This document shows positions 1-59,112 of a stretch of DNA of 59,112 nt, in pieces. The stretch lies in the IMG/VR virus record IMGVR_UViG_3300043256_000282, positions 1 to 59,112 of that record. The stretch is one strand, 5' to 3'. This stretch comes from a virus. Each line of letters opens with the position of its first letter. The first letter of the stretch is position 1. The position numbers were made by a program, and so were the translations under genes. The notes below the pieces were generated by a model. It did not search any database. It was not told where the DNA came from and was given only the letters and a program-made list of their open reading frames with translations.

Positions 1-127
1 ATCGATTCGTCCCGATCAACCGAATGATTTGGCAGGGCTTGGCGGTCGTCGGCATCGGAAAAGAAGAACAGCAGATGCGGACGACGATCATGGCGTACTG
101 GCGGGCTCGACAGGATATCGCTCCTGT
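1..127. repeat. Terminal direct repeat, left copy
   Basis: These 127 bases recur without mismatch at 58986-59112. The long gene at the right end continues in frame across the junction, so the repeat marks a circular assembly. An exact length of 127 equals a common assembler k-mer size. It is therefore better read as an assembly overlap than as a biological terminal repeat, although a short true terminal redundancy cannot be excluded. Confidence 0.95.
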
Positions 128-539
128 TGTCCGATCCCAGCGCGGCGAACCGCAAGTGGAAGCACTCAGGGAAGCGTTCGAGCAGCATCGTGAATTCCGC
201 ATCCAAATGCGTCTGGCCTATGACGCGATGCTCCATGGCGACAACCCACAAGAGTTCATCAATGCGGCTTTTGCCACCGATCTCACAAAGACGCGAGGCG
301 ACGTCGCCGGCTCGGTCCGACGGCGCAAACTTCTCACCGGCAAGTTCGCTGACCAAAGTTCGATCGAATTTACGGCCCTCAGAAGCCGACTTGGTGATGA
401 CGGCATTCTGATTCTGCGACAACACGATGAAGTGATTGAAGCAGTCGCACAATCGATCAAGCCGAAGGTGTCTACTGTCCGCTTCCGCCCGGTGCCCGAG
501 CGTACACTCAATGGAGTCACCGGTCGATATCGACGATAG
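1..539 (+). CDS. Internal virion (ejection) protein, gp16-like, 3' part
   Basis: This is the C-terminal end (about 179 codons) of the giant gene that begins at 54296. When the 127-bp overlap is collapsed, the reading frame stays open across the junction and stops at 537-539. The whole protein is then about 1,742 aa (5,229 nt, exactly divisible by three). The C-terminal part is charged and has no membrane segment. The ATG at 24 is internal and not a true start. The next gene follows after 11 bases. Confidence 0.85.
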   Translation, partial: RFVPINRMIWQGLAVVGIGKEEQQMRTTIMAYWRARQDIAPVVRSQRGEPQVEALREAFEQHREFRIQMRLAYDAMLHGDNPQEFINAAFATDLTKTRGDVAGSVRRRKLLTGKFADQSSIEFTALRSRLGDDGILILRQHDEVIEAVAQSIKPKVSTVRFRPVPERTLNGVTGRYRR

Positions 540-550
540 GGAATGAACCA

Positions 551-970
551 ATGATCGAGATTGCCGCGAAAAAACATTGCGATGAAATGCGACAGCGAGC
601 GCATGCTACTTTTCAGCAGCGAGTCGAAGCATCAAAAGCACGGCTTCGAGAGAATCTGGAGGCAATTCGTATCGTCGAAGAGTTGGATCGAAATACCGAT
701 CCGCTAAAGAAAGGCGTTCACTATGATCCTCCCGAGGCGATGACAATCGTCAAAGCGGTACGTTTCATTATTCTAAATCAAATAGATAATCAGTTTTCCG
801 TTCGAGTAATTTGCAGGATTTTAGAACGCCGTTATCCCGAAATAGCGGATAATACTTCGCTTGCTTCGCTTTCGTCGACAATTCGGCGCGTTGTTGCGGA
901 CTCTGATAAAGTAAAGATCATCAGTATCGGGAAAGGCCGACGGCCAACGATCTACCAATGCCTTTGGTAG
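551..970 (+). CDS. Hypothetical protein, possible winged-helix fold
   Basis: 139 aa, between the gp16-like gene and the tail fibre. The start is preceded by AGGGA about 9 bases upstream. The N-terminal half is charged and probably helical. The C-terminal half (about residues 65-139) alternates helices with a beta-like end (IISIGKGRRPTIYQCL), which could be a small winged helix, but no family is recognised. The central stretch around 750-860 is clearly more AT-rich than its neighbours, which may indicate separate acquisition. Confidence 0.7.
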   Translation: MIEIAAKKHCDEMRQRAHATFQQRVEASKARLRENLEAIRIVEELDRNTDPLKKGVHYDPPEAMTIVKAVRFIILNQIDNQFSVRVICRILERRYPEIADNTSLASLSSTIRRVVADSDKVKIISIGKGRRPTIYQCLW

Positions 971-985
971 AGCTAGGTGAACCCA

Positions 986-2407
986 ATGACTTGCATCCCC
1001 GTAGTCACGCGAAAAATTTTCCCCGTCGTTGGCGCCGAGTTGACGTTTCAATATACGTTCGTCATCGACAACAGCCTCAGCAGCATCGTCGTCGAAACAC
1101 TTGAGCCTACGCAAACGAAGTATTCGCCCAAGACGCTGACCACTGATTACACGATCGACACGGCCGCCAAGATCGTGACATTCGTAAGCGAGACCACACG
1201 CGGACCCGTGGGAACGCTCGTCAAAATTCGGCGATGCACCGAACGGAAGCGCGGCATTAGCTGGAACTCAGAAGCGGCCTTCTCACCCTCAACGGCAAAC
1301 CGGGATCAGCAGCAGGACTTCGCTTTCCAGCAAGAGCTTGAGACCGAACTATCTGACGTCCTACACCGGAACGATCGGCGAGACGAATGGAACGCCGAGG
1401 GATTGGAAGGATGCAATGCGCTACCGGGAACTCGGGGCAACTGTTGGGTCACACTGGACCAACTGAACGCCGCGATCTTTGACGGCATCGTCATCGATCT
1501 GAGCCAACCACTCGTGATCGTGCTGACCGGAGACGGATCGACGACGAACTTTACGCTCCCCGGCGCCCGCCAAACGACGGCACAACAATGGTTCGTATTC
1601 AAGAATGGCGTCCATCAGAATTCAGATGATAGTACGGGAGGGATCGGGGTCTACACAATCGTCGTCATGCCGGGACAAGACGATCAGATCGTCTTTGAGG
1701 ACGCTCCAGAAGTCGGCACATCGATCCTATGCACATTGCTGAAAGGCACTGTTGTTAGCCAGTTCGCTGACGACAGCATCACGAGCGACATGATTCAAGA
1801 CGGGGCAGTTGGGCTCAGGCATATCAACATCGGCGCTGGCGACGCGCTCCGATTCCTGATTTGTGACGCACTTGGCGATCCGGTCGGTCGCGTCGCGTTG
1901 CACACGGACATCAACGACTTCGATAGCGGCGTGCGGGAGAACCGACTGGACCAAATGGCCGTTCCGACCACGGCGGTTGCGATGAATTCGCAGAAGATCA
2001 CTGGATTGGCCAACGGTTCGGCGGCGCAGGATGCAGTGGCGATCAATCAGTTGCCTTCGAGCCCCGCCAGGATCGATTCGACGAACATACCGAATCCCGG
2101 GCTTGGCGCCTTCACCGATGCCGTAATCACCGGCTTCAAGGTCAAGCACATCGTCTATACATTCAGATACCGCACGAACCGTCACGCCACCTTCGTTGTT
2201 CAATTGGAGGACGAGTTCACACAACGAACGATGGAAGTGATGGTCACGGATAGCGGGGGCGCCGTGGATTACGTCAGGGCTACATTCAAGAGGAATAGCG
2301 GCCAAACGGGATGGCAGGTTTCGTTCAGCGAAAGCCGTTGGAATGGAGTGACCGGACTGCATTCTGGCCCGTTCGGGGTCGGCGCAGTCACCTACGGAGA
2401 CGCATAA
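986..2407 (+). CDS. Tail fibre protein with T7 gp17-like N-terminus
   Basis: 473 aa from the ATG at 986, which has AGGTGA five bases upstream; a GTG at 977 in the same frame is less likely. The first ~110 residues follow the T7 tail-fibre N-terminal plan (aromatic strand, a Y-x-I-D segment, then a 'G.LVKIRRCTERKRGI' region) that attaches fibres to the tail. Later parts contain short beta-rich segments and a 'MNSQKITGLANGSAAQDAVAINQL' type stretch, typical of fibre shafts that link domains. The C-terminal ~120 residues (beta-rich) probably hold the receptor-binding or trimerisation region. It lies directly after the ejection-protein genes, as in T7. Confidence 0.85.
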   Translation: MTCIPVVTRKIFPVVGAELTFQYTFVIDNSLSSIVVETLEPTQTKYSPKTLTTDYTIDTAAKIVTFVSETTRGPVGTLVKIRRCTERKRGISWNSEAAFSPSTANRDQQQDFAFQQELETELSDVLHRNDRRDEWNAEGLEGCNALPGTRGNCWVTLDQLNAAIFDGIVIDLSQPLVIVLTGDGSTTNFTLPGARQTTAQQWFVFKNGVHQNSDDSTGGIGVYTIVVMPGQDDQIVFEDAPEVGTSILCTLLKGTVVSQFADDSITSDMIQDGAVGLRHINIGAGDALRFLICDALGDPVGRVALHTDINDFDSGVRENRLDQMAVPTTAVAMNSQKITGLANGSAAQDAVAINQLPSSPARIDSTNIPNPGLGAFTDAVITGFKVKHIVYTFRYRTNRHATFVVQLEDEFTQRTMEVMVTDSGGAVDYVRATFKRNSGQTGWQVSFSESRWNGVTGLHSGPFGVGAVTYGDA

Positions 2408-2410
2408 ACG

Positions 2411-2800
2411 ATGGCCCAAACAGATGTCAAAACGACCGAGTTGGACGACAAGGCTCGGGAATTCACATACCACGTCGACATCGACGCGCCGTACGATGGC
2501 CAGATCATCTACCTCAATCTGAAAGCGGATTGGGCGCATGAGATCGTCGATGGCAACGCGCGACTCAACGCCGGCGAGTTGGACCTCACCATCAAGATCG
2601 ACGGTGCTGCGCAGCCCGGCTATGACCCTTGGAATATCGTTGTCGGCTCAGTTCAGGAACAGGCGCCGACCGGAACCGGGCCGTCGAGCATCCCCAAAAC
2701 CGGGCAGTTGCTCATTGAGATCGACCTCACCACCGCCATGACACCGCCCGAGAAGTTCAAATTCGAGCTTCGGTGCCGAGTCACCAAAGACAACCTATGA
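2411..2800 (+). CDS. Hypothetical small protein after the tail fibre
   Basis: 129 aa, acidic and rich in alternating hydrophobic/polar beta-type segments, with no Cys pairs, signal or membrane segment. GGAG lies about 11 bases before the start, inside the end of the fibre gene. The stop overlaps the next ATG (ATGA), so the two genes are probably translated together. The position suggests a virion, fibre-accessory or chaperone role, but that is inference only. Confidence 0.75.
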   Translation: MAQTDVKTTELDDKAREFTYHVDIDAPYDGQIIYLNLKADWAHEIVDGNARLNAGELDLTIKIDGAAQPGYDPWNIVVGSVQEQAPTGTGPSSIPKTGQLLIEIDLTTAMTPPEKFKFELRCRVTKDNL

Positions 2801-3630
2801 GGCGTAGTTCGTTTATCGCAATCCCCCAGGCGCCGTCGACGGGCACTGATGCGCCGCCGCCGAGGGAAGGATGCGTGCGCATCGACACAGATCAGGATGA
2901 TCTGGCGTGGCCGGATATGCCGCAACCTTACGGAAGGCTACCATCCCCGGAGACGATTCATTGGGTTCGAGGCGCTAGCAGCCTCGCGATCGGGAAGTTT
3001 GAAGGATATGTTTACTTCGAAAACACACCGGCCAAATACGATCAGTATTTATTGCTATCCCAAGTTACCGGAACGTATGTCGACGGGGAGGACTTGGAGC
3101 GAGGCACATCGTCTACGGGACCGTGGGAGAGCGTTGGTATTCTTGCGGACACCCCGGTCGACCAAGTAGTTGCTGACTGTGATACCGGCTGTTTTGGGGA
3201 TGAATGCGATCCCGGCTCGACGGGCGACGGCCCCGATTGGAAAACAGACCCAGACGCCGACCCCAAGTTCCGCCCTGATACGCCCGGCGCGATTGCGCAA
3301 TTCGGGATCGATAGGCCATTTGGCCCGTGGACCGATCGATATTCTTACAAGACCACCATCGCCAGCGGCGGGTCGCCGCCATTTACAGAAGGTAAGGTGA
3401 CCGGGCAGATCACCGGCTCCATAGCGGAAATCTCACACTTCGTCGACCCCGGGGGGGGCGACAATCTCGTGATTCACGTCGAGGGTATAACGCTCGGCAA
3501 AAACGCAACGCGATTCCTGCATGGGGAGGTTTTGGATCACGTCGACAGTACCGGCCAGATAACATTGGCCAATCCTATGAAAGAGACCGGGCCGTTTACG
3601 CTTGGTGAGCAAGGGGGCCCTCCAGTGTGA
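2797..3630 (+). CDS. Hypothetical virion-associated protein
   Basis: 277 aa. The ATG at 2797 overlaps the previous stop as ATGA; an in-frame GTG at 2773 would overlap more. The protein is acidic and rich in Gly, Pro and Asp, with a Cys-containing acidic loop around residues 125-145 (DCDTGCFGDECDPG) that could bind a metal ion. No family is recognised. It is the last + strand gene of the tail region. Its final 35 bases overlap the end of the minus-strand gene that converges on it. Confidence 0.75.
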   Translation: MRRSSFIAIPQAPSTGTDAPPPREGCVRIDTDQDDLAWPDMPQPYGRLPSPETIHWVRGASSLAIGKFEGYVYFENTPAKYDQYLLLSQVTGTYVDGEDLERGTSSTGPWESVGILADTPVDQVVADCDTGCFGDECDPGSTGDGPDWKTDPDADPKFRPDTPGAIAQFGIDRPFGPWTDRYSYKTTIASGGSPPFTEGKVTGQITGSIAEISHFVDPGGGDNLVIHVEGITLGKNATRFLHGEVLDHVDSTGQITLANPMKETGPFTLGEQGGPPV

Positions 3631-3988
3631 GACGCTGTGTACGTGTGCGCGTCTGCGTCTCGGTCTCTTGGACCGTCACTTCAAACCCCCCTTCTGGCGT
3701 CGCGACTTCGCTCTCTACGAAATCCCTCAAACTGCCGATCGTCAACGACATGGCAAACTGCACGGCCCAGCGCTCGTTGTTCTCGCAGCCACGTTCGATC
3801 GCTTCAAGCGCCTTGACGAATAGCCGCTTCTTTCGACTGTCCCAGCCGCCTCGGGGCGATCGAAGGATTTTCCGTGCCAGATTCCGAAAGTTCGCAAGGC
3901 CCAAATCCAAGGTGTTGACCGATACCATGTCTGCGCAGCGTTGCAGTTCTTTCTCGTCTCGATTGGCCTTTGACCCGTTCGTTGTCAT
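3596..3988 (-). CDS. Hypothetical protein, opposite strand, next to terminase
   Basis: 130 aa, start at 3988 reading leftward. The product has a balanced, mostly helical composition (an N-terminal half rich in Arg, Lys, Leu). The overlapping + strand frames are Ser/Arg/Cys-rich and look like shadows. It sits where T7-like phages have the small terminase gene, 17 bases from the large terminase start, but points the other way. A small terminase or a DNA-binding regulator is possible; neither can be shown. It is one of only three minus-strand genes that I support. Confidence 0.6.
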   Translation of the reverse strand: MTTNGSKANRDEKELQRCADMVSVNTLDLGLANFRNLARKILRSPRGGWDSRKKRLFVKALEAIERGCENNERWAVQFAMSLTIGSLRDFVESEVATPEGGFEVTVQETETQTRTRTQRLTLEGPLAHQA

Positions 3989-4005
3989 GGGAGTAGCATA
4001 GCTCC

Positions 4006-5613
4006 GTGGCTGAGAAATTGCGATTCGAGTCGATGAGTGCTCTTCGGCAATGGTGTGCCGAGGACTTTCGTAACTACATGAATTATCGGTGTACGCGGCT
4101 CAAATTCTCCGCTTCGGAGATTCACCTGCGCTGCGCCGACTGGATTCAGAACGGCGAGCGATTCAAGAAACTCCTCGGCTGGCGCGGCTGCGCTAAGACA
4201 TTTTGGTACGGGATGGAGTACATCTGCTGGCGATACCGGCGGAAGCCACAGACGAAGATCATCGTCCAATGCAACACCGATACCAACGCCGGGCTCACCA
4301 CGTCCGGGATCAAAGGGATTCTCAGGAGCGACCCGCTGTTTGAGGACTTGTACCCCCGTGGCCAGACGGCCGATCGATATTTCGATCTGAACGGAATCAA
4401 GCCTGAACGCGGGTATTCGATCCGATGCGCGGGAGTCGAGACGACCTTGACGTCTGAACGAGCTGACTTCTTCCTGATCGACGATCCCGAGGCCGCCGAT
4501 CCCGAGGCGCTGTACGACCGCATCATCGAAATCTTCGAGGAATCGCAGGTGATTCTCTACCGCCAGGGACGGTTGTTCCCCGGAGAGGTCTGCCCACTGC
4601 CGGAACGGACCCAACGGCTCGTGCTGGGCCAACCGCACTGGGAGGGGTCCGCATACATGCCGCCGCCGCCCGATCCCAACACTGGCGAGTTTGACGATCA
4701 CCCACTCCGCGGCGACGACACTTTCCTGATCCCGGCGATGGTCAATTCATCCTTTGATCCGGATGATGAGATCGAATGTCTCTCGTCGGTGCCCGAGATC
4801 AAATCAGATTGGGAAATGCGGCAAGAGAAAGAAAAGCTCAGTCGTCGCAAGTGGCGTCTGAATATGATGTTGCGCGTCGATCCGGAAGACGCGGAGCGGG
4901 CGGTGATCCCGCTGAACCATATCACCGTGCGTCTGGCGTCGCCTGAGTACATCATCATGGTCGTGGACCCGGCCGACGGCGGCGACTGCGAATGGGGACT
5001 GGTCGCCGGCGGGCTCTACCGGCTCAACTATCATCTGTGCTTCATGGACGGGATCACCGAGTTGGAGGTCGCGGCCAACGAAGGGCTCGACCCGAACCAC
5101 GAGACGATCGGCTCCCTCATGTGGAAGAAAGTATTTGATTTGTGTGATGATTATGAAGTGGATTCCATATACATCGAGGCCAACTGGGCGCCGGCGATCA
5201 AGGCGCTGCGCCGCTACCTCGCCCGGCATGGCCACACGATCCAGGTCCACGAATTCCACACACACATGAAAAAGCTGCATCGCATCGTCAGCCAGTGGGA
5301 AATGCCCGTCAAGAACGGCCAGGTCTCATGCAACCCGATCGTGATGGCGGATGCGCAGAACCGCAAGCAGATGAGCAACTTACGCCATCATCGGCTCCCT
5401 TCGCCGTGCGACCGGATTGACGCGGGCGGCAAGCTGCTGGATATTCTTTCTGAAAGTTCCGTTACGGATACGGTCGATGTGATGGACAAGCTCGGGCCGC
5501 CAGGGCAGGCCGACGCCTACGGAGAGCAGGGCGTATTAGCGGCAAGCGACCCCTTGAGAACGAGACGAACCGTGCCCATGAGAAGCCGCGCCTCCCGACT
5601 TCGAAGGGCGTAA
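4006..5613 (+). CDS. Large terminase subunit (T7 gp19-like packaging ATPase/nuclease)
   Basis: 535 aa. The DNA-packaging motor protein pumps DNA into the prohead through the portal and cuts it. The N-terminal ATPase has a Walker A-like loop at about 57-66 (LLGWRGCAKTF) and a Walker B at about 154-161 (FFLIDDPE), both arranged as in T7 gp19. The C-terminal RNase H-like nuclease has an acidic first strand at about 316-325 (IIMVVDPADGG) and a second strand near 389 (IYIEAN). The start is GTG with a weak GGGAG 12 bases upstream. An ATG at 4033 is an alternative. Length agrees with T7-type terminases. Confidence 0.92.
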   Translation: MAEKLRFESMSALRQWCAEDFRNYMNYRCTRLKFSASEIHLRCADWIQNGERFKKLLGWRGCAKTFWYGMEYICWRYRRKPQTKIIVQCNTDTNAGLTTSGIKGILRSDPLFEDLYPRGQTADRYFDLNGIKPERGYSIRCAGVETTLTSERADFFLIDDPEAADPEALYDRIIEIFEESQVILYRQGRLFPGEVCPLPERTQRLVLGQPHWEGSAYMPPPPDPNTGEFDDHPLRGDDTFLIPAMVNSSFDPDDEIECLSSVPEIKSDWEMRQEKEKLSRRKWRLNMMLRVDPEDAERAVIPLNHITVRLASPEYIIMVVDPADGGDCEWGLVAGGLYRLNYHLCFMDGITELEVAANEGLDPNHETIGSLMWKKVFDLCDDYEVDSIYIEANWAPAIKALRRYLARHGHTIQVHEFHTHMKKLHRIVSQWEMPVKNGQVSCNPIVMADAQNRKQMSNLRHHRLPSPCDRIDAGGKLLDILSESSVTDTVDVMDKLGPPGQADAYGEQGVLAASDPLRTRRTVPMRSRASRLRRA

Positions 5614-5625
5614 AGGAACCCTCAA

Positions 5626-6426
5626 ATGCCATCGTGCCGCTTGATCGTCGGCGACGTGATCGATGCGTTGTATAACCTCGAAAAAGAAGGCCCCGGGGTC
5701 GCGATGTTCTTCGCCGACCCGAAGTACAACATCGGGATCGACTACGGCGCTGAGATCAATGATGATCTTCCGCCAGGCGAATACGCAACTTGGACACAGC
5801 ATTGGCTTCAACGGGTAAAGCACTGCCTTCGTGAAGGCGGGGCGTGCTGGGCGCTGATCAATGAGCCCAATGCAGACATGATGGGGCAGGCTCTTATTGG
5901 CTGGATTGGGCCAAGAATCAACCGCGTTATTTGGCGAGAGACCTTCGGCCAGTACAAAGAGGACCGCTTCCCATCCGGGCATAGGCACCTGTTCTGCCAC
6001 GTGAAAACTACAGATATGTACGGCGCCGCTTGCGACGATGAGATAACTCAACGCACATGGAACCCCGACCCGATCCGCGTTGAATCTGCACGAATGAAAG
6101 TTGGCGACAAGCGAGCCGCCGGGCCCCGTGTTCCCGATGACGTGTGGGACGTGTCGCGGGTCGTAGGCAACGACGGCGAGCGTCAAGGCTGGGCGCCGAC
6201 TCAGTTGCGGCTGTGGCCGGTCGAGCGAGCGATCCTATGCAGCACGAACCCTGGCGATCTTGTGATCGATCCGTTCCTTGGCAGCGGCACGACGGCGATC
6301 GCGGCCTTGAAGAATGACCGATCGTTCATCGGCATCGACATCAATGGAGAGTTTGTGGCCAAGTCAGCACAGCGTATTATTCAAGCCGGATTCCGAGTAG
6401 ATGAAGTGATCCCAACTGCCCAATGA
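5626..6426 (+). CDS. DNA (amino) methyltransferase with variant catalytic motif
   Basis: 266 aa, SAM-dependent methyltransferase of the beta-type motif order: the catalytic motif comes first and the SAM-binding motif near the C-terminus. Residues 31-34 read DPKY, followed by NIG. Family members normally have DPPY (or NPPY/SPPW), so Lys replaces the second Pro. The SAM site is DPFLGSGTTAIAAL (about 219-232) and is preceded by a WAPTQLRLWPVERAI segment matching motif X. It probably modifies adenine N6 or cytosine N4 to protect phage DNA. The variant motif makes activity uncertain. SD AAGGA lies upstream; the stop overlaps the next ATG. Confidence 0.85.
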   Translation: MPSCRLIVGDVIDALYNLEKEGPGVAMFFADPKYNIGIDYGAEINDDLPPGEYATWTQHWLQRVKHCLREGGACWALINEPNADMMGQALIGWIGPRINRVIWRETFGQYKEDRFPSGHRHLFCHVKTTDMYGAACDDEITQRTWNPDPIRVESARMKVGDKRAAGPRVPDDVWDVSRVVGNDGERQGWAPTQLRLWPVERAILCSTNPGDLVIDPFLGSGTTAIAALKNDRSFIGIDINGEFVAKSAQRIIQAGFRVDEVIPTAQ

Positions 6427-6500
6427 GCCAGCCCTACGCCAAAGACACGAACAACTTGCCGCGGATCAGCGCCTTCCCGCAGTTGGAGACTGACCGATGA
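6423..6500 (+). CDS. 25-aa micro-protein, translationally coupled
   Basis: A 25-codon frame (MSQPYAKDTNNLPRI...) that starts within the methyltransferase stop (ATGA) and whose own stop overlaps the next ATG (ATGA again). Both overlaps use the same style as confirmed neighbours, which is the main support. No family or motif is recognised. Confidence 0.4.
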   Translation: MSQPYAKDTNNLPRISAFPQLETDR

Positions 6501-6742
6501 ATGGAGTGTCGTATTATTGTTCGCAAATTCAAGTGAGCGGATCGATCTGGACCATGTACGGCACCGAGGAAGTTCTCAAGGTGGCCATCGATGAGTGGAT
6601 TGAATGGGTGGCGAATCCGGCGAGAGAGAATGACGTCCTTCTAACGATCAACGGGCTCTCAAACACCGTGGATCGAGCAGAGACTACAAACATTTTCAAG
6701 ATGGAAGAAATCCAGGTGATGAGCATGTACCGCTACAGCTAG
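6497..6742 (+). CDS. Hypothetical small protein
   Basis: 81 aa. It starts at an ATG that overlaps the 25-aa frame and has GGAG nearby (6485-6488). The sequence looks like a compact alpha/beta protein: an N-terminal strand-rich part (YYCSQIQVSGSIWTMYG), a helix (EEVLKVAIDEWIEWV) and two further strands. It resembles small phage proteins of unknown role. No catalytic motif is seen. Confidence 0.65.
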   Translation: MNGVSYYCSQIQVSGSIWTMYGTEEVLKVAIDEWIEWVANPARENDVLLTINGLSNTVDRAETTNIFKMEEIQVMSMYRYS

Positions 6743-6835
6743 ATGATGTGTTTTATTTCGACAGAGACTCAAGATATTGTGCTCTACGGCCCGAAGAAGA
6801 ATCTTTCACACTGCAACCACACGGAAGGAACAATC

Positions 6836-7513
6836 ATGTCCGACGGCGAAGCGAAACAGACCCCCAAGGCCATCAATTACGACCGCATCCCCGAGCAAAT
6901 CGACGGCGAGGTCCATCCGATCCGCAGGATCGTGACGGAGTTGATCGCGACCAACACCGCGAGATTCGGCCATTTGGCGGGTTGCCGCATCGGCCTCTGC
7001 TGGCAGTTGAACTCCAAGGCCGGCCCCGACGGCCTGATCAACTACGGCAAGGCGGTGATCCTGAGCGACTTCCAGAAGGAATTCATGCTCGTCAAGGGCG
7101 GCAAGGCCCCGATCTGTTTCGACGTCATCGTGGTGATCAACAAGGAATGGTGGCTCCAAGAGGCGACCGCCGAGGGCCGCCATCGCACCAGCGACACCAT
7201 GAGACGGGGCCTTCTGGTCCATCTTCTGTTGCAAGTCGCGTCCCGCATCGGCGTCGATGGCGAGCAGAAGGAAGATGAGCGCGGCCGTAAGCAGTTCCGC
7301 AAGGCCCAGCCCAATCTCACCGTCTTTGCCGAGGAAATCAAGGACGGCGCCTGGAACGCAGAGCAGGTACACGCCTTCGAGAAGGTGCTGGAATTCTCCA
7401 AGACCCTGTTCGACAACATGCCCGAGGATGAGACCATGCAGGCCGAGGTGGCCGGATCGGTCGGACCCGCCGATAATCCCCCAGAGACCAAGCCGGCCAC
7501 CGCGGCCGGATAG
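6836..7513 (+). CDS. Phage metallopeptidase-like protein, active site apparently lost
   Basis: 225 aa. The ATG at 6836 is preceded by GGAAGGA; an upstream ATG at 6743 in the same frame has no such site and adds unlikely sequence. The plan recalls putative phage metallopeptidases: a helical N-terminus, strands with a KAVILSDFQKEF region, 'FDVIVVINKEWW', then a helix where the HELxH zinc motif is expected. Here that helix reads RRGLLVHLLLQVA: one His is kept, but the Glu and second His are gone. If the assignment is right the enzyme is inactive and may serve as a binding protein. The C-terminal ~30 residues are low-complexity (Pro/Ala/Glu). A terminator follows. Confidence 0.6.
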   Translation: MSDGEAKQTPKAINYDRIPEQIDGEVHPIRRIVTELIATNTARFGHLAGCRIGLCWQLNSKAGPDGLINYGKAVILSDFQKEFMLVKGGKAPICFDVIVVINKEWWLQEATAEGRHRTSDTMRRGLLVHLLLQVASRIGVDGEQKEDERGRKQFRKAQPNLTVFAEEIKDGAWNAEQVHAFEKVLEFSKTLFDNMPEDETMQAEVAGSVGPADNPPETKPATAAG

Positions 7514-7536
7514 CCGGAAGACCCAAGTTGTCCGTG

Positions 7537-7570
7537 AAAAGCCCCCGTTTCCAGGAGTGCGGGGGCTTTT
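7537..7570 (+). terminator. Rho-independent terminator after the terminase operon
   Basis: AAAA, then GCCCCCG (7541-7547) and CGGGGGC (7560-7566), a perfect 7-bp stem with a 12-nt loop, then TTTT. The A-run before and T-run after make it usable on both strands. It ends the 4.0-7.5 kb transcription unit. Confidence 0.9.
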
Positions 7571-7585
7571 CATTGGAATTGTGTG

Positions 7586-7614
7586 TTGACTTGGGGCTCG
7601 ATTGCCGATATGAC
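7586..7614 (+). promoter_or_regulatory. Sigma-70-type promoter driving a candidate small RNA
   Basis: TTGACT (7586-7591; 5/6 to consensus), a 17-base spacer and TATGAC (7609-7614; 4/6). The predicted start of transcription at about 7621 coincides with the first base of the hairpin element at 7621-7700. It lies just after a terminator, as expected for an independent unit. Confidence 0.55.
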
Positions 7615-7620
7615 TTGTCC

Positions 7621-7700
7621 TATGCAACTGCTTCGACCAATCTCGCCATCACATAATCGCTCAGCACGGAGCAGTTGCATGATCCGCTGGGCGGTTTTTT
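7621..7700 (+). ncRNA. Candidate ~80-nt structured small RNA
   Basis: An 11-bp perfect inverted repeat, ATGCAACTGCT (7622-7632) and AGCAGTTGCAT (7670-7680), encloses a 37-nt loop. It is followed directly by CCGC-TGG-GCGG (7684-7694) and six T. With the promoter at 7586-7614 this gives a short RNA with one long closing stem and an intrinsic terminator, and no reading frame. Similar designs occur at 30273-30353 and 37410-37509. The loop has no match to an RNA family that I can name. A regulatory RNA, an antisense RNA or an attenuator are all possible. Confidence 0.5.
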
Positions 7701-7864
7701 GTTGGGGACCGATACGGCTGCCTCGTGGTCGATTGCCTCGTGAGAGCCGGGCGATCGGCTCGGTGAGCAAACCAACGGGGCGGCCGTCTCGTCTCCAAAC
7801 GTACCCGGTTGCGGATTGCCCGCAGGTTGGGATCAATTACACTTTTGAATCCTGTTCCCGGCCC

Positions 7865-7904
7865 GCCCGCGTCTCTCCCCACCAGGAGCGCGGGCACTTT
7901 TTTG
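7865..7904 (+). terminator. Rho-independent terminator
   Basis: GCCCGCG (7865-7871) and CGCGGGC (7889-7895) form a perfect 7-bp stem with a 17-nt loop, followed by AC and a run of six T. No gene ends just before it, so it may close another short untranslated transcript from the 7701-7864 region, which contains a smaller hairpin GAGCCG/CGGCTC (7744-7761). Confidence 0.75.
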
Positions 7905-8222
7905 ATGCAATTGGGGCAAGTCCCCGTTGAGATAGACCGCCCGCACGTCGCCACCGCGGCGTAGCGGGCCTTTGTATCGATGGAGTTGGGTAGGCGCTCG
8001 GCGCCTGTTCCGCTCCGAATTCCCGAAAGCCGAGACGAGAACAACCACAGGGCTGCGGAGTTTCGCTCCATCCGTCAAGACGGTGATGAGCCGTGGGCGA
8101 ACGCCTAACTCCTAGGCGCCGATAGTGGAGGCAATTCGGAAGGCATAGCTTGGGTTAGGCGCCCCCCGCAAGGCAAGGGCGCTGCGAAGACCCCGGCACC
8201 GACCGAATCGCAGTTGGAGACA
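7905..8222. other. Non-coding region with hairpins and a repeated TAGGCGC motif
   Basis: No convincing gene. A GC-rich hairpin (GCCCGC ... GCGGGC, about 7942-7973) is followed by a short CTTT. TTGGGTAGGCGC near 7988, CTAGGCGCC near 8112 and TTGGGTTAGGCGCC near 8151 share a core, and the first forms a small hairpin with GGCGCCT. It could be a structured leader for the gene at 8223. Confidence 0.5.
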
Positions 8223-8756
8223 ATGACCAAGCCCACGCGCCACATCAACATTTTGGAAATCCTCCCCCATTTGTGGTTCGAGAACGAGAACGGGGACCGG
8301 CAGATTCCGCCGGCTGAGATTCAGGATAACCCCGACGCCCTGGAAACCATCGGCGATGATAGTGGCGGCTTCATCTTCCAGCACGTCCTGGTCCACAGCG
8401 TCGTCGGCCACGACGTCGTTTGCAAAGTCCCTAAGACCGGCGAGATGCGCCTTGTACGGCGCGACTTTCTCCCGTTCGATCACACGCTGGTCGAGGGGTT
8501 GGTGCGCAAAGGCGACTTTGATCTGCGCTCGGCGATGCTCGTGGCGATCGAAGCCTGCGAGCGCTGTGTGATGGCCCTGCGGTTCCGCTACAGGCTGGGC
8601 CCGGGCTACGACTTTGATGATCCGCTGTTCGAGGGCAACCCCGCCCGTTGCCGCATCTGCTACGAGCCCGACCCGGATATCGAGCCGCCTGAATGGTTCG
8701 CGGCCGCTCGGGCGCTGATCGCGGCGGCGACGCCGGAAGAGGATGATGCGGCATGA
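8223..8756 (+). CDS. Hypothetical protein, head of a small-gene operon
   Basis: 177 aa. The ATG at 8223 has GGAG four bases upstream; a TTG at 8214 is in frame but less likely. Acidic protein with Cys residues (ERC near 120; RCRIC near 144) that could form a metal site. No family is recognised. Stop overlaps next start (ATGA), beginning a chain of five overlapping genes to 9484. Confidence 0.65.
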   Translation: MTKPTRHINILEILPHLWFENENGDRQIPPAEIQDNPDALETIGDDSGGFIFQHVLVHSVVGHDVVCKVPKTGEMRLVRRDFLPFDHTLVEGLVRKGDFDLRSAMLVAIEACERCVMALRFRYRLGPGYDFDDPLFEGNPARCRICYEPDPDIEPPEWFAAARALIAAATPEEDDAA

Positions 8757-8986
8757 ATCTCTGCGGCAAACCAGCCGTCGTCAAAGTCCTGTGGCCCACC
8801 GGCAAACAGGTTCATTGTTGCGATGAGTGCTGCCGCGGGCTGAACAGGGTCGCCCAGTGTTTGGGTATGTCGCTCGTCGTGGTTGAACCGGATGATCCGG
8901 AGCGGACGTGCGAGCAGAAGATTCAGTTGACCCGAGCGCAGGAGCGCGCGGCCGAGGCGACGCCGCCGGAGGATGAGGCGCCATGA
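8753..8986 (+). CDS. Small Cys-rich protein, possible zinc binder
   Basis: 77 aa, joined to both neighbours by ATGA overlaps. An early Cys (C4) and a CCDECC cluster (about residues 22-27) suggest zinc binding. The C-terminal third is a charged tail. No family is recognised. Confidence 0.6.
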   Translation: MNLCGKPAVVKVLWPTGKQVHCCDECCRGLNRVAQCLGMSLVVVEPDDPERTCEQKIQLTRAQERAAEATPPEDEAP

Positions 8987-9159
8987 AACGATTGCTTCGG
9001 TGGATCACAAAGTTCCATTCGCGGCACTGCCAGCATCCACGGATGCTCGCAGATGTCTGTGAGGGGGACGCCCTTCCAACTCAAGTGCGGTGGTGTCCTG
9101 ATTGTGGGGCCGTGCAGGTCGATGAGTCCCACATTCGTTTGCCGGGGGAACCTCCATGA
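8983..9159 (+). CDS. Small zinc-ribbon-like protein
   Basis: 58 aa. Starts within the previous stop (ATGA), and its stop (TGA 9157-9159) overlaps the next ATG. A basic N-terminus (MKRLLRWITKFHSRHC) is followed by Cys16, Cys26 and a CPDC knuckle (38-41). This resembles a short zinc ribbon that may bind nucleic acid. Confidence 0.6.
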   Translation: MKRLLRWITKFHSRHCQHPRMLADVCEGDALPTQVRWCPDCGAVQVDESHIRLPGEPP

Positions 9160-9404
9160 TGCGCCAGATCGTGGAATGGCTGCCGGCGGCGATCCCGTTC
9201 CTGGCGATCGGAATGCTGTGCTGGTACGCCCACAGGCAGAATAAGCGAACCAAATTGATCAGCCGGGGGAAGTACGAGTTCGTGGAACAGATGCGCAGGG
9301 GAGCAGGCAAGGCCGCGATCCCATGGCGCGGCTCGTGGGCGAAGTACCTTGAGGACGTCGACACCCAGGAGGCGTTACTGTTCTACCGGAAGCGAGGCGG
9401 TTGA
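9156..9404 (+). CDS. Small single-pass membrane protein
   Basis: 82 aa (or 81 from the second ATG of ATGATG). One hydrophobic segment, about residues 8-26 (WLPAAIPFLAIGMLCWYAH), is followed by a basic cytoplasmic-type tail (RQNKRTK). Function unknown; a holin-like role cannot be supported by a single segment alone. Confidence 0.6.
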   Translation: MMRQIVEWLPAAIPFLAIGMLCWYAHRQNKRTKLISRGKYEFVEQMRRGAGKAAIPWRGSWAKYLEDVDTQEALLFYRKRGG

Positions 9405-9484
9405 TGAGGTGGCCGCGATGGGAGAAAAGGACAGGCTTTGACAACAGCCCGCCGGCGAAAGCCGACGAGCCGGATTCTCAGTGA
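9404..9484 (+). CDS. Possible 26-aa micro-protein
   Basis: 26 codons starting in a TGATG overlap with the membrane protein stop. It extends the chain of overlapping starts, which is its only support. No motif. Confidence 0.3.
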   Translation: MRWPRWEKRTGFDNSPPAKADEPDSQ

Positions 9485-9732
9485 AAAGTCTCCAGCAAGG
9501 GCGGCATAGTATTTGGTGATTCCCGGCCGCTGATCAAAGGCTCCACGAAACCAAGGGAGCCGTGCGAACGAGCGAAACAGTGAAAGAAATAATGCTCGTC
9601 TATCAAACAACACGCTCATTCAGAACAAATTCTCTTCGAATGAGCCCTGTCGACAGGGGGTCCATGTGCGCCCAACGAACGCAAATCTTCGCAACGCGTC
9701 AACACAACTCGTCAACTTGAGAGGACAAAACT
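9485..9732. promoter_or_regulatory. Regulatory intergenic region with dyads
   Basis: No gene seen. A perfect 14-bp palindrome CCCTGTCGACAGGG lies at 9645-9658. CTCATTC (9615-9621) and GAATGAG (9638-9644) form an adjacent inverted repeat that abuts it. CGTCAACA/CGTCAACT repeats lie at about 9697-9718. These could be operators or an RNA hairpin controlling the gene at 9733; no clear -35/-10 pair was found. Confidence 0.4.
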
Positions 9733-10587
9733 ATGAACGGTGATCCACCGATCGATAACGCAACTGCGGCAGACGATCAGGCCGGACCCTTGTTGGAAAA
9801 TCTGCTCGATGATTTACGCGATCGATTCATGGCGCTGTTCCCTGGCATGGATCTGGATTCGGTTGAGATCACGTACGCGATCGCCGAAGTTGCCCGCCGC
9901 ATCGCCGTCGACATGCTCGAATCACCGGAATTCGCGCACCGCCTCGTCACGTTCATAAAGGCGTACAAACTCACCCTGTTCAGATCGCTCGAGTTCCAGG
10001 GAGCCTTCGAGACGAAGTTCGACGAAATGCTCCAGTACGACGAATTCAAAGCCCGAGTCGGCGAGATCGCATCGAACATGGTCGGGCAGAACACGTCGCT
10101 TCTACTGGAATCTGACGAGTTCCGCGCAAAGGTTTTAGAGATCGCCTGGCCTGATCTAAAAGAAGATCCATGCCACGACACCCTTGATCGACTTGCCAAA
10201 GCGGCTTTCCACACCGATCGCGCATTCTTTGAAGTGTTGGTGGAATCGGATGAATTCAAACGAGCCGTTCGATTCGAAGTTGACCGAGTAAGGGCCGGAT
10301 CAATGAAGGCGCTCGATGACTTCAAGCCGACGCCCATCACCGATCCCGCCGACGTCAAGGATGACGAAGAGGATATGAAGCGCCTTAGAGTGGCTTCCAA
10401 GGCAATCCATGATGCCTGCGATGATCCCGCCGACGTCGAAGAGGAAATCATCGAGATCGACGAAGCTGGAAACGTCACGCCGGTCGAATCCACCGTCCAC
10501 GCAAAGCCGGACGATACGAATCCAATGCCGATCGTCCGGTCGAAGAAGTGGGAATATCCCGGCGGCGTGAGCCGAGACGTCCCCTGA
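9733..10587 (+). CDS. Hypothetical acidic protein with repeated DEF motif
   Basis: 284 aa, SD GAGAGGA upstream. A predominantly helical protein with a motif repeated at roughly 30-45 residue steps: ESPEFAHRLV, LEFQGAF, YDEFKARV, SDEFRAKV, SDEFKRAV. The last 80 residues are acidic and probably disordered. The repeat suggests a modular helical binding protein. No family is recognised. It follows a dyad-rich intergenic region, so it probably begins a transcription unit. Confidence 0.7.
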   Translation: MNGDPPIDNATAADDQAGPLLENLLDDLRDRFMALFPGMDLDSVEITYAIAEVARRIAVDMLESPEFAHRLVTFIKAYKLTLFRSLEFQGAFETKFDEMLQYDEFKARVGEIASNMVGQNTSLLLESDEFRAKVLEIAWPDLKEDPCHDTLDRLAKAAFHTDRAFFEVLVESDEFKRAVRFEVDRVRAGSMKALDDFKPTPITDPADVKDDEEDMKRLRVASKAIHDACDDPADVEEEIIEIDEAGNVTPVESTVHAKPDDTNPMPIVRSKKWEYPGGVSRDVP

Positions 10588-10727
10588 GCAGTGGATAAAT
10601 ATGCCATAAATAGCCCATACTTGTCCGCGCCGTCCGTCCGACTTCAATCTCGCGCAATTTCGCGGTGAAAAATTCAGCCTATCCAATCAAACGTCGCTTC
10701 GAAACCACGTTTGTCCAAAGGAACGTA

Positions 10728-10850
10728 ATGAGTGAATTCTGGACCGCAGCCGCCATTACCGCAGGACTGGTATTTTTCGCGAGAATAGTGGTGATCCTGA
10801 TTCGAAGGCCGCGGACTTGGAAGAGGGGCGTACGATCACCGCCACCGTAG
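10728..10850 (+). CDS. Small single-pass membrane protein
   Basis: 40 aa from ATG 10728 with AAAGGAA upstream. One hydrophobic segment (about residues 5-26: WTAAAITAGLVFFARIVVILI) and a strongly basic C-terminus (RRPRTWKRGVR). The stop codon TAG lies inside the first bases of the tRNA gene, so gene end and tRNA overlap by 10 bases. Confidence 0.5.
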   Translation: MSEFWTAAAITAGLVFFARIVVILIRRPRTWKRGVRSPPP

Positions 10851-10913
10851 CTCAGTCGGACAGAGCGCGGTCCCCTAAACCGTAGGTCGCAGGTTCGAAT
10901 CCTGCCGGTGGCG
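10841..10913 (+). tRNA. tRNA-Arg (anticodon CCT)
   Basis: Full cloverleaf: acceptor GCCACCG / CGGTGGC (7 bp), D-stem GCTC / GAGC, anticodon stem GCGGT / ACCGT (one G-T pair), T-arm GCAGG-TTCGAAT-CCTGC, discriminator G. No encoded CCA. The anticodon loop is CCCCTAA, giving anticodon CCT (reads AGG). Two oddities: position 33 is C instead of the near-universal U, and there is no free base between D-stem and anticodon stem. It may still function, or be slightly decayed. Confidence 0.88.
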
Positions 10914-10962
10914 TTTCTGTTTTTTTCTAATTCATGCTCGGGGACGTTACAGAGGGCTGACC

Positions 10963-11130
10963 ATGATGAAACTCAATGAAGCCAAAGAGAGCATCATTCG
11001 GAAATGGGATTGGTCCAACAACACAGACTACGGCCCGATCGGAGCAATAGTGCTAGGTCTCTTGCTCGCGCCAGTTCTTCTTGTGATCGGATATTTCTTT
11101 ATTGATTTTCTCGCTCGTATCGTGAAGTGA
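10963..11130 (+). CDS. Small membrane protein
   Basis: 55 aa from ATG 10963 (or 54 from the adjacent ATG), 50 bases after the tRNA; AGAGGG precedes the start by about 7 bases. A charged N-terminal helix is followed by one long hydrophobic segment, about residues 27-50 (GAIVLGLLLAPVLLVIGYFF). A role in lysis or in membrane association of phage proteins is possible but unproven. Confidence 0.6.
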   Translation: MMKLNEAKESIIRKWDWSNNTDYGPIGAIVLGLLLAPVLLVIGYFFIDFLARIVK

Positions 11131-11346
11131 AAATAGGCTCGCTCACGCCGAAGAGGGGGGGGCAATAGCCAATACACCTCATCAACCTCCCGATCGCGCC
11201 CGCGGGGGGGAGCCCCCTGCCGGTTTCCGGCCATCTTCGCGCGCACCCGCGCACGTCCGCCCACCCGCGCACCCGCGCGCCCGCGAAATAACCCGCGCCC
11301 GCCCGCGTTTCCTTGCCCGAGACCAATCCGGCCGATATCGTGTTCC
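11131..11346. other. GC-rich low-complexity intergenic DNA
   Basis: No gene or promoter seen. The stretch 11195-11320 is made of irregular repeats of CCCGCG and GCGCACCCGCGC type. It may be structured at DNA or RNA level, or a simple sequence expansion. Confidence 0.5.
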
Positions 11347-11967
11347 ATGAGCAACAGTCGAATGGTGGGTGCCTCGATCGCCGATGCCGACCGCTTCGGC
11401 CGGTTGACCGACCTTGAACGGAAGCGGATCGCCGACGCGCTCACCTACGCCCGATCCGAACCGGCGCGGTTGCGCCCCTGGCTGAACGACGCCGAAGCGG
11501 CCACGTTGGACATGATGCGCCGCCTCCGCGCCGCCCATCACGACGCGGCGCCATCCGTGAGTCGGCTCGCGGAATACCTCGGTTGGACCCGTGATGCGGT
11601 CGTGGAACAGCTCGAAATGCTCCGGCACAAGGGATTCATTCGACGCGCCGAAGACTGTTCGATCTACCTCGAAACCGCCGAAGCTGTGGCGTTTCGTTGC
11701 TGTATGCCGTTGCTGATGCTGATGTTGGACCTGGCCGACATGGACCCGCGAGACCTCGCCGCCGGCCGCGACGTCCTCGCCCGACACCACGCAAATGCCC
11801 TGGATATTGCCCGGACAATCGCCCTTCTTGTGCCGCAAACGATGGTTACCGCGAACCAACGAGCGACCGGGAGCCTCTTCCATCGGTACGTGATCCCCCA
11901 GCGGTCCTTGCGCAATAAACCAGCCCCCCAGCCTAATCCACGACAATCCTCGGCCTTAGCTGCCTGA
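11347..11967 (+). CDS. Winged-helix DNA-binding protein, putative regulator
   Basis: 206 aa. A region at about residues 63-105 follows the helix-turn-helix plus wing plan: APSVSRLAEYLGWTRDAV (helices 2-3 with the turn at LGW), a connecting helix (EQLEMLRHKGFIRR) and a wing (CSIYLETAEA). This is typical of MarR/Lrp/DtxR-type winged helices. A following hydrophobic helix (CCMPLLMLMLDLADM) may form a dimer interface. It probably controls early phage genes, possibly through the dyads or repeats at 12.9 or 17.5 kb. No good SD lies before the ATG. Confidence 0.65.
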   Translation: MSNSRMVGASIADADRFGRLTDLERKRIADALTYARSEPARLRPWLNDAEAATLDMMRRLRAAHHDAAPSVSRLAEYLGWTRDAVVEQLEMLRHKGFIRRAEDCSIYLETAEAVAFRCCMPLLMLMLDLADMDPRDLAAGRDVLARHHANALDIARTIALLVPQTMVTANQRATGSLFHRYVIPQRSLRNKPAPQPNPRQSSALAA

Positions 11968-12123
11968 GCCTCAATGGCCCTCAGACGGCCTAGGGAGCGG
12001 CTGTAGCGGGCTGCAATTCTGACGGCTGTATCTCTGGCCACAGGGCCGGGAGCGACGTAGACTCAGGCTCCGGGGCTGGGACGACCGATCAACGACGACA
12101 ACATCAATCAGGAGACGAAGATC

Positions 12124-12396
12124 ATGCAAACGAAGAAATACGCTTTCGCTGTCGTCATGTGGCTACTTTTCATCACGTTCATCACGGCGGCCAGTTTGGT
12201 CAGTGCCGGCGAAGCGCGATCGGATGGGTATAGCATCGGCCCGGCGGCTCGAGTGGTCGGGATCGCCGCGCACGGGGAGTTTGACGGCACCGGCTCGACG
12301 ATCTACCGAGTGTGGAATGATGGGCTGGTCGAGGTGAACCGGGCGCGCTGCGACGGATGCGGCTGGGCCGGCTGGGTGATCGTGCCGGACGGCTGA
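12124..12396 (+). CDS. Small exported protein
   Basis: 90 aa, SD CAGGAGA. The N-terminus is a typical signal peptide (MQTKKYAF, hydrophobic core VVMWLLFITFITAA, probable cleavage near SAGEA). The mature part is a short beta-rich domain with a CDGCGW Cys pair, suited to a disulphide or metal site outside the cytoplasm. Function unknown; superinfection exclusion or envelope modification would fit the location. Confidence 0.65.
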   Translation: MQTKKYAFAVVMWLLFITFITAASLVSAGEARSDGYSIGPAARVVGIAAHGEFDGTGSTIYRVWNDGLVEVNRARCDGCGWAGWVIVPDG

Positions 12397-12848
12397 TTCA
12401 CTGATGCACGGCTGATTCACCGTTGATTCATGATAATTGACGATCGGGCGGCGTTTCGCTGGTCGATAGGTTGTTCGGATGCAAGCCTCGGCCCCGGAGC
12501 ATCCTCAACGGCGACGGCGAGCATTATCGCCACGCTTCGGATTGATCTGGAGCTGATCGCCTGTGAGGGTGCAAAGAGCGACGCGCCGGGAGCCGCTGCA
12601 AGGCTCGGCGCGTCGTTCGTCTAGACACGCCCGACAGGATGCGCGGCGGGCGACGATCTGTCAAATCGGGCGCGGCGAGCTGGGGCCCGGCAATCCCACG
12701 ATACCCCAGGAAACCCCAAGGCGACGGGCGTCGCTGCTTGGCTGCATAGGTCCTGCATGGATAGCGCCTGAATGTGCATAGCGCGGTCGGCGGACCCACG
12801 AAACCCCCTGGTCATGGCCTGAGAATCCCGAGTCCCGGCGCGCACTCT

Positions 12849-12885
12849 AAATTGGATCAAATCCGACGCGAAATTGGATCAAATC
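12849..12885 (+). repeat. Two iteron-like 15-bp direct repeats
   Basis: AAATTGGATCAAATC occurs exactly at 12849-12863 and 12871-12885. The spacing is 22 bp, about two turns of the helix, so two proteins could bind side by side on the same face. AT-rich in a GC-rich region and 40 bp upstream of the operator dyad. An iteron of an origin or a regulator site. Confidence 0.75.
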
Positions 12886-12926
12886 GGCAAGTATGCGGGC
12901 GACTGGTGACCGCGCCACGAGCGCGG

Positions 12927-12987
12927 GGAAAAACTTTCCAATTCGGCCGACTTTGTGCTTGACACGGTGGGCGGTCGAGCCGATGAT
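12927..12987 (+). promoter_or_regulatory. Operator dyad and sigma-70-type promoter (copy A)
   Basis: The dyad GGAAA-AAC-TTTCC (12927-12939) lies upstream of TTGACA (12959-12964, perfect), a 17-base spacer and GATGAT (12982-12987, 4/6). The downstream leader ends with ACGCAGGAGCAT (13030-13041), the ribosome site of the gene at 13048. The same dyad, a TTGACA box and the identical ribosome-site sequence occur at 17465-17553. Confidence 0.65.
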
Positions 12988-13047
12988 GACTGCGGATAGC
13001 TCACCGAACCCCGACCCGACAATCCAACCACGCAGGAGCATGAAACC

Positions 13048-13413
13048 ATGAGCGGAACACGATTCCTCGACTTGCCCGATCTACCGGACAAGACGCACTA
13101 CGATGATCCACCGGCCACGGCCCGCAAGCCGAAAATCTGCGCGGCTCTGGAGACGATGATCCAGATGGCCGAGGAGACTCGTACCGCAATGGCCCACGGC
13201 CTCGCCGGCCATATCGGCAAAATCGGCACCGTCACGTTCGCCCAGCCGGGCGGCCAGTTCGTCCTATCGGTTGAAGTAATCGACGTACGCCGAGTCTACA
13301 ACCGGCTCGACTACCTCGTCTCGGTGCGAGACGCGAGCGACGACGATCCAAACGCCTCATGCGGCCAGGTCTGGATCGACGCCGCCCGATTCAATGAGCG
13401 CCGCGACGACTGA
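13048..13413 (+). CDS. Hypothetical protein, first gene of operon A
   Basis: 121 aa, ribosome site GCAGGAGC 7 bases before ATG. An N-terminal acidic, Pro-rich segment, a helix (ICAALETMIQMAEETRTAMAHGLA) and a beta-rich C-terminal half. No family is recognised. It is the first gene after promoter copy A, so it is probably expressed early. Confidence 0.65.
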   Translation: MSGTRFLDLPDLPDKTHYDDPPATARKPKICAALETMIQMAEETRTAMAHGLAGHIGKIGTVTFAQPGGQFVLSVEVIDVRRVYNRLDYLVSVRDASDDDPNASCGQVWIDAARFNERRDD

Positions 13414-13509
13414 CCATCCATCCGACACCGCCCCGGCGCCTGATCGCGCCGCGGGCGGTTTGCTTATTTGCTCACCACCGACACCACCCCATTGCGAAAG
13501 GATCGCAGA

Positions 13510-13911
13510 ATGACCACGGAAGCGAGAACCCGCAAACCCCTGTCCGCAGCCGAGCGCAAGGCCCGCGCGGACCGTGCAGCCGAGCGCTGGGCGGCCGCAC
13601 TGAACCGGGCCGTATCCGGCCAGAGCTTGGCAAACTACGGTCTAATCTTCGACGGCTTCATGGCCCAAGGCATCGGCGAAGATGAGATCGAACCCCGCGT
13701 GAACGTATTCACTTGGGGCGCTTGGAAGGCCAAGGGCCGGCAGCCTCGGCGCGACGAGCGCGAGAACTTCGTCACCGTCCAGACTTGGCGGCCGGTATTC
13801 GGCGACGTTGAACAGCGCGACGGATCGACCCGCAAGGGAAAGACCGGCATGGTGCCGACCACGGCCAAGGTCTTTCACGTCACGCAGACCGAGCCAATGG
13901 TAGCCGCGTGA
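13510..13911 (+). CDS. ArdC-like N-terminal domain protein (possible antirestriction/ssDNA-binding)
   Basis: 133 aa, ATG at 13510 with GGATCG upstream. A basic helical N-terminus (KPLSAAERKARADRAAERW) precedes a region with the order NVFTW ... KG ... FVTVQTW ... GKTGMVP ... KVFHVTQTE. This matches the ArdC ssDNA-binding domain pattern (N-x-F-x-W, a [WF]xTF/TV-x-x-W segment, KGEKG, and FN/FHVxQ). ArdC-type proteins bind single-stranded DNA and protect incoming DNA from restriction. Only the N-terminal domain is present; the zinc-peptidase domain of full ArdC is absent. Confidence 0.6.
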   Translation: MTTEARTRKPLSAAERKARADRAAERWAAALNRAVSGQSLANYGLIFDGFMAQGIGEDEIEPRVNVFTWGAWKAKGRQPRRDERENFVTVQTWRPVFGDVEQRDGSTRKGKTGMVPTTAKVFHVTQTEPMVAA

Positions 13912-13998
13912 GAATCGCGGCCTAACCCGGCGCGGTCGGGATCATCCGCTCGGCCGCGCCATTTGACCAACACCCCCAACCACGGAGTAACCACCACA

Positions 13999-14355
13999 AT
14001 GACAACTGCAACAATGGAGCGCAACTGGACGAGCGTTGGCGCGGAGCACAACGGCACAGATTCTCAACGTGTCCGGCTGGCGGCTATGTTCGATCGGCTG
14101 GAATGGAAGCCGATCGTCGCCGGCGAACAAGTAGCGATGATGCCAGCGCTCGGCATCCGCGCTGCCATCGACGAGCTACGCATCCCCAAGGCATCGCACT
14201 ACGCGATCAGCAACGAAATGGCGCCGTATGGCTTGTACGGAATCTGGGGCCACTACAAGAACGGATGCGCCGAGGTCTACGTCTGCGATGAGGGTACGCG
14301 GCTGGTCGTGCTGGCCTCAGACTTCCATCCGAATAATGACGGGGGTGCGACATGA
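13999..14355 (+). CDS. Hypothetical protein
   Basis: 118 aa, ATG at 13999 with GGAG about 11 bases upstream. Compact alpha/beta composition, with an aromatic-rich segment (HYAISNEMAPYGLYGIWGHYK) and two Cys (C88 and C94 region) in the C-terminal half. No family is recognised. Its stop overlaps the next ATG. Confidence 0.6.
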   Translation: MTTATMERNWTSVGAEHNGTDSQRVRLAAMFDRLEWKPIVAGEQVAMMPALGIRAAIDELRIPKASHYAISNEMAPYGLYGIWGHYKNGCAEVYVCDEGTRLVVLASDFHPNNDGGAT

Positions 14356-14678
14356 CCCCGGACGTAAAGTACGCAATCGACGCTGACAAGATCGCCAAAG
14401 CGATCTTGGCGATGGTTCCGGACCTTGGACCGTCCTATGAGGGCGCTTTGGCATTCGGAATGCTGCCAGCGCCGCTCATGGAATTGTTGGATCAGCAGTT
14501 GACCCGCAAGGCCGAAGAAATCATCGACGCCAAATATGGGCGAGTCGATCCGGCGAAATACCCCAGCATCGCGGGATTCTGGCTGCCGGCGCGAGCCAAG
14601 TTCATCAAGGATTTTGTGCGCGAGTGCTCCAAGCTGGTTTCGACCGCCATGTATCGCCACGCTGATATGGTCGTTTGA
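14352..14678 (+). CDS. Hypothetical helical protein
   Basis: 108 aa, ATGA overlap with the previous gene. Predominantly helical and of mixed charge (DADKIAKAILAMVP..., LMELLDQQLTRKAEEIIDAK). No motif is recognised. Confidence 0.6.
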   Translation: MTPDVKYAIDADKIAKAILAMVPDLGPSYEGALAFGMLPAPLMELLDQQLTRKAEEIIDAKYGRVDPAKYPSIAGFWLPARAKFIKDFVRECSKLVSTAMYRHADMVV

Positions 14679-14753
14679 CCGACACCCCCCAGCGCCCAGC
14701 TTCCCGCCCGGCGCTGACTTGCACCCTCATCCTAACCCACGGAGGTATCAGTT

Positions 14754-15347
14754 ATGGCAACACCCCTACATGCTCATCCAAGTGACGGCAGCTTCTACCC
14801 GGATTGTCCCCGTTGTCGCATGGAACGCGCCGCACCGGAACTGCTGGACGCCTGCAAGCTCGCTGTGAGAAACACCGAAAGAGCGATCGGCGATCCGACT
14901 ATGTTTCTACCGATCCGTTACGCCGCTCAAGCCGCCGTCGCCAAGGCCGAAGCGCCCGACGCCGGCGAAACAACGCCGGCCACACCGCCCGCGCCGGAAC
15001 CGTTCGAAGGCAACGCGCCAGACAAATCGGACCTACTAGCAGCAGCCGAGGAAGTGATGCACTGTATCGAGACGATGGATGATCCCAAGGGCCATCTTAT
15101 CGACACCGACGACAATCCCGGCGAACGGCTGCGTAAGGTCATTGCGCGACATCGGCTTTATGAAGCGCGGCCGGAAGTGCGAGAGTGGCTTGACGATACG
15201 GGCGTCCGGGTTCGCAAGGTCCTGATCGCACAGTTCGGCAGCTTCCCGCCATTCACGCTACACGTCGGGGACTCTAACCTTGAGGCACGGCCCGAATCTA
15301 TCGGAAACGACGCCAACGGCGGCGTTGGCAAGATGGAAGCAACTTGA
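14754..15347 (+). CDS. Hypothetical protein with N-terminal Cys knuckle
   Basis: 197 aa, strong SD GGAGGTATC. An N-terminal CPRC pair (about residues 18-21) and a further Cys at about 33 could bind zinc. A Pro/Ala-rich linker (about 65-85) joins it to a helical, acidic domain. Stop overlaps a TTG start of the next gene (TTGA). Confidence 0.6.
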   Translation: MATPLHAHPSDGSFYPDCPRCRMERAAPELLDACKLAVRNTERAIGDPTMFLPIRYAAQAAVAKAEAPDAGETTPATPPAPEPFEGNAPDKSDLLAAAEEVMHCIETMDDPKGHLIDTDDNPGERLRKVIARHRLYEARPEVREWLDDTGVRVRKVLIAQFGSFPPFTLHVGDSNLEARPESIGNDANGGVGKMEAT

Positions 15348-15583
15348 CCACCTACCAAATCATCGCCGAGGAACCGTTTGCCATCACGCGCAAGCTATAC
15401 AACCGTCTCGGAACGTACATGCAGCAAGCGAGCGTGACGTTGCCCGCAGGCCGAGTGGTCGGCAACTGGCCGACTCAATTCTTGGCCGACCGCCACGCGG
15501 CGAAGATGCGCAAGCGCTATCAGCAACGGTTCACCGTGCGCTCAAGCGACAAGTCCTACAAGCCAAGGATTCACACCCAATGA
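15344..15583 (+). CDS. Hypothetical small basic protein
   Basis: 79 aa with a TTG start overlapping the previous stop (TTGA). Basic, with an alpha/beta composition and a Lys/Arg-rich C-terminal half (KMRKRYQQRFTVRSSDKSYKPR). Could bind nucleic acid. The stop overlaps the next ATG. Confidence 0.55.
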   Translation: MTTYQIIAEEPFAITRKLYNRLGTYMQQASVTLPAGRVVGNWPTQFLADRHAAKMRKRYQQRFTVRSSDKSYKPRIHTQ

Positions 15584-15810
15584 ATAACGCAGACTTTATA
15601 GCGCAACAGCACCACGCCTACCGCACACACATTTCAACCACCGCCGACTCGATGGAACAACTGCGCGCGACCGACGTTGATCGGCTGGTGATTGAATTGC
15701 CCAAGGCGTTTGCATCGGCGAGTTTTCTGCGCTGGCTGCTCACACATGACGATCTATCGAAGCGCGCACGCGCGGAAGCGACGGCGTTGTTGGCTTTCGC
15801 CGAACATTGA
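15580..15810 (+). CDS. Hypothetical small helical protein
   Basis: 76 aa beginning at the ATGA overlap with the previous gene. Helical throughout (FIAQQHHAYRTHI..., RATDVDRLVIELPKAF). No motif is recognised. Confidence 0.55.
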   Translation: MNNADFIAQQHHAYRTHISTTADSMEQLRATDVDRLVIELPKAFASASFLRWLLTHDDLSKRARAEATALLAFAEH

Positions 15811-15834
15811 CTCTAACCCAGGAGACTATGACCA

Positions 15835-16176
15835 ATGACGACCGAGACGACGACACACAGCGAGATCGGCAAGCAACTTGAACGATTGACAAACCATCGC
15901 CGGCGCGTGCAAGAGATTGACCACGTGCTGCGCTGGGTTGATGAACGCAAACGCGGGCTATCATCAGCGAACGAGATCACATGCAACGCCGAGTTTCGGC
16001 GCAAGCATACTTCCACCAAGCCGAACCAATATTCCCAAATTGCCAAGTTGCCGCCAAGCATGTACCCGGCAGTGTTGCTGTTGGCCAAGGATCACTGGGC
16101 TGGCATGATTCTGCCGCTGGAAGCATGGCTCGACGCGCGCAAGATTGAACACGTGGAATCGGCGAAGCCTGACTGA
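15835..16176 (+). CDS. Hypothetical coiled/helical protein
   Basis: 113 aa, SD GGAGACT. The N-terminal half is a probable coiled coil (IGKQLERLTNHRRRVQEIDHVL); the C-terminal half is mixed. It is the last gene before a strong terminator, so it closes operon A. Confidence 0.6.
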   Translation: MTTETTTHSEIGKQLERLTNHRRRVQEIDHVLRWVDERKRGLSSANEITCNAEFRRKHTSTKPNQYSQIAKLPPSMYPAVLLLAKDHWAGMILPLEAWLDARKIEHVESAKPD

Positions 16177-16210
16177 ATCTCCTCCGTGGACGGCGCAGGG
16201 GTGCGCCGAT

Positions 16211-16242
16211 GATCGGGGCGCGAAAGCGCCTCGGTCGTTTTT
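16211..16242 (+). terminator. Strong terminator with GAAA tetraloop
   Basis: GATCGGGGCGC (16211-16221) and GCGCCTCGGTC (16226-16236) pair over 11 positions, counting G-T pairs, with a GAAA loop of GNRA type, followed by GTTTTT. It ends the 13.0-16.2 kb operon. Confidence 0.9.
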
Positions 16243-16282
16243 CTCTGTTTCCCTCATGGCTTGACAACATGGAGCAACAACA

Positions 16283-16717
16283 ATGACCAATGCAACCGCG
16301 ACGGAACCCCTAGCCGACGTGCAGGAAGGGGATAGCGTTATCCGGGAACGTTCCGATCCCCCCTTTACGACATTAGATCACGTAACACGGAGAACGACTC
16401 AACTGTTCTGGATAGGCCCCGTCAGCTACCGATTTACGGGACTCCCAGCAAATAACAAATGGGCGCACCATGTGATACGACTTCCCAAGCCTGGCGAGGT
16501 TCTTGGGTTGCAAGTTGCCCAACGGGAGAAGGCCCGGCAGCGCACCGAATCCGGCAAACAGTACAGCCGCAAGCGCGAACGCTACATCGCCCTGATCTAC
16601 GCCGCGGCGCGGGCCGGCGAACGTGACACATTCATCGACTTGCTCGGCCATTGGGAAACCGGGAATTGGGATGATGACCTTGACAGGATCGACGCCGCAA
16701 ACCAATCGGAAGGATGA
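16283..16717 (+). CDS. Hypothetical protein with N-terminal 'EGDSVIRE' fold
   Basis: 144 aa, GGAG upstream. The first ~65 residues are beta-rich (VQEGDSVIRER, TLDHVTRRTTQLFWI, YRFTGL), a layout seen in many small phage proteins. The rest is a basic helix (REKARQRTESGKQYSRKRERYIALIYAAARAG). Function unknown. Confidence 0.6.
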   Translation: MTNATATEPLADVQEGDSVIRERSDPPFTTLDHVTRRTTQLFWIGPVSYRFTGLPANNKWAHHVIRLPKPGEVLGLQVAQREKARQRTESGKQYSRKRERYIALIYAAARAGERDTFIDLLGHWETGNWDDDLDRIDAANQSEG

Positions 16718-16721
16718 CACG

Positions 16722-16997
16722 ATGGAAAGCTACACGTTTCGATGCGTGAACGACGATTGTGAATATCACGACATGCCGATCAGCGGCATCACAATGCAGA
16801 AAGTCATCGACGATGGCGGGCCGATCTGCGGGCTGTGCGGGGATGACCTTGAGCTTGTCGGTCCGGATCATGGGTTCGAGGCTGACCAAGTTGGACTCAG
16901 GGCGGCCGAGCGAGACGAGCGACGCAACCGGCCAACCGCCTACGGCCCGGTGCCGGGGCCGCCGGTCAATCCCCGCGATGCCCACCCGGCTTCGTGA
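16722..16997 (+). CDS. Zinc-ribbon-like protein
   Basis: 91 aa. Cys7 and Cys12 (CVNDDC) plus the CGLC pair at about residues 36-39 form a C-x4-C ... C-x2-C ribbon. The C-terminal 40 residues are charged and Pro-rich. Its last 32 bases overlap the end of the minus-strand gene coming from the right. Confidence 0.6.
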   Translation: MESYTFRCVNDDCEYHDMPISGITMQKVIDDGGPICGLCGDDLELVGPDHGFEADQVGLRAAERDERRNRPTAYGPVPGPPVNPRDAHPAS

Positions 16998-17175
16998 GCG
17001 CGCGCTCTTTTGCGGCCAATTCAACCGGCCCTTGCAACCGCTGAATCGAACGCATCAGTTCGTCAGAGACGTCGCTGTGCCATTGCTTCGACATGCGGGC
17101 GTGGTTGCGCTCGATCGAAGCGAACATGATCCTGAGCTTGCGGAGCTTGCCGGCGAGCAGCGGGGGAACGGCCAT
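16966..17175 (-). CDS. Small helical protein, minus-strand island, second gene
   Basis: 69 aa, reading leftward. AAAGAGA lies 6 bases before its ATG, within the end of the upstream minus-strand gene, three bases away, so the two form an operon. Basic helical protein (LAGKLRKLRIMFASIERNHARMS). It could be a regulator or toxin/antitoxin-like partner; nothing specific is seen. Confidence 0.55.
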   Translation of the reverse strand: MAVPPLLAGKLRKLRIMFASIERNHARMSKQWHSDVSDELMRSIQRLQGPVELAAKERALTKPGGHRGD

Positions 17176-17178
17176 CGC

Positions 17179-17364
17179 TTATCTCTTTCGCCGCCGCTTC
17201 ATGCGATGACGCTTGGCGGCATGGGCTGAGTTGCGGATTCGCGCCGATGCCGCGGCTGCCCCCTTGGTATCCGATTCGCCGACCACGCGCCCGCCTGCTC
17301 GCTCGACGATCTTCCACGGCTTGCCGCGCTCGTTGCCTCGCTTGGCTCGAACCATCACTGGCAT
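17179..17364 (-). CDS. Small, very basic protein, minus-strand island, first gene
   Basis: 61 aa, reading leftward from 17364. Very rich in Arg, Lys and Ala with a C-terminal HAAKRHRMKRRRKR tail, typical of nucleic-acid binding. The N-terminal half has a beta-type WKIVERAGGRVVGESDTKGAAAASA stretch. Small phage proteins of this kind sometimes resemble DUF2188. It diverges from the operon starting at 17557 across a promoter/operator region, which fits a repressor-type position. Confidence 0.5.
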   Translation of the reverse strand: MPVMVRAKRGNERGKPWKIVERAGGRVVGESDTKGAAAASARIRNSAHAAKRHRMKRRRKR

Positions 17365-17464
17365 ACGGTGAATGTCGGTCCGCGCGACAGGAAAATCTGA
17401 AAAAGGCGAAAATCGTGCCCTGGCGCTTCAAGGGCCGGGACGGATCGAGCCGATGGAGGGGAGC

Positions 17465-17508
17465 GGAAAAAGTTTCCACTTGACAGCCAACGTGGAATCT
17501 GCTACCCT
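17465..17508 (+). promoter_or_regulatory. Operator dyad and sigma-70-type promoter (copy B)
   Basis: GGAAA-AAG-TTTCC (17465-17477) is followed after two bases by TTGACA (17480-17485), a 17-base spacer and TACCCT (17503-17508) with a TG at the extended -10 position. The dyad touches the -35 box, so a bound protein would affect RNA polymerase directly. The leader ends with ACGCAGGAGCAT (17542-17553), identical to copy A. Confidence 0.65.
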
Positions 17509-17556
17509 CCCATTGCTCACCGAAATCTCCAAAACTCATCAACGCAGGAGCATAAG

Positions 17557-17679
17557 ATGACAGCCAAACAGCCCTGGTTCACAGTGGATCGGGCAGGTCT
17601 CGCAAAAATCGTGGCTGACAGGGGCAAGGGAGCGGTGATCGCCATCGGCCCGGTTGAGATTGGAGTTGCCAAGACGTGA
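17557..17679 (+). CDS. 40-aa protein, first gene of operon B
   Basis: 40 aa with an excellent ribosome site (GCAGGAGC) directly after promoter B. The sequence MTAKQPWFTVDRAGLAKIVA recalls the start of some phage GHKL-ATPase-like proteins, but it ends before any ATP-binding motif. It may be a leader peptide or a remnant. Its stop overlaps the GTG start of the CsrA-like gene (GTGA). Confidence 0.5.
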   Translation: MTAKQPWFTVDRAGLAKIVADRGKGAVIAIGPVEIGVAKT

Positions 17680-17897
17680 CCAATTTCACGACCATCGTCA
17701 TCGGCCGGACCCACCTCAAGCCACGGCTGGAAATCTATCTCGACGGCGAGATCATCGGGCTCATCGACGTGGAGCCGCGCGGCAGCCACCAGACTCGGCT
17801 GCGTATCTCATCGGCGCCGGCGCTTCGCTTCGTGCGGGCCGAGATCGACCGCGAGCGCAAAGATCGGATCATATTTCCCGAGCGTCCCAAGGGGTAG
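17676..17897 (+). CDS. CsrA-like RNA-binding protein
   Basis: 73 aa, GTG start overlapping the previous stop. The strand order and key positions resemble CsrA/RsmA: an N-terminal strand (TIVIG), LEIYLDGEIIGLIDV (as in the CsrA 'I.I.DEI.V.VL.V' strands), then SHQTRLRISSAPALRFVRAEI, equivalent to CsrA '[20 protein letters not shown]', including the Arg that contacts GGA motifs in RNA. CsrA dimers block ribosome sites containing GGA. If this product acts likewise, it could retune host or phage translation. The match is by pattern only; the N-terminus is divergent. Confidence 0.5.
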   Translation: MTNFTTIVIGRTHLKPRLEIYLDGEIIGLIDVEPRGSHQTRLRISSAPALRFVRAEIDRERKDRIIFPERPKG

Positions 17898-17900
17898 CCT

Positions 17901-18089
17901 ATGTTCTGTTGTAAATGCAACAAGCCTTTTCCTGGCGAATGTACGTGCTCTGATCGCGATGAGCGGTTGGCGGATATCAGAAAAAGTCCACACATTGCTT
18001 TGCGTATCTGTCAAGCCTGTGGGCGACACGCTGATCTATGCCAGTGTGCTGATGGTCCCACAACACGTTTGGAAGTCAGAAAGCCATGA
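17901..18089 (+). CDS. Small double zinc-knuckle protein
   Basis: 62 aa with three Cys pairs: CCKC (3-6), CTC (14-16) and CQAC (37-40), then CQC (47-49). This spacing suits two zinc sites. Stop overlaps the next ATG. Possible nucleic-acid or protein adaptor. Confidence 0.6.
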   Translation: MFCCKCNKPFPGECTCSDRDERLADIRKSPHIALRICQACGRHADLCQCADGPTTRLEVRKP

Positions 18090-18349
18090 CCGGCCGCCCC
18101 GCAGCAGGTTGGGATCGCATCGACAGCCGGCCGGGCCGGTTCGTCCTGGCCATCGGCCGGGATCGCAAGCCCCGCATTCAGGACACCCACGGATGCGACG
18201 TGAGCCAGTGCAAGCTGGCGCGGTCGCTGTTCGACAAAGGCGAGTTTGTCCGCATGATCGACGTCAACCGATGGGGTTACGTCACGATGATAGAAGTTTC
18301 AGCCCAAGAACAGGAACCGACCCCAAATGTCCAGAATAATCAAACTTGA
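18086..18349 (+). CDS. Hypothetical protein
   Basis: 87 aa, ATGA overlap with the zinc-knuckle gene. Two Cys (CDVSQC, about 37-42) and a mixed alpha/beta composition; the C-terminal 15 residues are polar and overlap the start of the ATPase gene by 23 bases. No family is recognised. Confidence 0.55.
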   Translation: MTGRPAAGWDRIDSRPGRFVLAIGRDRKPRIQDTHGCDVSQCKLARSLFDKGEFVRMIDVNRWGYVTMIEVSAQEQEPTPNVQNNQT

Positions 18350-19598
18350 ATCCGAGAACATTCTGTGCCTCAAGGCCATCAGCATCGTGCCGGATGGATC
18401 GCTCGTGAAGATCACGGGCCCCAATGACAGTGGAAAGACCGCCAACCTGAAATCGATCTGGATGACGCTCGGTGGCAAGAAGGAAATCCCCGACGATGCG
18501 ATCCGCCAGGGCCAGGATAAAGGCTTTGTGCAACTCAACATCGGCGACAACGGCGAGGTCGAATGCACCGCGAGACTCAATCTGCGTCGGCGCGCCGATG
18601 GCACAATCAAAGCAGACGAGATCATCCTCAAGGATGCCAAGGGCCGTACCCAAGGCAGTCCTATGTCGCGGCTGCGAGACATGCTCGGCTTTGGCCGTGG
18701 GCAATTCGATCCACTTGCATTCGCTGGCGCCAACCCGGAAGCCCAGGTCGATATGCTCAAGACCGCGCTCGGTCTCGACTTCTCGGAGTTGGACGCTGAG
18801 TACGGCGACCAATATGAAGAGCGCACAATCATCAACCGCCAAGCCAAGGAGCTTGCGGCCAAGATCGGTGAAGCGGACCCCGACGTGCCAGCCAAGCGGG
18901 AAGATTCGGCGGCACTGGCCGAGGAATATAAGCAGGCGATGGCGGCCACCGAGTATAACCGGCAGCGCGAGGCGACAATCATAGCGGCTGAACAATCACA
19001 TAATGCTTCATTGAAACGAGTCGAAGAACTAAACACGCAACTCGCTAACGCCACACGAGACTCGGCCACGGATTGGGAAGCCATCGTAGCAGCGGAGAAG
19101 GTGGAGCCACGAAATATCCCTAACGTCGAGGCCATTTCCGAGCGCATGAACAATGCCGACGCAATCAATGAGCGTGTGCGCGCCCATGAGCTTCGGCTTG
19201 AGAACGTCAAAGAGTTGGCCGATCTCAAAGCCAAGTCCGATGTGTTCACAACCAACCTGGCCACGATCAAGGCAACTCGGGACAAGATGATCGCCGATGC
19301 CGACTTCCCGATCAATGGCGTTGTGATCGAGGGCAACCAAATCCTCATCAACGACCATCCATTGGCGAACCAAGGCAGCTCGGCTCAGTTGCGTTTCGGC
19401 GCATTGCTCGTGATGAAGTCCGATCCGAAGCTGCGGATTCTCACGATGGACGAAGCGCTCGGCAAGCTCGATGATGAATCACTGGAAATGCTCGGCGTGT
19501 TGCTCGATGAGCATAACTTCCAGGGGTGGATCACCGGGCCGCGCACGGTCGGCGAAGGTTGCATCGAAATCCGGGACGGGGAGGTGATGGCAAAATGA
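18327..19598 (+). CDS. SMC/RecF-type recombination ATPase
   Basis: 423 aa. The P-loop at residues 31-38 (GPNDSGKT) lies behind 'IKLESENILCLKAISI', the normal start of RecF/SbcC/SMC heads. The middle (about 165-310) is a coiled coil rich in Glu, Ala and Lys. The C-terminal lobe carries the Walker B/signature region 'LRILTMDEALGKLD' (about 368-381). Such short SMC-like proteins accompany RecT and exonuclease in phage recombination modules, where they probably load or control a nuclease, like gp46/SbcC. It overlaps both neighbours. Confidence 0.85.
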   Translation: MSRIIKLESENILCLKAISIVPDGSLVKITGPNDSGKTANLKSIWMTLGGKKEIPDDAIRQGQDKGFVQLNIGDNGEVECTARLNLRRRADGTIKADEIILKDAKGRTQGSPMSRLRDMLGFGRGQFDPLAFAGANPEAQVDMLKTALGLDFSELDAEYGDQYEERTIINRQAKELAAKIGEADPDVPAKREDSAALAEEYKQAMAATEYNRQREATIIAAEQSHNASLKRVEELNTQLANATRDSATDWEAIVAAEKVEPRNIPNVEAISERMNNADAINERVRAHELRLENVKELADLKAKSDVFTTNLATIKATRDKMIADADFPINGVVIEGNQILINDHPLANQGSSAQLRFGALLVMKSDPKLRILTMDEALGKLDDESLEMLGVLLDEHNFQGWITGPRTVGEGCIEIRDGEVMAK

Positions 19599-19957
19599 CT
19601 GCGTTATCAAATACACTCTTGATTGCCATTCACGAAGCCAAAGCCGCTATTGATCCAACCCAACCGATCGAGGTACAAGCCCGCGCCGCAATGAATGCTG
19701 TCAAGGATTTTTGGCTGACTACCGATGATGATCTGCGTTTCCGAGGCGCTATTGGCGGGCTCTTGCTTGCCAACGAAAAGAACGAAAGAATTACTAAGCA
19801 GATCACAACTGAGATCAAAATCTTGCGTGACCTAAACGCAATGATGACCGGAGTTTCCGTAGATACCTTACACATGATGCCGCCAAAAGATTTCGAGCCG
19901 ATCGGGCTCGGGAAGTTATGGCTTGAGATAACACAATCGAAACGGGATGGGAAGTAG
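19595..19957 (+). CDS. Hypothetical helical protein in recombination operon
   Basis: 120 aa, ATGA overlap with the ATPase stop. Helical, with a long acidic/basic central helix. No motif is recognised. Position suggests an accessory factor of the ATPase/nuclease pair. Confidence 0.6.
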   Translation: MTALSNTLLIAIHEAKAAIDPTQPIEVQARAAMNAVKDFWLTTDDDLRFRGAIGGLLLANEKNERITKQITTEIKILRDLNAMMTGVSVDTLHMMPPKDFEPIGLGKLWLEITQSKRDGK

Positions 19958-19963
19958 AGCCTA

Positions 19964-20416
19964 ATGGGTGACGCAGCAGAAGCCATCGTGAACGGCGACG
20001 ACTGCGAAGGGTGCGGCGAGTACATCGGACCCGGCCACGGCTATCCTCGCTTGTGTGCCGGGTGTGATCCCAAAGGCGGTGAAGCTACTCACATCCTTCA
20101 TCCGCCCGAGCCCCGTCGTCGCGGCGGACAACGCCGTGCGCGACGCGCCGACGCCACGACAGAGTTTGACCGAGCCGCCCACCTTGCCGAGAACAACGGA
20201 TTCCGTCTGCGCAAATGCTCCGATGCTCACTACCAGCTTGTTCATGTCGAGAAGGACTGGCTCCTGAATATCTATCCGGGCAACGGGCGTCTCTACAGCG
20301 ATCCCCATCGCAAGCCGCCATACTTTGGGCTTGACCCCGGCTTCTCGCTGATTGAGGTTGTGCAACGAGCGATCGCACTTGATGGCCCCCTTTTGGAGAC
20401 TCCCGCAGATGAATGA
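19964..20416 (+). CDS. Zinc-ribbon protein with basic linker
   Basis: 150 aa. Two Cys pairs at the N-terminus (CEGC, about 14-17; CAGC, about 31-34) make a zinc ribbon. A strongly basic linker (PRRRGGQRRARRADA) leads to a beta-rich domain (YQLVHVEKDWLLNIYPGNGRL). A nucleic-acid-binding role is likely. Overlaps the next gene by eight bases. Confidence 0.65.
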   Translation: MGDAAEAIVNGDDCEGCGEYIGPGHGYPRLCAGCDPKGGEATHILHPPEPRRRGGQRRARRADATTEFDRAAHLAENNGFRLRKCSDAHYQLVHVEKDWLLNIYPGNGRLYSDPHRKPPYFGLDPGFSLIEVVQRAIALDGPLLETPADE

Positions 20417-20603
20417 ATGGCAACCGATTGAAACGGCACCGAAGGATGGGACCGCGATTCTATGTTGGGATGGCCACAACCGTGTCATCTGCCGTCGAGA
20501 TAATGGACACTTCAACGTCATACATGACAGCGAAGATTATCACTGGAGTGAATACTCGCCCACCCACTGGCAGCCCTTACCCGCACCTCCAGAGACGACA
20601 TGA
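20409..20603 (+). CDS. DUF551-type small protein
   Basis: 64 aa starting MNEWQPIETAPKDGT and ending near SPTHWQPLPAPPE. This opening (W-x-P-I-x-T-A-P-K-D-G) and closing (T-H-W-x-P-L-P) are the hallmarks of the DUF551 family, common in phages and of unknown function. The ATG at 20409 lies eight bases inside the previous gene. Confidence 0.8.
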   Translation: MNEWQPIETAPKDGTAILCWDGHNRVICRRDNGHFNVIHDSEDYHWSEYSPTHWQPLPAPPETT

Positions 20604-20857
20604 CCAAGCTCAACCCCGTCCATGCCGCCGCCCGCAAGCGCGTCGCTTGCCAAGTGAAAGCTCTCTATGGGATGCTGCGTGAGTCATGCTGTGGCAACAC
20701 GTATCATTCGGGGTATCTCGGATCGGACGTAGGCGAAATCATCGGCATCAAGCGCTTCGGCAACAACATTCATATCACGATCGACAGTTTCGACGAACCG
20801 CCGGAGCGGTCGATACTCAGATTGCAACCCGTGAACATTCAGGAGAATTCACAATGA
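20600..20857 (+). CDS. Hypothetical protein
   Basis: 85 aa, coupled to both neighbours by ATGA overlaps. Basic N-terminal helix, a CC pair (about 30-31), then a beta-rich region (IIGIKRFGNNIHITIDSF). No family is recognised. Confidence 0.6.
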   Translation: MTKLNPVHAAARKRVACQVKALYGMLRESCCGNTYHSGYLGSDVGEIIGIKRFGNNIHITIDSFDEPPERSILRLQPVNIQENSQ

Positions 20858-22008
20858 ACACACTCCGAACCAGGGCGTCAGCGCTACCGCTGTTCTTCCT
20901 TTGTCCAGAATCCAGCCGCACCGAGGATGGCGCCGAGGGCGAAGTCATGCGGGTCGATTCCGCCGGCCCGCTTGCGGCGCTTGGCAACGCCGTTCACGAA
21001 TATGCGGCAGCTTGGGTCTACGGCGACGAGCTGATAATCGAGAACATCGCCAAGAAATACGGCGTCGAAGAAGATGAGCTATCGCCGCTGTGCGGCGCTG
21101 CGCGCAATCGGTGGGGCAGCATCAAACAGTATTTCGCCGAATGTGAAGTGCTGATGACGGAACAACCGTTGCGCTTTGAATTGGAGGACGAACACACGGA
21201 CCTGATCGTCACCGGCACGTCGGATATCGTCGGGGCCGAGGAAGAAATGCTCGCGGTCGGAGACTGGAAAAGCGGGTACCTCGATACCGATCACTTCCAC
21301 CAGTTGATGGGGTACGCCTATGGCGCTTGGAAAAATTGGGGCGGTCCTAAGACCAAGGGCGTGACGATGTTCACGATCATGCTGCGGAGCTACGATGTTG
21401 ATATCGTCCGTGTCACAGTTGCCGAGCTAGAGGATTGGGCGGCGGTCATGCTCAAGCGAGCGCGTGACGGTTTCGGCACATTCCATCCGGGAACGCACTG
21501 CGCCCATTGCCCCCGAGCGATGGACTGTCCAGGCAAGATCGCACATGACTCGGCGATGATGGTGTCACTCGGCCAGATCGACGAGACGGTTCCGTCCGTC
21601 GCCAACTGGACGGAAGAGAACCACCTTGCATTTGGCCCGTCCGTCGTTGAAGCCCTGCGCCAGATCAAATACTGGACCGGGAAGATGGACGCGATCAAGA
21701 AGTTCGTGAAGGAAAAGGTGATGGAGTTTGGCCCGCTCGCCGATGGCAAAGGTCGAGCCTACAAGATCATCGAGCAGAAGCGGCGATCACTCAAATCCAG
21801 CGCCCGTACTGTGTTGCTCGAACATCTGGGCGATCGACTTGACGAAGCGATCAAGTACAATCTGTCGGCGGCCGAGAAGATCGTCATGGAAGATGCGCCG
21901 CAGGGCACGACAAAGAAAGCGGCCAAAGAGGCCCTGTTGGCCGATCTTGAAAGTATCGACGCCATCGCCGTGAAGGCCACCGGGTCGTTGCGTGAAGGCA
22001 AGGAATAA
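20854..22008 (+). CDS. Cas4/RecB-like PD-(D/E)XK nuclease with Fe-S cysteines
   Basis: 384 aa. Catalytic motifs: His49 (GNAVHEY), Asp124 (GTSDIVG), the VGDWKSG motif with Asp137 and Lys139, then Gln150-xxx-Tyr154 (FHQLMGYAYG). Four cysteines are arranged as in the Fe-S domain of Cas4/AddB: Cys17 (FFLCPESS) and Cys216, Cys219, Cys225 (HCAHCPRAMDC). This resembles DUF2800-type phage exonucleases, which make single-stranded DNA for the RecT annealase encoded next. SD AGGAGA, ATGA overlap with the preceding gene. Confidence 0.88.
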   Translation: MNTLRTRASALPLFFLCPESSRTEDGAEGEVMRVDSAGPLAALGNAVHEYAAAWVYGDELIIENIAKKYGVEEDELSPLCGAARNRWGSIKQYFAECEVLMTEQPLRFELEDEHTDLIVTGTSDIVGAEEEMLAVGDWKSGYLDTDHFHQLMGYAYGAWKNWGGPKTKGVTMFTIMLRSYDVDIVRVTVAELEDWAAVMLKRARDGFGTFHPGTHCAHCPRAMDCPGKIAHDSAMMVSLGQIDETVPSVANWTEENHLAFGPSVVEALRQIKYWTGKMDAIKKFVKEKVMEFGPLADGKGRAYKIIEQKRRSLKSSARTVLLEHLGDRLDEAIKYNLSAAEKIVMEDAPQGTTKKAAKEALLADLESIDAIAVKATGSLREGKE

Positions 22009-22044
22009 ACCAACCACCACCAACCGAGACGAAAGGTTCACACG

Positions 22045-23310
22045 ATGACGAATGACACGAAAGTCCTTGCCGAACAAAGCAAGGCGGATAAGATCGCGGC
22101 CGACCGCGCGAAGATGGAACAGACAATGACCGACAGTTTGGTCAAGCTGTTGCCGAGACAAGTTGACCCCACCCGATTCACAGCTTTCGCACTCGCGATC
22201 CTGCGCAGTACCGAACTGCGCGATTGCACTGAAAAATCGAAGCTGCTTGCGCTGAGCGATTGTGCCAAGATGGGATTGTTCCCGGATCGCAATCTCGGCC
22301 ACGTCTATCTCATTCCGTTCAACAACAAATCCATAGTAAACGGCAAAACTGAGTGGCACAAAGAAGTCACGGTGATCGCCGGCTATCAAGGCATGATCGA
22401 GTTGGCGCGCCGCTCTGGATTTATCACGACGATCCATACTGGCCTTGTGTGCGAAGGCGACGAGTTCTCCTATTGGACCGACGAGGAAGGCCCGCATCTG
22501 CGCCACGTTCCTACGGATGACCCGGACGATGAAAAGATCGAGAAGGTCTACTGTGTTGCAACGCTCGCGGCTGGCGGCCGGCAAATCGAAGTGATGACGA
22601 TTGCCCAAGTCGAGAAGGTCCGACAATCCTCGAAGACCAAAGACAAAGGCCCGTGGAAAACTGATTATCCCATGATGGTCCGCAAGACGGTCGTTCGCCG
22701 GGCCCGCAAGTATTGGCCGCAGTCTCCCGAGCTTGCTCGACTTGGCGCCCTTGATGATGTGGCCGATGGAATGTACGAGCGCAAACACGTGGACAACATC
22801 GCCGCCGGTGCGCTGGCGAGCGCTCCGACGGGACGGCTCGATACGAAGCCAGAGCCCACGCCGCCGCCGGTTGACGATCAATGGGGGGGCAAGGAACCCC
22901 AGGGCGACGAGCAGACCACGCCGACTGAGCCCAAACCGCAGACCCAACCCGCTGCGAAGACCGAAGAAACCAAAACGAGCGCTCCGACGAAAGAAAAAGC
23001 CCCGGCTGGGTCGAGCGCGGAGCCAGCGACGGCAGAAGCCGACGCTATACCCACCAGCGCCGATGGTCGCCAGCAATGGCTAGCGCGTCTGGCGATGACG
23101 TCGGCGGGCTGGGACGATGAGCAGATGGCCACGGCAATCATACGGCGTTGGCTATTGACCAATCAGGTCGCGCCGAGCCAACTGAACAAGGACGCCATCT
23201 TCAATCCGACCCGAGAGCAGATCGAGAAGATCGACTGGAAGCCGGCGTTCGATGAATGGGCGAGCGAGGCTGAGAAGGCTGCTGCAAAGGAAGGGGCATC
23301 TACCCAATGA
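22045..23310 (+). CDS. recT: RecT-family single-strand annealing protein
   Basis: 421 aa. The core (about residues 30-240) has the RecT order: LPRQVDPTRF ... ALSDCAKMGLFPD ... VTVIAGYQGMIELARRSG ... VCEGDEFSYW ... a Val/Ala strand followed by 'VEKVRQSSK ... PWKTDYPMMVRKTVVRRARKYWP'. RecT coats single strands and anneals complementary DNA. A long Pro/Thr/Lys-rich linker (about 265-345) leads to a helical tail that ends in a charged segment. The tail is unusual in length and may recruit a partner. Follows the nuclease, giving a complete recombination pair. Confidence 0.9.
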   Translation: MTNDTKVLAEQSKADKIAADRAKMEQTMTDSLVKLLPRQVDPTRFTAFALAILRSTELRDCTEKSKLLALSDCAKMGLFPDRNLGHVYLIPFNNKSIVNGKTEWHKEVTVIAGYQGMIELARRSGFITTIHTGLVCEGDEFSYWTDEEGPHLRHVPTDDPDDEKIEKVYCVATLAAGGRQIEVMTIAQVEKVRQSSKTKDKGPWKTDYPMMVRKTVVRRARKYWPQSPELARLGALDDVADGMYERKHVDNIAAGALASAPTGRLDTKPEPTPPPVDDQWGGKEPQGDEQTTPTEPKPQTQPAAKTEETKTSAPTKEKAPAGSSAEPATAEADAIPTSADGRQQWLARLAMTSAGWDDEQMATAIIRRWLLTNQVAPSQLNKDAIFNPTREQIEKIDWKPAFDEWASEAEKAAAKEGASTQ

Positions 23311-23645
23311 CCGGGCAGACACAGACAACCGAGCAAGAGCAAGGGGAGTGTGTGCTCGTCTACGACGATGACAAATTGTTGATGCTGTCGCTCAAGCACC
23401 TGCACATTGTCCGTGTCAATTTGACCGGCGGCTATGCAATAACCGAAGACGCGGCATCCGCCGCCATGCGCGACCCCGCCCGCGTCCTGAACATCTCGGC
23501 GTACCCGAAGGTGGTGGAGGCTTGCAGGGCGACGTTGGCCATTGCCGAGAGTCAACTCAGCGGACCCTACGGCACTACAGAGGCTATTGCACTCGCCCGC
23601 GCCGCTCTCGTCGACGTCCACCCCACCGAGGGAGCCAAGACGTGA
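23307..23645 (+). CDS. Hypothetical protein after RecT
   Basis: 112 aa, ATGA overlap with recT. N-terminal beta-rich part and C-terminal helices. It ends in EGAKT with the DNA junction GAGGGAGCCAAGACGTGAG, which is nearly repeated at the end of the following gene. No family is recognised. Confidence 0.6.
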   Translation: MTGQTQTTEQEQGECVLVYDDDKLLMLSLKHLHIVRVNLTGGYAITEDAASAAMRDPARVLNISAYPKVVEACRATLAIAESQLSGPYGTTEAIALARAALVDVHPTEGAKT

Positions 23646-23926
23646 GTGAGCGAGAACGCGAACTTGCTGAACAATTAGCCAATGCGGAACGTGACGGTGA
23701 GCGATTCTGTCACCGCATCGCCGAGCTGGAGGCCATCGTTGGGAACTGCGACAGAACACGAGACGGAGCCATTATTCAACCTCGCATGATCTTGTATGCC
23801 AAGACGTATGGTGGCAGAATCAGAGATGTTCAGGCGGTAATGCTCGTGAAAAACTACGAGGGATGTTATGTGGCAGCAGCTTCTTGCTACTCCACCCGTG
23901 CCGCCGCCGAGGGAGCCAAGACATGA
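23642..23926 (+). CDS. Hypothetical protein, first tandem paralogue
   Basis: 94 aa, GTG start overlapping the previous stop. An N-terminal coiled helix (ERELAEQLANAERDGERF) and a RIAELEAIV segment, then a beta-rich region with TRDGAIIQP and a C-terminal CYSTRAAAEGAKT. The order matches the next gene product (RIEELEAIV, TADGVIVVP, TYSTRAAAEAAK), so the two arose by tandem duplication and diverged. Confidence 0.6.
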   Translation: MSERERELAEQLANAERDGERFCHRIAELEAIVGNCDRTRDGAIIQPRMILYAKTYGGRIRDVQAVMLVKNYEGCYVAAASCYSTRAAAEGAKT

Positions 23927-24318
23927 GCGAGCAGACACTTGTAGAGAGATTGCAGACGACAGAAGCGCATGGGCAAGTAACACTCACGCCCGAGGAGATG
24001 GTGTCTTATGGGGCAAGTGTTCCGACAGCATTTGTTGACCACACGCCGCTTCTACGCGCTGCCGCCGACCGCATCGAGGAGCTAGAGGCCATCGTCGAGA
24101 AGCTGCCCAAGACTGCGGATGGGGTAATAGTTGTACCAGGGATGCAGGGCGTTTGGATTTCGCCACACCAGGTAACTGCTGGGATTCGTGAGTGTTTCGG
24201 CGGCTTGGAAGCTGAGTACGACGGAGACAACGGACCTGAACATATGCCGTTTGACCAGACATACTCCACCCGCGCCGCCGCCGAGGCTGCCAAGGGAGCC
24301 GAGGCCGGAAAGAAGTGA
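23923..24318 (+). CDS. Hypothetical protein, second tandem paralogue
   Basis: 131 aa, ATGA overlap. Shares the segments RIEELEAIV, TADGVIVVPGM and TYSTRAAAEAAK with the preceding product and has an extra N-terminal part (VTLTPEEMVSYG). Function unknown. Confidence 0.6.
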   Translation: MSEQTLVERLQTTEAHGQVTLTPEEMVSYGASVPTAFVDHTPLLRAAADRIEELEAIVEKLPKTADGVIVVPGMQGVWISPHQVTAGIRECFGGLEAEYDGDNGPEHMPFDQTYSTRAAAEAAKGAEAGKK

Positions 24319-25010
24319 TCCGCAACATGCCACCGTCTCCGGGGGAGACCTTGGAGGCGGTGTGCCTTCTTTTCCGGGCGCTGGATGAAACCCAAATCAA
24401 TCGCATGTTCCAGGCCAATGCGCCAGGGGCACACAACCAAATCCGGACGATGGCCGCCGGCGCCCTCTACTACGTCGGGGCCGCCGACTACAACCTGGCC
24501 GCCGCGCTGCTGAACTTCACCAGTCGGCACAACGTCACAAAGTCGATCAATCGCTACCAAGACTTGCCGCGCGCTATTCGCGATCCGTGGGAAGAGACCG
24601 TGCGCGAGCTTGCCTACTTCTGGCGCAACGAACCCAACAAGGCCCAGCATAAGCGGGCCGGAGTCGTGGCGTGGAATCGCCTGCCCGAGATCGTGAAATG
24701 GGTGGCCGACAACCGATGGCAACGCAAGATTATTATCACGGGGCCAATGCTCACCCGGCTGCGCATGATCGGCGGTCTAGCGAAGTATGAACCGCCGGGC
24801 TGGGACTGCCCAATGTGCCGGAAGCTGGAACGCCGCGAGCTGCTCAATCGCAGTGTACTCTCCACTCGCAAACGCGCCCGCGCCATCCTATGCTACCGCA
24901 TCAACGCCGCTGGCCGACGCATATTGGAACGATTGGATGCTGCTAAGCCGCAACGAAGTCGCACGGATGATCAAAGAGCAGATCGCCCGGACGCTGCTGC
25001 GGCCAACTGA
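24315..25010 (+). CDS. Hypothetical protein with Cys knuckle
   Basis: 231 aa, GTG start overlapping the previous stop. A helical N-terminal domain (about 1-85) and a basic C-terminal domain with CPMC (about 165-168) and many Arg/Lys residues. The tail is polar and disordered. A nucleic-acid-binding role is plausible, perhaps in replication, but no family is recognised. Its last 74 bases overlap the start of the collar-domain gene. Confidence 0.6.
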   Translation: MIRNMPPSPGETLEAVCLLFRALDETQINRMFQANAPGAHNQIRTMAAGALYYVGAADYNLAAALLNFTSRHNVTKSINRYQDLPRAIRDPWEETVRELAYFWRNEPNKAQHKRAGVVAWNRLPEIVKWVADNRWQRKIIITGPMLTRLRMIGGLAKYEPPGWDCPMCRKLERRELLNRSVLSTRKRARAILCYRINAAGRRILERLDAAKPQRSRTDDQRADRPDAAAAN

Positions 25011-25311
25011 CACTCTCCAGCCAAATGGTGCTTTGGCCGCCGACGTGATTGTTGATCCCGATGGCGGCCTTGCCGCAAGCTCGGTCGGCCTTGCCATAGT
25101 GCTTGGCGCTGGCGACGAAACGGGACGCTTGGCTCCATTCGGTAGCCCCGCCCCGCATACAGGATTCCTCTATTGCGACGGATCGGCGGTCTCAAGAGCG
25201 ACGTATTCTGCTCTATTCGCCAAGATTGGGACGACGTATGGCGCAGGCGATGGTGCAACGACGTTCAATCTTCCCGACGGTCGCGGCGTGGCGATCATAG
25301 GAGTTTCGTAG
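24937..25311 (+). CDS. Tail collar domain protein
   Basis: 124 aa from ATG 24937; an ATG at 24967 is an alternative and the open frame extends back to 24787. The C-terminal ~70 residues are a phage tail-collar domain: APFGSPAPHTGFLYCDGSAVSRATYSALFAKIG, TYGAGDGATTFNLPDGRG. Such domains cap tail fibres and mediate binding to the cell surface. It opens a second adsorption-type cluster far from the main virion module. Confidence 0.85.
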   Translation: MLLSRNEVARMIKEQIARTLLRPTDTLQPNGALAADVIVDPDGGLAASSVGLAIVLGAGDETGRLAPFGSPAPHTGFLYCDGSAVSRATYSALFAKIGTTYGAGDGATTFNLPDGRGVAIIGVS

Positions 25312-25716
25312 ATGGCTGACATCCACGCGTTAGACGGCAACAATAAACAGTGGCGGCTGGTGATGCACTTCCCGGTCCCTGGCGGCGTCAACAGCGTCGG
25401 CGTTTCTTGGTCTGATGCGTTGGTGTTGCTGTCGACGATCAACACCGGATTGCCACCTCAGTCGATCCTGAACAATTCGACGACGGGCGATCCTGCGACC
25501 GCTGGCCCTGGTGAGATCAGCGACAATGCCAAAGCCGCACTCGCTGCTGGCACGTTGTTCGAGCATCAGAAGATGGTTCCCCTCGAAAGCAACGGTACAT
25601 TGCCCGCCCAGCTTAGGGTTGCCGCCCGCAAGTTTTACCGGAACGAGAAAGCCGACCTCACCGACCAACTCAAGCAGAAGTTGAAGTACTTCGGCTATCA
25701 GGAGGCTGGCGCATGA
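25312..25716 (+). CDS. Hypothetical protein of the second adsorption cluster
   Basis: 134 aa, GGAG upstream, directly after the collar gene. Mixed alpha/beta; the C-terminal helix (RNEKADLTDQLKQKLKYFGYQ) is basic. Proteins of this layout are found near fibre genes in other phages. Stop overlaps next start. Confidence 0.6.
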   Translation: MADIHALDGNNKQWRLVMHFPVPGGVNSVGVSWSDALVLLSTINTGLPPQSILNNSTTGDPATAGPGEISDNAKAALAAGTLFEHQKMVPLESNGTLPAQLRVAARKFYRNEKADLTDQLKQKLKYFGYQEAGA

Positions 25717-26333
25717 CTACCTCTACTCCGGTAATTACAGACGACACGCTGCTCCTGAGTCATCAACTTATCACGCATCCGGACAGTAAGTATGGGGCGC
25801 CACTGGACGTTGAGACGAAGTGGTGGGCTCTCATTGATATGTCGGCGGGATTTATAGAGGCTGCTGCTAACACAAATCCGGGCAAGTTTATTATTCAAAC
25901 ATCGGCACGATCGTCAGGTGATGAAGATTGGATAGATGCATATACAGCAGAGATTCCGGAAACGGGTACGCCTGCTGATGAAGCACTGACGAATACCGAA
26001 ACATTGGGCACCAAGGTTCTGCGTGTTGCAGCAACGACCGGGTTTGCTGCTCTCAACGACATCTACATTCTAGATGCGTCGGTGTTGGCTGATAGCGAAT
26101 GGGCGAAAGTTGAAACAATCGTCGCGGCGACCTCTATCGACATTACTGACGGCCTGACAACCGGAAAAGATAGTGCAGACACCATCTTCGGAAGTGCGTT
26201 CCGCGATTCGATTGGTCTTGATCTCAGATCGGTGAGTCGGATTCGTGCGATCTTCATGCACGAGGGAGTAGCTGGAGCAAATATGCACGTCAAGGTACAA
26301 ATCTCAACCTTTGATTCGGTACTCAACGTCTGA
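25713..26333 (+). CDS. Hypothetical beta-rich protein of the adsorption cluster
   Basis: 206 aa, ATGA overlap. Beta-rich throughout (WWALIDMS, KFIIQTSARSSGDEDWIDAY, RIRAIFMHEGVAGANMHVKVQIS), consistent with a structural or carbohydrate-binding jelly-roll fold. Somewhat more AT-rich than the left half of the genome. Confidence 0.6.
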   Translation: MTTSTPVITDDTLLLSHQLITHPDSKYGAPLDVETKWWALIDMSAGFIEAAANTNPGKFIIQTSARSSGDEDWIDAYTAEIPETGTPADEALTNTETLGTKVLRVAATTGFAALNDIYILDASVLADSEWAKVETIVAATSIDITDGLTTGKDSADTIFGSAFRDSIGLDLRSVSRIRAIFMHEGVAGANMHVKVQISTFDSVLNV

Positions 26334-27133
26334 TGATCCAGGTCTACCAAGACATTGTTCAGCCGGTCGTTCGGTTCCCGTGGGAGTCGATGCGCGAGCA
26401 TGAACCGTCGCGTGCGTTCGTTCAAGGGAGCACGCAATACTTCGAGCTTGCGACCTCTGTTTTGTCTGGGGTTCCATCGACCTTCTCTACATGGTTCAAC
26501 GTCAATGACCTTACGAACGACCACATTCTTATGGCGTTAGCTAACTCAAGCGGCGCAACCGTGTTTTTTATTCTACGTGCCGCTGGTGGAATTGCTGGCG
26601 ACCCCTTGCGTTTCACAGCCAGAAATGCCGGTACCGCTCGCCATGCCGATACAACGGTAGCCTTCAAGATGAATACCTGGCAGCATGCACTCGCTCGCGT
26701 CCGCAGTGCAACTGATCGGGACTGCCGCATAGATAACGGAAGTGAAGGCACAAGCACAGATGCTATTACCCCAGCGGGCATTGATACGATGTCGATTGGA
26801 CGAGTTGGGGATTCTTCGCCCACCGGAAATATAGACGGACGCCTCTCCTGGCCGTGTTTCTGGAACGTCTATCTCACTGATGCGGAGGGCGGCGAACTCG
26901 CATCCGGTCGGCCCCCGTGGGAGGTTCGACCAGAATCTATTGTCGCTTGTCCAGACTTTAGAACGCTCTGGGACCCGTTCCTGAAACTGCAATTCCCGAG
27001 CTTCAATGGTCCCACAATCGCCAACCCCTACCGCGACTGGACACTGCCAGGCGACACGGCACAGTTCATTGATACACCTGTGGCGGCAGCAGCAGGCATA
27101 CCGATATTACGACGACGAATGGAAGCCGCGTAA
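26333..27133 (+). CDS. LamG/concanavalin-like lectin domain protein
   Basis: 266 aa, TGATG overlap. Residues about 40-165 follow the LamG-type pattern: FSTWFNVNDLTNDHILMAL, WQHALARVRSATDRDCRIDNG, MSIGRVGDSSPTGNIDGRLSWPCFWNVYLTD. The last segment is the usual strand that ends such lectins. The fold binds sugars, so the protein is probably displayed on the virion for glycan attachment. The C-terminal 70 residues describe the domain edge with polar loops. Confidence 0.75.
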   Translation: MIQVYQDIVQPVVRFPWESMREHEPSRAFVQGSTQYFELATSVLSGVPSTFSTWFNVNDLTNDHILMALANSSGATVFFILRAAGGIAGDPLRFTARNAGTARHADTTVAFKMNTWQHALARVRSATDRDCRIDNGSEGTSTDAITPAGIDTMSIGRVGDSSPTGNIDGRLSWPCFWNVYLTDAEGGELASGRPPWEVRPESIVACPDFRTLWDPFLKLQFPSFNGPTIANPYRDWTLPGDTAQFIDTPVAAAAGIPILRRRMEAA

Positions 27134-28509
27134 TGCAAGGCATTCATCTACGAAAATACGGGGTCGAAACAACAATTGACTTCGAGTTATACGAAGTTGA
27201 TGGCGTTGATCTTCGTGTCGATTGGGTTCCGCAAGCTGCCGATTGCGAAATAATGAAGGATGAAGGGGCCAGCACACAATGCGCGAACACAGCCACCGAC
27301 GAAGGTTCGACTTATTCAATCGTGCTGACCGCGACCGAAATGGAGGCTGCTCGGCATATTCTCAAGATTGTGGATTCGGCAACCGGGAAGGTCTTTCTCG
27401 ATAAGGTCATCAGTATTGAAACCTATGGCCATGCGAGCGCGCAGCACGCCTTCGATCTGAATACGGCGACACAGGATGTCAATGCCATCCAGATTTCCGG
27501 CAGTGCCACGGCCGCCGACAATCTAGAGACGCTTTACGATGGCGTGGAAGGATTCTACGGAGCCTACGCAGGCCCGCGAGGCCCTGGCGTCTATCTCAAT
27601 GATGCGGCCGGGAACACCAATACGGTCAACGGCGTTGACGGCACTCTGGCGAATCCCGTCTCCACGATCGCTGCGGCAAAAACCATCGCGGAGAGCCTCT
27701 TCAACAAACCTCGTATCTATCTCATCAACAATTCAGACGCGATTCTGGCCGCGGCGATGCCAGACTATGAGTTCGTCGGCATCGGTGAGATGATGGCGAA
27801 CACAATCGACCTTGGTTCGCGGGACGTTGACCATAGCCATTTCTTCAACGTATTGATTACCGGTGCCCAGGGTGGTACGCAGCGCTTCCAGGCTACCGGC
27901 TGTGTTCTTTTCGCGATTACCGGGATGGAGATAACGGCGTTAGCGTGTCTAATTGCCGATAACACCAGCCTCGTATTGCGTAATGACTGTGCCTTTGACT
28001 CTTGCTTCTCGGCAGTTGCCGGCGGCAGCACTCCCACTTTGAACATCAACTCCGTTGCGAATGTCAACGTCTACTTCCGGCATCATTCAGGTGGCATGCA
28101 AATTGACAATGCCGTTGCGACAACTGTCATCTCGTATGATTGTCCGGCTGGACAGCTTGTCATCGGCGCGACCTGCACGGACTTGACAATCGTTCCACGT
28201 GGCAATCTATCGCTTACGGATAACGGCACGTCAACAAATCTGGACCCGGACGCCGTGATGAACCGGACGAACGTGAACGCGGAGGTTGCCGACGTTCTAA
28301 ATACGGACGCCCAGCCCGAAGTAACTGCTGTCCCAGCTGCCAATGCCTCCTTGAGCGCCAAAGTCAATTGGATGTTCGCACAGGCGCGCAACAAGGGCCT
28401 GCAAACGAGCACCACCAAGACGTTGAGAAACGATGCAGACGATGCGGACATCGCCACGTCGGCTATCTCCAGCGATGGAACTACATTCACACGGAACAAA
28501 TGGATCTAA
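27133..28509 (+). CDS. Fibre-like beta-rich protein
   Basis: 458 aa, TAATG overlap. N-terminal ~100 residues resemble an attachment domain. A VDGTLANPVSTIAAAKTIAES segment (about 170-190) is the typical opening of a right-handed beta-helix repeat region (as in pectate-lyase-like fibres), followed by repeated short beta segments with Asn, Thr and Gly. The end is rich in small polar residues. Probably a tail spike or fibre; enzymatic activity not demonstrated by any visible motif. Confidence 0.7.
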   Translation: MQGIHLRKYGVETTIDFELYEVDGVDLRVDWVPQAADCEIMKDEGASTQCANTATDEGSTYSIVLTATEMEAARHILKIVDSATGKVFLDKVISIETYGHASAQHAFDLNTATQDVNAIQISGSATAADNLETLYDGVEGFYGAYAGPRGPGVYLNDAAGNTNTVNGVDGTLANPVSTIAAAKTIAESLFNKPRIYLINNSDAILAAAMPDYEFVGIGEMMANTIDLGSRDVDHSHFFNVLITGAQGGTQRFQATGCVLFAITGMEITALACLIADNTSLVLRNDCAFDSCFSAVAGGSTPTLNINSVANVNVYFRHHSGGMQIDNAVATTVISYDCPAGQLVIGATCTDLTIVPRGNLSLTDNGTSTNLDPDAVMNRTNVNAEVADVLNTDAQPEVTAVPAANASLSAKVNWMFAQARNKGLQTSTTKTLRNDADDADIATSAISSDGTTFTRNKWI

Positions 28510-28512
28510 GAG

Positions 28513-29838
28513 ATGGCTGACAACACTACACTTCCCGGCACTGGCGATGTATACGCTTCCGATGATCGAGGCGGTGTGAAGTTTCAGAAGGTTGTGGTTG
28601 AGTCGGAACTTGGTAGCCCGTCCGTCGATGCCTTCCATCGGTGGCGCGTTAGCAACCCGACGACATTATTCGATTCCAAGCTGATCAACCTCGATAATGC
28701 GCCCTTGTTCTGGGACGAACAACTTGATTCCGGCACGATGGCGACAACGACTCCGACCGCCGCTAAGCCGTACATCGACTTTACCAGTTCAAATGGAGTG
28801 GCGGGGCAGCGCACCCGTCAAACGTTCCGTCGGTTCAATTACCAACCGGGCAAATCTCAACTTATTCAGATGACCGGGGTCTTAGAACTCGCCAGCGGCG
28901 TGAAGACCGGGTGCGAGAGACGGATCGGCTATTTCGACGACGACAATGGGGCTTTCTTTGAAAGCGATGCTGGCACCATCGGTGTGACGGTACGAACGAA
29001 CGATTCCGGCTCCCCGGTAGATACTACAGTCGCGCAGGCCAATTGGAATCTTGATACTATGGACGGCGGCGATGATTCCGCCAACCCAAGCGGAGATACG
29101 GTCGATTGGACCAAGGCCCAGATTTTCGTCATCGACTTCCAATGGTTATCTGTCGGACGTGTAAGATTCGGTGTCGAACTCGGCGGGCATCTGCATTATG
29201 TCCATGAGGTCGTGCAAGCAAATACCGCTGCGATTCCGTGGGCCTCTACACCCAACTTGCCGCTACGTTACCAGATCATTGCAACAACGGATTCTGGTGT
29301 ATGCTCCATGCGCTGTATTTGCGCGGCGGTCACTTCCGAGGGAGGCACGGACGACATCGGCATAGTCCGGTATCGTTCAACAGCAGGGGCCGGGGTCACT
29401 ACCGACGCAGAAAATTCGCTTTTTGCCGTTGTTGGTATCAGACTTAAATCAACTCATATCGGCACAACCATCAAGATGCTCACGGCGGCGATTCAGGTGC
29501 ACACGGCGAACGAGTTTCTGGAATGGGTTCTGCTGTTCAACGCCACCGTGGCGGGCACGTTCACCTATGGCGATCTCACGAACAGTGCTATGCAGACGGC
29601 TCTTGGGGCTACGGCGAATACGGTAACGGGCGGCACCGAGATCGGGGGTGGATACGTCGAGACGGGTGGTGGGCAAAGCGCGCAGGGGTCAGGTGGTGGC
29701 GATTTGGATAATGCCTTGATGCTCGGTGTTGCTATTGACGGAACCACTTTGGATACCATTGTTCTGGCTGTGCGTCCAATCGGCGGTGTGTCGGCGGCGA
29801 TTGTGGAGGGGTCATTAACTTGGCGTGAGATCAGTTAA
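28513..29838 (+). CDS. Virion-associated beta-rich protein
   Basis: 441 aa. Strongly beta-rich. A SPSVDAFHRWRVSNPTTLFDSK region followed by PLFWDEQ and 'RQTFRRFNYQPGKSQLIQMTGVL' resembles large phage structural proteins of unknown name found next to tail fibre genes. A Gly-rich loop (GGGYVETGGGQSAQGSGGG, about residues 377-395) precedes the last domain. Fibre, baseplate or decoration role likely. Confidence 0.65.
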   Translation: MADNTTLPGTGDVYASDDRGGVKFQKVVVESELGSPSVDAFHRWRVSNPTTLFDSKLINLDNAPLFWDEQLDSGTMATTTPTAAKPYIDFTSSNGVAGQRTRQTFRRFNYQPGKSQLIQMTGVLELASGVKTGCERRIGYFDDDNGAFFESDAGTIGVTVRTNDSGSPVDTTVAQANWNLDTMDGGDDSANPSGDTVDWTKAQIFVIDFQWLSVGRVRFGVELGGHLHYVHEVVQANTAAIPWASTPNLPLRYQIIATTDSGVCSMRCICAAVTSEGGTDDIGIVRYRSTAGAGVTTDAENSLFAVVGIRLKSTHIGTTIKMLTAAIQVHTANEFLEWVLLFNATVAGTFTYGDLTNSAMQTALGATANTVTGGTEIGGGYVETGGGQSAQGSGGGDLDNALMLGVAIDGTTLDTIVLAVRPIGGVSAAIVEGSLTWREIS

Positions 29839-30071
29839 TGCCGCTGATCCCTCTATTCATTCAGAATGAAGTCGATGCGGGCGACGCCGATCTCTTGTCT
29901 GCGTTCAACTTCTGCAACCCCTTCGATCACATCCTCCCATTCGCGGACGGTATCGTCTCAGACCTGGACATGCAGCACTTGTGGGGGATGTCAACGGCAA
30001 TCGCAGCGGAGATCGTCGGGGCTCCTGGGGCCCTGGCCCCGAATCTGGCATATTGGTTCATCAAGACCTGA
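29838..30071 (+). CDS. Hypothetical small protein ending the adsorption cluster
   Basis: 77 aa, TAATG overlap. Hydrophobic patches (APGALAPNLAYWFI) and an acidic N-terminus. No family is recognised. Confidence 0.6.
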   Translation: MPLIPLFIQNEVDAGDADLLSAFNFCNPFDHILPFADGIVSDLDMQHLWGMSTAIAAEIVGAPGALAPNLAYWFIKT

Positions 30072-30268
30072 CAGGAAATTCACAGGAAGCCCGACCGCTT
30101 GCGAAGGGCCGGGCCGGCTGGTAGATTGCCCCCGTGACACGGAATCGTCACTGATCGGCACGGACGCCGTGAGGCGGCGGCCGGGGAAATTCTCCTCCTC
30201 CCGATCGTCGCTTTTCAGAGCTGATCGAGAATCTTTGTTGACGGACTGGCGATCGAGCCGAATGAGCT
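30072..30268. other. Intergenic region
   Basis: About 200 bases without a supported gene between the adsorption cluster and hairpin element 2. TTGACG at 30238-30243 lies 25 bases from TATAAT, too far for a normal promoter. Nothing else seen. Confidence 0.4.
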
Positions 30269-30353
30269 TATAATGACCCGGCGATCTGATTCATCTTGTC
30301 CCCCACAGCCGCCCACGCGCCACCTTGCCGGGTCATCGCGTCGGCGGTTTTTT
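30269..30353 (+). ncRNA. Candidate hairpin RNA / terminator element 2
   Basis: A perfect -10 box TATAAT (30269-30274) lacks a good -35. A strong hairpin CCGCC-C-ACGCG (30309-30319) with CGCGT-C-GGCGG (30337-30347) and six T forms a terminator. Its loop contains GCCGGGTCAT (30327-30336), the exact complement of ATGACCCGGC (30273-30282), so a pseudoknot or an alternative long-stem structure is possible. The plan recalls 7621-7700. Whether the left arm is transcribed is uncertain, because it overlaps the -10 box. Confidence 0.45.
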
Positions 30354-30776
30354 CATGCGCAGACATAGGGCCAGGATGCCCAACCCTCGCTCAGTAGGGA
30401 TAGCCTGTGAGACAGACAACTGAGCCGCCGATGATCTTGGCGTCGTTTGGATCAGTCTTGTTTTGAGGCCATGTCTTGAGTCGCCAGCACCCCTACCTGG
30501 CGCTCCGCCACCTGGCGGAAGCTCAGCGATCCCCTTGAAGCTGGAGTTCGCCTCACCTGAAATGGTTTGATGTGGATCGTGGGTGCGTCTGCCCGGCTCC
30601 GCCGTTTGCAGAATCGCGAACTCACCCTTAGAAAGCTGGGGGTGAATGCGCCAACCCTCACCACCGTTGCAGAGCGCCAAGAAAGATCGTTCAATGCAGA
30701 ATAGGAAATCAAAAAAAGCGCAGCGCGTGTAGCGCCTTGTCTTACTCTTTCACTCTTTTCTTGAAAGGTCTTTGTC
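30354..30776. other. Long 5' leader or intergenic region before the RRM gene
   Basis: No credible gene. Inverted repeats CCGCC-ACCT-GGCGG (30505-30518) and TCACCC ... GGGTGA (30621-30644), and a minus-strand terminator-like GCGC hairpin followed by seven T (complement of 30711-30737). A structured leader controlling the RRM gene would fit, as RNA-binding proteins often regulate themselves. Confidence 0.4.
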
Positions 30777-31028
30777 GTGACGAACATCTATGTCGGGAAT
30801 CTGAATTTCGAGACAAGCGAAACTGATTTGCGTGATCACTTTGCGCAATACGGTGAAGTGAAGTCGGTCAAGATCATCACGGATCGCGAAACCGGAAAGC
30901 CGCGCGGCTTCGCTTTCGTGGAAATGCCCAACGGCAGCGAAGGGCAAGCGGCCATCGACGAACTCGACGGCGTTGCGTTGAATGGTCGCGAACTGAAAGT
31001 CAACACGGCCAATCCTCGGAGGGATTGA
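30777..31028 (+). CDS. RRM-type RNA-binding protein
   Basis: 83 aa, GTG start with GAAAGG upstream. A complete RNA recognition motif: RNP2 IYVGNL (residues 3-8) and RNP1 RGFAFVEM (about 43-50), with the normal helix ETDLRDHFAQYG and the SVKIITDRETGKP strand-loop. It matches the small bacterial single-RRM proteins (cyanobacterial Rbp-like and relatives). Such proteins bind single-stranded RNA and act in cold or RNA stability control. The gene stands alone between a long leader and a terminator-like hairpin, suggesting independent expression and acquisition from a bacterium. Confidence 0.9.
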   Translation: MTNIYVGNLNFETSETDLRDHFAQYGEVKSVKIITDRETGKPRGFAFVEMPNGSEGQAAIDELDGVALNGRELKVNTANPRRD

Positions 31029-31046
31029 TCTGACGTTTTCCTGTCG

Positions 31047-31083
31047 GCCGGCGTGGGGCGTGTGTGGCGTCCCCGCCGGCTTT
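31047..31083 (+). terminator. Weak terminator-like hairpin after the RRM gene
   Basis: GCCGGC-GT-GGGG (31047-31058) pairs with CCCC-GCCGGC (31071-31080), followed by only TTT. Stable stem, short T-run. Confidence 0.5.
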
Positions 31084-31094
31084 GGAGATGAGCG

Positions 31095-31406
31095 ATGGCT
31101 GACCCAACACCAGTAGCGATGAGACTGGCCGAAGTTTCACTTGATGCGTCATTGAACGAACACGTCCTTGACATCGACGAGGACGGGAAAGTAACAAGGG
31201 TAGATCAACTTGCCATTGCCCATGCCCTCGACGACGCTGGGGTGAGAGAGGCGGTGAGCATGTTAGATCATTGTATCCGCAGTTGCATGGCTCTTGGCTC
31301 GACATTTGACGGTCCAGGGAAACGCTTTGCGGCAGCAATGCAGCAAGACCTCAGCTATACCCTCTCCGCCCTCACCGGGACACAGGAGACAAGTGATGGG
31401 GATTGA
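31095..31406 (+). CDS. Hypothetical acidic protein
   Basis: 103 aa, GGAG upstream. Helical and acidic; no motif. Its end overlaps the start of the membrane-protein gene by 11 bases. Confidence 0.55.
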   Translation: MADPTPVAMRLAEVSLDASLNEHVLDIDEDGKVTRVDQLAIAHALDDAGVREAVSMLDHCIRSCMALGSTFDGPGKRFAAAMQQDLSYTLSALTGTQETSDGD

Positions 31407-31521
31407 TCACTGGACATGGGTTCATTGGTTCGTGGTTTTCTTCCTTACCTTCTCAGGTTTGTCCATCATCTGCGTGTACTTGCTTATGGGACAAACATAC
31501 AGAGGACGACGTGATGACTGA
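31396..31521 (+). CDS. Small membrane protein, holin-like candidate
   Basis: 41 aa. One hydrophobic segment (about residues 8-31: WVHWFVVFFLTFSGLSIICVYLLM) followed by a basic tail (GQTYRGRRDD). SD AGGAGAC. Directly before the TIM-barrel hydrolase-like gene, so it could be the hole-forming partner of that enzyme; this rests on position only. Confidence 0.5.
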   Translation: MGIDHWTWVHWFVVFFLTFSGLSIICVYLLMGQTYRGRRDD

Positions 31522-31547
31522 CCTCACCACCCTTTCGGAGACAAGCA

Positions 31548-32399
31548 ATGAATGAGAATGACCAGCCCGCCCCGACCAGCAAGAGTATCCGCCTCATGTA
31601 TTGGATATTGGACGCCCCACCGGAGATCACGGCGATAGCTGAAGCCCTCGACTTCGATCGCATCGGCTTCGTGCGGCCATCTTTGTATACCAAGTGGAAC
31701 CCGAAGCGATTCGACGTAGAGTGGGCCCAGCAAAACTTGGAAAAGATCACGGCCGCGCTGGAGGGTGGGGAATGGATGGTTACGGACCTGGAGGGAGAAC
31801 CACGGCGGAGAGTTCGGTACCCAGACGAGTATGACGACGAGCCCGGCGAAGTGCGGCGGGCCGTCAAAGAATACCTGACAATGTGGAAATGGTTTCGCAG
31901 CCACTTCCCCAACCTCAAGTTGTCGGAATGGAATCTATCGCCGGGCGTTGATAGCGATCGGTTTCCGCTCGCCGAAAAGCTGGTGCTCAGTTCACTCGAC
32001 GCCATCGATATCTCGCTCTATTGGCGTCATCGCCCAGGTTGGCTCAACGGCCACCGGAAAGTGGTCGCACACGCCGTCGAACTCGGGCGCGCCCACAACA
32101 AGCCGGTCATCGTCTGGGTGTGGGAGCGGTACCTGGTTTGGAATGACGATCACACCGTCGCGGTGTACACGCCGGTCCCCCGCGAGGCGATCGATCAGAT
32201 GATCGGCCTGGCGATGACTGATGGCGTTGACATCGTCGCGCTATGGAGTAACACCTACGCGATCCTCGCCGCGAACAACCCGAGGAAGATCATCGCCGAG
32301 ACGGCCGGGCGTGATGCCGGCGACGATCCGCTGCCTGAGATCAACGCGAACAAGGTACGTCTTATGGCAGAGATGCGCCTACAGGCAGGCGCGGGATGA
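31548..32399 (+). CDS. TIM-barrel glycoside-hydrolase-like protein
   Basis: 283 aa, SD GGAGA. A regular beta/alpha order runs through the protein: IRLMYWILD, RIGFVRPSLY, WMVTDLEGEP, LKLSEWNLSP, AIDISLYW, KPVIVWVWERY, VDIVALWS. The D-x-E in VTDLEGEP at a strand end is typical of glycoside hydrolase active sites, and the Trp-rich pocket suits sugar binding. No signal peptide. It may be the endolysin or a capsular-polysaccharide hydrolase; the family is not identified. Confidence 0.55.
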   Translation: MNENDQPAPTSKSIRLMYWILDAPPEITAIAEALDFDRIGFVRPSLYTKWNPKRFDVEWAQQNLEKITAALEGGEWMVTDLEGEPRRRVRYPDEYDDEPGEVRRAVKEYLTMWKWFRSHFPNLKLSEWNLSPGVDSDRFPLAEKLVLSSLDAIDISLYWRHRPGWLNGHRKVVAHAVELGRAHNKPVIVWVWERYLVWNDDHTVAVYTPVPREAIDQMIGLAMTDGVDIVALWSNTYAILAANNPRKIIAETAGRDAGDDPLPEINANKVRLMAEMRLQAGAG

Positions 32400-32428
32400 A
32401 AATGATGAGTTGAACAAGGAGCAATTCG

Positions 32429-32770
32429 GTGGTTGACATGGCAACAGCAACGAAGCGAGCCTGCTGCGACAGGCCACTGATCCCAACGATGAAGTTCAGC
32501 GGCGCCGAGTATTACTGCCGGACATGTAGGAATACCTACGGCATGATGGTCTGTCCCGAAGAAGTCGAGATGACAACCGAGATGCAAGCGCTGTTCGACG
32601 CCGACGTCAAGTGGTTCCGCGGCGCGTCGAAGGACTGCATACCCAGGGGTGCGCGGTATGGTGATTGTGACCAGTGCCAGCAGCATAACTGCGATGAGCC
32701 ACACTCGGACCATGCAGCCACGGACGCCCTTGAAAAGTCGGGCAGAGCATACGAGGCCTTGCTGGGATGA
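32429..32770 (+). CDS. Cys-rich zinc-binding-like protein
   Basis: 113 aa. GTG at 32429 has GGAG seven bases upstream; an ATG at 32438 is an alternative. Cys at 12-13, CRTC (about 31-34), a Cys near 42 and CDQCQQHNC (about 77-85) provide at least two metal sites. Function unknown. Confidence 0.6.
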   Translation: MVDMATATKRACCDRPLIPTMKFSGAEYYCRTCRNTYGMMVCPEEVEMTTEMQALFDADVKWFRGASKDCIPRGARYGDCDQCQQHNCDEPHSDHAATDALEKSGRAYEALLG

Positions 32771-32773
32771 TGT

Positions 32774-33184
32774 ATGTCGGATGACTCAATGGAAGAGCGA
32801 GAAGGCTGGTCGGCCGCGATGGCCGCCTGGGAGGATTGGAAGGGCGGCGGCTATTCGACCTACGACGCGAGCATCATCGAGAGTTTATGCCTTTCTCTTG
32901 ACGAGAAGCCCGTCGTGGTCGATGGCCGACCGCTGAATACATGTTCGGTGATCCAGGAGTCGATCCAGGTCGCCATTGATTGCCGTGCCAAGTTTCGCAC
33001 GGCGAAAGGAGCGTTAGCGTATGCCAGAAAAGTCATCGAGACCGCCCGAGACGAACGGCGCCACCCAGCAGATCGGCCCGGAGCCGGAGCTTATAGCAAG
33101 CGACCGAGAAGTCGAACCGACGAACGCAGGAAACTTGGCCGACCCGATACGCCAGATCAGCGCCGGCGCCCGCCAAAATTCTGA
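32774..33184 (+). CDS. Hypothetical protein overlapping the helicase loader gene
   Basis: 136 aa. The first ~85 residues look normal (acidic N-terminus, GYSTYDASIIESLCLSLDEKPVVVDG). The last 50 are Arg/Pro-rich and lie in a different frame over the first 164 bases of the loader gene. Such a tail suggests that the frame was extended by loss of an earlier stop, or that the true function is in the N-terminal part. Confidence 0.5.
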   Translation: MSDDSMEEREGWSAAMAAWEDWKGGGYSTYDASIIESLCLSLDEKPVVVDGRPLNTCSVIQESIQVAIDCRAKFRTAKGALAYARKVIETARDERRHPADRPGAGAYSKRPRSRTDERRKLGRPDTPDQRRRPPKF

Positions 33185-33812
33185 GCGCGCCGCCAGGGAG
33201 TTTGAACTACAACAAGCGCATCGGAAGCGACAAAAAACTGAGAGCCGCAAACGTGACTTGTGGCTGGCTGCGGAGGTGCCCCAGCGGTTCGCTAAAATGC
33301 CAAACTTCACGCGCGAACAATTGACGGCTTGTGAACGCATCATCGACTCGTTTGGGACCGGCGCGATTTGGGCCTTGCTTGGAGAGTGGGGCACCGGCAA
33401 GACTCAAATGGCCGCGTTCCTGATCCTCGTGGCCTGCAAGAATCTCCGGTCGGCCCGATTCACCACGGCGATCGAGTTCTTCGTTCGCCTGCGGAGCCCA
33501 TACTGCGACGGCTCCAGCCACACCGACGAGGCCGCCATCATCCGTCAGTTCACCGAATACGACCTGCTCGTTATCGACGATGCGCACGTCCGGGCCGAGT
33601 CAGACTTCGAGAACCGCTTATTGCATCACGTGATCGACAAGCGCCACGTGTCGATGCGCGAGACGATCTTGACGTCGAACCAATCCGAGGCGGTCTTTTG
33701 CGACACGATCGGGGGCGCGGTCATTGATCGGATGTGCGCCGCCGGCGGGGTGATTGAGTGCAACTGGTCGAGCTTTCGGGGGAAGGAAGAGGTGTCCGAT
33801 GGGTGTGCTTGA
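33021..33812 (+). CDS. DnaC/IstB-like AAA+ ATPase, putative helicase loader
   Basis: 263 aa, SD AAAGGAG. Walker A GEWGTGKT (about 121-128) and Walker B LLVIDDAH (about 183-190), followed by TSNQS (sensor 1) near 222, as in DnaC/IstB family loaders. The N-terminal ~75 residues are charged and would carry the helicase contact. No Arg finger region typical of DnaA was found, and no helicase gene was recognised, so it would load the host DnaB at a phage origin. Confidence 0.85.
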   Translation: MPEKSSRPPETNGATQQIGPEPELIASDREVEPTNAGNLADPIRQISAGARQNSERAAREFELQQAHRKRQKTESRKRDLWLAAEVPQRFAKMPNFTREQLTACERIIDSFGTGAIWALLGEWGTGKTQMAAFLILVACKNLRSARFTTAIEFFVRLRSPYCDGSSHTDEAAIIRQFTEYDLLVIDDAHVRAESDFENRLLHHVIDKRHVSMRETILTSNQSEAVFCDTIGGAVIDRMCAAGGVIECNWSSFRGKEEVSDGCA

Positions 33813-33990
33813 ACGTCAAGCAATTCTCGCTGCCATTGATAATGAAATCCTGCTGACGAGAAGGCAGAAGAAGGAACTTCGTCAATGGGCCAATGGTATC
33901 TTGATGCAAGTTGAGGCCGCAATTGGTATGCAGGTGATTCTGTGCGCAAGGCTGAATCGAAAAGTAGAGCGTGAGGAACGCGAGGCATGA
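33799..33990 (+). CDS. Hypothetical small helical protein
   Basis: 63 aa, starts 14 bases before the loader gene ends. All-helical, basic (RRQKKELRQWANGI). Its stop overlaps the next ATG. Confidence 0.55.
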   Translation: MGVLERQAILAAIDNEILLTRRQKKELRQWANGILMQVEAAIGMQVILCARLNRKVEREEREA

Positions 33991-34505
33991 GCGGCACCGG
34001 CACACGTCTATCGCTCGCCCAGGCGGAAATCATGGCCGCCGCGATCATCGAACAGATCGACGGCGAAGCGTACATCGTCGGTTCGATCCGCCGCAGAAAG
34101 CCCGAAGTCGGCGACATCGAAATCTTGGTCCACCGTGATGCAAAGATCAGTCTCGACGTCGGCGTTGGCCCTATGTTCCCCGGCGAGTATGAGACGTTGA
34201 AGGGCGGTCCGCACAAAACGGCGTCGGCGCCCTGGCGGTACTGGCAGCTTCGGCAGCGCAAGAGCGGCATCCACGTTGATCTGTTCCGCTTCGACGACTA
34301 CAACCGGGGCAGCATGATGCTGATCCGAACGGGACCAGCGGATTTCTCGCGTCGATTCGTGATGGTATTGCGGGATCACAATATGCGTCACGATGATGGG
34401 TACATCATTGAGATCGACAGTGATGACACCGTGCCTTGCCCGACCGAAGAATCAGCGTTCATCCTTGCGGGCCTTGACTACATCGAACCCGAGAAACGCC
34501 ATTGA
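33987..34505 (+). CDS. Stand-alone DNA polymerase X palm (nucleotidyltransferase) domain
   Basis: 172 aa. The sequence GSIRRRKPEVGDIEIL (residues 32-47) is the signature of X-family polymerases (GSxRRGxxxxGDxD), with Asp43 and Glu45 as the metal-binding pair in place of Asp-x-Asp. The third acidic residue is Asp98 in HVDLF. The region DFSRRFVMVLRDHNM matches the thumb-side helix of family X. Fingers/HhH lyase domains, present in full-length Pol beta/PolX, are absent. A minimal repair polymerase or another nucleotidyltransferase is likely. Confidence 0.75.
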   Translation: MSGTGTRLSLAQAEIMAAAIIEQIDGEAYIVGSIRRRKPEVGDIEILVHRDAKISLDVGVGPMFPGEYETLKGGPHKTASAPWRYWQLRQRKSGIHVDLFRFDDYNRGSMMLIRTGPADFSRRFVMVLRDHNMRHDDGYIIEIDSDDTVPCPTEESAFILAGLDYIEPEKRH

Positions 34506-34518
34506 CAGGAGACGAGCG

Positions 34519-34986
34519 ATGGCACATTTGGACTTGCCCCGACTTGAAGAACTTGAGAATTACCCTGTTCGGCTGAAAGACGGCGAATTCCCGATACTTC
34601 TAAGCATGGCCAAGAAACAACTTCTACAGCCACCCGCCGATACTGCCCGCGATCACAGCGTCAAGACATTGCAGGTGGCGCTGCAAACCGAGATGGAGAA
34701 TCTGCGCCAGTGCGCCGTGAAGCTGGCTGATTCAGATCGTCTCCGCAAACTGGCGGCAATGGACCTGGGTGCATCGGAAGCTCATTGCCAGTCGTTGATC
34801 CGTCGTCTGCAAGACTCGCTCGCCAAAGAAAAATCCATCCGTGAATGGCATGACGAGTTTAGAAGTGGAGTCGACGCCTGTATTGATCGTAAGGAATTAG
34901 GGCTCGGAGTCGCCCAGCACGTAACTCTGTTGCGATTGCAGGAAGCGCTCGACCCCGTAGTGCCTGTAGCTGCGCCTACCGAATGA
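34519..34986 (+). CDS. Hypothetical coiled-coil protein
   Basis: 155 aa, SD AGGAGA. Long helices with heptad-type spacing (KTLQVALQTEMENLRQCAVKLADSDRLRKLA). No motif. ATGA overlap with the RusA gene. Confidence 0.6.
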   Translation: MAHLDLPRLEELENYPVRLKDGEFPILLSMAKKQLLQPPADTARDHSVKTLQVALQTEMENLRQCAVKLADSDRLRKLAAMDLGASEAHCQSLIRRLQDSLAKEKSIREWHDEFRSGVDACIDRKELGLGVAQHVTLLRLQEALDPVVPVAAPTE

Positions 34987-35609
34987 GTTGGGAAGAACTC
35001 TATCGCATCCGGGTGTTCGGCGATCCGGTCGAGACGCCACGGCACCGGCACACCATCATGCCGACGGCGCAATTCGCTGAATGGCGAGAGTGCGACGATC
35101 CGGCTGCGTTAGGAACGAAGGAAGTCCTGAAACTGCTGTGGGTCCACACCTACGTTCCCAGCAAGGCCGACGCCTGGAAGCGCACTGTTCGATATCACGT
35201 CTTGCCATTCATGGCCAAGGCGTCGCCGATTGAAAGTCCGGTTCGCGTCGATATCGAATTCATCATGCCGCGACCCAAGGGCCACTACGGCACCGGCCGC
35301 AACGCCGGCAAGATCAAGGCATCATCGCCCTATCTGCACAGCGGCATCCCGGACAAAGACAATCTCGAAAAGGCGGTACTCGACGCGCTGAGTGCGACGC
35401 CGACCGTGACCAGGAGAAAACTTCCGCCGAAACACGCTAACGATCCGGTCTACAACTTTCCTGGGATTTGGCGGAATGACGGGCAGGTCTGCTCGGGCTT
35501 GGTCGAAAAGCGTTACCATCGAGACCTCGAAGAACCAGGGGCTATGATAGTGGTCTCGCGATGGGTCGAACAAACGGAATTGATCGGATGCTTCGGCGCA
35601 AGCAACTAA
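34983..35609 (+). CDS. rusA: RusA-like Holliday junction resolvase
   Basis: 208 aa. Two conserved blocks: PDKDNLEKAVLDAL (Asp124 and Asp126 correspond to RusA catalytic Asp pair) and GIWRNDGQVCSGLVEKRYH (Asp166 for the third acid, Lys176 for the conserved Lys). RusA proteins cut four-way junctions during recombination and packaging. The N-terminal ~85 residues and a loop (about 140-160) are longer than in the ~120-aa E. coli protein. It fits the RecT-based recombination module upstream. Confidence 0.85.
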   Translation: MSWEELYRIRVFGDPVETPRHRHTIMPTAQFAEWRECDDPAALGTKEVLKLLWVHTYVPSKADAWKRTVRYHVLPFMAKASPIESPVRVDIEFIMPRPKGHYGTGRNAGKIKASSPYLHSGIPDKDNLEKAVLDALSATPTVTRRKLPPKHANDPVYNFPGIWRNDGQVCSGLVEKRYHRDLEEPGAMIVVSRWVEQTELIGCFGASN

Positions 35610-35637
35610 GAGGGCGACCGCCGAAGTAGCCCCTATG

Positions 35638-35669
35638 AAGAGCCGCGTTGTTCACTCAGCGCGGCTTTT
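35638..35669 (+). terminator. Terminator after the RusA operon
   Basis: AAGA-GCCGCG (35642-35647) pairs with CGCGGC (35660-35665) and is followed by TTTT; the A-run before makes it work on both strands. Confidence 0.8.
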
Positions 35670-35718
35670 CGAGTTGCGGACTCCGAATATCCGATTGACA
35701 TACTTGAAAGGAACGCGA

Positions 35719-36012
35719 ATGCCTAGGCAGAATAATAATTCCAAAGTAGATCGGTTAGCCCAACATATCCGGGGGATGCAACCGATCAATAATCTTCTCA
35801 TGAACCTTGCCTCCGGTGGTCCGTGCGAGTTGATTGACGAAAAGCCATTCCAGGGTACGTCAACTCCGGAAGGCGATGCGTGTCGGATACGCGCGCGCGC
35901 GCGTTATCTTCTTGACGTACTAGATTGCGAACACGAACCGAACCGAACACCGAGTTGTTGCGAGGATGCAGCCCAAGCCTATTACGATGCCTGGGAAGCC
36001 TGTCCAGATTGA
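35719..36012 (+). CDS. Hypothetical small protein
   Basis: 97 aa, AAAGGAA upstream of ATG. Mostly helical, with Cys residues at the end (CEHEPNRTPSCCEDA). No family is recognised. The stop overlaps a TTG start (TTGA). Confidence 0.55.
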   Translation: MPRQNNNSKVDRLAQHIRGMQPINNLLMNLASGGPCELIDEKPFQGTSTPEGDACRIRARARYLLDVLDCEHEPNRTPSCCEDAAQAYYDAWEACPD

Positions 36013-36317
36013 AGAACCCCCTCAACCATAATGGCAGATTTGTAAACACAGTGCTGGGCGTGACCGCGGTGCTGGTAACGATCGGCATCTGCGCCTCTGT
36101 TGGTATGGCCATCCGAATAGCGGGGCAGCTTGCGATGGTCGTAGCAAAGCTCGACGCACTAGAAATCTACTACGAGGACGCCAAGGCAACGATGGGGGCT
36201 CTGAGGATCGTGGTTGACCGAATCGGCGATAACCATAATGCGCTCAAGTTAGAGCTTGCCGAATTAGAATTTCGGCTTCGCGCGCTAGAACAAGGTCGCG
36301 ATGAGAAACCTGAGTAG
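36009..36317 (+). CDS. Membrane-anchored coiled-coil protein
   Basis: 102 aa, TTG start in a TTGA overlap. One hydrophobic segment (about residues 14-37: TVLGVTAVLVTIGICASVGMAI) is followed by an amphipathic helix/coiled coil (about 50-95). An inner-membrane spanin or holin type is a possible role. The following 36317-36370 stretch holds only a 17-codon frame. Confidence 0.6.
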   Translation: MKNPLNHNGRFVNTVLGVTAVLVTIGICASVGMAIRIAGQLAMVVAKLDALEIYYEDAKATMGALRIVVDRIGDNHNALKLELAELEFRLRALEQGRDEKPE

Positions 36318-36382
36318 TGGCACTAGACCCTGAGATTGCACCAAAAAAAGAAGCGCGTGAAGGTATCTAAACGGAGATCGTC

Positions 36383-36700
36383 ATGCCCCCTGTTGATTGG
36401 TCGATTATTTCTTCTCTCGGATCGGCGGGAGCGGCGGTCATTGTCGTGTTGATGTTCCTGCGTCATCTCAACTGTGAACGCAAGAGTTGTGATGAACGTG
36501 AGGCAAGGCGGCTTGAGGTAATCACGCAACTGAACGATAGTCACATTGCCCAATGTACCATGTGCATTGATCGTGTAGGCCAAACTGAAGTTCGTATGCT
36601 AGAGTGCATCGATCGCAATACAATCTCGGCTGATCGCAACACCGAAATGATGGGCCAGGCGCTTGCGGTCATGCGACAAATAAACGGAGCCAAGGGATGA
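36383..36700 (+). CDS. Membrane-anchored coiled-coil protein, second
   Basis: 105 aa, GGAG upstream. A hydrophobic segment at about 6-28 (WSIISSLGSAGAAVIVVLMFL), then a charged helix with four Cys residues (C31, C36, C58, C61 region). ATGA overlap to the lipoprotein gene. Together with its neighbours it could form a lysis or envelope complex. Confidence 0.6.
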   Translation: MPPVDWSIISSLGSAGAAVIVVLMFLRHLNCERKSCDEREARRLEVITQLNDSHIAQCTMCIDRVGQTEVRMLECIDRNTISADRNTEMMGQALAVMRQINGAKG

Positions 36701-37404
36701 ACAGGATCATCACGTATACACTCATCACATTCTTCTCCATACTGTTGATGGTCGGCTGCGCCGATTTCTTCGCACCGGGACTGCGCGAGGCGACCGAACA
36801 GCTTGAAACCGACGTTGCGAACGTCGCCAGCGAACAGGGCGGCTTGACCCGGTTGATCAGCGAAGGACAGGAGCTATTGCAATCGAAGCTCGATGAGGCG
36901 AAAGCGAGTATCGAGACGATCAATTTCCGATCCGAGGAGGATCGCGCGGGCGCCGAGGCCCTGCTGGCGTCGCTTGAAACCAAGCTCGGAGATTTCAGTA
37001 CCGCGGCCGGCGAGCGGGCGAGCGCACTGGACGGCAGGATCGGTGAACTGTTCGCCGACACACAGGCGGCGCGTGATGCGCTGGCCGCCGCCGATACGCC
37101 CGGCGCCGCGATCAGCGTCCTCGGCAAGATGCTGGTCCCGTTCCTTGGACCGTATGCGCCGGTTGGCGAAATCGCGCTCGCGCTTCTCGGGCTCGGTGGT
37201 ACGGCCAGAGTTTCCAGCAGGCGCGCTAAAACAAGCGCCGCTACCGGCATTCTCGCCCCGATTGAGAAGGCCCGGATGAAACACCTTGAAGAAAAGCTCG
37301 CAATCGACGATCCGACTCGGAAGTTCATCGTGTTCGATTCCGCCGTCACCAAGCCCGTGTTTGATGCCAACGGCGCAAAGGCCATTATCGACAGTTTTAG
37401 CTGA
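36697..37404 (+). CDS. Phage lipoprotein with coiled coil
   Basis: 235 aa. Signal peptide with lipobox LMVG-C21, so Cys21 would be lipid-modified. The mature part starts with Ala-Asp, a +2 Asp... no: +2 is Ala and +3 Asp, which usually sends lipoproteins to the outer membrane. Residues 35-140 form a long coiled coil; a hydrophobic stretch at about 145-175 (GKMLVPFLGPYAPVGEIALALLGLGG) follows. It might act as an outer-membrane spanin-like subunit; an exclusion factor is the alternative. Confidence 0.65.
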   Translation: MNRIITYTLITFFSILLMVGCADFFAPGLREATEQLETDVANVASEQGGLTRLISEGQELLQSKLDEAKASIETINFRSEEDRAGAEALLASLETKLGDFSTAAGERASALDGRIGELFADTQAARDALAAADTPGAAISVLGKMLVPFLGPYAPVGEIALALLGLGGTARVSSRRAKTSAATGILAPIEKARMKHLEEKLAIDDPTRKFIVFDSAVTKPVFDANGAKAIIDSFS

Positions 37405-37409
37405 TGATT

Positions 37410-37509
37410 GCGGATTGCCCAAGGCTTTTCGCGACAAGGTGATGACGGGGAAATCCGAGGGCAATCCGCCACGGCGGAACCCGGGCCGAAAGGCCCATTC
37501 CCGTCTTTT
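37410..37509 (+). terminator. Hairpin plus terminator element 3
   Basis: GCGGATTGCCC (37410-37420) and GGGCAATCCGC (37459-37469) form a perfect 11-bp inverted repeat with a 38-nt loop. It is followed by GGGCC-GAAA-GGCCC (37483-37496) with an outer GGAA/TTCC and a TCTTTT end. It is the third element with an ~11-bp arm, ~40-nt loop and terminator plan (see 7621-7700 and 30273-30353). It ends the 35.7-37.4 kb unit. Confidence 0.65.
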
Positions 37510-37529
37510 CTTGAGGTGAGGTATCTGTA

Positions 37530-38045
37530 ATGTCTCTCGAAACGCTTCAACCTGACGCAATTGGTCCTATCGATCAATGGACATTGGGGGCTGGCTCTAA
37601 GAAGCAGGTCGCGGTGCAGTTGCCGGATGATGATGATACGACTTATATTTCCGAGATGGTTGCGGGGCAAATTCAGGAATTTGAGGTTGACAATCCAAGC
37701 GATATCCTTTTCGCCGACACTATTTCGAGCGTCACCTTGCATTATCGGGCTCGGTTTGTCGCAGGGACTGCTGAGAGAGTGATCCCAGGATTGCGGGTTG
37801 GAGGCGGGACGCTAGACGAAGGCGCATCGCAGATTCTTACCGGATCGTATGTGAACTATAGCGATACCTTTGCGCTGAATCCGGATAGCGCCAACTGGTC
37901 GCTGGCAGACCTGAACAGTCTGAGAATTCGTGTGCGGTATGTCTCAGGGACAGCTCAGATCAGAGTGACGACGTTGCGGGCGGAGGTCCAATACACTCGC
38001 GCGAGCAAAAAATCCCAACACACCATGATGCTAGGAGTTGGATAA
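37530..38045 (+). CDS. Hypothetical beta-rich protein
   Basis: 171 aa, very strong ribosome site (GAGGTGAGG). Beta-rich (SVTLHYRARFV, RIRVRYVSGTAQIRVTTLRAEVQY), consistent with a structural protein such as a decoration or fibre component. No family is recognised. The gene is the first after a terminator, so a promoter should lie near 37510. Confidence 0.6.
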   Translation: MSLETLQPDAIGPIDQWTLGAGSKKQVAVQLPDDDDTTYISEMVAGQIQEFEVDNPSDILFADTISSVTLHYRARFVAGTAERVIPGLRVGGGTLDEGASQILTGSYVNYSDTFALNPDSANWSLADLNSLRIRVRYVSGTAQIRVTTLRAEVQYTRASKKSQHTMMLGVG

Positions 38046-38046
38046 G

Positions 38047-38424
38047 ATGGCGTACAATCAACCACTTCGAGGGTTCCCTTATGTGGTGATCCCATTCGAT
38101 ATCAGCCCGTCGACCGCAGGCGATACGGAGATCAAAGCAGTCGTCGCCAACAAGCATCTAGTTGTTGCGGGATTGCTGTTGGTCACGCATGGGGATGTTG
38201 TGGCCGCCTTTTATTCGGAGGATTCAAGCACGGGGGGCAATAGCATCAGCGGCGCCTTGACGGGCACACAGATTCACGGTGTTGTCGAGCGTGATCTTGA
38301 GTATGGACTCTTCTGGACCAAGAAGGGCGAAGCGCTGATCCTCAATCTCGATGCCAATGTCCGTTGCAGTGGCCGTGTACTGGTCGTCGAAGCTAACGAC
38401 ATGCCCCCAATTGTCGAGATATAA
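38047..38424 (+). CDS. Hypothetical beta-rich protein
   Basis: 125 aa, AGGAG upstream. Beta-rich, of the small-virion-protein type (IKAVVANKHLVVAGLLLVTHGD, 'AFYSEDSSTGG', LNLDANVRCSGRVLVVEA). Similar proteins are encoded near fibre and sugar-modification genes in other environmental phages. Confidence 0.6.
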   Translation: MAYNQPLRGFPYVVIPFDISPSTAGDTEIKAVVANKHLVVAGLLLVTHGDVVAAFYSEDSSTGGNSISGALTGTQIHGVVERDLEYGLFWTKKGEALILNLDANVRCSGRVLVVEANDMPPIVEI

Positions 38425-38438
38425 CGAATAGGTAACGC

Positions 38439-39068
38439 ATGACGACGTGGCTCGTATTAGGTTCGTCTGTTTCCGCACCCGCAGAGTATGAACGCGCTAA
38501 GCCGTTCGCCGATGTTATCATCACGTCGAACCGAGGCTTGAAGATCGAACCGAACCCCGATTGGTATTGGGTCAGTGACCACGTGGCCGTTGATCGTTAT
38601 TTGCCTTTGATCGAACCATCGCTCGGTAACAAGACGAAGCTCGTGACAAATGACTTCGCAGTCCGAACGAGGCCACAACTCAAGCCGCTAGCGGACGTGA
38701 TTCTCAATTATGACTACAAATACAACTGCAACTGGCATCCCGGTCGCTACGTGAATGCACGCGCTTCGGGGGGCATGATTTTACAATTTGCTGCAAACCA
38801 CGATGCCGATCGTATCTTGATGGTTGGGATGAGCGGATATAGATCGAGACCAGGCCACATCGAAGTCGAATACTTTGATGGGGAGTTAGGAGTGATCAAA
38901 TGTCAAGGGCTGATGAAAACCTATGGTCCGTTGGTCCAGAACGTCATTGACCGATCGTCCGGAATCACGTTCTTCTTCTTTGGGAAACCCAGTTATCCGT
39001 GGCGTGGAATGTCTATAATTGAAACGCAATCAACCGACACCTTGAAATCACCCAATGTCGCAGTTTAG
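38439..39068 (+). CDS. MptE/DUF115-like protein (sugar operon gene 1)
   Basis: 209 aa. The opening WLVLGSSVSAPAEYERAKPFADVIITSNRGL, then PDWYWVSDHVAVDRY and later DRILMVGMSGY are typical of the MptE/DUF115 fold (Rossmann-like, seen in sialyltransferase-like and pterin-kinase-like proteins), in which a VLG-S-P loop binds a nucleotide. A nucleotide-sugar transferase or related binding role fits the operon. The second copy lies at 41874. Confidence 0.6.
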   Translation: MTTWLVLGSSVSAPAEYERAKPFADVIITSNRGLKIEPNPDWYWVSDHVAVDRYLPLIEPSLGNKTKLVTNDFAVRTRPQLKPLADVILNYDYKYNCNWHPGRYVNARASGGMILQFAANHDADRILMVGMSGYRSRPGHIEVEYFDGELGVIKCQGLMKTYGPLVQNVIDRSSGITFFFFGKPSYPWRGMSIIETQSTDTLKSPNVAV

Positions 39069-40134
39069 AGAAGCGCGAATTCGTGTCAAAGACTTCCAGG
39101 CTCGGCAAGAGGTATCTAGCCGTCCATTGAGTTTGCTCATTGAGATTTCGGCTCGCTGCCCCCAGCGTTGCCCCATGTGTCCGTTGCAAGGTTCCGACAT
39201 GAGACTCGCGCGAACCGAAGGACTCATGGACGTGCTCTTATTCGAGCGGATTATCGATGAACTGGCCGCAAATCCTCCCGAAGTAGTATGCCTGCATTCG
39301 AGCGGCGAAAGCACCGTCCATCCACAGTTTACGGAAATGGGTTCTTACGCTCGGCGCAAGTTACCTAAGACCTGGCTTCGAATGAACAGTGGTGGAATCA
39401 CCTGGAACACTGACGAGAAGCGAACGAAGTGGCTCAAGATCGGCCTGGATCGACTGATATTTTCGATCGAGGCATGCCGCTGGTTGCAAGATGGTCTTGA
39501 TCGTGATGGCAAGCCGTACGATGTAAAGACCCATCGCGCGGATGTCAAGGACGACTATCAGCGGTACACGATTCACCCGTACCGCGCCGGGGCGCCATGG
39601 AAGATCGTTGTCCCCAACATCATCGCGACAGCAAGGATACTCCGACGACTGAAAAAAGACTCCCCAAAGGGCGACCCGGTACATCGGGTCAATCTAGGAA
39701 TTCAGCACATGGTCACGGTCGAGCAAGCGCTGATCCCAATCAGGGCGGCCCGTGCCAACACGTCGGCCATCTCAACGTGGGAGATCGAATTCTCGCGAGC
39801 CTTCTGGAAGCAGCATGGCGTTGAAGTTGGTCAGGTGGCTGTCGCATCGGTTGGCGGTCAAGTTGACAACAGCCCAATGATGAACCTGGAATTCAAGCGC
39901 AAGCCGATGGGCATATGCCGCGAGGTCTACACCAACTTGATGATCGCTTACGATGGGTGCGTAGCGCCGTGCTGCGTCGATGCCCATGAATTGGAATTGC
40001 TGCCCGAGATCAATCTAAAAAAGATGACGATCAAAGAGGCGTGGACGCATCCAAGCGTGGTGAAACTGCGGGCGCAACATCGATCTGGCCGAGGCTATCC
40101 CGAGAAGTGCAAACGCTGCCTGGCCTCAATATGA
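39055..40134 (+). CDS. Radical SAM/SPASM enzyme (sugar operon gene 2)
   Basis: 359 aa. The 4Fe-4S/SAM motif is C35-x3-C39-x2-C42 (CPQRCPMC) followed by a short glycine-poor 'HSSGEST' segment (the GGE-type motif, here SGES at about 83-86). A second cysteine set (C288, C302, C306, C307 with C352 and C355) matches a SPASM/twitch domain for auxiliary Fe-S clusters. Such enzymes do radical chemistry on sugars, peptides or nucleotides. Here, with a NeuA/NeuD pair, a sugar substrate is most likely. It overlaps its neighbours by 14 and 4 bases. Confidence 0.88.
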   Translation: MSQFREARIRVKDFQARQEVSSRPLSLLIEISARCPQRCPMCPLQGSDMRLARTEGLMDVLLFERIIDELAANPPEVVCLHSSGESTVHPQFTEMGSYARRKLPKTWLRMNSGGITWNTDEKRTKWLKIGLDRLIFSIEACRWLQDGLDRDGKPYDVKTHRADVKDDYQRYTIHPYRAGAPWKIVVPNIIATARILRRLKKDSPKGDPVHRVNLGIQHMVTVEQALIPIRAARANTSAISTWEIEFSRAFWKQHGVEVGQVAVASVGGQVDNSPMMNLEFKRKPMGICREVYTNLMIAYDGCVAPCCVDAHELELLPEINLKKMTIKEAWTHPSVVKLRAQHRSGRGYPEKCKRCLASI

Positions 40135-40853
40135 TGCTACCGATGCAAGACACTCTTGAAAAACAGCGCCAAGCGATAGCAGGTCTTGGACCGCCCGTCA
40201 GCAAATCAATCTTCATTTACGGTGCGGGGGGGTTTGCGCGTGAGCTTCGATGGTTGTTGGAGAATTCAGCGCAGCCAGGCTGCATCCATGAGTTCGCTGG
40301 ATTCATTGACGACCGTATGACCGCTGAGCGGGCGAACAAGCGGCAGATTGGCGCTGCATCTTGCACCCTGGCTTCTGCTTATTCCCATCAATCAGCGAAG
40401 GATTACTTTTGCGTATGCGGTATCGGCGATCCCGAGAATCGCCAACGCGCGATGTGGCGCGCCATGGATGCTGGATTTCGTTCGTTGTGTGTGATCCACA
40501 ACCGCGCGGAAATCGGGCCGGGCGTGATGTTCGGCGATGGCGCGATCGTCTGTGCCGGAAATATCATCACGGTCGATGTGAAAATCGGCAAGCACGTCTT
40601 ATTGAACCTCGATTGCACGGTCGGGCATGATGTGCGGATCGGAGACTACTCGGTTATTTGCCCTGGCGTCCATATCTCCGGTTGCGTCGAGATCGGCCAG
40701 AAGGTATTCATTGGGACTGGAGCGAACATCATCCACGGAACTGCCAAAGAACCGCTGACCATCGGCGATGGCGCGGTGATTGGTGCCGGCGCATGCGTTA
40801 CAAAGAGCGTGCCCGCACACACAAGAGCGCTGGGAGTGCCCGCACGATGGTAA
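40131..40853 (+). CDS. NeuD/PglD-like sugar acyltransferase (sugar operon gene 3)
   Basis: 240 aa from ATG 40131 (ATGATG overlap). An N-terminal Rossmann-like domain (IFIYGAGGFARELRWLL, then FAGFIDD) and a C-terminal left-handed beta-helix of hexapeptide repeats (about 125-240: IGPGVMFGDGAIVCAGNIITVD, VKIGKHVLLNLDCTVGHDVRIGDYSVICPGV). This is the two-domain plan of NeuD/PglD acetyltransferases, which acylate sialic acid or UDP-4-amino-sugars. The conserved His of the LDCTVGHD region is present. Confidence 0.85.
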   Translation: MMLPMQDTLEKQRQAIAGLGPPVSKSIFIYGAGGFARELRWLLENSAQPGCIHEFAGFIDDRMTAERANKRQIGAASCTLASAYSHQSAKDYFCVCGIGDPENRQRAMWRAMDAGFRSLCVIHNRAEIGPGVMFGDGAIVCAGNIITVDVKIGKHVLLNLDCTVGHDVRIGDYSVICPGVHISGCVEIGQKVFIGTGANIIHGTAKEPLTIGDGAVIGAGACVTKSVPAHTRALGVPARW

Positions 40854-41890
40854 TGATCGAGGCTCTTGCCGTGATCATCGGCCGTGCCGGAAGTAAGGGA
40901 TTGCCCGGCAAGAACACGGCGCTTGTCGCAGGTGAGCAGATGATCTGCCACACGATTAGGCACGCGAAGGCGGCTCAGGCTGTTACGCGCATCATCGTCT
41001 CGACCGATGACGAGGGTATCGCGTTCGCCGCGCGGGCAATGGACATCAAGGTGATCGAGCGACCGGCCGAGTTGGCAACCGATACCGCCTCAGTCGGTGC
41101 TGCCGTTCATCATGCGGTGCAGACTATCAAGGCCACAGAGTCGATTGTTGTGATTCTGTACGCGAACGTGCCGGTACGACCGCCGGACCTGATAGATAGT
41201 GCCGTTCGGATGCTTCGGCAGACCGGCGCGGACAGTGTGCAGTCATACGTCGAGGTTGGGAAACAGCACCCGGATTGGGCGTGTCGTCTCGACCACGAGC
41301 AGCGCGTCGAGGCGTACACCACGAGCACACCCGACCGTCGCCAGGACCTTGAGCCGTTGTTCATCCCCGATGGCGGCGTGCTCGCGGTCACGGCTGAGAG
41401 TCTACGCAAGGCAAGCGATGACGCCCCGCACACTTTCCTCGGCACTGACCGGCGGGGCATCAAGACAGAGGCGGGCCAGGTCGTTGACGTTGACAGCGCG
41501 GCCGATCTCGCTGTCGCTGAGGCACACCTGATCGCACAAGGCGATCATTCCGGCGAGCGGCGCACGATCGCAGTAGTGACGGGCGATCGCGCAGAGTTCG
41601 GTGTACTGCGGAGCGTGATGCGAGCGATCCACCAGCACCCTCAGCTTGATCTTGTGATCCACGCCACGGGTCGTATGCTTGACGATCAGCACATGGACGA
41701 ACTGATGGAGTTCGTGTTCGACTTGACCGACAAATATGGGGGTACGATTCCCGTTGAGTTTGTTCCAATGTGGAATGAGCATGAAGCCAAAGCTGGCACG
41801 GTTTATGTGACCGCAGAGGAGACCGCCGATGGCAAGGCGGCGTCTCGCGGCGTTATGATTGCTTCAACGCGATATGTCAAGCAGCAATGA
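40853..41890 (+). CDS. NeuA-type cytidylyltransferase fused to a truncated NeuC-like segment (sugar operon gene 4)
   Basis: 345 aa from the ATG at 40853 (TAATG overlap); an ATG at 40847 is in frame. Residues about 1-230 are a CMP-acylneuraminate/Kdo cytidylyltransferase: VIIGRAGSKGLPGKN (the nucleotide loop), RIIVSTDDEGIA, and later GGVLAVT and GQVVDVDSAADLAVAEAHL. Residues about 237-265, RRTIAVVTGDRAEFGVLRSVMRAI, are the start of a UDP-GlcNAc 2-epimerase (NeuC). The epimerase is then cut short: the final ~80 residues do not follow that family. The NeuC part therefore cannot be active, but may serve for binding. Confidence 0.85.
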   Translation: MIEALAVIIGRAGSKGLPGKNTALVAGEQMICHTIRHAKAAQAVTRIIVSTDDEGIAFAARAMDIKVIERPAELATDTASVGAAVHHAVQTIKATESIVVILYANVPVRPPDLIDSAVRMLRQTGADSVQSYVEVGKQHPDWACRLDHEQRVEAYTTSTPDRRQDLEPLFIPDGGVLAVTAESLRKASDDAPHTFLGTDRRGIKTEAGQVVDVDSAADLAVAEAHLIAQGDHSGERRTIAVVTGDRAEFGVLRSVMRAIHQHPQLDLVIHATGRMLDDQHMDELMEFVFDLTDKYGGTIPVEFVPMWNEHEAKAGTVYVTAEETADGKAASRGVMIASTRYVKQQ

Positions 41891-42677
41891 ACAAGGTACA
41901 AAGGCGCCGGAAAAGGAACAAATAGATGGCACTTCACCACGGGAAAAAAATCAAACGTGGCCACAAGAAGGTCAAAGCGAAGGGTGCGGCCGGTCCCAAG
42001 AAAGCCAAATCGAGGCGACGCCCCCGGCGCTGACCACAATCGTCCTCGCCTGTGGTGGCCCGTCGTTGTGCAACGTCGATTGGTCTGCGCTCCCATTCCA
42101 GGTTGCCGCCATCAACAAGGCCATTTGGGTAGCGCCGCGATTCGACTATTGGTTTATCGCCGACGGATACCCTGAGAAGGTCTACAAGGATCGCTGGCGT
42201 CCGATCGCGGTGAACCCCAGGATCGCCAAGTGTGTCCCGCATCATCGGCTTGCCACGGGCTATGTGAAGCTCAAACGGGTCGCACGTAATCTTCACGCCG
42301 CCCCAATGTCTCAAGGTCGGACGCAAGACAAGACGATGGCCAGTCGTGGCCGGCAGCTTTTGGACGGGCGCACGCCGTTTTTCTATGTCGAGAACAAGAC
42401 AACGCTCTTCGCGACCCAATGGCTGTCCGTCGGATACGAACGACTGATCTATGTCGGATGCGAACTGACCTTCAAAGGCAATTTGGGCAGTTGTGTGGGA
42501 AGCGGGATGGGCGGCGGCGAGGTCAATCAGATGCGCAAAAACCTCGAACTGGTGAAACGTGGTCTACAAGCCCTGCACGTTGCCGCTGTGAAGCGCGGAA
42601 TCCAAATGCTCTCATTCAGCCCTGGCCCGATCAACGACATCATGCCGAGGTATGAACCATGCCCGCCCTGCACGTGA
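41874..42677 (+). CDS. MptE/DUF115-like protein (sugar operon gene 5)
   Basis: 267 aa from ATG 41874, which has no ribosome site; a CTG at 42030 is a possible later start. From about residue 55 the sequence follows the MptE/DUF115 fold: TTIVLACGGPSLCNVDW, VAAINKAIWVAPRFDYWFIADG, YERLIYVGCELTF. It is longer than the first copy and ends in a Cys-containing tail. The first ~50 residues overlap another frame that encodes a basic 35-aa peptide, and may be non-functional. Confidence 0.65.
   Translation: MSSSNEQGTKAPEKEQIDGTSPREKNQTWPQEGQSEGCGRSQESQIEATPPALTTIVLACGGPSLCNVDWSALPFQVAAINKAIWVAPRFDYWFIADGYPEKVYKDRWRPIAVNPRIAKCVPHHRLATGYVKLKRVARNLHAAPMSQGRTQDKTMASRGRQLLDGRTPFFYVENKTTLFATQWLSVGYERLIYVGCELTFKGNLGSCVGSGMGGGEVNQMRKNLELVKRGLQALHVAAVKRGIQMLSFSPGPINDIMPRYEPCPPCT
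41926..42033 (+). CDS. Overlapping 35-aa Lys/Arg-rich peptide
   Basis: MALHHGKKIKRGHKKVKAK..., 35 codons with AAAGGAAC eight bases upstream, ending in CGC-TGA where the CTG overlaps a possible start for the MptE-like gene. Nearly half the residues are Lys or Arg. Either a true small nucleic-acid-binding peptide that couples translation of the next gene, or a chance frame. Confidence 0.4.
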   Translation: MALHHGKKIKRGHKKVKAKGAAGPKKAKSRRRPRR

Positions 42678-42853
42678 GCCAGAAGCAGATCGACACCCAC
42701 ATAGGCCAAGCCCCGATCTTCGATCCCGCAAAGGATGAACGTCCGCAAATACTCAGGTGGCTCGAATGGTCCGCGAAGATGCGTCTATTCCAAGCTCTCA
42801 GTGCCGACCAAGAGGCGAAGAACGAAGGGCACGACCCCGACGAGGACCGGTAG
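42659..42853 (+). CDS. Hypothetical small protein
   Basis: 64 aa, GAGG about 12 bases upstream. Helical, ending in an acidic tail (AKNEGHDPDEDR). Overlaps the next gene by 88 bases when that gene is read from 42766. Confidence 0.5.
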   Translation: MPALHVSQKQIDTHIGQAPIFDPAKDERPQILRWLEWSAKMRLFQALSADQEAKNEGHDPDEDR

Positions 42854-43362
42854 ACTTCACCGCGATCGTACACTTCTATAGCCTCCGATCGTTCCCGGTG
42901 CGGTTGTGGCGTCCCGTCGAATTCGTCGCCTGGATGCTATTCAGCACGATTTGGTTGGATGAGCCGGCCCATTGCAACGTCGAGATCGACGGGCTGATCT
43001 ATGATAATTCACTGGACTACGGCGTCCGTGTGCTTGAGCAGTATCCCGTCGAGGCCAGCCAGAGCCTCCGGGTGAATTGTAAATTCAAGCCGATGAAGCT
43101 GGCTGTATTTCACTCGCTGACAACGAAACGGCATCCGAAGTGGCCCGCGATTCTTGATTCGTTGGGGATTTGGCCGAAAAGGCTCAAGGTGCCGTATACC
43201 TGTGTCTCGCTTTCCTGCATCATGCTCGGGCTGCCTATCGTAGAGAGCCGTCGTCCGGTTCATCTACTTCGGAGAGTGATCGATGGGAATCTTCAAGTCA
43301 CCCAAGTCGCCGGCCCCACCGCCGCCCCCGCCGCCGGACACGTCCGAGCGGGACGCGACTAG
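42766..43362 (+). CDS. Permuted papain-like (NlpC/P60-type) protein
   Basis: 198 aa from ATG 42766 (AGGTGG upstream); a later start near 42899 would remove the first strand. The conserved points are His in PAHCNVEIDGLIYDN and Cys in VPYTCVSLSCIMLGLP, in the order of permuted NlpC/P60 proteins that are often encoded just before the portal in T7-like phages. Such proteins may cut peptidoglycan or host lipid-linked substrates. The last ~25 residues overlap the next gene. Confidence 0.55.
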   Translation: MVREDASIPSSQCRPRGEERRARPRRGPVDFTAIVHFYSLRSFPVRLWRPVEFVAWMLFSTIWLDEPAHCNVEIDGLIYDNSLDYGVRVLEQYPVEASQSLRVNCKFKPMKLAVFHSLTTKRHPKWPAILDSLGIWPKRLKVPYTCVSLSCIMLGLPIVESRRPVHLLRRVIDGNLQVTQVAGPTAAPAAGHVRAGRD

Positions 43363-43471
43363 GGCGCTAAAGAAACAAGAGAAGGCTAAGCGTGAATCGT
43401 TCGCGGCATTCCGGCGACGGCAAGAAGTATTGCGTGGCGCATTGAGAGGCAATCCGGGATTACGCGTCTAG
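43283..43471 (+). CDS. Small Pro-rich virion protein (T7 gp6.7/gp7.3-like position)
   Basis: 62 aa, GGAGAG upstream. It opens MGIFKSPKSPAPPPPPPP, followed by a basic helix (RDATRALKKQEKAKRESFAAFRRRQE). The Pro-rich start and the place before the portal match small virion proteins of T7-like phages that help attach or infect. Confidence 0.7.
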   Translation: MGIFKSPKSPAPPPPPPPDTSERDATRALKKQEKAKRESFAAFRRRQEVLRGALRGNPGLRV

Positions 43472-43484
43472 CGGAGGACTAGTC

Positions 43485-43676
43485 ATGGGCATCTTTCAAA
43501 CGCCTACATTCCAACGTGCGGTAGAGATCAGCAAGAAAGAGGGACGCCTTACCGGCAGTGCGCTGGGACAAGCATTCCGGGAACGCAAGGAATTCCAAGA
43601 GCAGCGGTCGTTCCGCGCGTTCACAAGGCGGATTGATCGGCGCGCGACACAGCGCACTTCGGCTTTGCGAAGCTAA
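43485..43676 (+). CDS. Small basic virion-type protein
   Basis: 63 aa, SD GGAGG. Basic and helical (KKEGRLTGSALGQAFRERKEFQEQRSFRAF). Same MGIF opening as the preceding gene, so the two may be related. Its stop overlaps the portal start (TAATG). Confidence 0.65.
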   Translation: MGIFQTPTFQRAVEISKKEGRLTGSALGQAFRERKEFQEQRSFRAFTRRIDRRATQRTSALRS

Positions 43677-45286
43677 TGAAACTCCAAGACCTATACCAAC
43701 GTCTGACGAACGAGACCGGCATCACCGAGGGCGCCGATGGCAGCGACGAACCCCGTGCAAGCCAGGGTCGCAAGAAGTTCCTCGACCGCGCCGAGGAAAT
43801 CGCCAAGCTCACGATCCCGTCGATCGAGCCTCGCGGACTTCCGTTGACCGATGTTGCCTACAGCCATGACGGCGCCCAGGCGATTCGGGGGTTGTCATCG
43901 TCGATCCGCAGAGTCTTGATGCCGCCCAATCGCACGTGGTTCAAGCGCCAACTCACGACAAAGGTGCAACAGGAGGTAGAGAGGGCCGTGGCCGGCGCCA
44001 GGGGCGACGTTGAGGCTCAGCTTGCGCAGATCAACTTGCTAATTCGTAACGAGATGGTTCAAGGCGAAAAACAGATCAATGCCTATCTGCATCGTCGCAA
44101 GGTCAAGGCGCGGATCGCCCGAGCAATCACGCGGAATCTGATCGAAGGCTTCAATGTGATCCGTGTCTTGACGGATCAGATCAACGTCTTCCCGCTTCGA
44201 CTCATCACTGCTTACCGACAGCACGGGGAATTGAAGTTCTATATATTGAAGGAAGAAAAGCCGATCGACGTCAGATCGTTTGGCGACGACAGCAAAGTCG
44301 TTCCAGGCTCAATCTATACGCTGATCGACGTCGTGAACAAGGAAGTGTGGCAATCTCAAAACGATGGCCAGGCCGAAAAAGTCGATCCCATGGTTGATGG
44401 TGGAGACTGGCGCCAGTACGTCGCTTTCAACTCTGAAATGCCGGACACCGAGCATTATCCGGATTCGTTCGGCTACACCTTCCTCACATTGTTCAATGAG
44501 ATCGACGCGCTGGTGATGGACCTTGGGGAAGCGGCGGCCAATGCGGCGTGGGCCGTGTTGGGCATCAGTCCGGAATCTTCACTAACGACTACCGAGGTGA
44601 CCAAGTGGAGGTCGGGTCAGGTATACAAATTCTCGCCGGAGCAACTTGCCTGGCTCAGTTCCGCGACCAAACTTACCGACTTTGGGATCGTCAACAAGAG
44701 ACTCGAAACTCTACAAGCGGAACGGCGCAAAGTGTTCGGTGCCGGCGTTCGTGAGCGCTCGCCGGGGGACGTGACGGCGACGCAAATCCTCCAGGAAGTC
44801 GAAGAACTCGACGAGCAAACGGCCGATCTGCTGGTCAACTACGACGAGACCTTGCTTGTGCCGCTGGCTACCGCCGTGGGTGTTGTGGAAAGGATCGACA
44901 CGATCGAGATTCCAGGCATCGGCTCGCCGATCGAAACGATCGTCACCACTGGCAATTCCGCACTCCAGCGACAGATATCGATCATGCGTATGTTGCAGGC
45001 GATGAACATCATTCAGGGGCTTGCCCCGGACCTGTTCAACCGAAGAGCAACCTTCAAATTGACCGCTGAGATCGAGGGATTCGACGAATACGTAGACGAT
45101 GTTCTTCAAGCGGAAGTCCCCCCCGAGCCGATTGAACCTACCGACGAGACGAGCCGAGCCGAGCAGCCTGCCCCCGAAGTCGCCGGATCGATCAAACAGA
45201 CCGCCGGCGGCCCGCAACCGCAAGTGCAAGGCGAAATCCAGCGGCAACAAAATACCGGCCGTCTCGTCTCAACATCGGTGGCTTGA
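43676..45286 (+). CDS. Portal (head-tail connector), T7 gp8-like
   Basis: 536 aa. The dodecameric ring at one head vertex, through which DNA passes. Matches the T7-type connector family (Head-tail connector): the opening 'LYQRLTNE...KFLDRAEEIAKLTIPS', RGLSSSIRRVLMPPNRTWFK, ARAITRNLIEGFNVIR, and the region with VFGAGVRERSPGDVTATQILQEVEELDE. The C-terminal ~60 residues are Pro/Glu-rich and disordered. Length is typical (T7: 536 aa). Confidence 0.93.
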   Translation: MKLQDLYQRLTNETGITEGADGSDEPRASQGRKKFLDRAEEIAKLTIPSIEPRGLPLTDVAYSHDGAQAIRGLSSSIRRVLMPPNRTWFKRQLTTKVQQEVERAVAGARGDVEAQLAQINLLIRNEMVQGEKQINAYLHRRKVKARIARAITRNLIEGFNVIRVLTDQINVFPLRLITAYRQHGELKFYILKEEKPIDVRSFGDDSKVVPGSIYTLIDVVNKEVWQSQNDGQAEKVDPMVDGGDWRQYVAFNSEMPDTEHYPDSFGYTFLTLFNEIDALVMDLGEAAANAAWAVLGISPESSLTTTEVTKWRSGQVYKFSPEQLAWLSSATKLTDFGIVNKRLETLQAERRKVFGAGVRERSPGDVTATQILQEVEELDEQTADLLVNYDETLLVPLATAVGVVERIDTIEIPGIGSPIETIVTTGNSALQRQISIMRMLQAMNIIQGLAPDLFNRRATFKLTAEIEGFDEYVDDVLQAEVPPEPIEPTDETSRAEQPAPEVAGSIKQTAGGPQPQVQGEIQRQQNTGRLVSTSVA

Positions 45287-45302
45287 TGAAAGGACGTGAC
45301 CC

Positions 45303-45881
45303 ATGCCAGACGAAGAAGTTGATCTGACCGTTGATCCGGGCGCCCCCGATCCCGATGCGGAGCCCGGCGAGAATGAGCCGGACGAACACGGCGAATCAAT
45401 CCACCCGGCCGACGGGATTGGGACACCGATCGAGCCGCCTCAGCCGTCCAACCTCGAAACACGTGTCAAGACCCCGGCCGATGCGGAGCCCCCGCCTCCT
45501 GTGCCGGATGCCCTGACCCATCCGGAGCCGTTGCCGGAACCGCCGAAGCCGCCCAGCATTGCCGAGTTGACGGAAGAAGCCACGATCCCGGTCCATGAAT
45601 GCCACCTTCCGTTGCGATTCATTCAGAATGCTGCGGTTATGAGGGACTACGTGAACAAGAACGAGCATCGGCTCAACAAGCCACGGCGCAAGCTCGATGT
45701 ATCGAAAGCCCCAATCAAAGCTGGCTATCCGATCTTCGCCAAAGCCATGCAGGCGCACGGCCACTATCCATTGACCGAGCATTGGTATGCAGCCGCGTTG
45801 ATCCTGGTCACGATGGGCGTACCGATCGACGAAGAGCCAAAGGCTGACACGGATGCGATCTTGGACCAGTTGGCGCAGTAG
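45303..45881 (+). CDS. Hypothetical acidic Pro-rich protein between portal and scaffold
   Basis: 192 aa, SD AAGGA. The first ~105 residues are acidic and Pro-rich, hence disordered. The rest (about 110-192) is helical (RFIQNAAVMRDYVNKNEHRLN, YPIFAKAMQAHGHYPL). It may be a virion or assembly protein. Confidence 0.65.
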   Translation: MPDEEVDLTVDPGAPDPDAEPGENEPDEHGESIHPADGIGTPIEPPQPSNLETRVKTPADAEPPPPVPDALTHPEPLPEPPKPPSIAELTEEATIPVHECHLPLRFIQNAAVMRDYVNKNEHRLNKPRRKLDVSKAPIKAGYPIFAKAMQAHGHYPLTEHWYAAALILVTMGVPIDEEPKADTDAILDQLAQ

Positions 45882-45918
45882 CACTGAGACAACAGCGATT
45901 TTCTAAGCGAGACGAGCA

Positions 45919-46923
45919 ATGGCAAAGCAGGGTGAGGCTACTAAACAGGTTCCCGGCGAGGAAATGGAGGCCGCCGGCGAGGTCGATTTGAGCGCTGGCG
46001 CTCCGGAAATCTTTGGCGACCGAATCGTAGCTGGCGACACGCCGCAGCCGAAACCGGGTGCCGAAGATGTGGGCGACATAGGAGCGGGGGGCCTACAGGA
46101 CGGTCCGGAAGGTCTGGGAGAACCAGTCGGTTTCATGCAGAGCAAATGGCCCGACGACGCCGTCCTACCGGAAGAATTCAAAAAGTACGATACGCCGGCA
46201 AAACTCATCGAGGCGCACGTAAACGCGGTCAAAAAGATCGGCGAGCGCAGCGATGAAATGCAGCAACTTCGAACTGACAACAAGGCGCTGCGCGAAGGCA
46301 AGGTCACGGAAGAAATTCAGGCGCTGGCCGAGCGCGCTCAGATCGAGGTCGGCGAAGGTGGTCTCAAGCGCGACACGATCGATGCCTATGCGCAAGCTAC
46401 CCACCTGCCCCCGCCGCTGATCGCGGCGCTCGGCCAGATGATGGCTGAGCGAACAAACCAGTTCCTCGACACCGCGGCAAAGGCGCTTGGCAGTGCAGAG
46501 AAAGTGCAGAAGTTTTTGGATGAAATGCAACAAGGAAGATTCACCCAAGGCGAGTTGGACACCTACAACGGCTGGGCGACGCTCGGAAAGGTCTCTTGGA
46601 TCGCTGAAGTTGCTTCGCAGCTTGGGTTTGAAGTCGATGAGGCCGCGCTCAAGCCGGCGGCGGCCGAGCGGCTCGACGAATCGGTCAGCCCGGCCGAGCC
46701 TAGCCCTGGCCTCAATCGGGCGGTGCAACAGGTCGTCGTTGGGGAAACACCTGGGCCGCCACCGGGTCCAGACATCTTCACGAGTCGTGCTGAATATCTC
46801 ACGGCTCAGAGCGTCGCGGACGCGCATTACAACGACTCGGGCGATTCGTCACAGCAAGAAGCTGTCCGCGCCAAGCTCCACCGATCCCCCACCCAGCAGT
46901 GGGGATCACAAGTTGGGGGTTGA
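45919..46923 (+). CDS. Scaffolding protein, T7 gp9-like
   Basis: 334 aa. Acidic and helical. A PEEFKKYDTPAKLIEAHVNAVKKIGERSDEMQQLR segment (about 85-120) is the common scaffold motif (PxxFK.Y..PaaLi.ay..l.k...). Helical coiled regions follow, and the C-terminus has a conserved TSRAEYLTAQSVADAHYN. It sits between portal and capsid, as in T7, where gp9 guides procapsid assembly and then leaves. Confidence 0.85.
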   Translation: MAKQGEATKQVPGEEMEAAGEVDLSAGAPEIFGDRIVAGDTPQPKPGAEDVGDIGAGGLQDGPEGLGEPVGFMQSKWPDDAVLPEEFKKYDTPAKLIEAHVNAVKKIGERSDEMQQLRTDNKALREGKVTEEIQALAERAQIEVGEGGLKRDTIDAYAQATHLPPPLIAALGQMMAERTNQFLDTAAKALGSAEKVQKFLDEMQQGRFTQGELDTYNGWATLGKVSWIAEVASQLGFEVDEAALKPAAAERLDESVSPAEPSPGLNRAVQQVVVGETPGPPPGPDIFTSRAEYLTAQSVADAHYNDSGDSSQQEAVRAKLHRSPTQQWGSQVGG

Positions 46924-47106
46924 CTCGGGCAACGACCGATGATTCAATGAGCTAAGTTCCGTCCCCTACCAGCCCTTCGGCCCGCACGTTGCGGACACCC
47001 GGCTAGGACACCTGGGCGGAAGAATCAAACCACGGCCCCCGCCATTGGGGACACCCGTGCGAGATTCGGGACAAAGTGTTTCGATTCTAGCACGGAGTAA
47101 AAACCA
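46924..47106. other. Intergenic region before the capsid gene
   Basis: No gene seen. ACGCCGG- and GGGACA-type short repeats, and CGGGACAAAGTG... TTCTAGCACGGAGT directly before the capsid, which contains the ribosome site GGAG. A strong capsid promoter would be expected here, but no clear consensus was found. Confidence 0.3.
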
Positions 47107-48015
47107 ATGGCCGTGATCAAGACTGCTGCCGAGGTTGAAGAATTCATCGGCAAGGTGTGGCAAGCCTACTCGATCGGCAAAGCGTTCTTCCCGCAGATGG
47201 CGGATTTCCATGCCGCCTCCAAGGGTGAAGTCAAGAACGTGCCCCAGGTCGAGCGCCAGGATGCCGTAAACAAAGCTGACGGCACAAGCCACGCTGACAC
47301 AGCTGAAGCACTGACCGCAGTGGAAGTTCCCCTAGAGCTTCCCATGAAGCGATGGGTCTGGATCAACAAGGACGATTACGACGTCCGACCCGACCTTGCG
47401 CTGTTCACCAACTTTTCTACCGGAATGGGCATGGACCTCGTTGAAGGCGAGAACCGCCGTTGCGCTTTGACGTTGATGAAGTTTGCCGACACCAACACCC
47501 GCGAAGTCAACGCGGACTTCACGACCAGCGGATTCGGCACTCGATTCGCGACTGAGCTTCGCGCTTCGGCGGCGCAATTTGACGAGGACGGTGTACCCGA
47601 TGACGGGAACCGTTGGCTCTGGGTGAAGCCGCTGATTTTCTATGCCCTACGTGCCGTAGAAGGAGTCATCCGACTCGACTTCGGCGGCCAAGCCGACGTC
47701 AGGCGGCCACGTTCGATCCTCGAATACGTGGGCTGGAAGATTATGAGGCTGCCCGGAGTGTTTGGGAACGACTTCACCGGCACCCCGTTTGCCGCCCTGA
47801 ATCTGCCAACACACCAAAGTTTCGACGCCAGCAAAGCGGTCGCGATCGCTGCGCACAGTTCGGCTTGGGTGTGGCGACAGGTCAAGGGCATGGAGCGGCT
47901 TGGACCGGACTGGTGGACGGATCGAGACCAGTGGAAGATCGAGGCGCGAATCCATCACGGCATTCGCGCTCGGAACGAATTTGGTCTCTGGCTGTTCACT
48001 GACAACACGACTTGA
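47107..48015 (+). CDS. Major capsid protein, T7 gp10-like
   Basis: 302 aa, GGAG upstream. Located between scaffold and tail tube genes. It follows the T7-type HK97-fold capsid plan: a helical start (FIGKVWQAYSIGKAFFPQM), 'KNVPQVERQDAVNK' and a central KRWVWINKDDYDVRPDLALFTNFSTGMG segment, then a C-terminal 'WVWRQVKGMERLGPDWWTDRDQWKIEARIHHGI' strand-rich end. Shorter than T7 gp10A, so insertions are small. Confidence 0.9.
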   Translation: MAVIKTAAEVEEFIGKVWQAYSIGKAFFPQMADFHAASKGEVKNVPQVERQDAVNKADGTSHADTAEALTAVEVPLELPMKRWVWINKDDYDVRPDLALFTNFSTGMGMDLVEGENRRCALTLMKFADTNTREVNADFTTSGFGTRFATELRASAAQFDEDGVPDDGNRWLWVKPLIFYALRAVEGVIRLDFGGQADVRRPRSILEYVGWKIMRLPGVFGNDFTGTPFAALNLPTHQSFDASKAVAIAAHSSAWVWRQVKGMERLGPDWWTDRDQWKIEARIHHGIRARNEFGLWLFTDNTT

Positions 48016-48036
48016 TCGGTTCGTCTCGGTTGGTCG

Positions 48037-48642
48037 GTGTCGATCGCCCTGGTCGGCACCGGCCAGTCATTTGCCATGAATCTTCTTACCGCCATCAACT
48101 TTGTGCTTCGCGGCTCAGGTTTGGACCCGAGCAGTGATCCGACCGATGAGAATCCCGAGGCTGGGCTGGCGATCGAAGTCATTACCCGCACGCGCCGCGA
48201 GATTCTTGAAAGCGGTTTCCCCTTCAATACCCGCAAGATCACATTGCAAGTGGCGCAAAATGGTCGTGTCCCAATTTCGTCGGCCTATCTCGATCTGGAA
48301 TTGCCCAAAGGATTCACTACGCGGGTCGATGAGACGGATGGCGAACGATACGTATGGGATATCGAGAACGACGATTGGCATGATGAGGCCCTAGAGAGAA
48401 TCCCGATCATCCATGACATCGCGGACCTCGCGCAAATTCCCGAAGCTTTTGGACGATGGATCGCGCGCCAATCAGCCGTCAACTTTTTCACTGAACACAC
48501 TGGCAGCAAATTTTCAGTTCCCAAGACGCTCACGGACCAGCGCAATGAGGCGCGGGCAAAGGCAGAGAATACCCAACCGGCCGGCAGCATTCGAACCGCA
48601 ACCCGATGGGCTTCAAGGCTTCGGCGCCGTGTGAGGACATGA
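48037..48642 (+). CDS. Tail tubular protein A, T7 gp11-like
   Basis: 201 aa from GTG 48037; the family start (LLTAINFVL) favours the ATG at 48076 (188 aa). The 'AINFVLRGSG ... EVITRTRREILESGFPFNTR' and 'FGRWIARQSAVNFFTEHTGS' segments are typical of gp11, the ring below the portal. No clear ribosome site for either start. Confidence 0.87.
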   Translation: MSIALVGTGQSFAMNLLTAINFVLRGSGLDPSSDPTDENPEAGLAIEVITRTRREILESGFPFNTRKITLQVAQNGRVPISSAYLDLELPKGFTTRVDETDGERYVWDIENDDWHDEALERIPIIHDIADLAQIPEAFGRWIARQSAVNFFTEHTGSKFSVPKTLTDQRNEARAKAENTQPAGSIRTATRWASRLRRRVRT

Positions 48643-48643
48643 A

Positions 48644-50742
48644 GTGCCCGACCTCAAAACAGATCGCTTGTGGCAAGGCGTTTCGTCCCAACCGCCGTGG
48701 CTGAGATTGCCGGGGCAAGTCAAGTCGGCCCTGAATCTTCGCCACGACGTATCGCTCAGTGGCGCGGCCAAGCGGGCGGCTACGCTCTACAAAGCCGACC
48801 TATCCGAGCTTACGCCGTCGAAGGACTACATATTCGTCCCCTTGCGCGATGCGATCATCGCCATCGGCGAAGATGAGGTCTTTGCATGGGATACCAATGG
48901 CGTTGCGTTGACGGTCGACGATGATTCGCCGACGCCGCCGTTCAATGAATACCTCCGTCTGCGATCGCCCGCCACCGGCGAGACGTTCGATCCGTTCCTG
49001 CACCTTGACTTCTGTTCATCGCAGGACACGTTGGTCATCGTGAATCGAACGATCAATACGGCAATCAACATCGGTTGGACGTTCCAGCAAATCGACAACT
49101 TCCTTTTGAACGGTGATATCACTGTCGAAACTCATCCGATCGATGACAGCGGCCCCGCTGTAGATACATTCAGTGATCTCCCTAATTCCCCTAGTGACGG
49201 CGATATCGTCAGGGTGAGATTTGACGAAGACCTTGATCCGCACGGCTACTACTTGAGAGAGACAGGAACCCCACATGACGACGGCGTATTGATCTATCCT
49301 GAACACGGCTCCAATTGGTTCCGAATTCCCAAGGCGAGCCAAAGCCGCGCACGGATGGACAATGATGATATGCCTCAGCGCATTCTGCGCGAGGATGATA
49401 CGACGCTCAGCTTCAATCGCATCGTGTGGTCACAACGGCTCAACGGGAACCCCGGATCAAACCCCCCCATGCCGTGGCGGAATAAGCCGTTGCAGGCTTG
49501 CAGCTTTCAGCATGGTCGCTTGTTCCTGTGGAGCAAGTTTCATACGACCGCTTCGCGCACGAATGATCCGTTTGACTTTTGGGACAACAACGCGGGTACG
49601 CCCGTCGATTCAGACCCGATCGCCCAGGACATAAACGACGCCAACATCGGCAACGTCTTGAGAGTGGGAATATGCGGCGAGAACGTGTTGATCAACTGCG
49701 AAAACGGCCAGGTTCAATACGGCTCCGGCGTTGACGTGCTGACCAAAACCAACGGTCGGCATTTCCGGGTCAAATCGCTCAAGCCGGAAGATATCCCATT
49801 CGGCGTGAGTGATGAGCGATTATCGATGATCGACAGATCGGGGCATGTTCATCAATTCTTGTGGGCTGGCGCCGACGCCGGCGGTATACGGTACGCCGGC
49901 TGGATGAATTCCCATGCCCAGTTCATGTTTCGCGGCAAGACGCCCCTGCGCTTGTTCTCGATGCCGAATCAGAGTTTCTACACGACCGTCGATGATCGAA
50001 CGATCCTACACGACCATTTCATCTTGGCGGCCGATCAGATTCAATCAGCATGGGGGGAGTTGGAATTCCAGGGCGACGCGGTGTTCTTCAACGAATGGCA
50101 CGATTTGATCCGGATCATCACCCACGACGCAACTGGCTACAGCTTGGTTCATCACGTGCATCGCGATCCCGATCCGGTCGGGGCCCTGGAATTTGAACCG
50201 CACAGCGATCGACAGGAACAGGTCTCGGGTACTTACGATGCTGTGCTGGATCAGACCAAGTTCACGCACACCGGCCGGAGCGGTGATCTGCTATCGAGCA
50301 TCCTCACACTCGCCACAGATGTTGCCGACGTCGGGCGCGATCACCAGTTCCTTGAGCCGGTAGACGTAGACACCGCCGGCAAAGTGAGCTTCCAGGGCAA
50401 CATCACCGGAGCGCACTGGCTTGGGTTCCGGTACACGACTCAGATCGAAACATCGAAACTCTTCCTGGGAATCCACGGCCAGGATTCGAAAGTCAAAATC
50501 TTTACGGTGTTCCACTATCTCTCGTCGGGTTACGAGGCATTGGTGAACGATCGGGAAGGAAACGTCCGAAGAACAGATGCTTCGACCCTGCGAGATACCG
50601 ACGTGATCAATACTTTCTTCAAACGATTCAGCGGCTTGCCGCATGATGCCAAGCGCGAAAGTGTAGCGCTCCGCAGCACGTCGCCGGGCCCATTGATCTG
50701 GACGATGATAAACTTCGACGTGGACGTCGAGGGTAATCCGTA

Positions 50743-50743
<1 letters not shown>
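48644..50743 (+). CDS. Tail tubular protein B, T7 gp12-like nozzle
   Basis: 699 aa, GTG start two bases after the previous stop. The first lines (LWQGVSSQPPWLRLPGQVKSALNLRHDVSLSGAAKR) are the gp12 family opening (nlxqGvsqQpp..RlpGQ...N...d...GL.kR). The long beta-rich body builds the tail nozzle. The lengthened central region (about 180-240) is acidic. Stop overlaps the next start. Confidence 0.9.
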
Positions 50744-51512
<769 letters not shown>

Positions 51513-51513
<1 letters not shown>

Positions 51514-54299
51514 TGGCTCGACGCATCCAATCTCAAATCATTCCCCAGCCGGCGGTAACACCAATAGCGCCGGTCCCGCCGTCGATAGGACTTGCCGATA
51601 TTGGGGCGTTGATCGAGAGCATTTCGCGCACAGGCACGGCGGCGGCGCGGGCCCAAGGCCGGGAATTCCAGCAGGAGCGACAGGTCGGGGCCATCGAAAG
51701 ACAAGCGCAGGCGGCCGAGGATCGCTTCGAGGTTGCTCAGATTGATCAGGAGCGGTTGGAATTGCAGATCGAGGCGAATCAAAATCGGATGTTGACGGCA
51801 GAAGCGAAGGTAGAGATCGCACGACTCACCAAGTTGGAGTTTCTAGGTTTCCGGGCTCTTGTGGATGAAACGCCAGTTGACGAATTGCCGGCGTTGTACG
51901 CGGAATTTCCACTTGCCGACCCCGGCAATCAGGATGCGTTCGCACGGCTCATTGGCGCACGTGCCGCAACGGCCGACGAAACCAATCTGTTGACACGGCT
52001 GGGCGAGTCATTGAGCGCACAACAAAAGGGCGCAGCGGGCATCGAAGGACCACCACTGCCGACAACGCAGAACATAACCGACGTCTTGCTCGATCTCAAA
52101 GAAGAGCGAGCGTTTGACGATCCTCTAATCGCTGCCGTCTATGAGCAGCAGTTGACGTCAGTGGCGTACAGTTGGCGGAAAAATGTTGAGTTGGGGAAGC
52201 AGAAGGTTCAATCTCAGGAATTGGCCAACACCGCCATTGAGGAAAACCGCAATCTCCTGTATCGCGGGCTCGAAGAAATGTTCGCCGGAGATCGTGAGCC
52301 AGCAGACATGCGCGCATTGATCGACGGCAACTTCCCGGTCGTGAGCGCCGCGATCCCGTCGATGGATAAGACGGAGTATCTTGATAATTTTGTGCAGGTC
52401 TTGGACGATTGGGCTAAGTCGGCGCCGGACCTAGAGCGTTCCCTTGCGGTCGTGTCCGAAGTCTACAACTTGGGGGAACAGTATCAGCGTCGGGTCCGCG
52501 GCTTGAAATCCGATCTAACAGACGCGGTGAAGCGGCAAGCTATCACGCGCGAATCGACCAGGGTTAGAAACCTCGTCGATGTTGCCGAACTGGAAATCCG
52601 TGAATTGGGGACAGAAGGATCGCAATCGCTCGGGCGCCTGACAGCTTTCCGCAAAGACATTCCGGGGTTTGATTTATCCGACATCGAAATCGCCAAGTTG
52701 ACCAGCCGTGCCGACAAAGAGATCGCACAGTTGGCTCGCAGCCTTGGCGAACAAGTCGAACTGGACCTCATCTTTGCAGGCGAGTCAAGAGGCATCGTCA
52801 GCGCAAGCGCTATGGCTACTCGATGGAAGAATATGCCAGGAATATCAGCATCAGCCAAGCTGGTAAAGTTTGCATCACACGGCCAACTCATTCCGCGCGT
52901 CGCCGCCACGCACGTCGAGGATTTGCTAAATCAGGCTCCAGGCGAGGCCGCAAGCATTATGCACACCTTGGAAAACGTGAGCCGAAACGCCGCCGGTTCG
53001 CTGATAGCGCAAACACGTATACCGGAAAGATTGCGGGCGCTGGTCAACTCAACGCGCGGGCTCGCTGAGGACGATCCAATCTACAAACAGATCATCGACG
53101 GGTTTGCGGCACCGGGGGCGTTGGCCAGATATTTCCAAGCTATGCAACAGCTTGGTGGCGAGTTACCGATCATGTTCGACGAGGAAGGGAAACAGGTCAT
53201 TATTCAAGTTAGTGACTCCAAATTCCCACAGGACGATCTTATCAAACGATTCCTTTTGTCGCCGAATATGCAGATTGATCCATCGGTGATGGAAGATTAC
53301 AACGCTAACTTCATTGCCGGCTGGACCATCGTTGGCGACGATGTAACATTTGCGGGCGCCCATCCACAACAGCAAATTGAATTCGCTCGCACCTTTGCGA
53401 CAAACGCTATTGAGCGCCGATACGTTGGCATGGAGCAACGGGATGGGACGCGCAGATTGGTTCGCCGCGATCTGCTCGGCAACCCAACTGACGATCAAGT
53501 ATCAGCGATCACTCAACGTATGATGTTGGCGTTGCAAGATCGGGAACTTGAATTCGGCATAGAGTTGTCAATCGCTTGGGACGCGATTCAACCCACCGGC
53601 GAAACCTCACTGATTCCGATTGGGGGCATCGCGATAACAGAGGATTCCGAAGGCCCGCAGTTTGTCGAATTCATCGAGCTTGATCATGCCACAGGTCTAA
53701 CGCGAACGATCAACGCCGTCACCGATCCGGGCGGCTTCGATGAAGCGCGTCTGCTATTTGGTGACGCCTCGAAGCGCCTCGACCCGACCGTTCGATTGAA
53801 CTGGACGCCCGATCAAGGCTCAGCCGTCGCTGTTCTGAACCCGAATTTCATGGCAGTGATCGGCCCCGACATGATCCGGGAAGGCAAGAAAGCGTGGTTC
53901 GAGCTTGTCGGCGGTCGGATCAACGTGCGATCCGGCGACTTTGGCACGTTCATGGACAACTTCCTCGCAACACACAACTGGCAGGGCGCATTCCCTCGGC
54001 CGTTGTTGATGCAGAACGTATCATCTGAATCGCTCACAGGCATCACACTCGGCGCTGGCATTGTCGGAGGTGCCACGCGAAGGAACGTGCTGCTCGCCGG
54101 GGGTGTTCCTGATTTGCGGATCGGTAATCAGTTGGCCAATGCGCCGACACCGCAACAGTTTGATGTTGAACCGGGAACTGATATCTCGCTCATTCCAGCG
54201 GCCATGCAGGCCATTTTCGAATTCGCCAATGGCGACGCGGACCTTGCTGACAAGATAGCCAGGGACGTAGGCTGGTTCGTTCCGGAGATTGAGGATTGA
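51513..54299 (+). CDS. Internal virion protein, gp15-like
   Basis: 928 aa, TAATG overlap. Long, helical and charged (EFQQERQVGAIERQAQAAEDRFEVAQIDQERLELQIEANQNRML), without membrane segments. In T7, gp15 follows gp14 and forms part of the tube through which DNA crosses the envelope. Order, size and composition fit; T7 gp15 is 747 aa. The assignment is mainly by position. Confidence 0.75.
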
Positions 54300-57200
54300 C
54301 TTCGATATTCGACAAACTTGATGTCGCTCCAAGCCTTCGCACCGCTATAGCGCCCGATCCGCGCGTTAGCCCCGGAGTTGTCGAGACGCTGAGGCCCCGT
54401 CGATCCGTGTTCCATCAGTTGCAGGACGATCTTGAGAATGATACCGAACGATCGCTCATTCCGGGAGTGAGACCGCGAGCGCGATTCAGGGGTCGTTCAA
54501 CGCTCGATGCGCTCAAACCGCCAATGCGAGACGCGATCGCTGACATCATGGCCACAGACCCGACCCTGCGCATTCAACTGGAGCGCGGAGAATCAATGGC
54601 ACAGGCCCGAATTGCCGACCCGGTGATCCGCCGGCTAGTGACGCAAGGCCAGAGATTCGAAGCGCCGGATTTCGTCACGGTGTTCAAAGAAGAAGTTGCG
54701 AAGCGGATCGTCGAACCGACTGCGGGTGAGAAGATCGTCGACGTCGGAACGACGATAGCCCGTACTGCGTTGAGCATGGCCGCTATCACAGAGTCGGGCG
54801 TAGCATCACTTTGGGAAGCGGCCAGCAAAATCCCCGGTCCACAAGGAAAGGTGTTCGCGGAATTCTCGAAAGACGCCGACACAGCAAGCGGGATGCTGAT
54901 GTGGGGAATTCGCCGTCATGCCGCCGGCGATCCACGGCTGGAAGAGAGTTTCCTCTGGCGCCAACTTCCCGAAGCCATCGGATCGTTCGGCGGCTTCATG
55001 TTGATCACGGCTGGAGCTACCGGCATTGGAGGCCCCCCCGCTGGCATCGCTGCGGCGACCATGATGGCGACCACGATGGGAGTTGGGGAATCCAGACAAC
55101 GGCGGCAACTTGCGATCAAAGAAGGTGTGCTATCTCCGGATGAGGCGCAGTTGGCGGAACTGAACGGCGCGCTTCCGGGAGTCATTCAGGTTCTCCCGGT
55201 GATACGGGCATTGCGACTTATGGGCCCCAAAGCGTCGATCGCATTTAGCCGTGGTATTCGTAAATGGGCTGTGGATGGCGTCGAAACAGCTTTTGAAGAA
55301 GGGGTTGTTGAAACACTGGGTCAGATCGGCCAAGATGCAATCGCCAAGTGGCAATTCGATCCGAATCAGGTGATCGGCGAAACGGCGATCCAGACCGCGA
55401 AGGTCAGCGGCGCTGGTGGCTTCGTCGTCGGTTTCGCCACGAGCGCGATTCGCGGTGTTCGGCTGGGCCGGTATCGCAAACCGCCAGATGGCGGGAACGG
55501 GTTTAGAACAGAAGCTGCACGACGGATCATGGCCGACGCGCTCGCGCTTGAGGAAGCGGCCAGGCGCCATATCGATGAGGCGGCAACGGACGATCGCCCA
55601 GCCCAACGGCAAGCGCTCGACCTACTGCGCGTCAACATCACGAATCTCGAATTCGTCAAACAGGGTCGCAAGAAGATCGTCGCGGATTTAATGGAACGGT
55701 TCGGCCTATCGAAGCGCAAGGCCAGCCGCATGTATATCCGCGTCAAGGCCGCCTACGAAATGGTGAAACTGGCTGAGACCGCCGCGCAGCCGGCGGGCAT
55801 CCTGCGCCAAGCGCAGATCATGGTCAATGAAGCGCTGACTGAGCCGACCGATCCGGCCACGCCCCAGACCGTCGATCAGCCGATCCCGCCCGAGCGCAAC
55901 ACGTTCGCGCAGTCGGTACGCCAAGACCTCTACCGAGAATTTCGCAACGAACTGACGGAGCTTGACGTTGTTGAGGAACCGCTGGGGGCGACTTTGCCGC
56001 GTGGCGTCCCGGCCCGGTTCCTCGTCGGCGAAGGTGGCGAGACCTTGCCGATCCCGTTGAGCCCGTTCCCCGTGACCGATCCAGCCGAGATTCGGCAGCT
56101 TGGATTGCGAGAACATCGGGAGTCGATCAGCTTCCGAGACTTCCGCCTCATGGACCTCTTCGAAGCGAATACCCTCGCTGAATTGCTCCAAGAGGCCAAT
56201 CCGCGGGACGCTTTCGCCGTTTTCAGGGCCGGGGAGGACGATTGGCGGGTTTTCTTCAAGCAAGCCGAAGAGGCTACACTATTCGAGCAGGAGCCCAGTC
56301 GTGGCGAAGAAGCGATCCAAGAAGGCCCAGAAGGCCCTGGACCTGGCCCAGCGGGCGTCATCGCGGCCGGTCCCGAAGCACCGCCAGGTGGCCCCGGAGT
56401 CGTCGGGGGCGGCCAACCCGGCCTACTCGGCGAGCAATTCGCCGGGCCCATCACCGGCCGGCAGGCCGAGTTGCCGTTGCCGATCCCGTCGGCCGTGGAG
56501 CTTGAAGTCGAGGCCGAAGCGGCCCGTAGCCGGCGTGAACTGGCCGAGGATGAATCTGGCGATTTGTTCCCACAAGACGTCGCCAATCCAGTGCCGTTCG
56601 ACGATGCCCTTGAGACCGCACCCGACGGTCTGGAATTCACGGGCACGGCAATGCCAGAGGGAGATATCCGCGCTGAGTTGTTGCGCAAATTCGAAGAGGA
56701 ACCGGCCGAGGCATTGCTGTTCGCCGAAGCGATGGGCATCAAGAATGCGGATCAGAAAACGCCGGCTGAGATCATCGACGAATTTTGGGCAACAAAGGAA
56801 GAGGCGCTGAAAGACGACGATGGCCCCGCCGACGTCATCCCGTTGATGCTGTACTCCGGAATCCCGATCCCCGAGTATCTGCCCGCGATGGTAGTGAAGG
56901 GCGCCGGGGAATTCGCCAAGCCTACGATCAGCATCGCGTTCGTCGATTTGGTCGATCGGTTGCGCCGCGTCAGTGATAACCCGCTCATTCAACAGGCGGC
57001 CGATGCGGCGCGCTTGGCGACGCTCGACGCCAAGGCATTCATCGGTGAGCTATCTGCGCTTCTTGATCCAGTCCTGCGCATGACGGGCAAGCACGCGCTC
57101 ACCGAAGAGGGCAAAGCGACCCAGCGGATTCAGCAAATCCAATGGGATGAAAATGGTGAAGGGGGCGTGTCGATCTTCCACCTGGCGCTTGAAGATAAAC

Positions 57201-59112
57201 TGCCGCCGGGCGTCACGCTCACCGAAATCGAGCAACAGATCATCGAGCTTGGCAAACAGGTTATCGCATTGGGCGGCCAACTCCATGAGCGTGAAGGGAC
57301 CATGCGCTTCAATCATCGCACGGGGGAATGGGAGCCGTTTCAGCAGATCGGCCGAGCCGTGGCGCCACGAATCTCGACGCTCGAATTGCTCGATTTGGTA
57401 GCGCAGGGCGAAGGTGGGCGCTTCGATTTGATCGTGCGACTGATCGCCGAACATCCGGACAATCGCGCCTTGCTAGAGAATAAACTGCGCAAGGCAGATG
57501 GAACTTTACGACACAGCCCCGAGGAAGAAGTACGTCGGATTCTCTTGCAGCAGCGTGATGAAATGCGGGGGGCAACCGGGGAGCCGTCCGCGTTCCGGCG
57601 GATCAACGCTGAATTCGCTCGGATTTGGCCCTACTTCCCGACGATGATCCACGATCCCACCACTGGGGCTCGTGTGCAGTTGATCGAGAACAACCCCTTC
57701 CACTACTTCGAGCGGTACGCCAATTTGACCGCCGGGCGACTGGCCTTCATTCGGCACTTCGGCCAGGAGCTTGAGAAGCCGAGTCTCGTGAATCAACTCG
57801 TTGAGATTGTGCAGAACGAGCGCAGCGGTTCCGATGAGGTCATCGCGGTGACACGGGCGCTCCACGGCTTGCCCGTCGAGCGTACCTTCTGGACTCAGCC
57901 CGGCTCGGCGCCGCACCAATTCGGGATCGGGCTTCGACACGCATCGTCAGTTCTTAAAGCGGGCGCGTTGTCGATGACGTGGCCGCAAAACCTGTTAGAG
58001 CCCTTGGGGCGAATCCTGGGGCTTGCCGGCGGCCCGATGAAACAGGATTTTTGGCTTGCGCTGGGGAATCTTTATGGTCCGGCCGACGAGCGGCGGGCGG
58101 CGACGTTGGTGGCCCTTCGCTCGTTGGGCGCGGTCGATCATTGGATTCGCAATCTGTCGATCGATCCGAACCGGCCAGGCGAGACGGCCACTCGGATGCT
58201 GCGCGAAATCCCGACCGTGTTGGTGCGTGTCTTTTGGAAGGAACAGAGCCGGTTGGCAGCGGCAATCGGCTTGGCGAAAGGCGAGCGTATGGCCGCCGGG
58301 CGGGGCAAAGAGAGCGACGTGCAAGATATCATGTCGATGCTCGGATTCGATCGCCCGACCGCCGAAGCGATGGCGCGCGGCGAGGGGACACCGGAACAGT
58401 ATTTGATGATCGCCCGGCGCGCCGGGGCCTACACGACAAACCAGCCGATGGTCAAGGCTGAACAGTCACGGCTGGAACACTCGCGGATATTCCGCTTGTT
58501 GTTCGCCTTCACGACCTACGGCTTCATGGGTGTCCGATGGATGGCATCCAATCTGCGCACGACGATGCCGATCATGCGCGACCTGTGGCGCAACCCAAAG
58601 AGCAAGACCGCCTGGAATCGGGCGCGGGTCAATCTGACCAAGATCAGCACTCAGGCAATGGGGCTCACGACGGCGGGCGCGGGATCGTATTTCCTGATCG
58701 CGCTGGCGACCGGCGGGCTGCACGGTCTCAAGCTGGCGTGGAATGAGGCGAAGGATGACCCAGTAGAATTTCTCTTGGACTCATTCCTCTACACGATGTT
58801 CGCCGGCCCGTTCGGTGCCGTGATGAGATTGACGCAGAATCAAAGCCGAAACCGCTTTGAATCGCTTATCCGCGTCACATGGCCCGGCGCCATCGCCGTC
58901 GAGATTACCGACATGCTGAGCAGCACCGGCCGTTACCGGGACCGTGAATTTTGGGGCCGGGATGGTAAGTTGATGCGGTTCACCGATCGATTCGTCCCGA
59001 TCAACCGAATGATTTGGCAGGGCTTGGCGGTCGTCGGCATCGGAAAAGAAGAACAGCAGATGCGGACGACGATCATGGCGTACTGGCGGGCTCGACAGGA
59101 TATCGCTCCTGT
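54296..59112 (+). CDS. Internal virion (ejection) protein, gp16-like, 5' part
   Basis: Begins at TTG 54296 inside the previous stop (TTGA), with GGAG 8 bases upstream, and runs in one frame to the contig end; it continues at 1-539 when the overlap is removed, giving about 1,742 aa. T7 gp16 is 1,318 aa. A membrane-prone stretch lies at about residues 225-265, then a Gly/Pro-rich linker at about 673-715 (GPEGPGPGPAG...), and further hydrophobic patches near 1400 and 1460. No lytic transglycosylase motif was found. It would be ejected into the cell with the DNA. Confidence 0.85.
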   Translation, partial: MTSIFDKLDVAPSLRTAIAPDPRVSPGVVETLRPRRSVFHQLQDDLENDTERSLIPGVRPRARFRGRSTLDALKPPMRDAIADIMATDPTLRIQLERGESMAQARIADPVIRRLVTQGQRFEAPDFVTVFKEEVAKRIVEPTAGEKIVDVGTTIARTALSMAAITESGVASLWEAASKIPGPQGKVFAEFSKDADTASGMLMWGIRRHAAGDPRLEESFLWRQLPEAIGSFGGFMLITAGATGIGGPPAGIAAATMMATTMGVGESRQRRQLAIKEGVLSPDEAQLAELNGALPGVIQVLPVIRALRLMGPKASIAFSRGIRKWAVDGVETAFEEGVVETLGQIGQDAIAKWQFDPNQVIGETAIQTAKVSGAGGFVVGFATSAIRGVRLGRYRKPPDGGNGFRTEAARRIMADALALEEAARRHIDEAATDDRPAQRQALDLLRVNITNLEFVKQGRKKIVADLMERFGLSKRKASRMYIRVKAAYEMVKLAETAAQPAGILRQAQIMVNEALTEPTDPATPQTVDQPIPPERNTFAQSVRQDLYREFRNELTELDVVEEPLGATLPRGVPARFLVGEGGETLPIPLSPFPVTDPAEIRQLGLREHRESISFRDFRLMDLFEANTLAELLQEANPRDAFAVFRAGEDDWRVFFKQAEEATLFEQEPSRGEEAIQEGPEGPGPGPAGVIAAGPEAPPGGPGVVGGGQPGLLGEQFAGPITGRQAELPLPIPSAVELEVEAEAARSRRELAEDESGDLFPQDVANPVPFDDALETAPDGLEFTGTAMPEGDIRAELLRKFEEEPAEALLFAEAMGIKNADQKTPAEIIDEFWATKEEALKDDDGPADVIPLMLYSGIPIPEYLPAMVVKGAGEFAKPTISIAFVDLVDRLRRVSDNPLIQQAADAARLATLDAKAFIGELSALLDPVLRMTGKHALTEEGKATQRIQQIQWDENGEGGVSIFHLALEDKLPPGVTLTEIEQQIIELGKQVIALGGQLHEREGTMRFNHRTGEWEPFQQIGRAVAPRISTLELLDLVAQGEGGRFDLIVRLIAEHPDNRALLENKLRKADGTLRHSPEEEVRRILLQQRDEMRGATGEPSAFRRINAEFARIWPYFPTMIHDPTTGARVQLIENNPFHYFERYANLTAGRLAFIRHFGQELEKPSLVNQLVEIVQNERSGSDEVIAVTRALHGLPVERTFWTQPGSAPHQFGIGLRHASSVLKAGALSMTWPQNLLEPLGRILGLAGGPMKQDFWLALGNLYGPADERRAATLVALRSLGAVDHWIRNLSIDPNRPGETATRMLREIPTVLVRVFWKEQSRLAAAIGLAKGERMAAGRGKESDVQDIMSMLGFDRPTAEAMARGEGTPEQYLMIARRAGAYTTNQPMVKAEQSRLEHSRIFRLLFAFTTYGFMGVRWMASNLRTTMPIMRDLWRNPKSKTAWNRARVNLTKISTQAMGLTTAGAGSYFLIALATGGLHGLKLAWNEAKDDPVEFLLDSFLYTMFAGPFGAVMRLTQNQSRNRFESLIRVTWPGAIAVEITDMLSSTGRYRDREFWGRDGKLMRFTDRFVPINRMIWQGLAVVGIGKEEQQMRTTIMAYWRARQDIAP
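58986..59112. repeat. Terminal direct repeat, right copy
   Basis: Exact copy of bases 1-127. Removing one copy gives a circle of 58,985 bp and restores the full gp16-like gene. Confidence 0.95.

Follow-up and report, generated by a model that had tools for sequence, protein, structure and literature searches.

What use would a podovirus have for a set of sugar genes lying among its virion genes when the enzyme expected to make the sugar is absent? The question is raised by a podovirus from environmental DNA, for which we analysed the IMG/VR virus record over its full 59112 bases (hereafter the window). The initial annotation had described five adjacent, mostly overlapping genes between virion-type genes, and both parts of this description agree with our results. 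Five intact open reading frames in the order A-B-C-D-E are tightly packed on the plus strand at 38439-42677 (Table 1). All junctions overlap, with the possible exception of B-C, where the choice of start codon decides: A and B share 14 nt, B and C an ATGA if C starts at 40131 (the alternative start is 40143), C and D a TAATG in which the end of C and the start of D both fall at 40853, and D and E 17 nt. The gene upstream matches phage PHROGs, and the neighbours include, besides the T7-type portal, genes for a terminase, the major capsid, the tail and internal virion proteins. The GC3 of the cassette genes is near that of the core genes. None of the PADLOC defence families was matched.

Table 1. 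Features in and around the sugar cassette, with positions in the window and the evidence for each
Feature	Position	Strand	Evidence
Upstream neighbour, virion-type, 171 aa	37530..38045	+	phrog_6368 (9.1e-11), phrog_2448; function of both unknown
Small neighbour just 5' of A, 128 aa, ATG at 38047	38038..38424	+	ORF; weak PHROG match (0.038)
Gene A, Maf/MptE/GT42-like fold, predicted CMP-sugar transferase	38439..39068	+	AF2 model, Foldseek, family profile, NeuA linkage
Gene B, radical SAM/SPASM	39055..40134	+	Pfam, cysteine motifs
Gene C, NeuD/PglD-type hexapeptide acyltransferase	40131 (or 40143)..40853	+	TIGR03570
Gene D, N-terminal domain, CMP-nonulosonate-type cytidylyltransferase	40853..41542	+	PF02348, PseF, NeuA 1eyr
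Gene D, residues 237-285, N-terminal NeuC (UDP-GlcNAc 2-epimerase) scrap	41561..41707	+	TIGR03568, 5xvs
Gene D, last 60 residues	41708..41890	+	No match in family or structure searches
Gene E, possible second Maf/MptE-like protein	41874..42677	+	Weak A-family HMM and hhalign signals
Portal (head-tail connector), podovirus T7-type	43676..45286	+	PF12236; phrog_449 (9.4e-26)

The families of B, C and D follow from direct profile matches. Gene B exceeds the Pfam cut-offs for both PF04055 (32.5 bits) and PF13186 (SPASM, 35.9 bits), keeps the CxxxCxxC motif (residues 35, 39 and 42) and carries a C-terminal set of cysteines at 288-355, which confirms the radical SAM/SPASM enzyme reported before. A scan of genome contigs with B as query gave one distant radical SAM gene of Saprospirales, with sugar genes absent nearby. 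Gene C, likewise named earlier as a NeuD/PglD-type acyltransferase, clears the curated NCBIfam cut-off for TIGR03570 NeuD_NnaD (NeuD/PglD/VioB; 178 bits against 160.8). It has Hexapep repeats, aligns with 4m9c and with VioB 7txp, and places His162 at the 'GHD' position.

Gene D joins two parts, as had been proposed: a NeuA-type cytidylyltransferase and a NeuC fragment. The first part matches CTP_transf_3 (PF02348, 1.6e-18, 67.7 bits against a cut-off of 22.6) and keeps the CTP-binding SKGLPGKN at residue 14 and the metal-site VDVD (DxD) at residue 211. The best NCBIfam model is PseF (pseudaminic acid cytidylyltransferase, 1.8e-25), but the score against the PseF equivalog TIGR03584 (89.9 bits) stays under the curated cut-off of 205.7; the family is therefore the same, while the exact sugar is not fixed. 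Among solved structures the closest are CMP-Neu5Ac synthetases (NeuA 1eyr, 6e-19, against 1.6e-6 for KdsB); the KdsB models of NCBIfam reach 1.8e-13 (50.2 bits). The second part is a NeuC scrap of approximately 49 residues: residues 238-279 correspond to positions 2-43 of the 365 in TIGR03568, and the match to 5xvs covers positions 2-50. Within the cassette this N-terminal scrap is all that was found of NeuC or an equivalent 2-epimerase. The remainder is missing because gene E comes next, and a complete but frameshifted NeuC is ruled out for lack of room, the start of E preceding the end of D. The fusion of the scrap to D suggests that the module is the reduced form of a larger one in which early synthesis steps were still present.

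The synthase itself was not found: a PF03102 search gave no match to NeuB anywhere in the record, while control genomes gave a positive signal, so that the absence noted in the initial annotation holds. With the synthase absent the sugar is probably borrowed from the host, and the host supply invoked earlier is borne out to this extent. The same annotation spoke of a kit for making and activating the sugar; activation is supported, with A as a probable transferase, but making is not, as there is no synthase and the 2-epimerase is an N-terminal scrap. NeuB is present in 41 of the 50 viral records with NeuA, which makes the NeuB-less window a minority type. The other nine (L019, L021, L027, L038, L040, L042, L049, L054 and L056; L numbers denote loci outside the window) lack it, and likewise none is seen in the available stretch of two short contigs, L117 and L119. 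As records may be fragments, the absence is unproven for any single case; the window record, too, may be incomplete, with NeuB possibly on missing sequence. In six viral contigs a TGA recoding of NeuB was considered, where the TGA appears to be an ordinary stop ending a short NeuB.

Gene A is the most informative for the possible use of the activated sugar. The sequence of this 209 aa protein itself gives no Pfam match, PF01973 included, and A taken with its four closest homologues alone matches no PDB chain by sequence. An iterative profile search yielded 37 A-like stretches, a broad family in which drift is possible. PF01973 (MptE-like) is matched by 8 of the 18 members tested, and an 18-member family profile aligns almost full length with the CstII sialyltransferase 1ro7 (E 5e-6). 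PHROG 4603 ('alpha-2,3-sialyltransferase') matches the A homologue of L088 (5e-22). The AF2 model of A, built with 18 homologues as input, is confident, with a pLDDT of 82.5 and a pTM of 0.84. Foldseek against the PDB places Maf 5mu5 from Magnetospirillum at the top (E 7e-5, prob 1.00) and MptE 8sd5 second (E 3e-3, prob 1.00). MptE is a pterin pyrophosphokinase, and its place as second match means that the chemistry of A is not fixed by the fold alone. Our reading of the alignment also suggests that A has no clear counterpart of the catalytic His of CstII. We predict that A is a CMP-sugar-using transferase, which we regard as probable.

The signals for E are suggestive of a second Maf/MptE-like protein, as far as sequence comparison goes. 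Against the A-family HMM it is the second-best of the window proteins (E 0.003, the next protein 2.5), and hhalign with the A family gives a probability of 42% over residues 56-116, spanning the GGPSL...N...D segment. A single-sequence AF2 model has a pLDDT of 34, too low to be of use. No Pfam match was obtained for E, and no homologues were found in IMG/VR (single-protein scan) or in INPHARED phages (tblastn). The two MptE/DUF115-like proteins described before are thus upheld for A by its homologues and predicted fold, and weakly for E; for both a direct Pfam match is lacking.

Linkage between A and NeuA in other phages argues for a joint role. Scanning IMG/VR with the D alignment gave 80 viral contigs with NeuA, two of which hold an A homologue, directly 3' of NeuA in L038 and fused to it in L056. 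With the A alignment as the only query, four loci came back (L117, L118, L056 and L119), L118 and L038 being one contig. Each has A adjoining or fused to NeuA, and in none of them is NeuB seen in the sequence available: the loci with the closest A homologues consistently combine NeuA and the transferase without the synthase. Fusions occur in two contigs, L056 and L117. According to the translations, L117 has portal, protease and capsid genes followed by the NeuA-A fusion, and in L119 a head-tail connector (phrog_442) is followed by the NeuA and A pair. Over distinct loci, NeuA is no more than 100 bp away from 16 of the 25 A-like genes; random placement within the same loci gives an expectation of 0.7 and, in 2000 trials, a maximum of 5. 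Clear homologues of the virion proteins of the window are absent from the linked loci, so the linkage is not due to common phage ancestry with the window. The NeuA genes of L038, L056, L117 and L119 group together in a clade with a support of 0.955. Support in the NeuA tree is too low to place the D of the window, which falls weakly outside this clade; if that position is correct, the pairing arose more than once.

Radical SAM genes adjoin NeuA in L015, L050, L108 and L110, and more weakly in L060; NeuD and NeuB are also present in L108 and L110, the former of which adds a NeuC-type epimerase. The exact order A-rSAM-NeuD-NeuA-E was not found in IMG/VR or INPHARED phages. A search of metagenomic phages for the gene order thus recovers pairs and subsets (A with NeuA; rSAM with NeuA; NeuD with rSAM, NeuA and NeuB) but not the five genes in sequence. 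Single-protein IMG/VR scans gave no close relatives for A, B, E and the portal and short matches only for D; tblastn of A, B and E against INPHARED phages gave none. The only match of D among the tblastn results is a Moritella capsule contig, not a phage.

The reading that we favour, at roughly even chances, is that the cassette serves as an activate-and-transfer glycosylation module using a host-made nonulosonate. D would couple this free nine-carbon, sialic-acid-like sugar to CMP, and A would move it from CMP onto an acceptor in the cytoplasm; E may act as a second transferase. The acyltransferase C and the radical SAM/SPASM enzyme B would tailor the sugar, B possibly modifying the acceptor instead. 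NeuD relatives usually work upstream of the synthase step, which makes NeuD and the radical SAM gene hard to place without NeuB. A virion protein is the most likely acceptor because the module sits within the late structural region, an argument from position alone. The small protein encoded just 5' of A is a candidate acceptor, again from its position only; the small proteins encoded ahead of the module in other phages are not its homologues.

It is also conceivable, though rather unlikely, that the module acts on LPS, capsule or exopolysaccharide at the host surface and not on the virion, for instance as a barrier to superinfection. CstII and its GT42 relatives sialylate lipooligosaccharide, and it is CstII that the A-family profile matches; moreover, bacterial relatives of NeuA sit in capsule or LPS clusters. 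The top fold match of A, however, is Maf, which modifies protein, and beside the cassette a flippase, a lipid-linked glycosyltransferase and a polymerase are all absent. Location in the late structural region would also put expression at a time when a surface change is presumably less useful. Another proposal concerns the sugar: D might take Kdo rather than a nonulosonic acid, the phage making CMP-Kdo for A. Kdo is made by every Gram-negative host, which would account for a needless synthase, and D does match the KdsB models. A Maf enzyme that takes Kdo is known as well (PMC11339370). We nevertheless consider this improbable, with little chance of being right: PseF outscores KdsB and 1eyr is far closer than KdsB in the comparisons given above, the adjoining NeuD and NeuC scrap indicate nonulosonates, and hosts already possess KdsB.

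That the module is a decaying acquisition, currently without a role, would fit the NeuC scrap, the missing NeuB and a gene set found nowhere else in exactly this form. Five intact frames with tight stop-start overlaps, conserved catalytic motifs and a GC3 close to that of the core genes argue against it, as does the recurrence of NeuB-less NeuA and A pairs in other phages; we judge decay improbable, if slightly less so than the use of Kdo. Finally, A and E could be MptE-like kinases or unrelated enzymes that share a fold, with the cassette a set of unrelated auxiliary genes. The second Foldseek match of A and the lack of a solid match for E point in this direction, but the association of A-like genes with NeuA is far above chance, two contigs having the genes fused, and we give this possibility very little credence.

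Comparison with known systems shows where the proposed module is similar and where it departs. Maf flagellin glycosyltransferases, the best solved match of A, transfer CMP-nonulosonates to protein in the bacterial cytoplasm before export (PMC4065374, PMC11339370), and one of them tolerates Neu5Ac and Kdo donors (PMC11339370); the solved chain, however, has 632 residues, about three times the length of A, the phage has no flagellin and A has no direct PF01973 match. GT42 enzymes (CstI/CstII) are similar in the profile alignment with 1ro7 and in the sialyltransferase PHROG matching an A homologue, but identity is very low, the acceptor of CstII is lipooligosaccharide and its catalytic His is not evident in A. 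Bacterial legionaminic and pseudaminic clusters (e.g. Sulfitobacter W027, L010) also group NeuA with NeuD-type genes, yet they have LegB, LegC, NeuC and NeuB where the phage has the NeuC scrap and no NeuB. The complete phage cassettes L108, L110 and L015 combine NeuA and rSAM near phage genes (with NeuD in the first two) but differ from the window in the presence of NeuB, the gene order and unrelated virion proteins, and in L108 also in the epimerase. Also similar are the NeuB-less pairs L038, L056, L117 and L119, of which L038, L117 and L119 have the pair within a head/tail module; rSAM and NeuD are not seen in their available stretches, and L117 has HK97-type head genes in place of podovirus genes.

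Viral neuA and neuB are already known as rows of a virome gene table (PMC3877843), and PHROGs includes a named phage sialyltransferase family. In the mostly open-access literature that we searched, no description was found of a NeuB-less NeuA with a compact Maf/CstII-like transferase (or a fusion of both), or of the additional rSAM and NeuD genes of the window. We put forward, tentatively and with more doubt than for the cassette itself, that unrelated tailed phages independently keep such a synthase-less pair, separate or fused, and coat their virions with host sugar, the podovirus adding acyl and radical SAM tailoring to give a variant sugar. If true, phages without a nonulosonate synthase would dress their virions in host sugar by means of a module of two genes or one fused gene, and nonulosonate makers would be the hosts they require. 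It would provide a small, testable system of protein nonulosonylation outside flagella, with compact glycosyltransferases that may be useful for glyco-engineering. Phage 'MptE-like' proteins, at present either labelled pterin kinases or given no name, would then have a likely function as well.

The phage contigs L021, L027, L040 and L019, which carry NeuA (a CMP-nonulosonate-type cytidylyltransferase) and lack the synthase NeuB, share a protein family of about 240-300 aa. No Pfam match was obtained for the one member tested, and local profile similarity between this family and gene A, the predicted CMP-sugar transferase of the window, is weak. Six related viral contigs (L028, L029, L032, L033, L035 and L052) carry a short NeuB, its frame stopping at a TGA after about 235 aa, whereas most NeuB frames among the loci compared are longer. 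The Moritella viscosa contig FPLJ01000048.1 (L013) consists of a cluster of capsule and sialic acid genes, without any phage genes on it, and has probably been misfiled in the phage collection.

Features of the window and members of the 240-300 aa family
Sequence	Position	Feature	Remark
Window	4006-5613	Terminase large subunit	
Window	10840-10914	tRNA-Arg (CCT) gene	
Window	20686-23310	Exonuclease and RecT-like annealing protein	Phage recombination pair
Window	28513-29838	Virion structural protein	phrog_1645
Window	43676-54299	Portal and capsid region	
L021	2107-2817	Family member	
L027	7878-8783	Family member	
L040	7950-8777	Family member	
L019	12111-12941	Family member	

The window record itself may be permuted or cut, because the terminase large subunit lies approximately 38 kb upstream of the portal and capsid genes and a long frame (about 54296-59110) reaches the end of the record. 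The phrog_1645 relatives of the virion structural protein, at 31-37% identity, come mostly from Synechococcus myophages, and a virion protein of this type is unusual for a podovirus.

Follow-up and report, generated by a model that had tools for sequence, protein, structure and literature searches.

What is a phage doing with a gene that joins a complete NeuA-type cytidylyltransferase to the beginning of a NeuC epimerase? The gene lies in a virus record of 59,112 nucleotides (IMG/VR IMGVR_UViG_3300043256_000282), which was analysed over its full length and is called the window below. The window carries T7-like structural genes for a head-tail adaptor, a major head protein and a tail protein. 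We found a single open frame of 347 amino acids (40847-41890, plus strand), in which a NeuA/PseF-type domain (residues 5-230) is followed in frame by the start of NeuC (residues 239-281) and then by a tail of 66 residues. The preliminary description had noticed this chimera, and matches to PF02348 and TIGR03568 within one frame confirm it. The start that it used, 40853, is the second in-frame ATG; the first is at 40847. The features are listed in Table 1.

Table 1. Features of the chimeric gene and of the neighbouring cassette (window coordinates)
Feature	Positions	Strand	Basis
GT42/Maf-like putative CMP-sugar transferase, 209 aa	38439..39068	+	structure matches, related loci
Radical SAM/SPASM protein of the cassette	39055..40134	+	profile matches
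NeuD-family acetyltransferase (exact start unsure)	40131..40853	+	TIGR03570 above cut-off
Whole domain of a NeuA/PseF-type CMP-nonulosonate synthetase (residues 1-232)	40847..41542	+	profiles, alignment, model
Linker DHSGER, site of the expected NeuA stop and NeuC start	41543..41560	+	sequence, host loci
N-terminal stub of NeuC (hydrolysing UDP-GlcNAc 2-epimerase), residues 239-281, profile positions about 1-44	41561..41689	+	profiles
Tail of 66 residues (orphan) with the stop codon; codons used as in the phage, GC lower	41690..41890	+	codon use, searches
Second putative transferase, GT42-like by eye only	42032..42677	+	eye

The NeuA domain appears to be a complete CMP-nonulosonate synthetase, which would activate a nonulosonic acid in a CTP-dependent reaction. 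In the profile search, TIGR03584 (PseF) matched residues 7-226 over positions 1-218 of 222 (E 1.9e-25), with a score of 89.9 bits, below the curated equivalog cut-off of 205.7 bits. The match to PF02348 (residues 8-136) was above its cut-off. R..GSKG.P.KN (residues 13-23) and a late D.D (residues 214-216), which we take to be motifs of NeuA/PseF enzymes, are both present, and the invariant residues of NeuA were retained in an alignment of 40 sequences (the ORF and 39 relatives). Residues 1-230 were modelled with block means of pLDDT of 76-98, and the model of residues 4-229 superposed on the Vibrio cholerae CMP-Neu5Ac synthetase 6ifd_A with Z 25.8 and an rmsd of 2.1 (202 aligned). Profiles, alignment and fold match thus bear out the view that the cytidylyltransferase is whole. 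The ORF shares the entire domain, the fold and the conserved residues with the NeuA/PseF family (PF02348, TIGR03584; planctomycete subfamily) but differs from it in being encoded by a phage and in its chimeric C-terminal extension of 115 residues.

The stretch after the linker is related to NeuC. Positions 2-43 of TIGR03568 (NeuC, 365 positions) matched residues 240-281 with E 1.6e-7 for the whole protein and E 3.6e-8 with the excised tail as query. The NeuC stretch also matched a profile of the NeuCs of five Phycisphaerae loci (E 3.1e-13), a profile of 57 NeuCs (E 4.5e-15, in a database of 2 sequences) and PDB 5xvs (residues 239-281, E 5e-5). The profile E-values place this similarity far beyond chance. 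The NeuC start proposed earlier is therefore real by profile comparison, although it spans 40-45 residues rather than 30.

NeuC enzymes have a two-domain fold. The likeness of the phage protein to this family covers the first 43 residues or so, and the remaining residues, about 320, are missing, so the gene does not encode the full-length two-domain enzyme. As most of the N-terminal domain and all of the C-terminal domain are absent, the stub is presumably vestigial as an enzyme and should be unable to act as an epimerase. It amounts to about one beta-alpha-beta unit and does not include the epimerase active site, which gives no support to the earlier suggestion that the added part was kept for sugar binding. 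Three residues read by eye set it apart from all 30 host loci: D247 in place of T/S/C, V253 in place of L and M277 in place of H. We then compared, across these 30 loci (two genomes are counted twice, as L041/L176 and L185/L191), how similar the NeuA was and how similar the first 43 NeuC residues were, both as percent identity. Against the resulting regression, the stub had a mean residual of -2.6 points (range for single loci, -13.0 to +6.6). The stub is therefore as host-like as an intact NeuC is expected to be at such a divergence of NeuA; it has not decayed and is either young or constrained.

NeuC similarity stops at residue 282 (base 41690), in agreement with the abrupt departure described before. 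With the NeuC profile, the 66-residue tail scored -2.7 bits, a score equalled or exceeded by 1283 of its 2000 shuffles, and a diverged NeuC was rejected on this basis; the true NeuC stretches at the corresponding place scored 39.8-79.6 in 57 of 57 cases, these being the sequences that built the profile. Using the NeuCs of the five Phycisphaerae loci and two NeuBs as queries, we searched all six frames of the window. For NeuC (tblastn, hmmsearch --max), the stub alone gave a match below E 0.1, and a frameshift of an intact NeuC was rejected on this result. Since no second NeuC piece occurs in any frame of the window, the gene represents a truncation and not a simple frameshift, as expected of the deletion product suggested by the preliminary description. 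NeuB gave no match in the six frames (tblastn, two query proteins). No full-length NeuA-NeuC fusion was present in the genomes and loci searched, which also answers the earlier concern that intact homologues might reveal a frameshift or an assembly error. A native NeuA-NeuC bifunctional enzyme was considered and dropped: the long "fused" ORFs (L020, L068) have no second recognised domain.

The tail has the character of phage coding sequence. The coding signal, calculated from the codon use of the phage itself, continues in frame through the junction to about 41840, and none of 3000 stop-free null sequences of the same composition reached the coding score of the tail. The GC content was 62.2% in NeuA, 60.6% in the stub, 52.3% in the tail and 57.7% in the window. 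The tail matched nothing in Pfam (E<=1); its hits among 50,697 phage records were at E 0.5 or above, and exact 8-residue patterns gave none in IMG/VR contigs. PHROG returned a single 11-residue match (E 0.15). In NCBIfam, a weak match to an acyl carrier protein (E 0.013) was obtained with the longer piece only and involved residues that straddle stub and tail. Identification as a SLOG protein was discarded, the Vibrio phage matches being weak (E 0.5-0.8) and not accompanied by a profile match. The tail may have been kept as an appendage or may have a role in oligomerisation.

We next consider the source of the gene. Planctomycete loci were the top NeuA matches among the best 80 of 580 confirmed loci, and the best of these (L014) was 66% identical. 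In the class of L014, the protein was matched at E<=1e-6, by either domain, in 204 of 298 genomes. The apparent donor of NeuA is a member of the Phycisphaerae (Planctomycetota). From the donor of this single gene, a planctomycete host might be assumed for the phage. The usual host gene order is neuA-neuB-neuC, and in L014 neuB comes next after neuA. We examined 28 loci in which neuA and neuC share a strand, leaving out NeuA loci whose available stretch contained no NeuC and dropping L176 (= L041), L186 (= L184), L188 (= L036) and L191 (= L185) as the same genomes, though the 28 may still include duplicates. The gap between the two domains was 1.06-1.32 kb, with room for neuB, in 24 of them and 3.8 kb in one. 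In the other three (L182, L184 and L187) the neuC domain begins 45-70 bp after the neuA domain, and in L184 and L187 both genes are in the same frame. L184 shows NeuA, a single TAA and a full-length NeuC. The fusion probably started from such an arrangement, with neuA directly before neuC. The searches made brought up no relative that has the same fusion.

The genes upstream of the chimera form a cassette. NeuD scored 177.4 bits against TIGR03570 (curated cut-off, 160.8), and its stop overlaps the start of NeuA, as in an operon. The NeuD and radical SAM proteins of the phage did not match the planctomycete loci. In both planctomycete loci tested, the gene upstream of neuA encodes a Maf-like domain (PF01973) together with a radical SAM domain. 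The planctomycete proteins at L014:2339-5977 and L015:2135-5977, directly 5' of neuA, have about 1200-1280 amino acids and contain Maf/MptE-like transferase and radical SAM domains. The phage resembles the Phycisphaerae loci that look like flagellin-glycosylation loci (Maf-radical SAM protein, neuA, neuB, neuC) in keeping a transferase, a radical SAM protein and NeuA together, but it has separate short genes, a NeuD and a broken neuC, and it lacks neuB. Downstream, the GT42-like look of the protein at 42032-42677 comes from CGGPSL... and SVGYERLIYVGCEL; searches for relatives of this protein in the 50,697 phage records (E<=1), in PDB and in viral contigs gave none. The conserved-looking part of the 41859-42677 ORF begins without an ATG, and a very basic ORF of 35 residues at 41927-42034 (MALHHGKKIKRGHKK...) overlaps the start of the ORF.

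The 209-residue protein at the head of the cassette recurs beside NeuA in other phages. Four loci in IMG/VR (L276-L279) encode members of its family, all on siphovirus-like contigs. A NeuA-like gene lies directly upstream of the transferase in L277 and L279, and the two are fused in one frame in L276 (4176-5501) and L278 (5293-6615), within clusters of phage head and tail genes. In L276 the fusion comes after genes for a portal, a head protease and a major head protein, and in L278 portal and head closure genes surround it. The gene pair of L277 is surrounded by genes for a major head protein, a head-tail adaptor and a tape measure, and that of L279 follows a head-tail adaptor and precedes neck and tape measure genes. 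L277 and L278 are L125 and L145, already found through NeuA; therefore, only L276 and L279, which were found by the transferase search alone, are independent. These loci suggest a recurrent phage module, which would attach nonulosonates. It counts against such a module that the family was present at E<=1e-3 in only two of the 80 viral NeuA loci kept (L125 and L145).

As to the nature of the transferase, its model was of low confidence (pLDDT 54.6). The best structural matches of this model were Maf 5mu5 (Z 8.1, rmsd 5.0 over 169) and CstII (Z 6.4-7.3), with unrelated folds below them at about 5-6. PHROG 4603, "alpha-2,3-sialyltransferase", matched four of five family members weakly (best E 0.017). 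By eye, the protein carries what we take to be sequence motifs resembling GT42/Maf enzymes. Compared with CstII (GT42) and the central domain of Maf, it is short at about 200 residues, its model is of low confidence, and it has no credible Pfam match; PDB likewise gave no sequence match and the 50,697 phage records none at E<=1. The search of 298 Phycisphaerae-class genomes with this family returned no match, although an empty answer of such a search proves nothing.

Taken as a whole, these observations are probably best explained by a captured neuA-neuC pair that was trimmed to an active NeuA, an inert stub and a phage-style tail, and that feeds a transferase. A T7-like phage would have acquired the pair from a Phycisphaerae-type planctomycete. 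The intergenic stop would then have been lost and neuC cut after about 43 codons, so that the resulting frame would encode an active NeuA, an inert NeuC stub and 66 further residues in the coding style of the phage. Alternatively, neuB may have been deleted from the more usual neuA-neuB-neuC order. NeuA may couple a host-made nonulosonic acid to CTP and yield CMP-nonulosonate, the GT42/Maf-like transferase may attach the sugar to a target on the virion or the cell surface, and NeuD could add acetyl groups to the sugar or to a precursor of it. That the cassette lies among virion genes points to late expression and to a target on the virion or the surface. The stub and tail would be a by-product of gene capture, perhaps dispensable and at most a structural appendage. 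Points against this explanation are the undecayed stub, the coding character of the tail, the failure of NeuD and the radical SAM protein to match the planctomycete loci and the poor model of the transferase.

The stub and tail could, with a smaller but real chance, have been retained as an accessory domain with a function of its own, such as oligomerisation or docking to the transferase. Such a role would fit the undecayed stub, the phage-like codons of the tail, the functional-looking transferase fusions at the C-terminus of NeuA in two phage contigs and the model of residues 231-300, a beta-alpha-beta-alpha-beta arrangement with block means of 61-76 pLDDT. However, residues 301-347 were modelled at block means of 35-56, and the same fusion is known to us from this single sequence and from no relative. 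The coding character of the tail and its composition, unlike that of the stub, would also be seen if the tail were a present or former separate small phage gene that starts inside the frame, with the chimera arising from upstream read-through. ATG and GTG codons are found in frame near 41693-41717, the GTG after GGAG (a ribosome site by eye); however, no stop separates the tail from NeuA and no free-standing protein homologous to the tail was found, and we consider this reading unlikely.

It is very improbable that the junction is an assembly artefact that joined the end of a bacterial neuA-neuC' to phage DNA. The GC step at the junction, the single metagenomic record and the failure to find close relatives of the phage would be compatible with an artefact, but both frame and coding signal cross the junction, and the NeuD stop overlaps the NeuA start in an operon-like manner. 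In addition, the donor-like DNA is flanked by cassette genes upstream and phage structural genes downstream, and the stub has substitutions that are absent from the 30 host loci.

If the trimming of a captured neuA-neuC pair is accepted, the chimera would be a record of a bacterial gene pair that entered a phage and of which just the activating enzyme was kept, implying that the sugar used by the phage is one made by its host. The gene neighbourhood matters more than the chimera itself. The preliminary interpretation is supported in part, but the phage identity, the planctomycetal donor and the glycosylation cassette had escaped it. A wider proposal, which we offer tentatively, is that unrelated phages carry a late module of CMP-nonulosonate synthetase and compact GT42/Maf-like transferase that transfers a sialic-acid-like sugar of the host directly to virion proteins, much as Maf glycosylates flagellin; here, NeuA would have been re-acquired from a planctomycete together with a piece of neuC. 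If such a module does decorate virions, sialic-acid-like coats would be a means by which phages bind to hosts, evade them or compete for them.

The Maf central domain and Cst-II are described as resembling each other in the part of PMC11339370 available to us. Mycobacteriophages encode glycosyltransferases that act on their capsid and tail proteins (PMC12363180, citing Freeman 2023); the portion of that account consulted includes no CMP-nonulosonate synthetase, unlike the phage described here. A table on viral metagenomes lists both neuA and neuB (PMC3877843, consulted in part). As far as their accessible text goes, the cytidylyltransferases of two virome papers are of the glycerol-3-phosphate type and were set aside as parallels, as was an irrelevant Listeria phage paper. 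Our literature search found no paper on a NeuA-stub fusion or a NeuA-transferase module, and a phrase search found none on phages of planctomycetes.

The portal search revealed no close relatives of the phage in which the empty site might be seen. The terminase is about 22% identical to those of T7-like phages. The portal (head-tail adaptor, 43676-45286) was absent from the 298 Phycisphaerae-class genomes and had best identities of 23-26% in the viral contigs returned by single-sequence and alignment searches, a divergence that indicates a deeply branching T7-like lineage. A tRNA-Arg (CCT) gene is located at 10840-10914 of the window.
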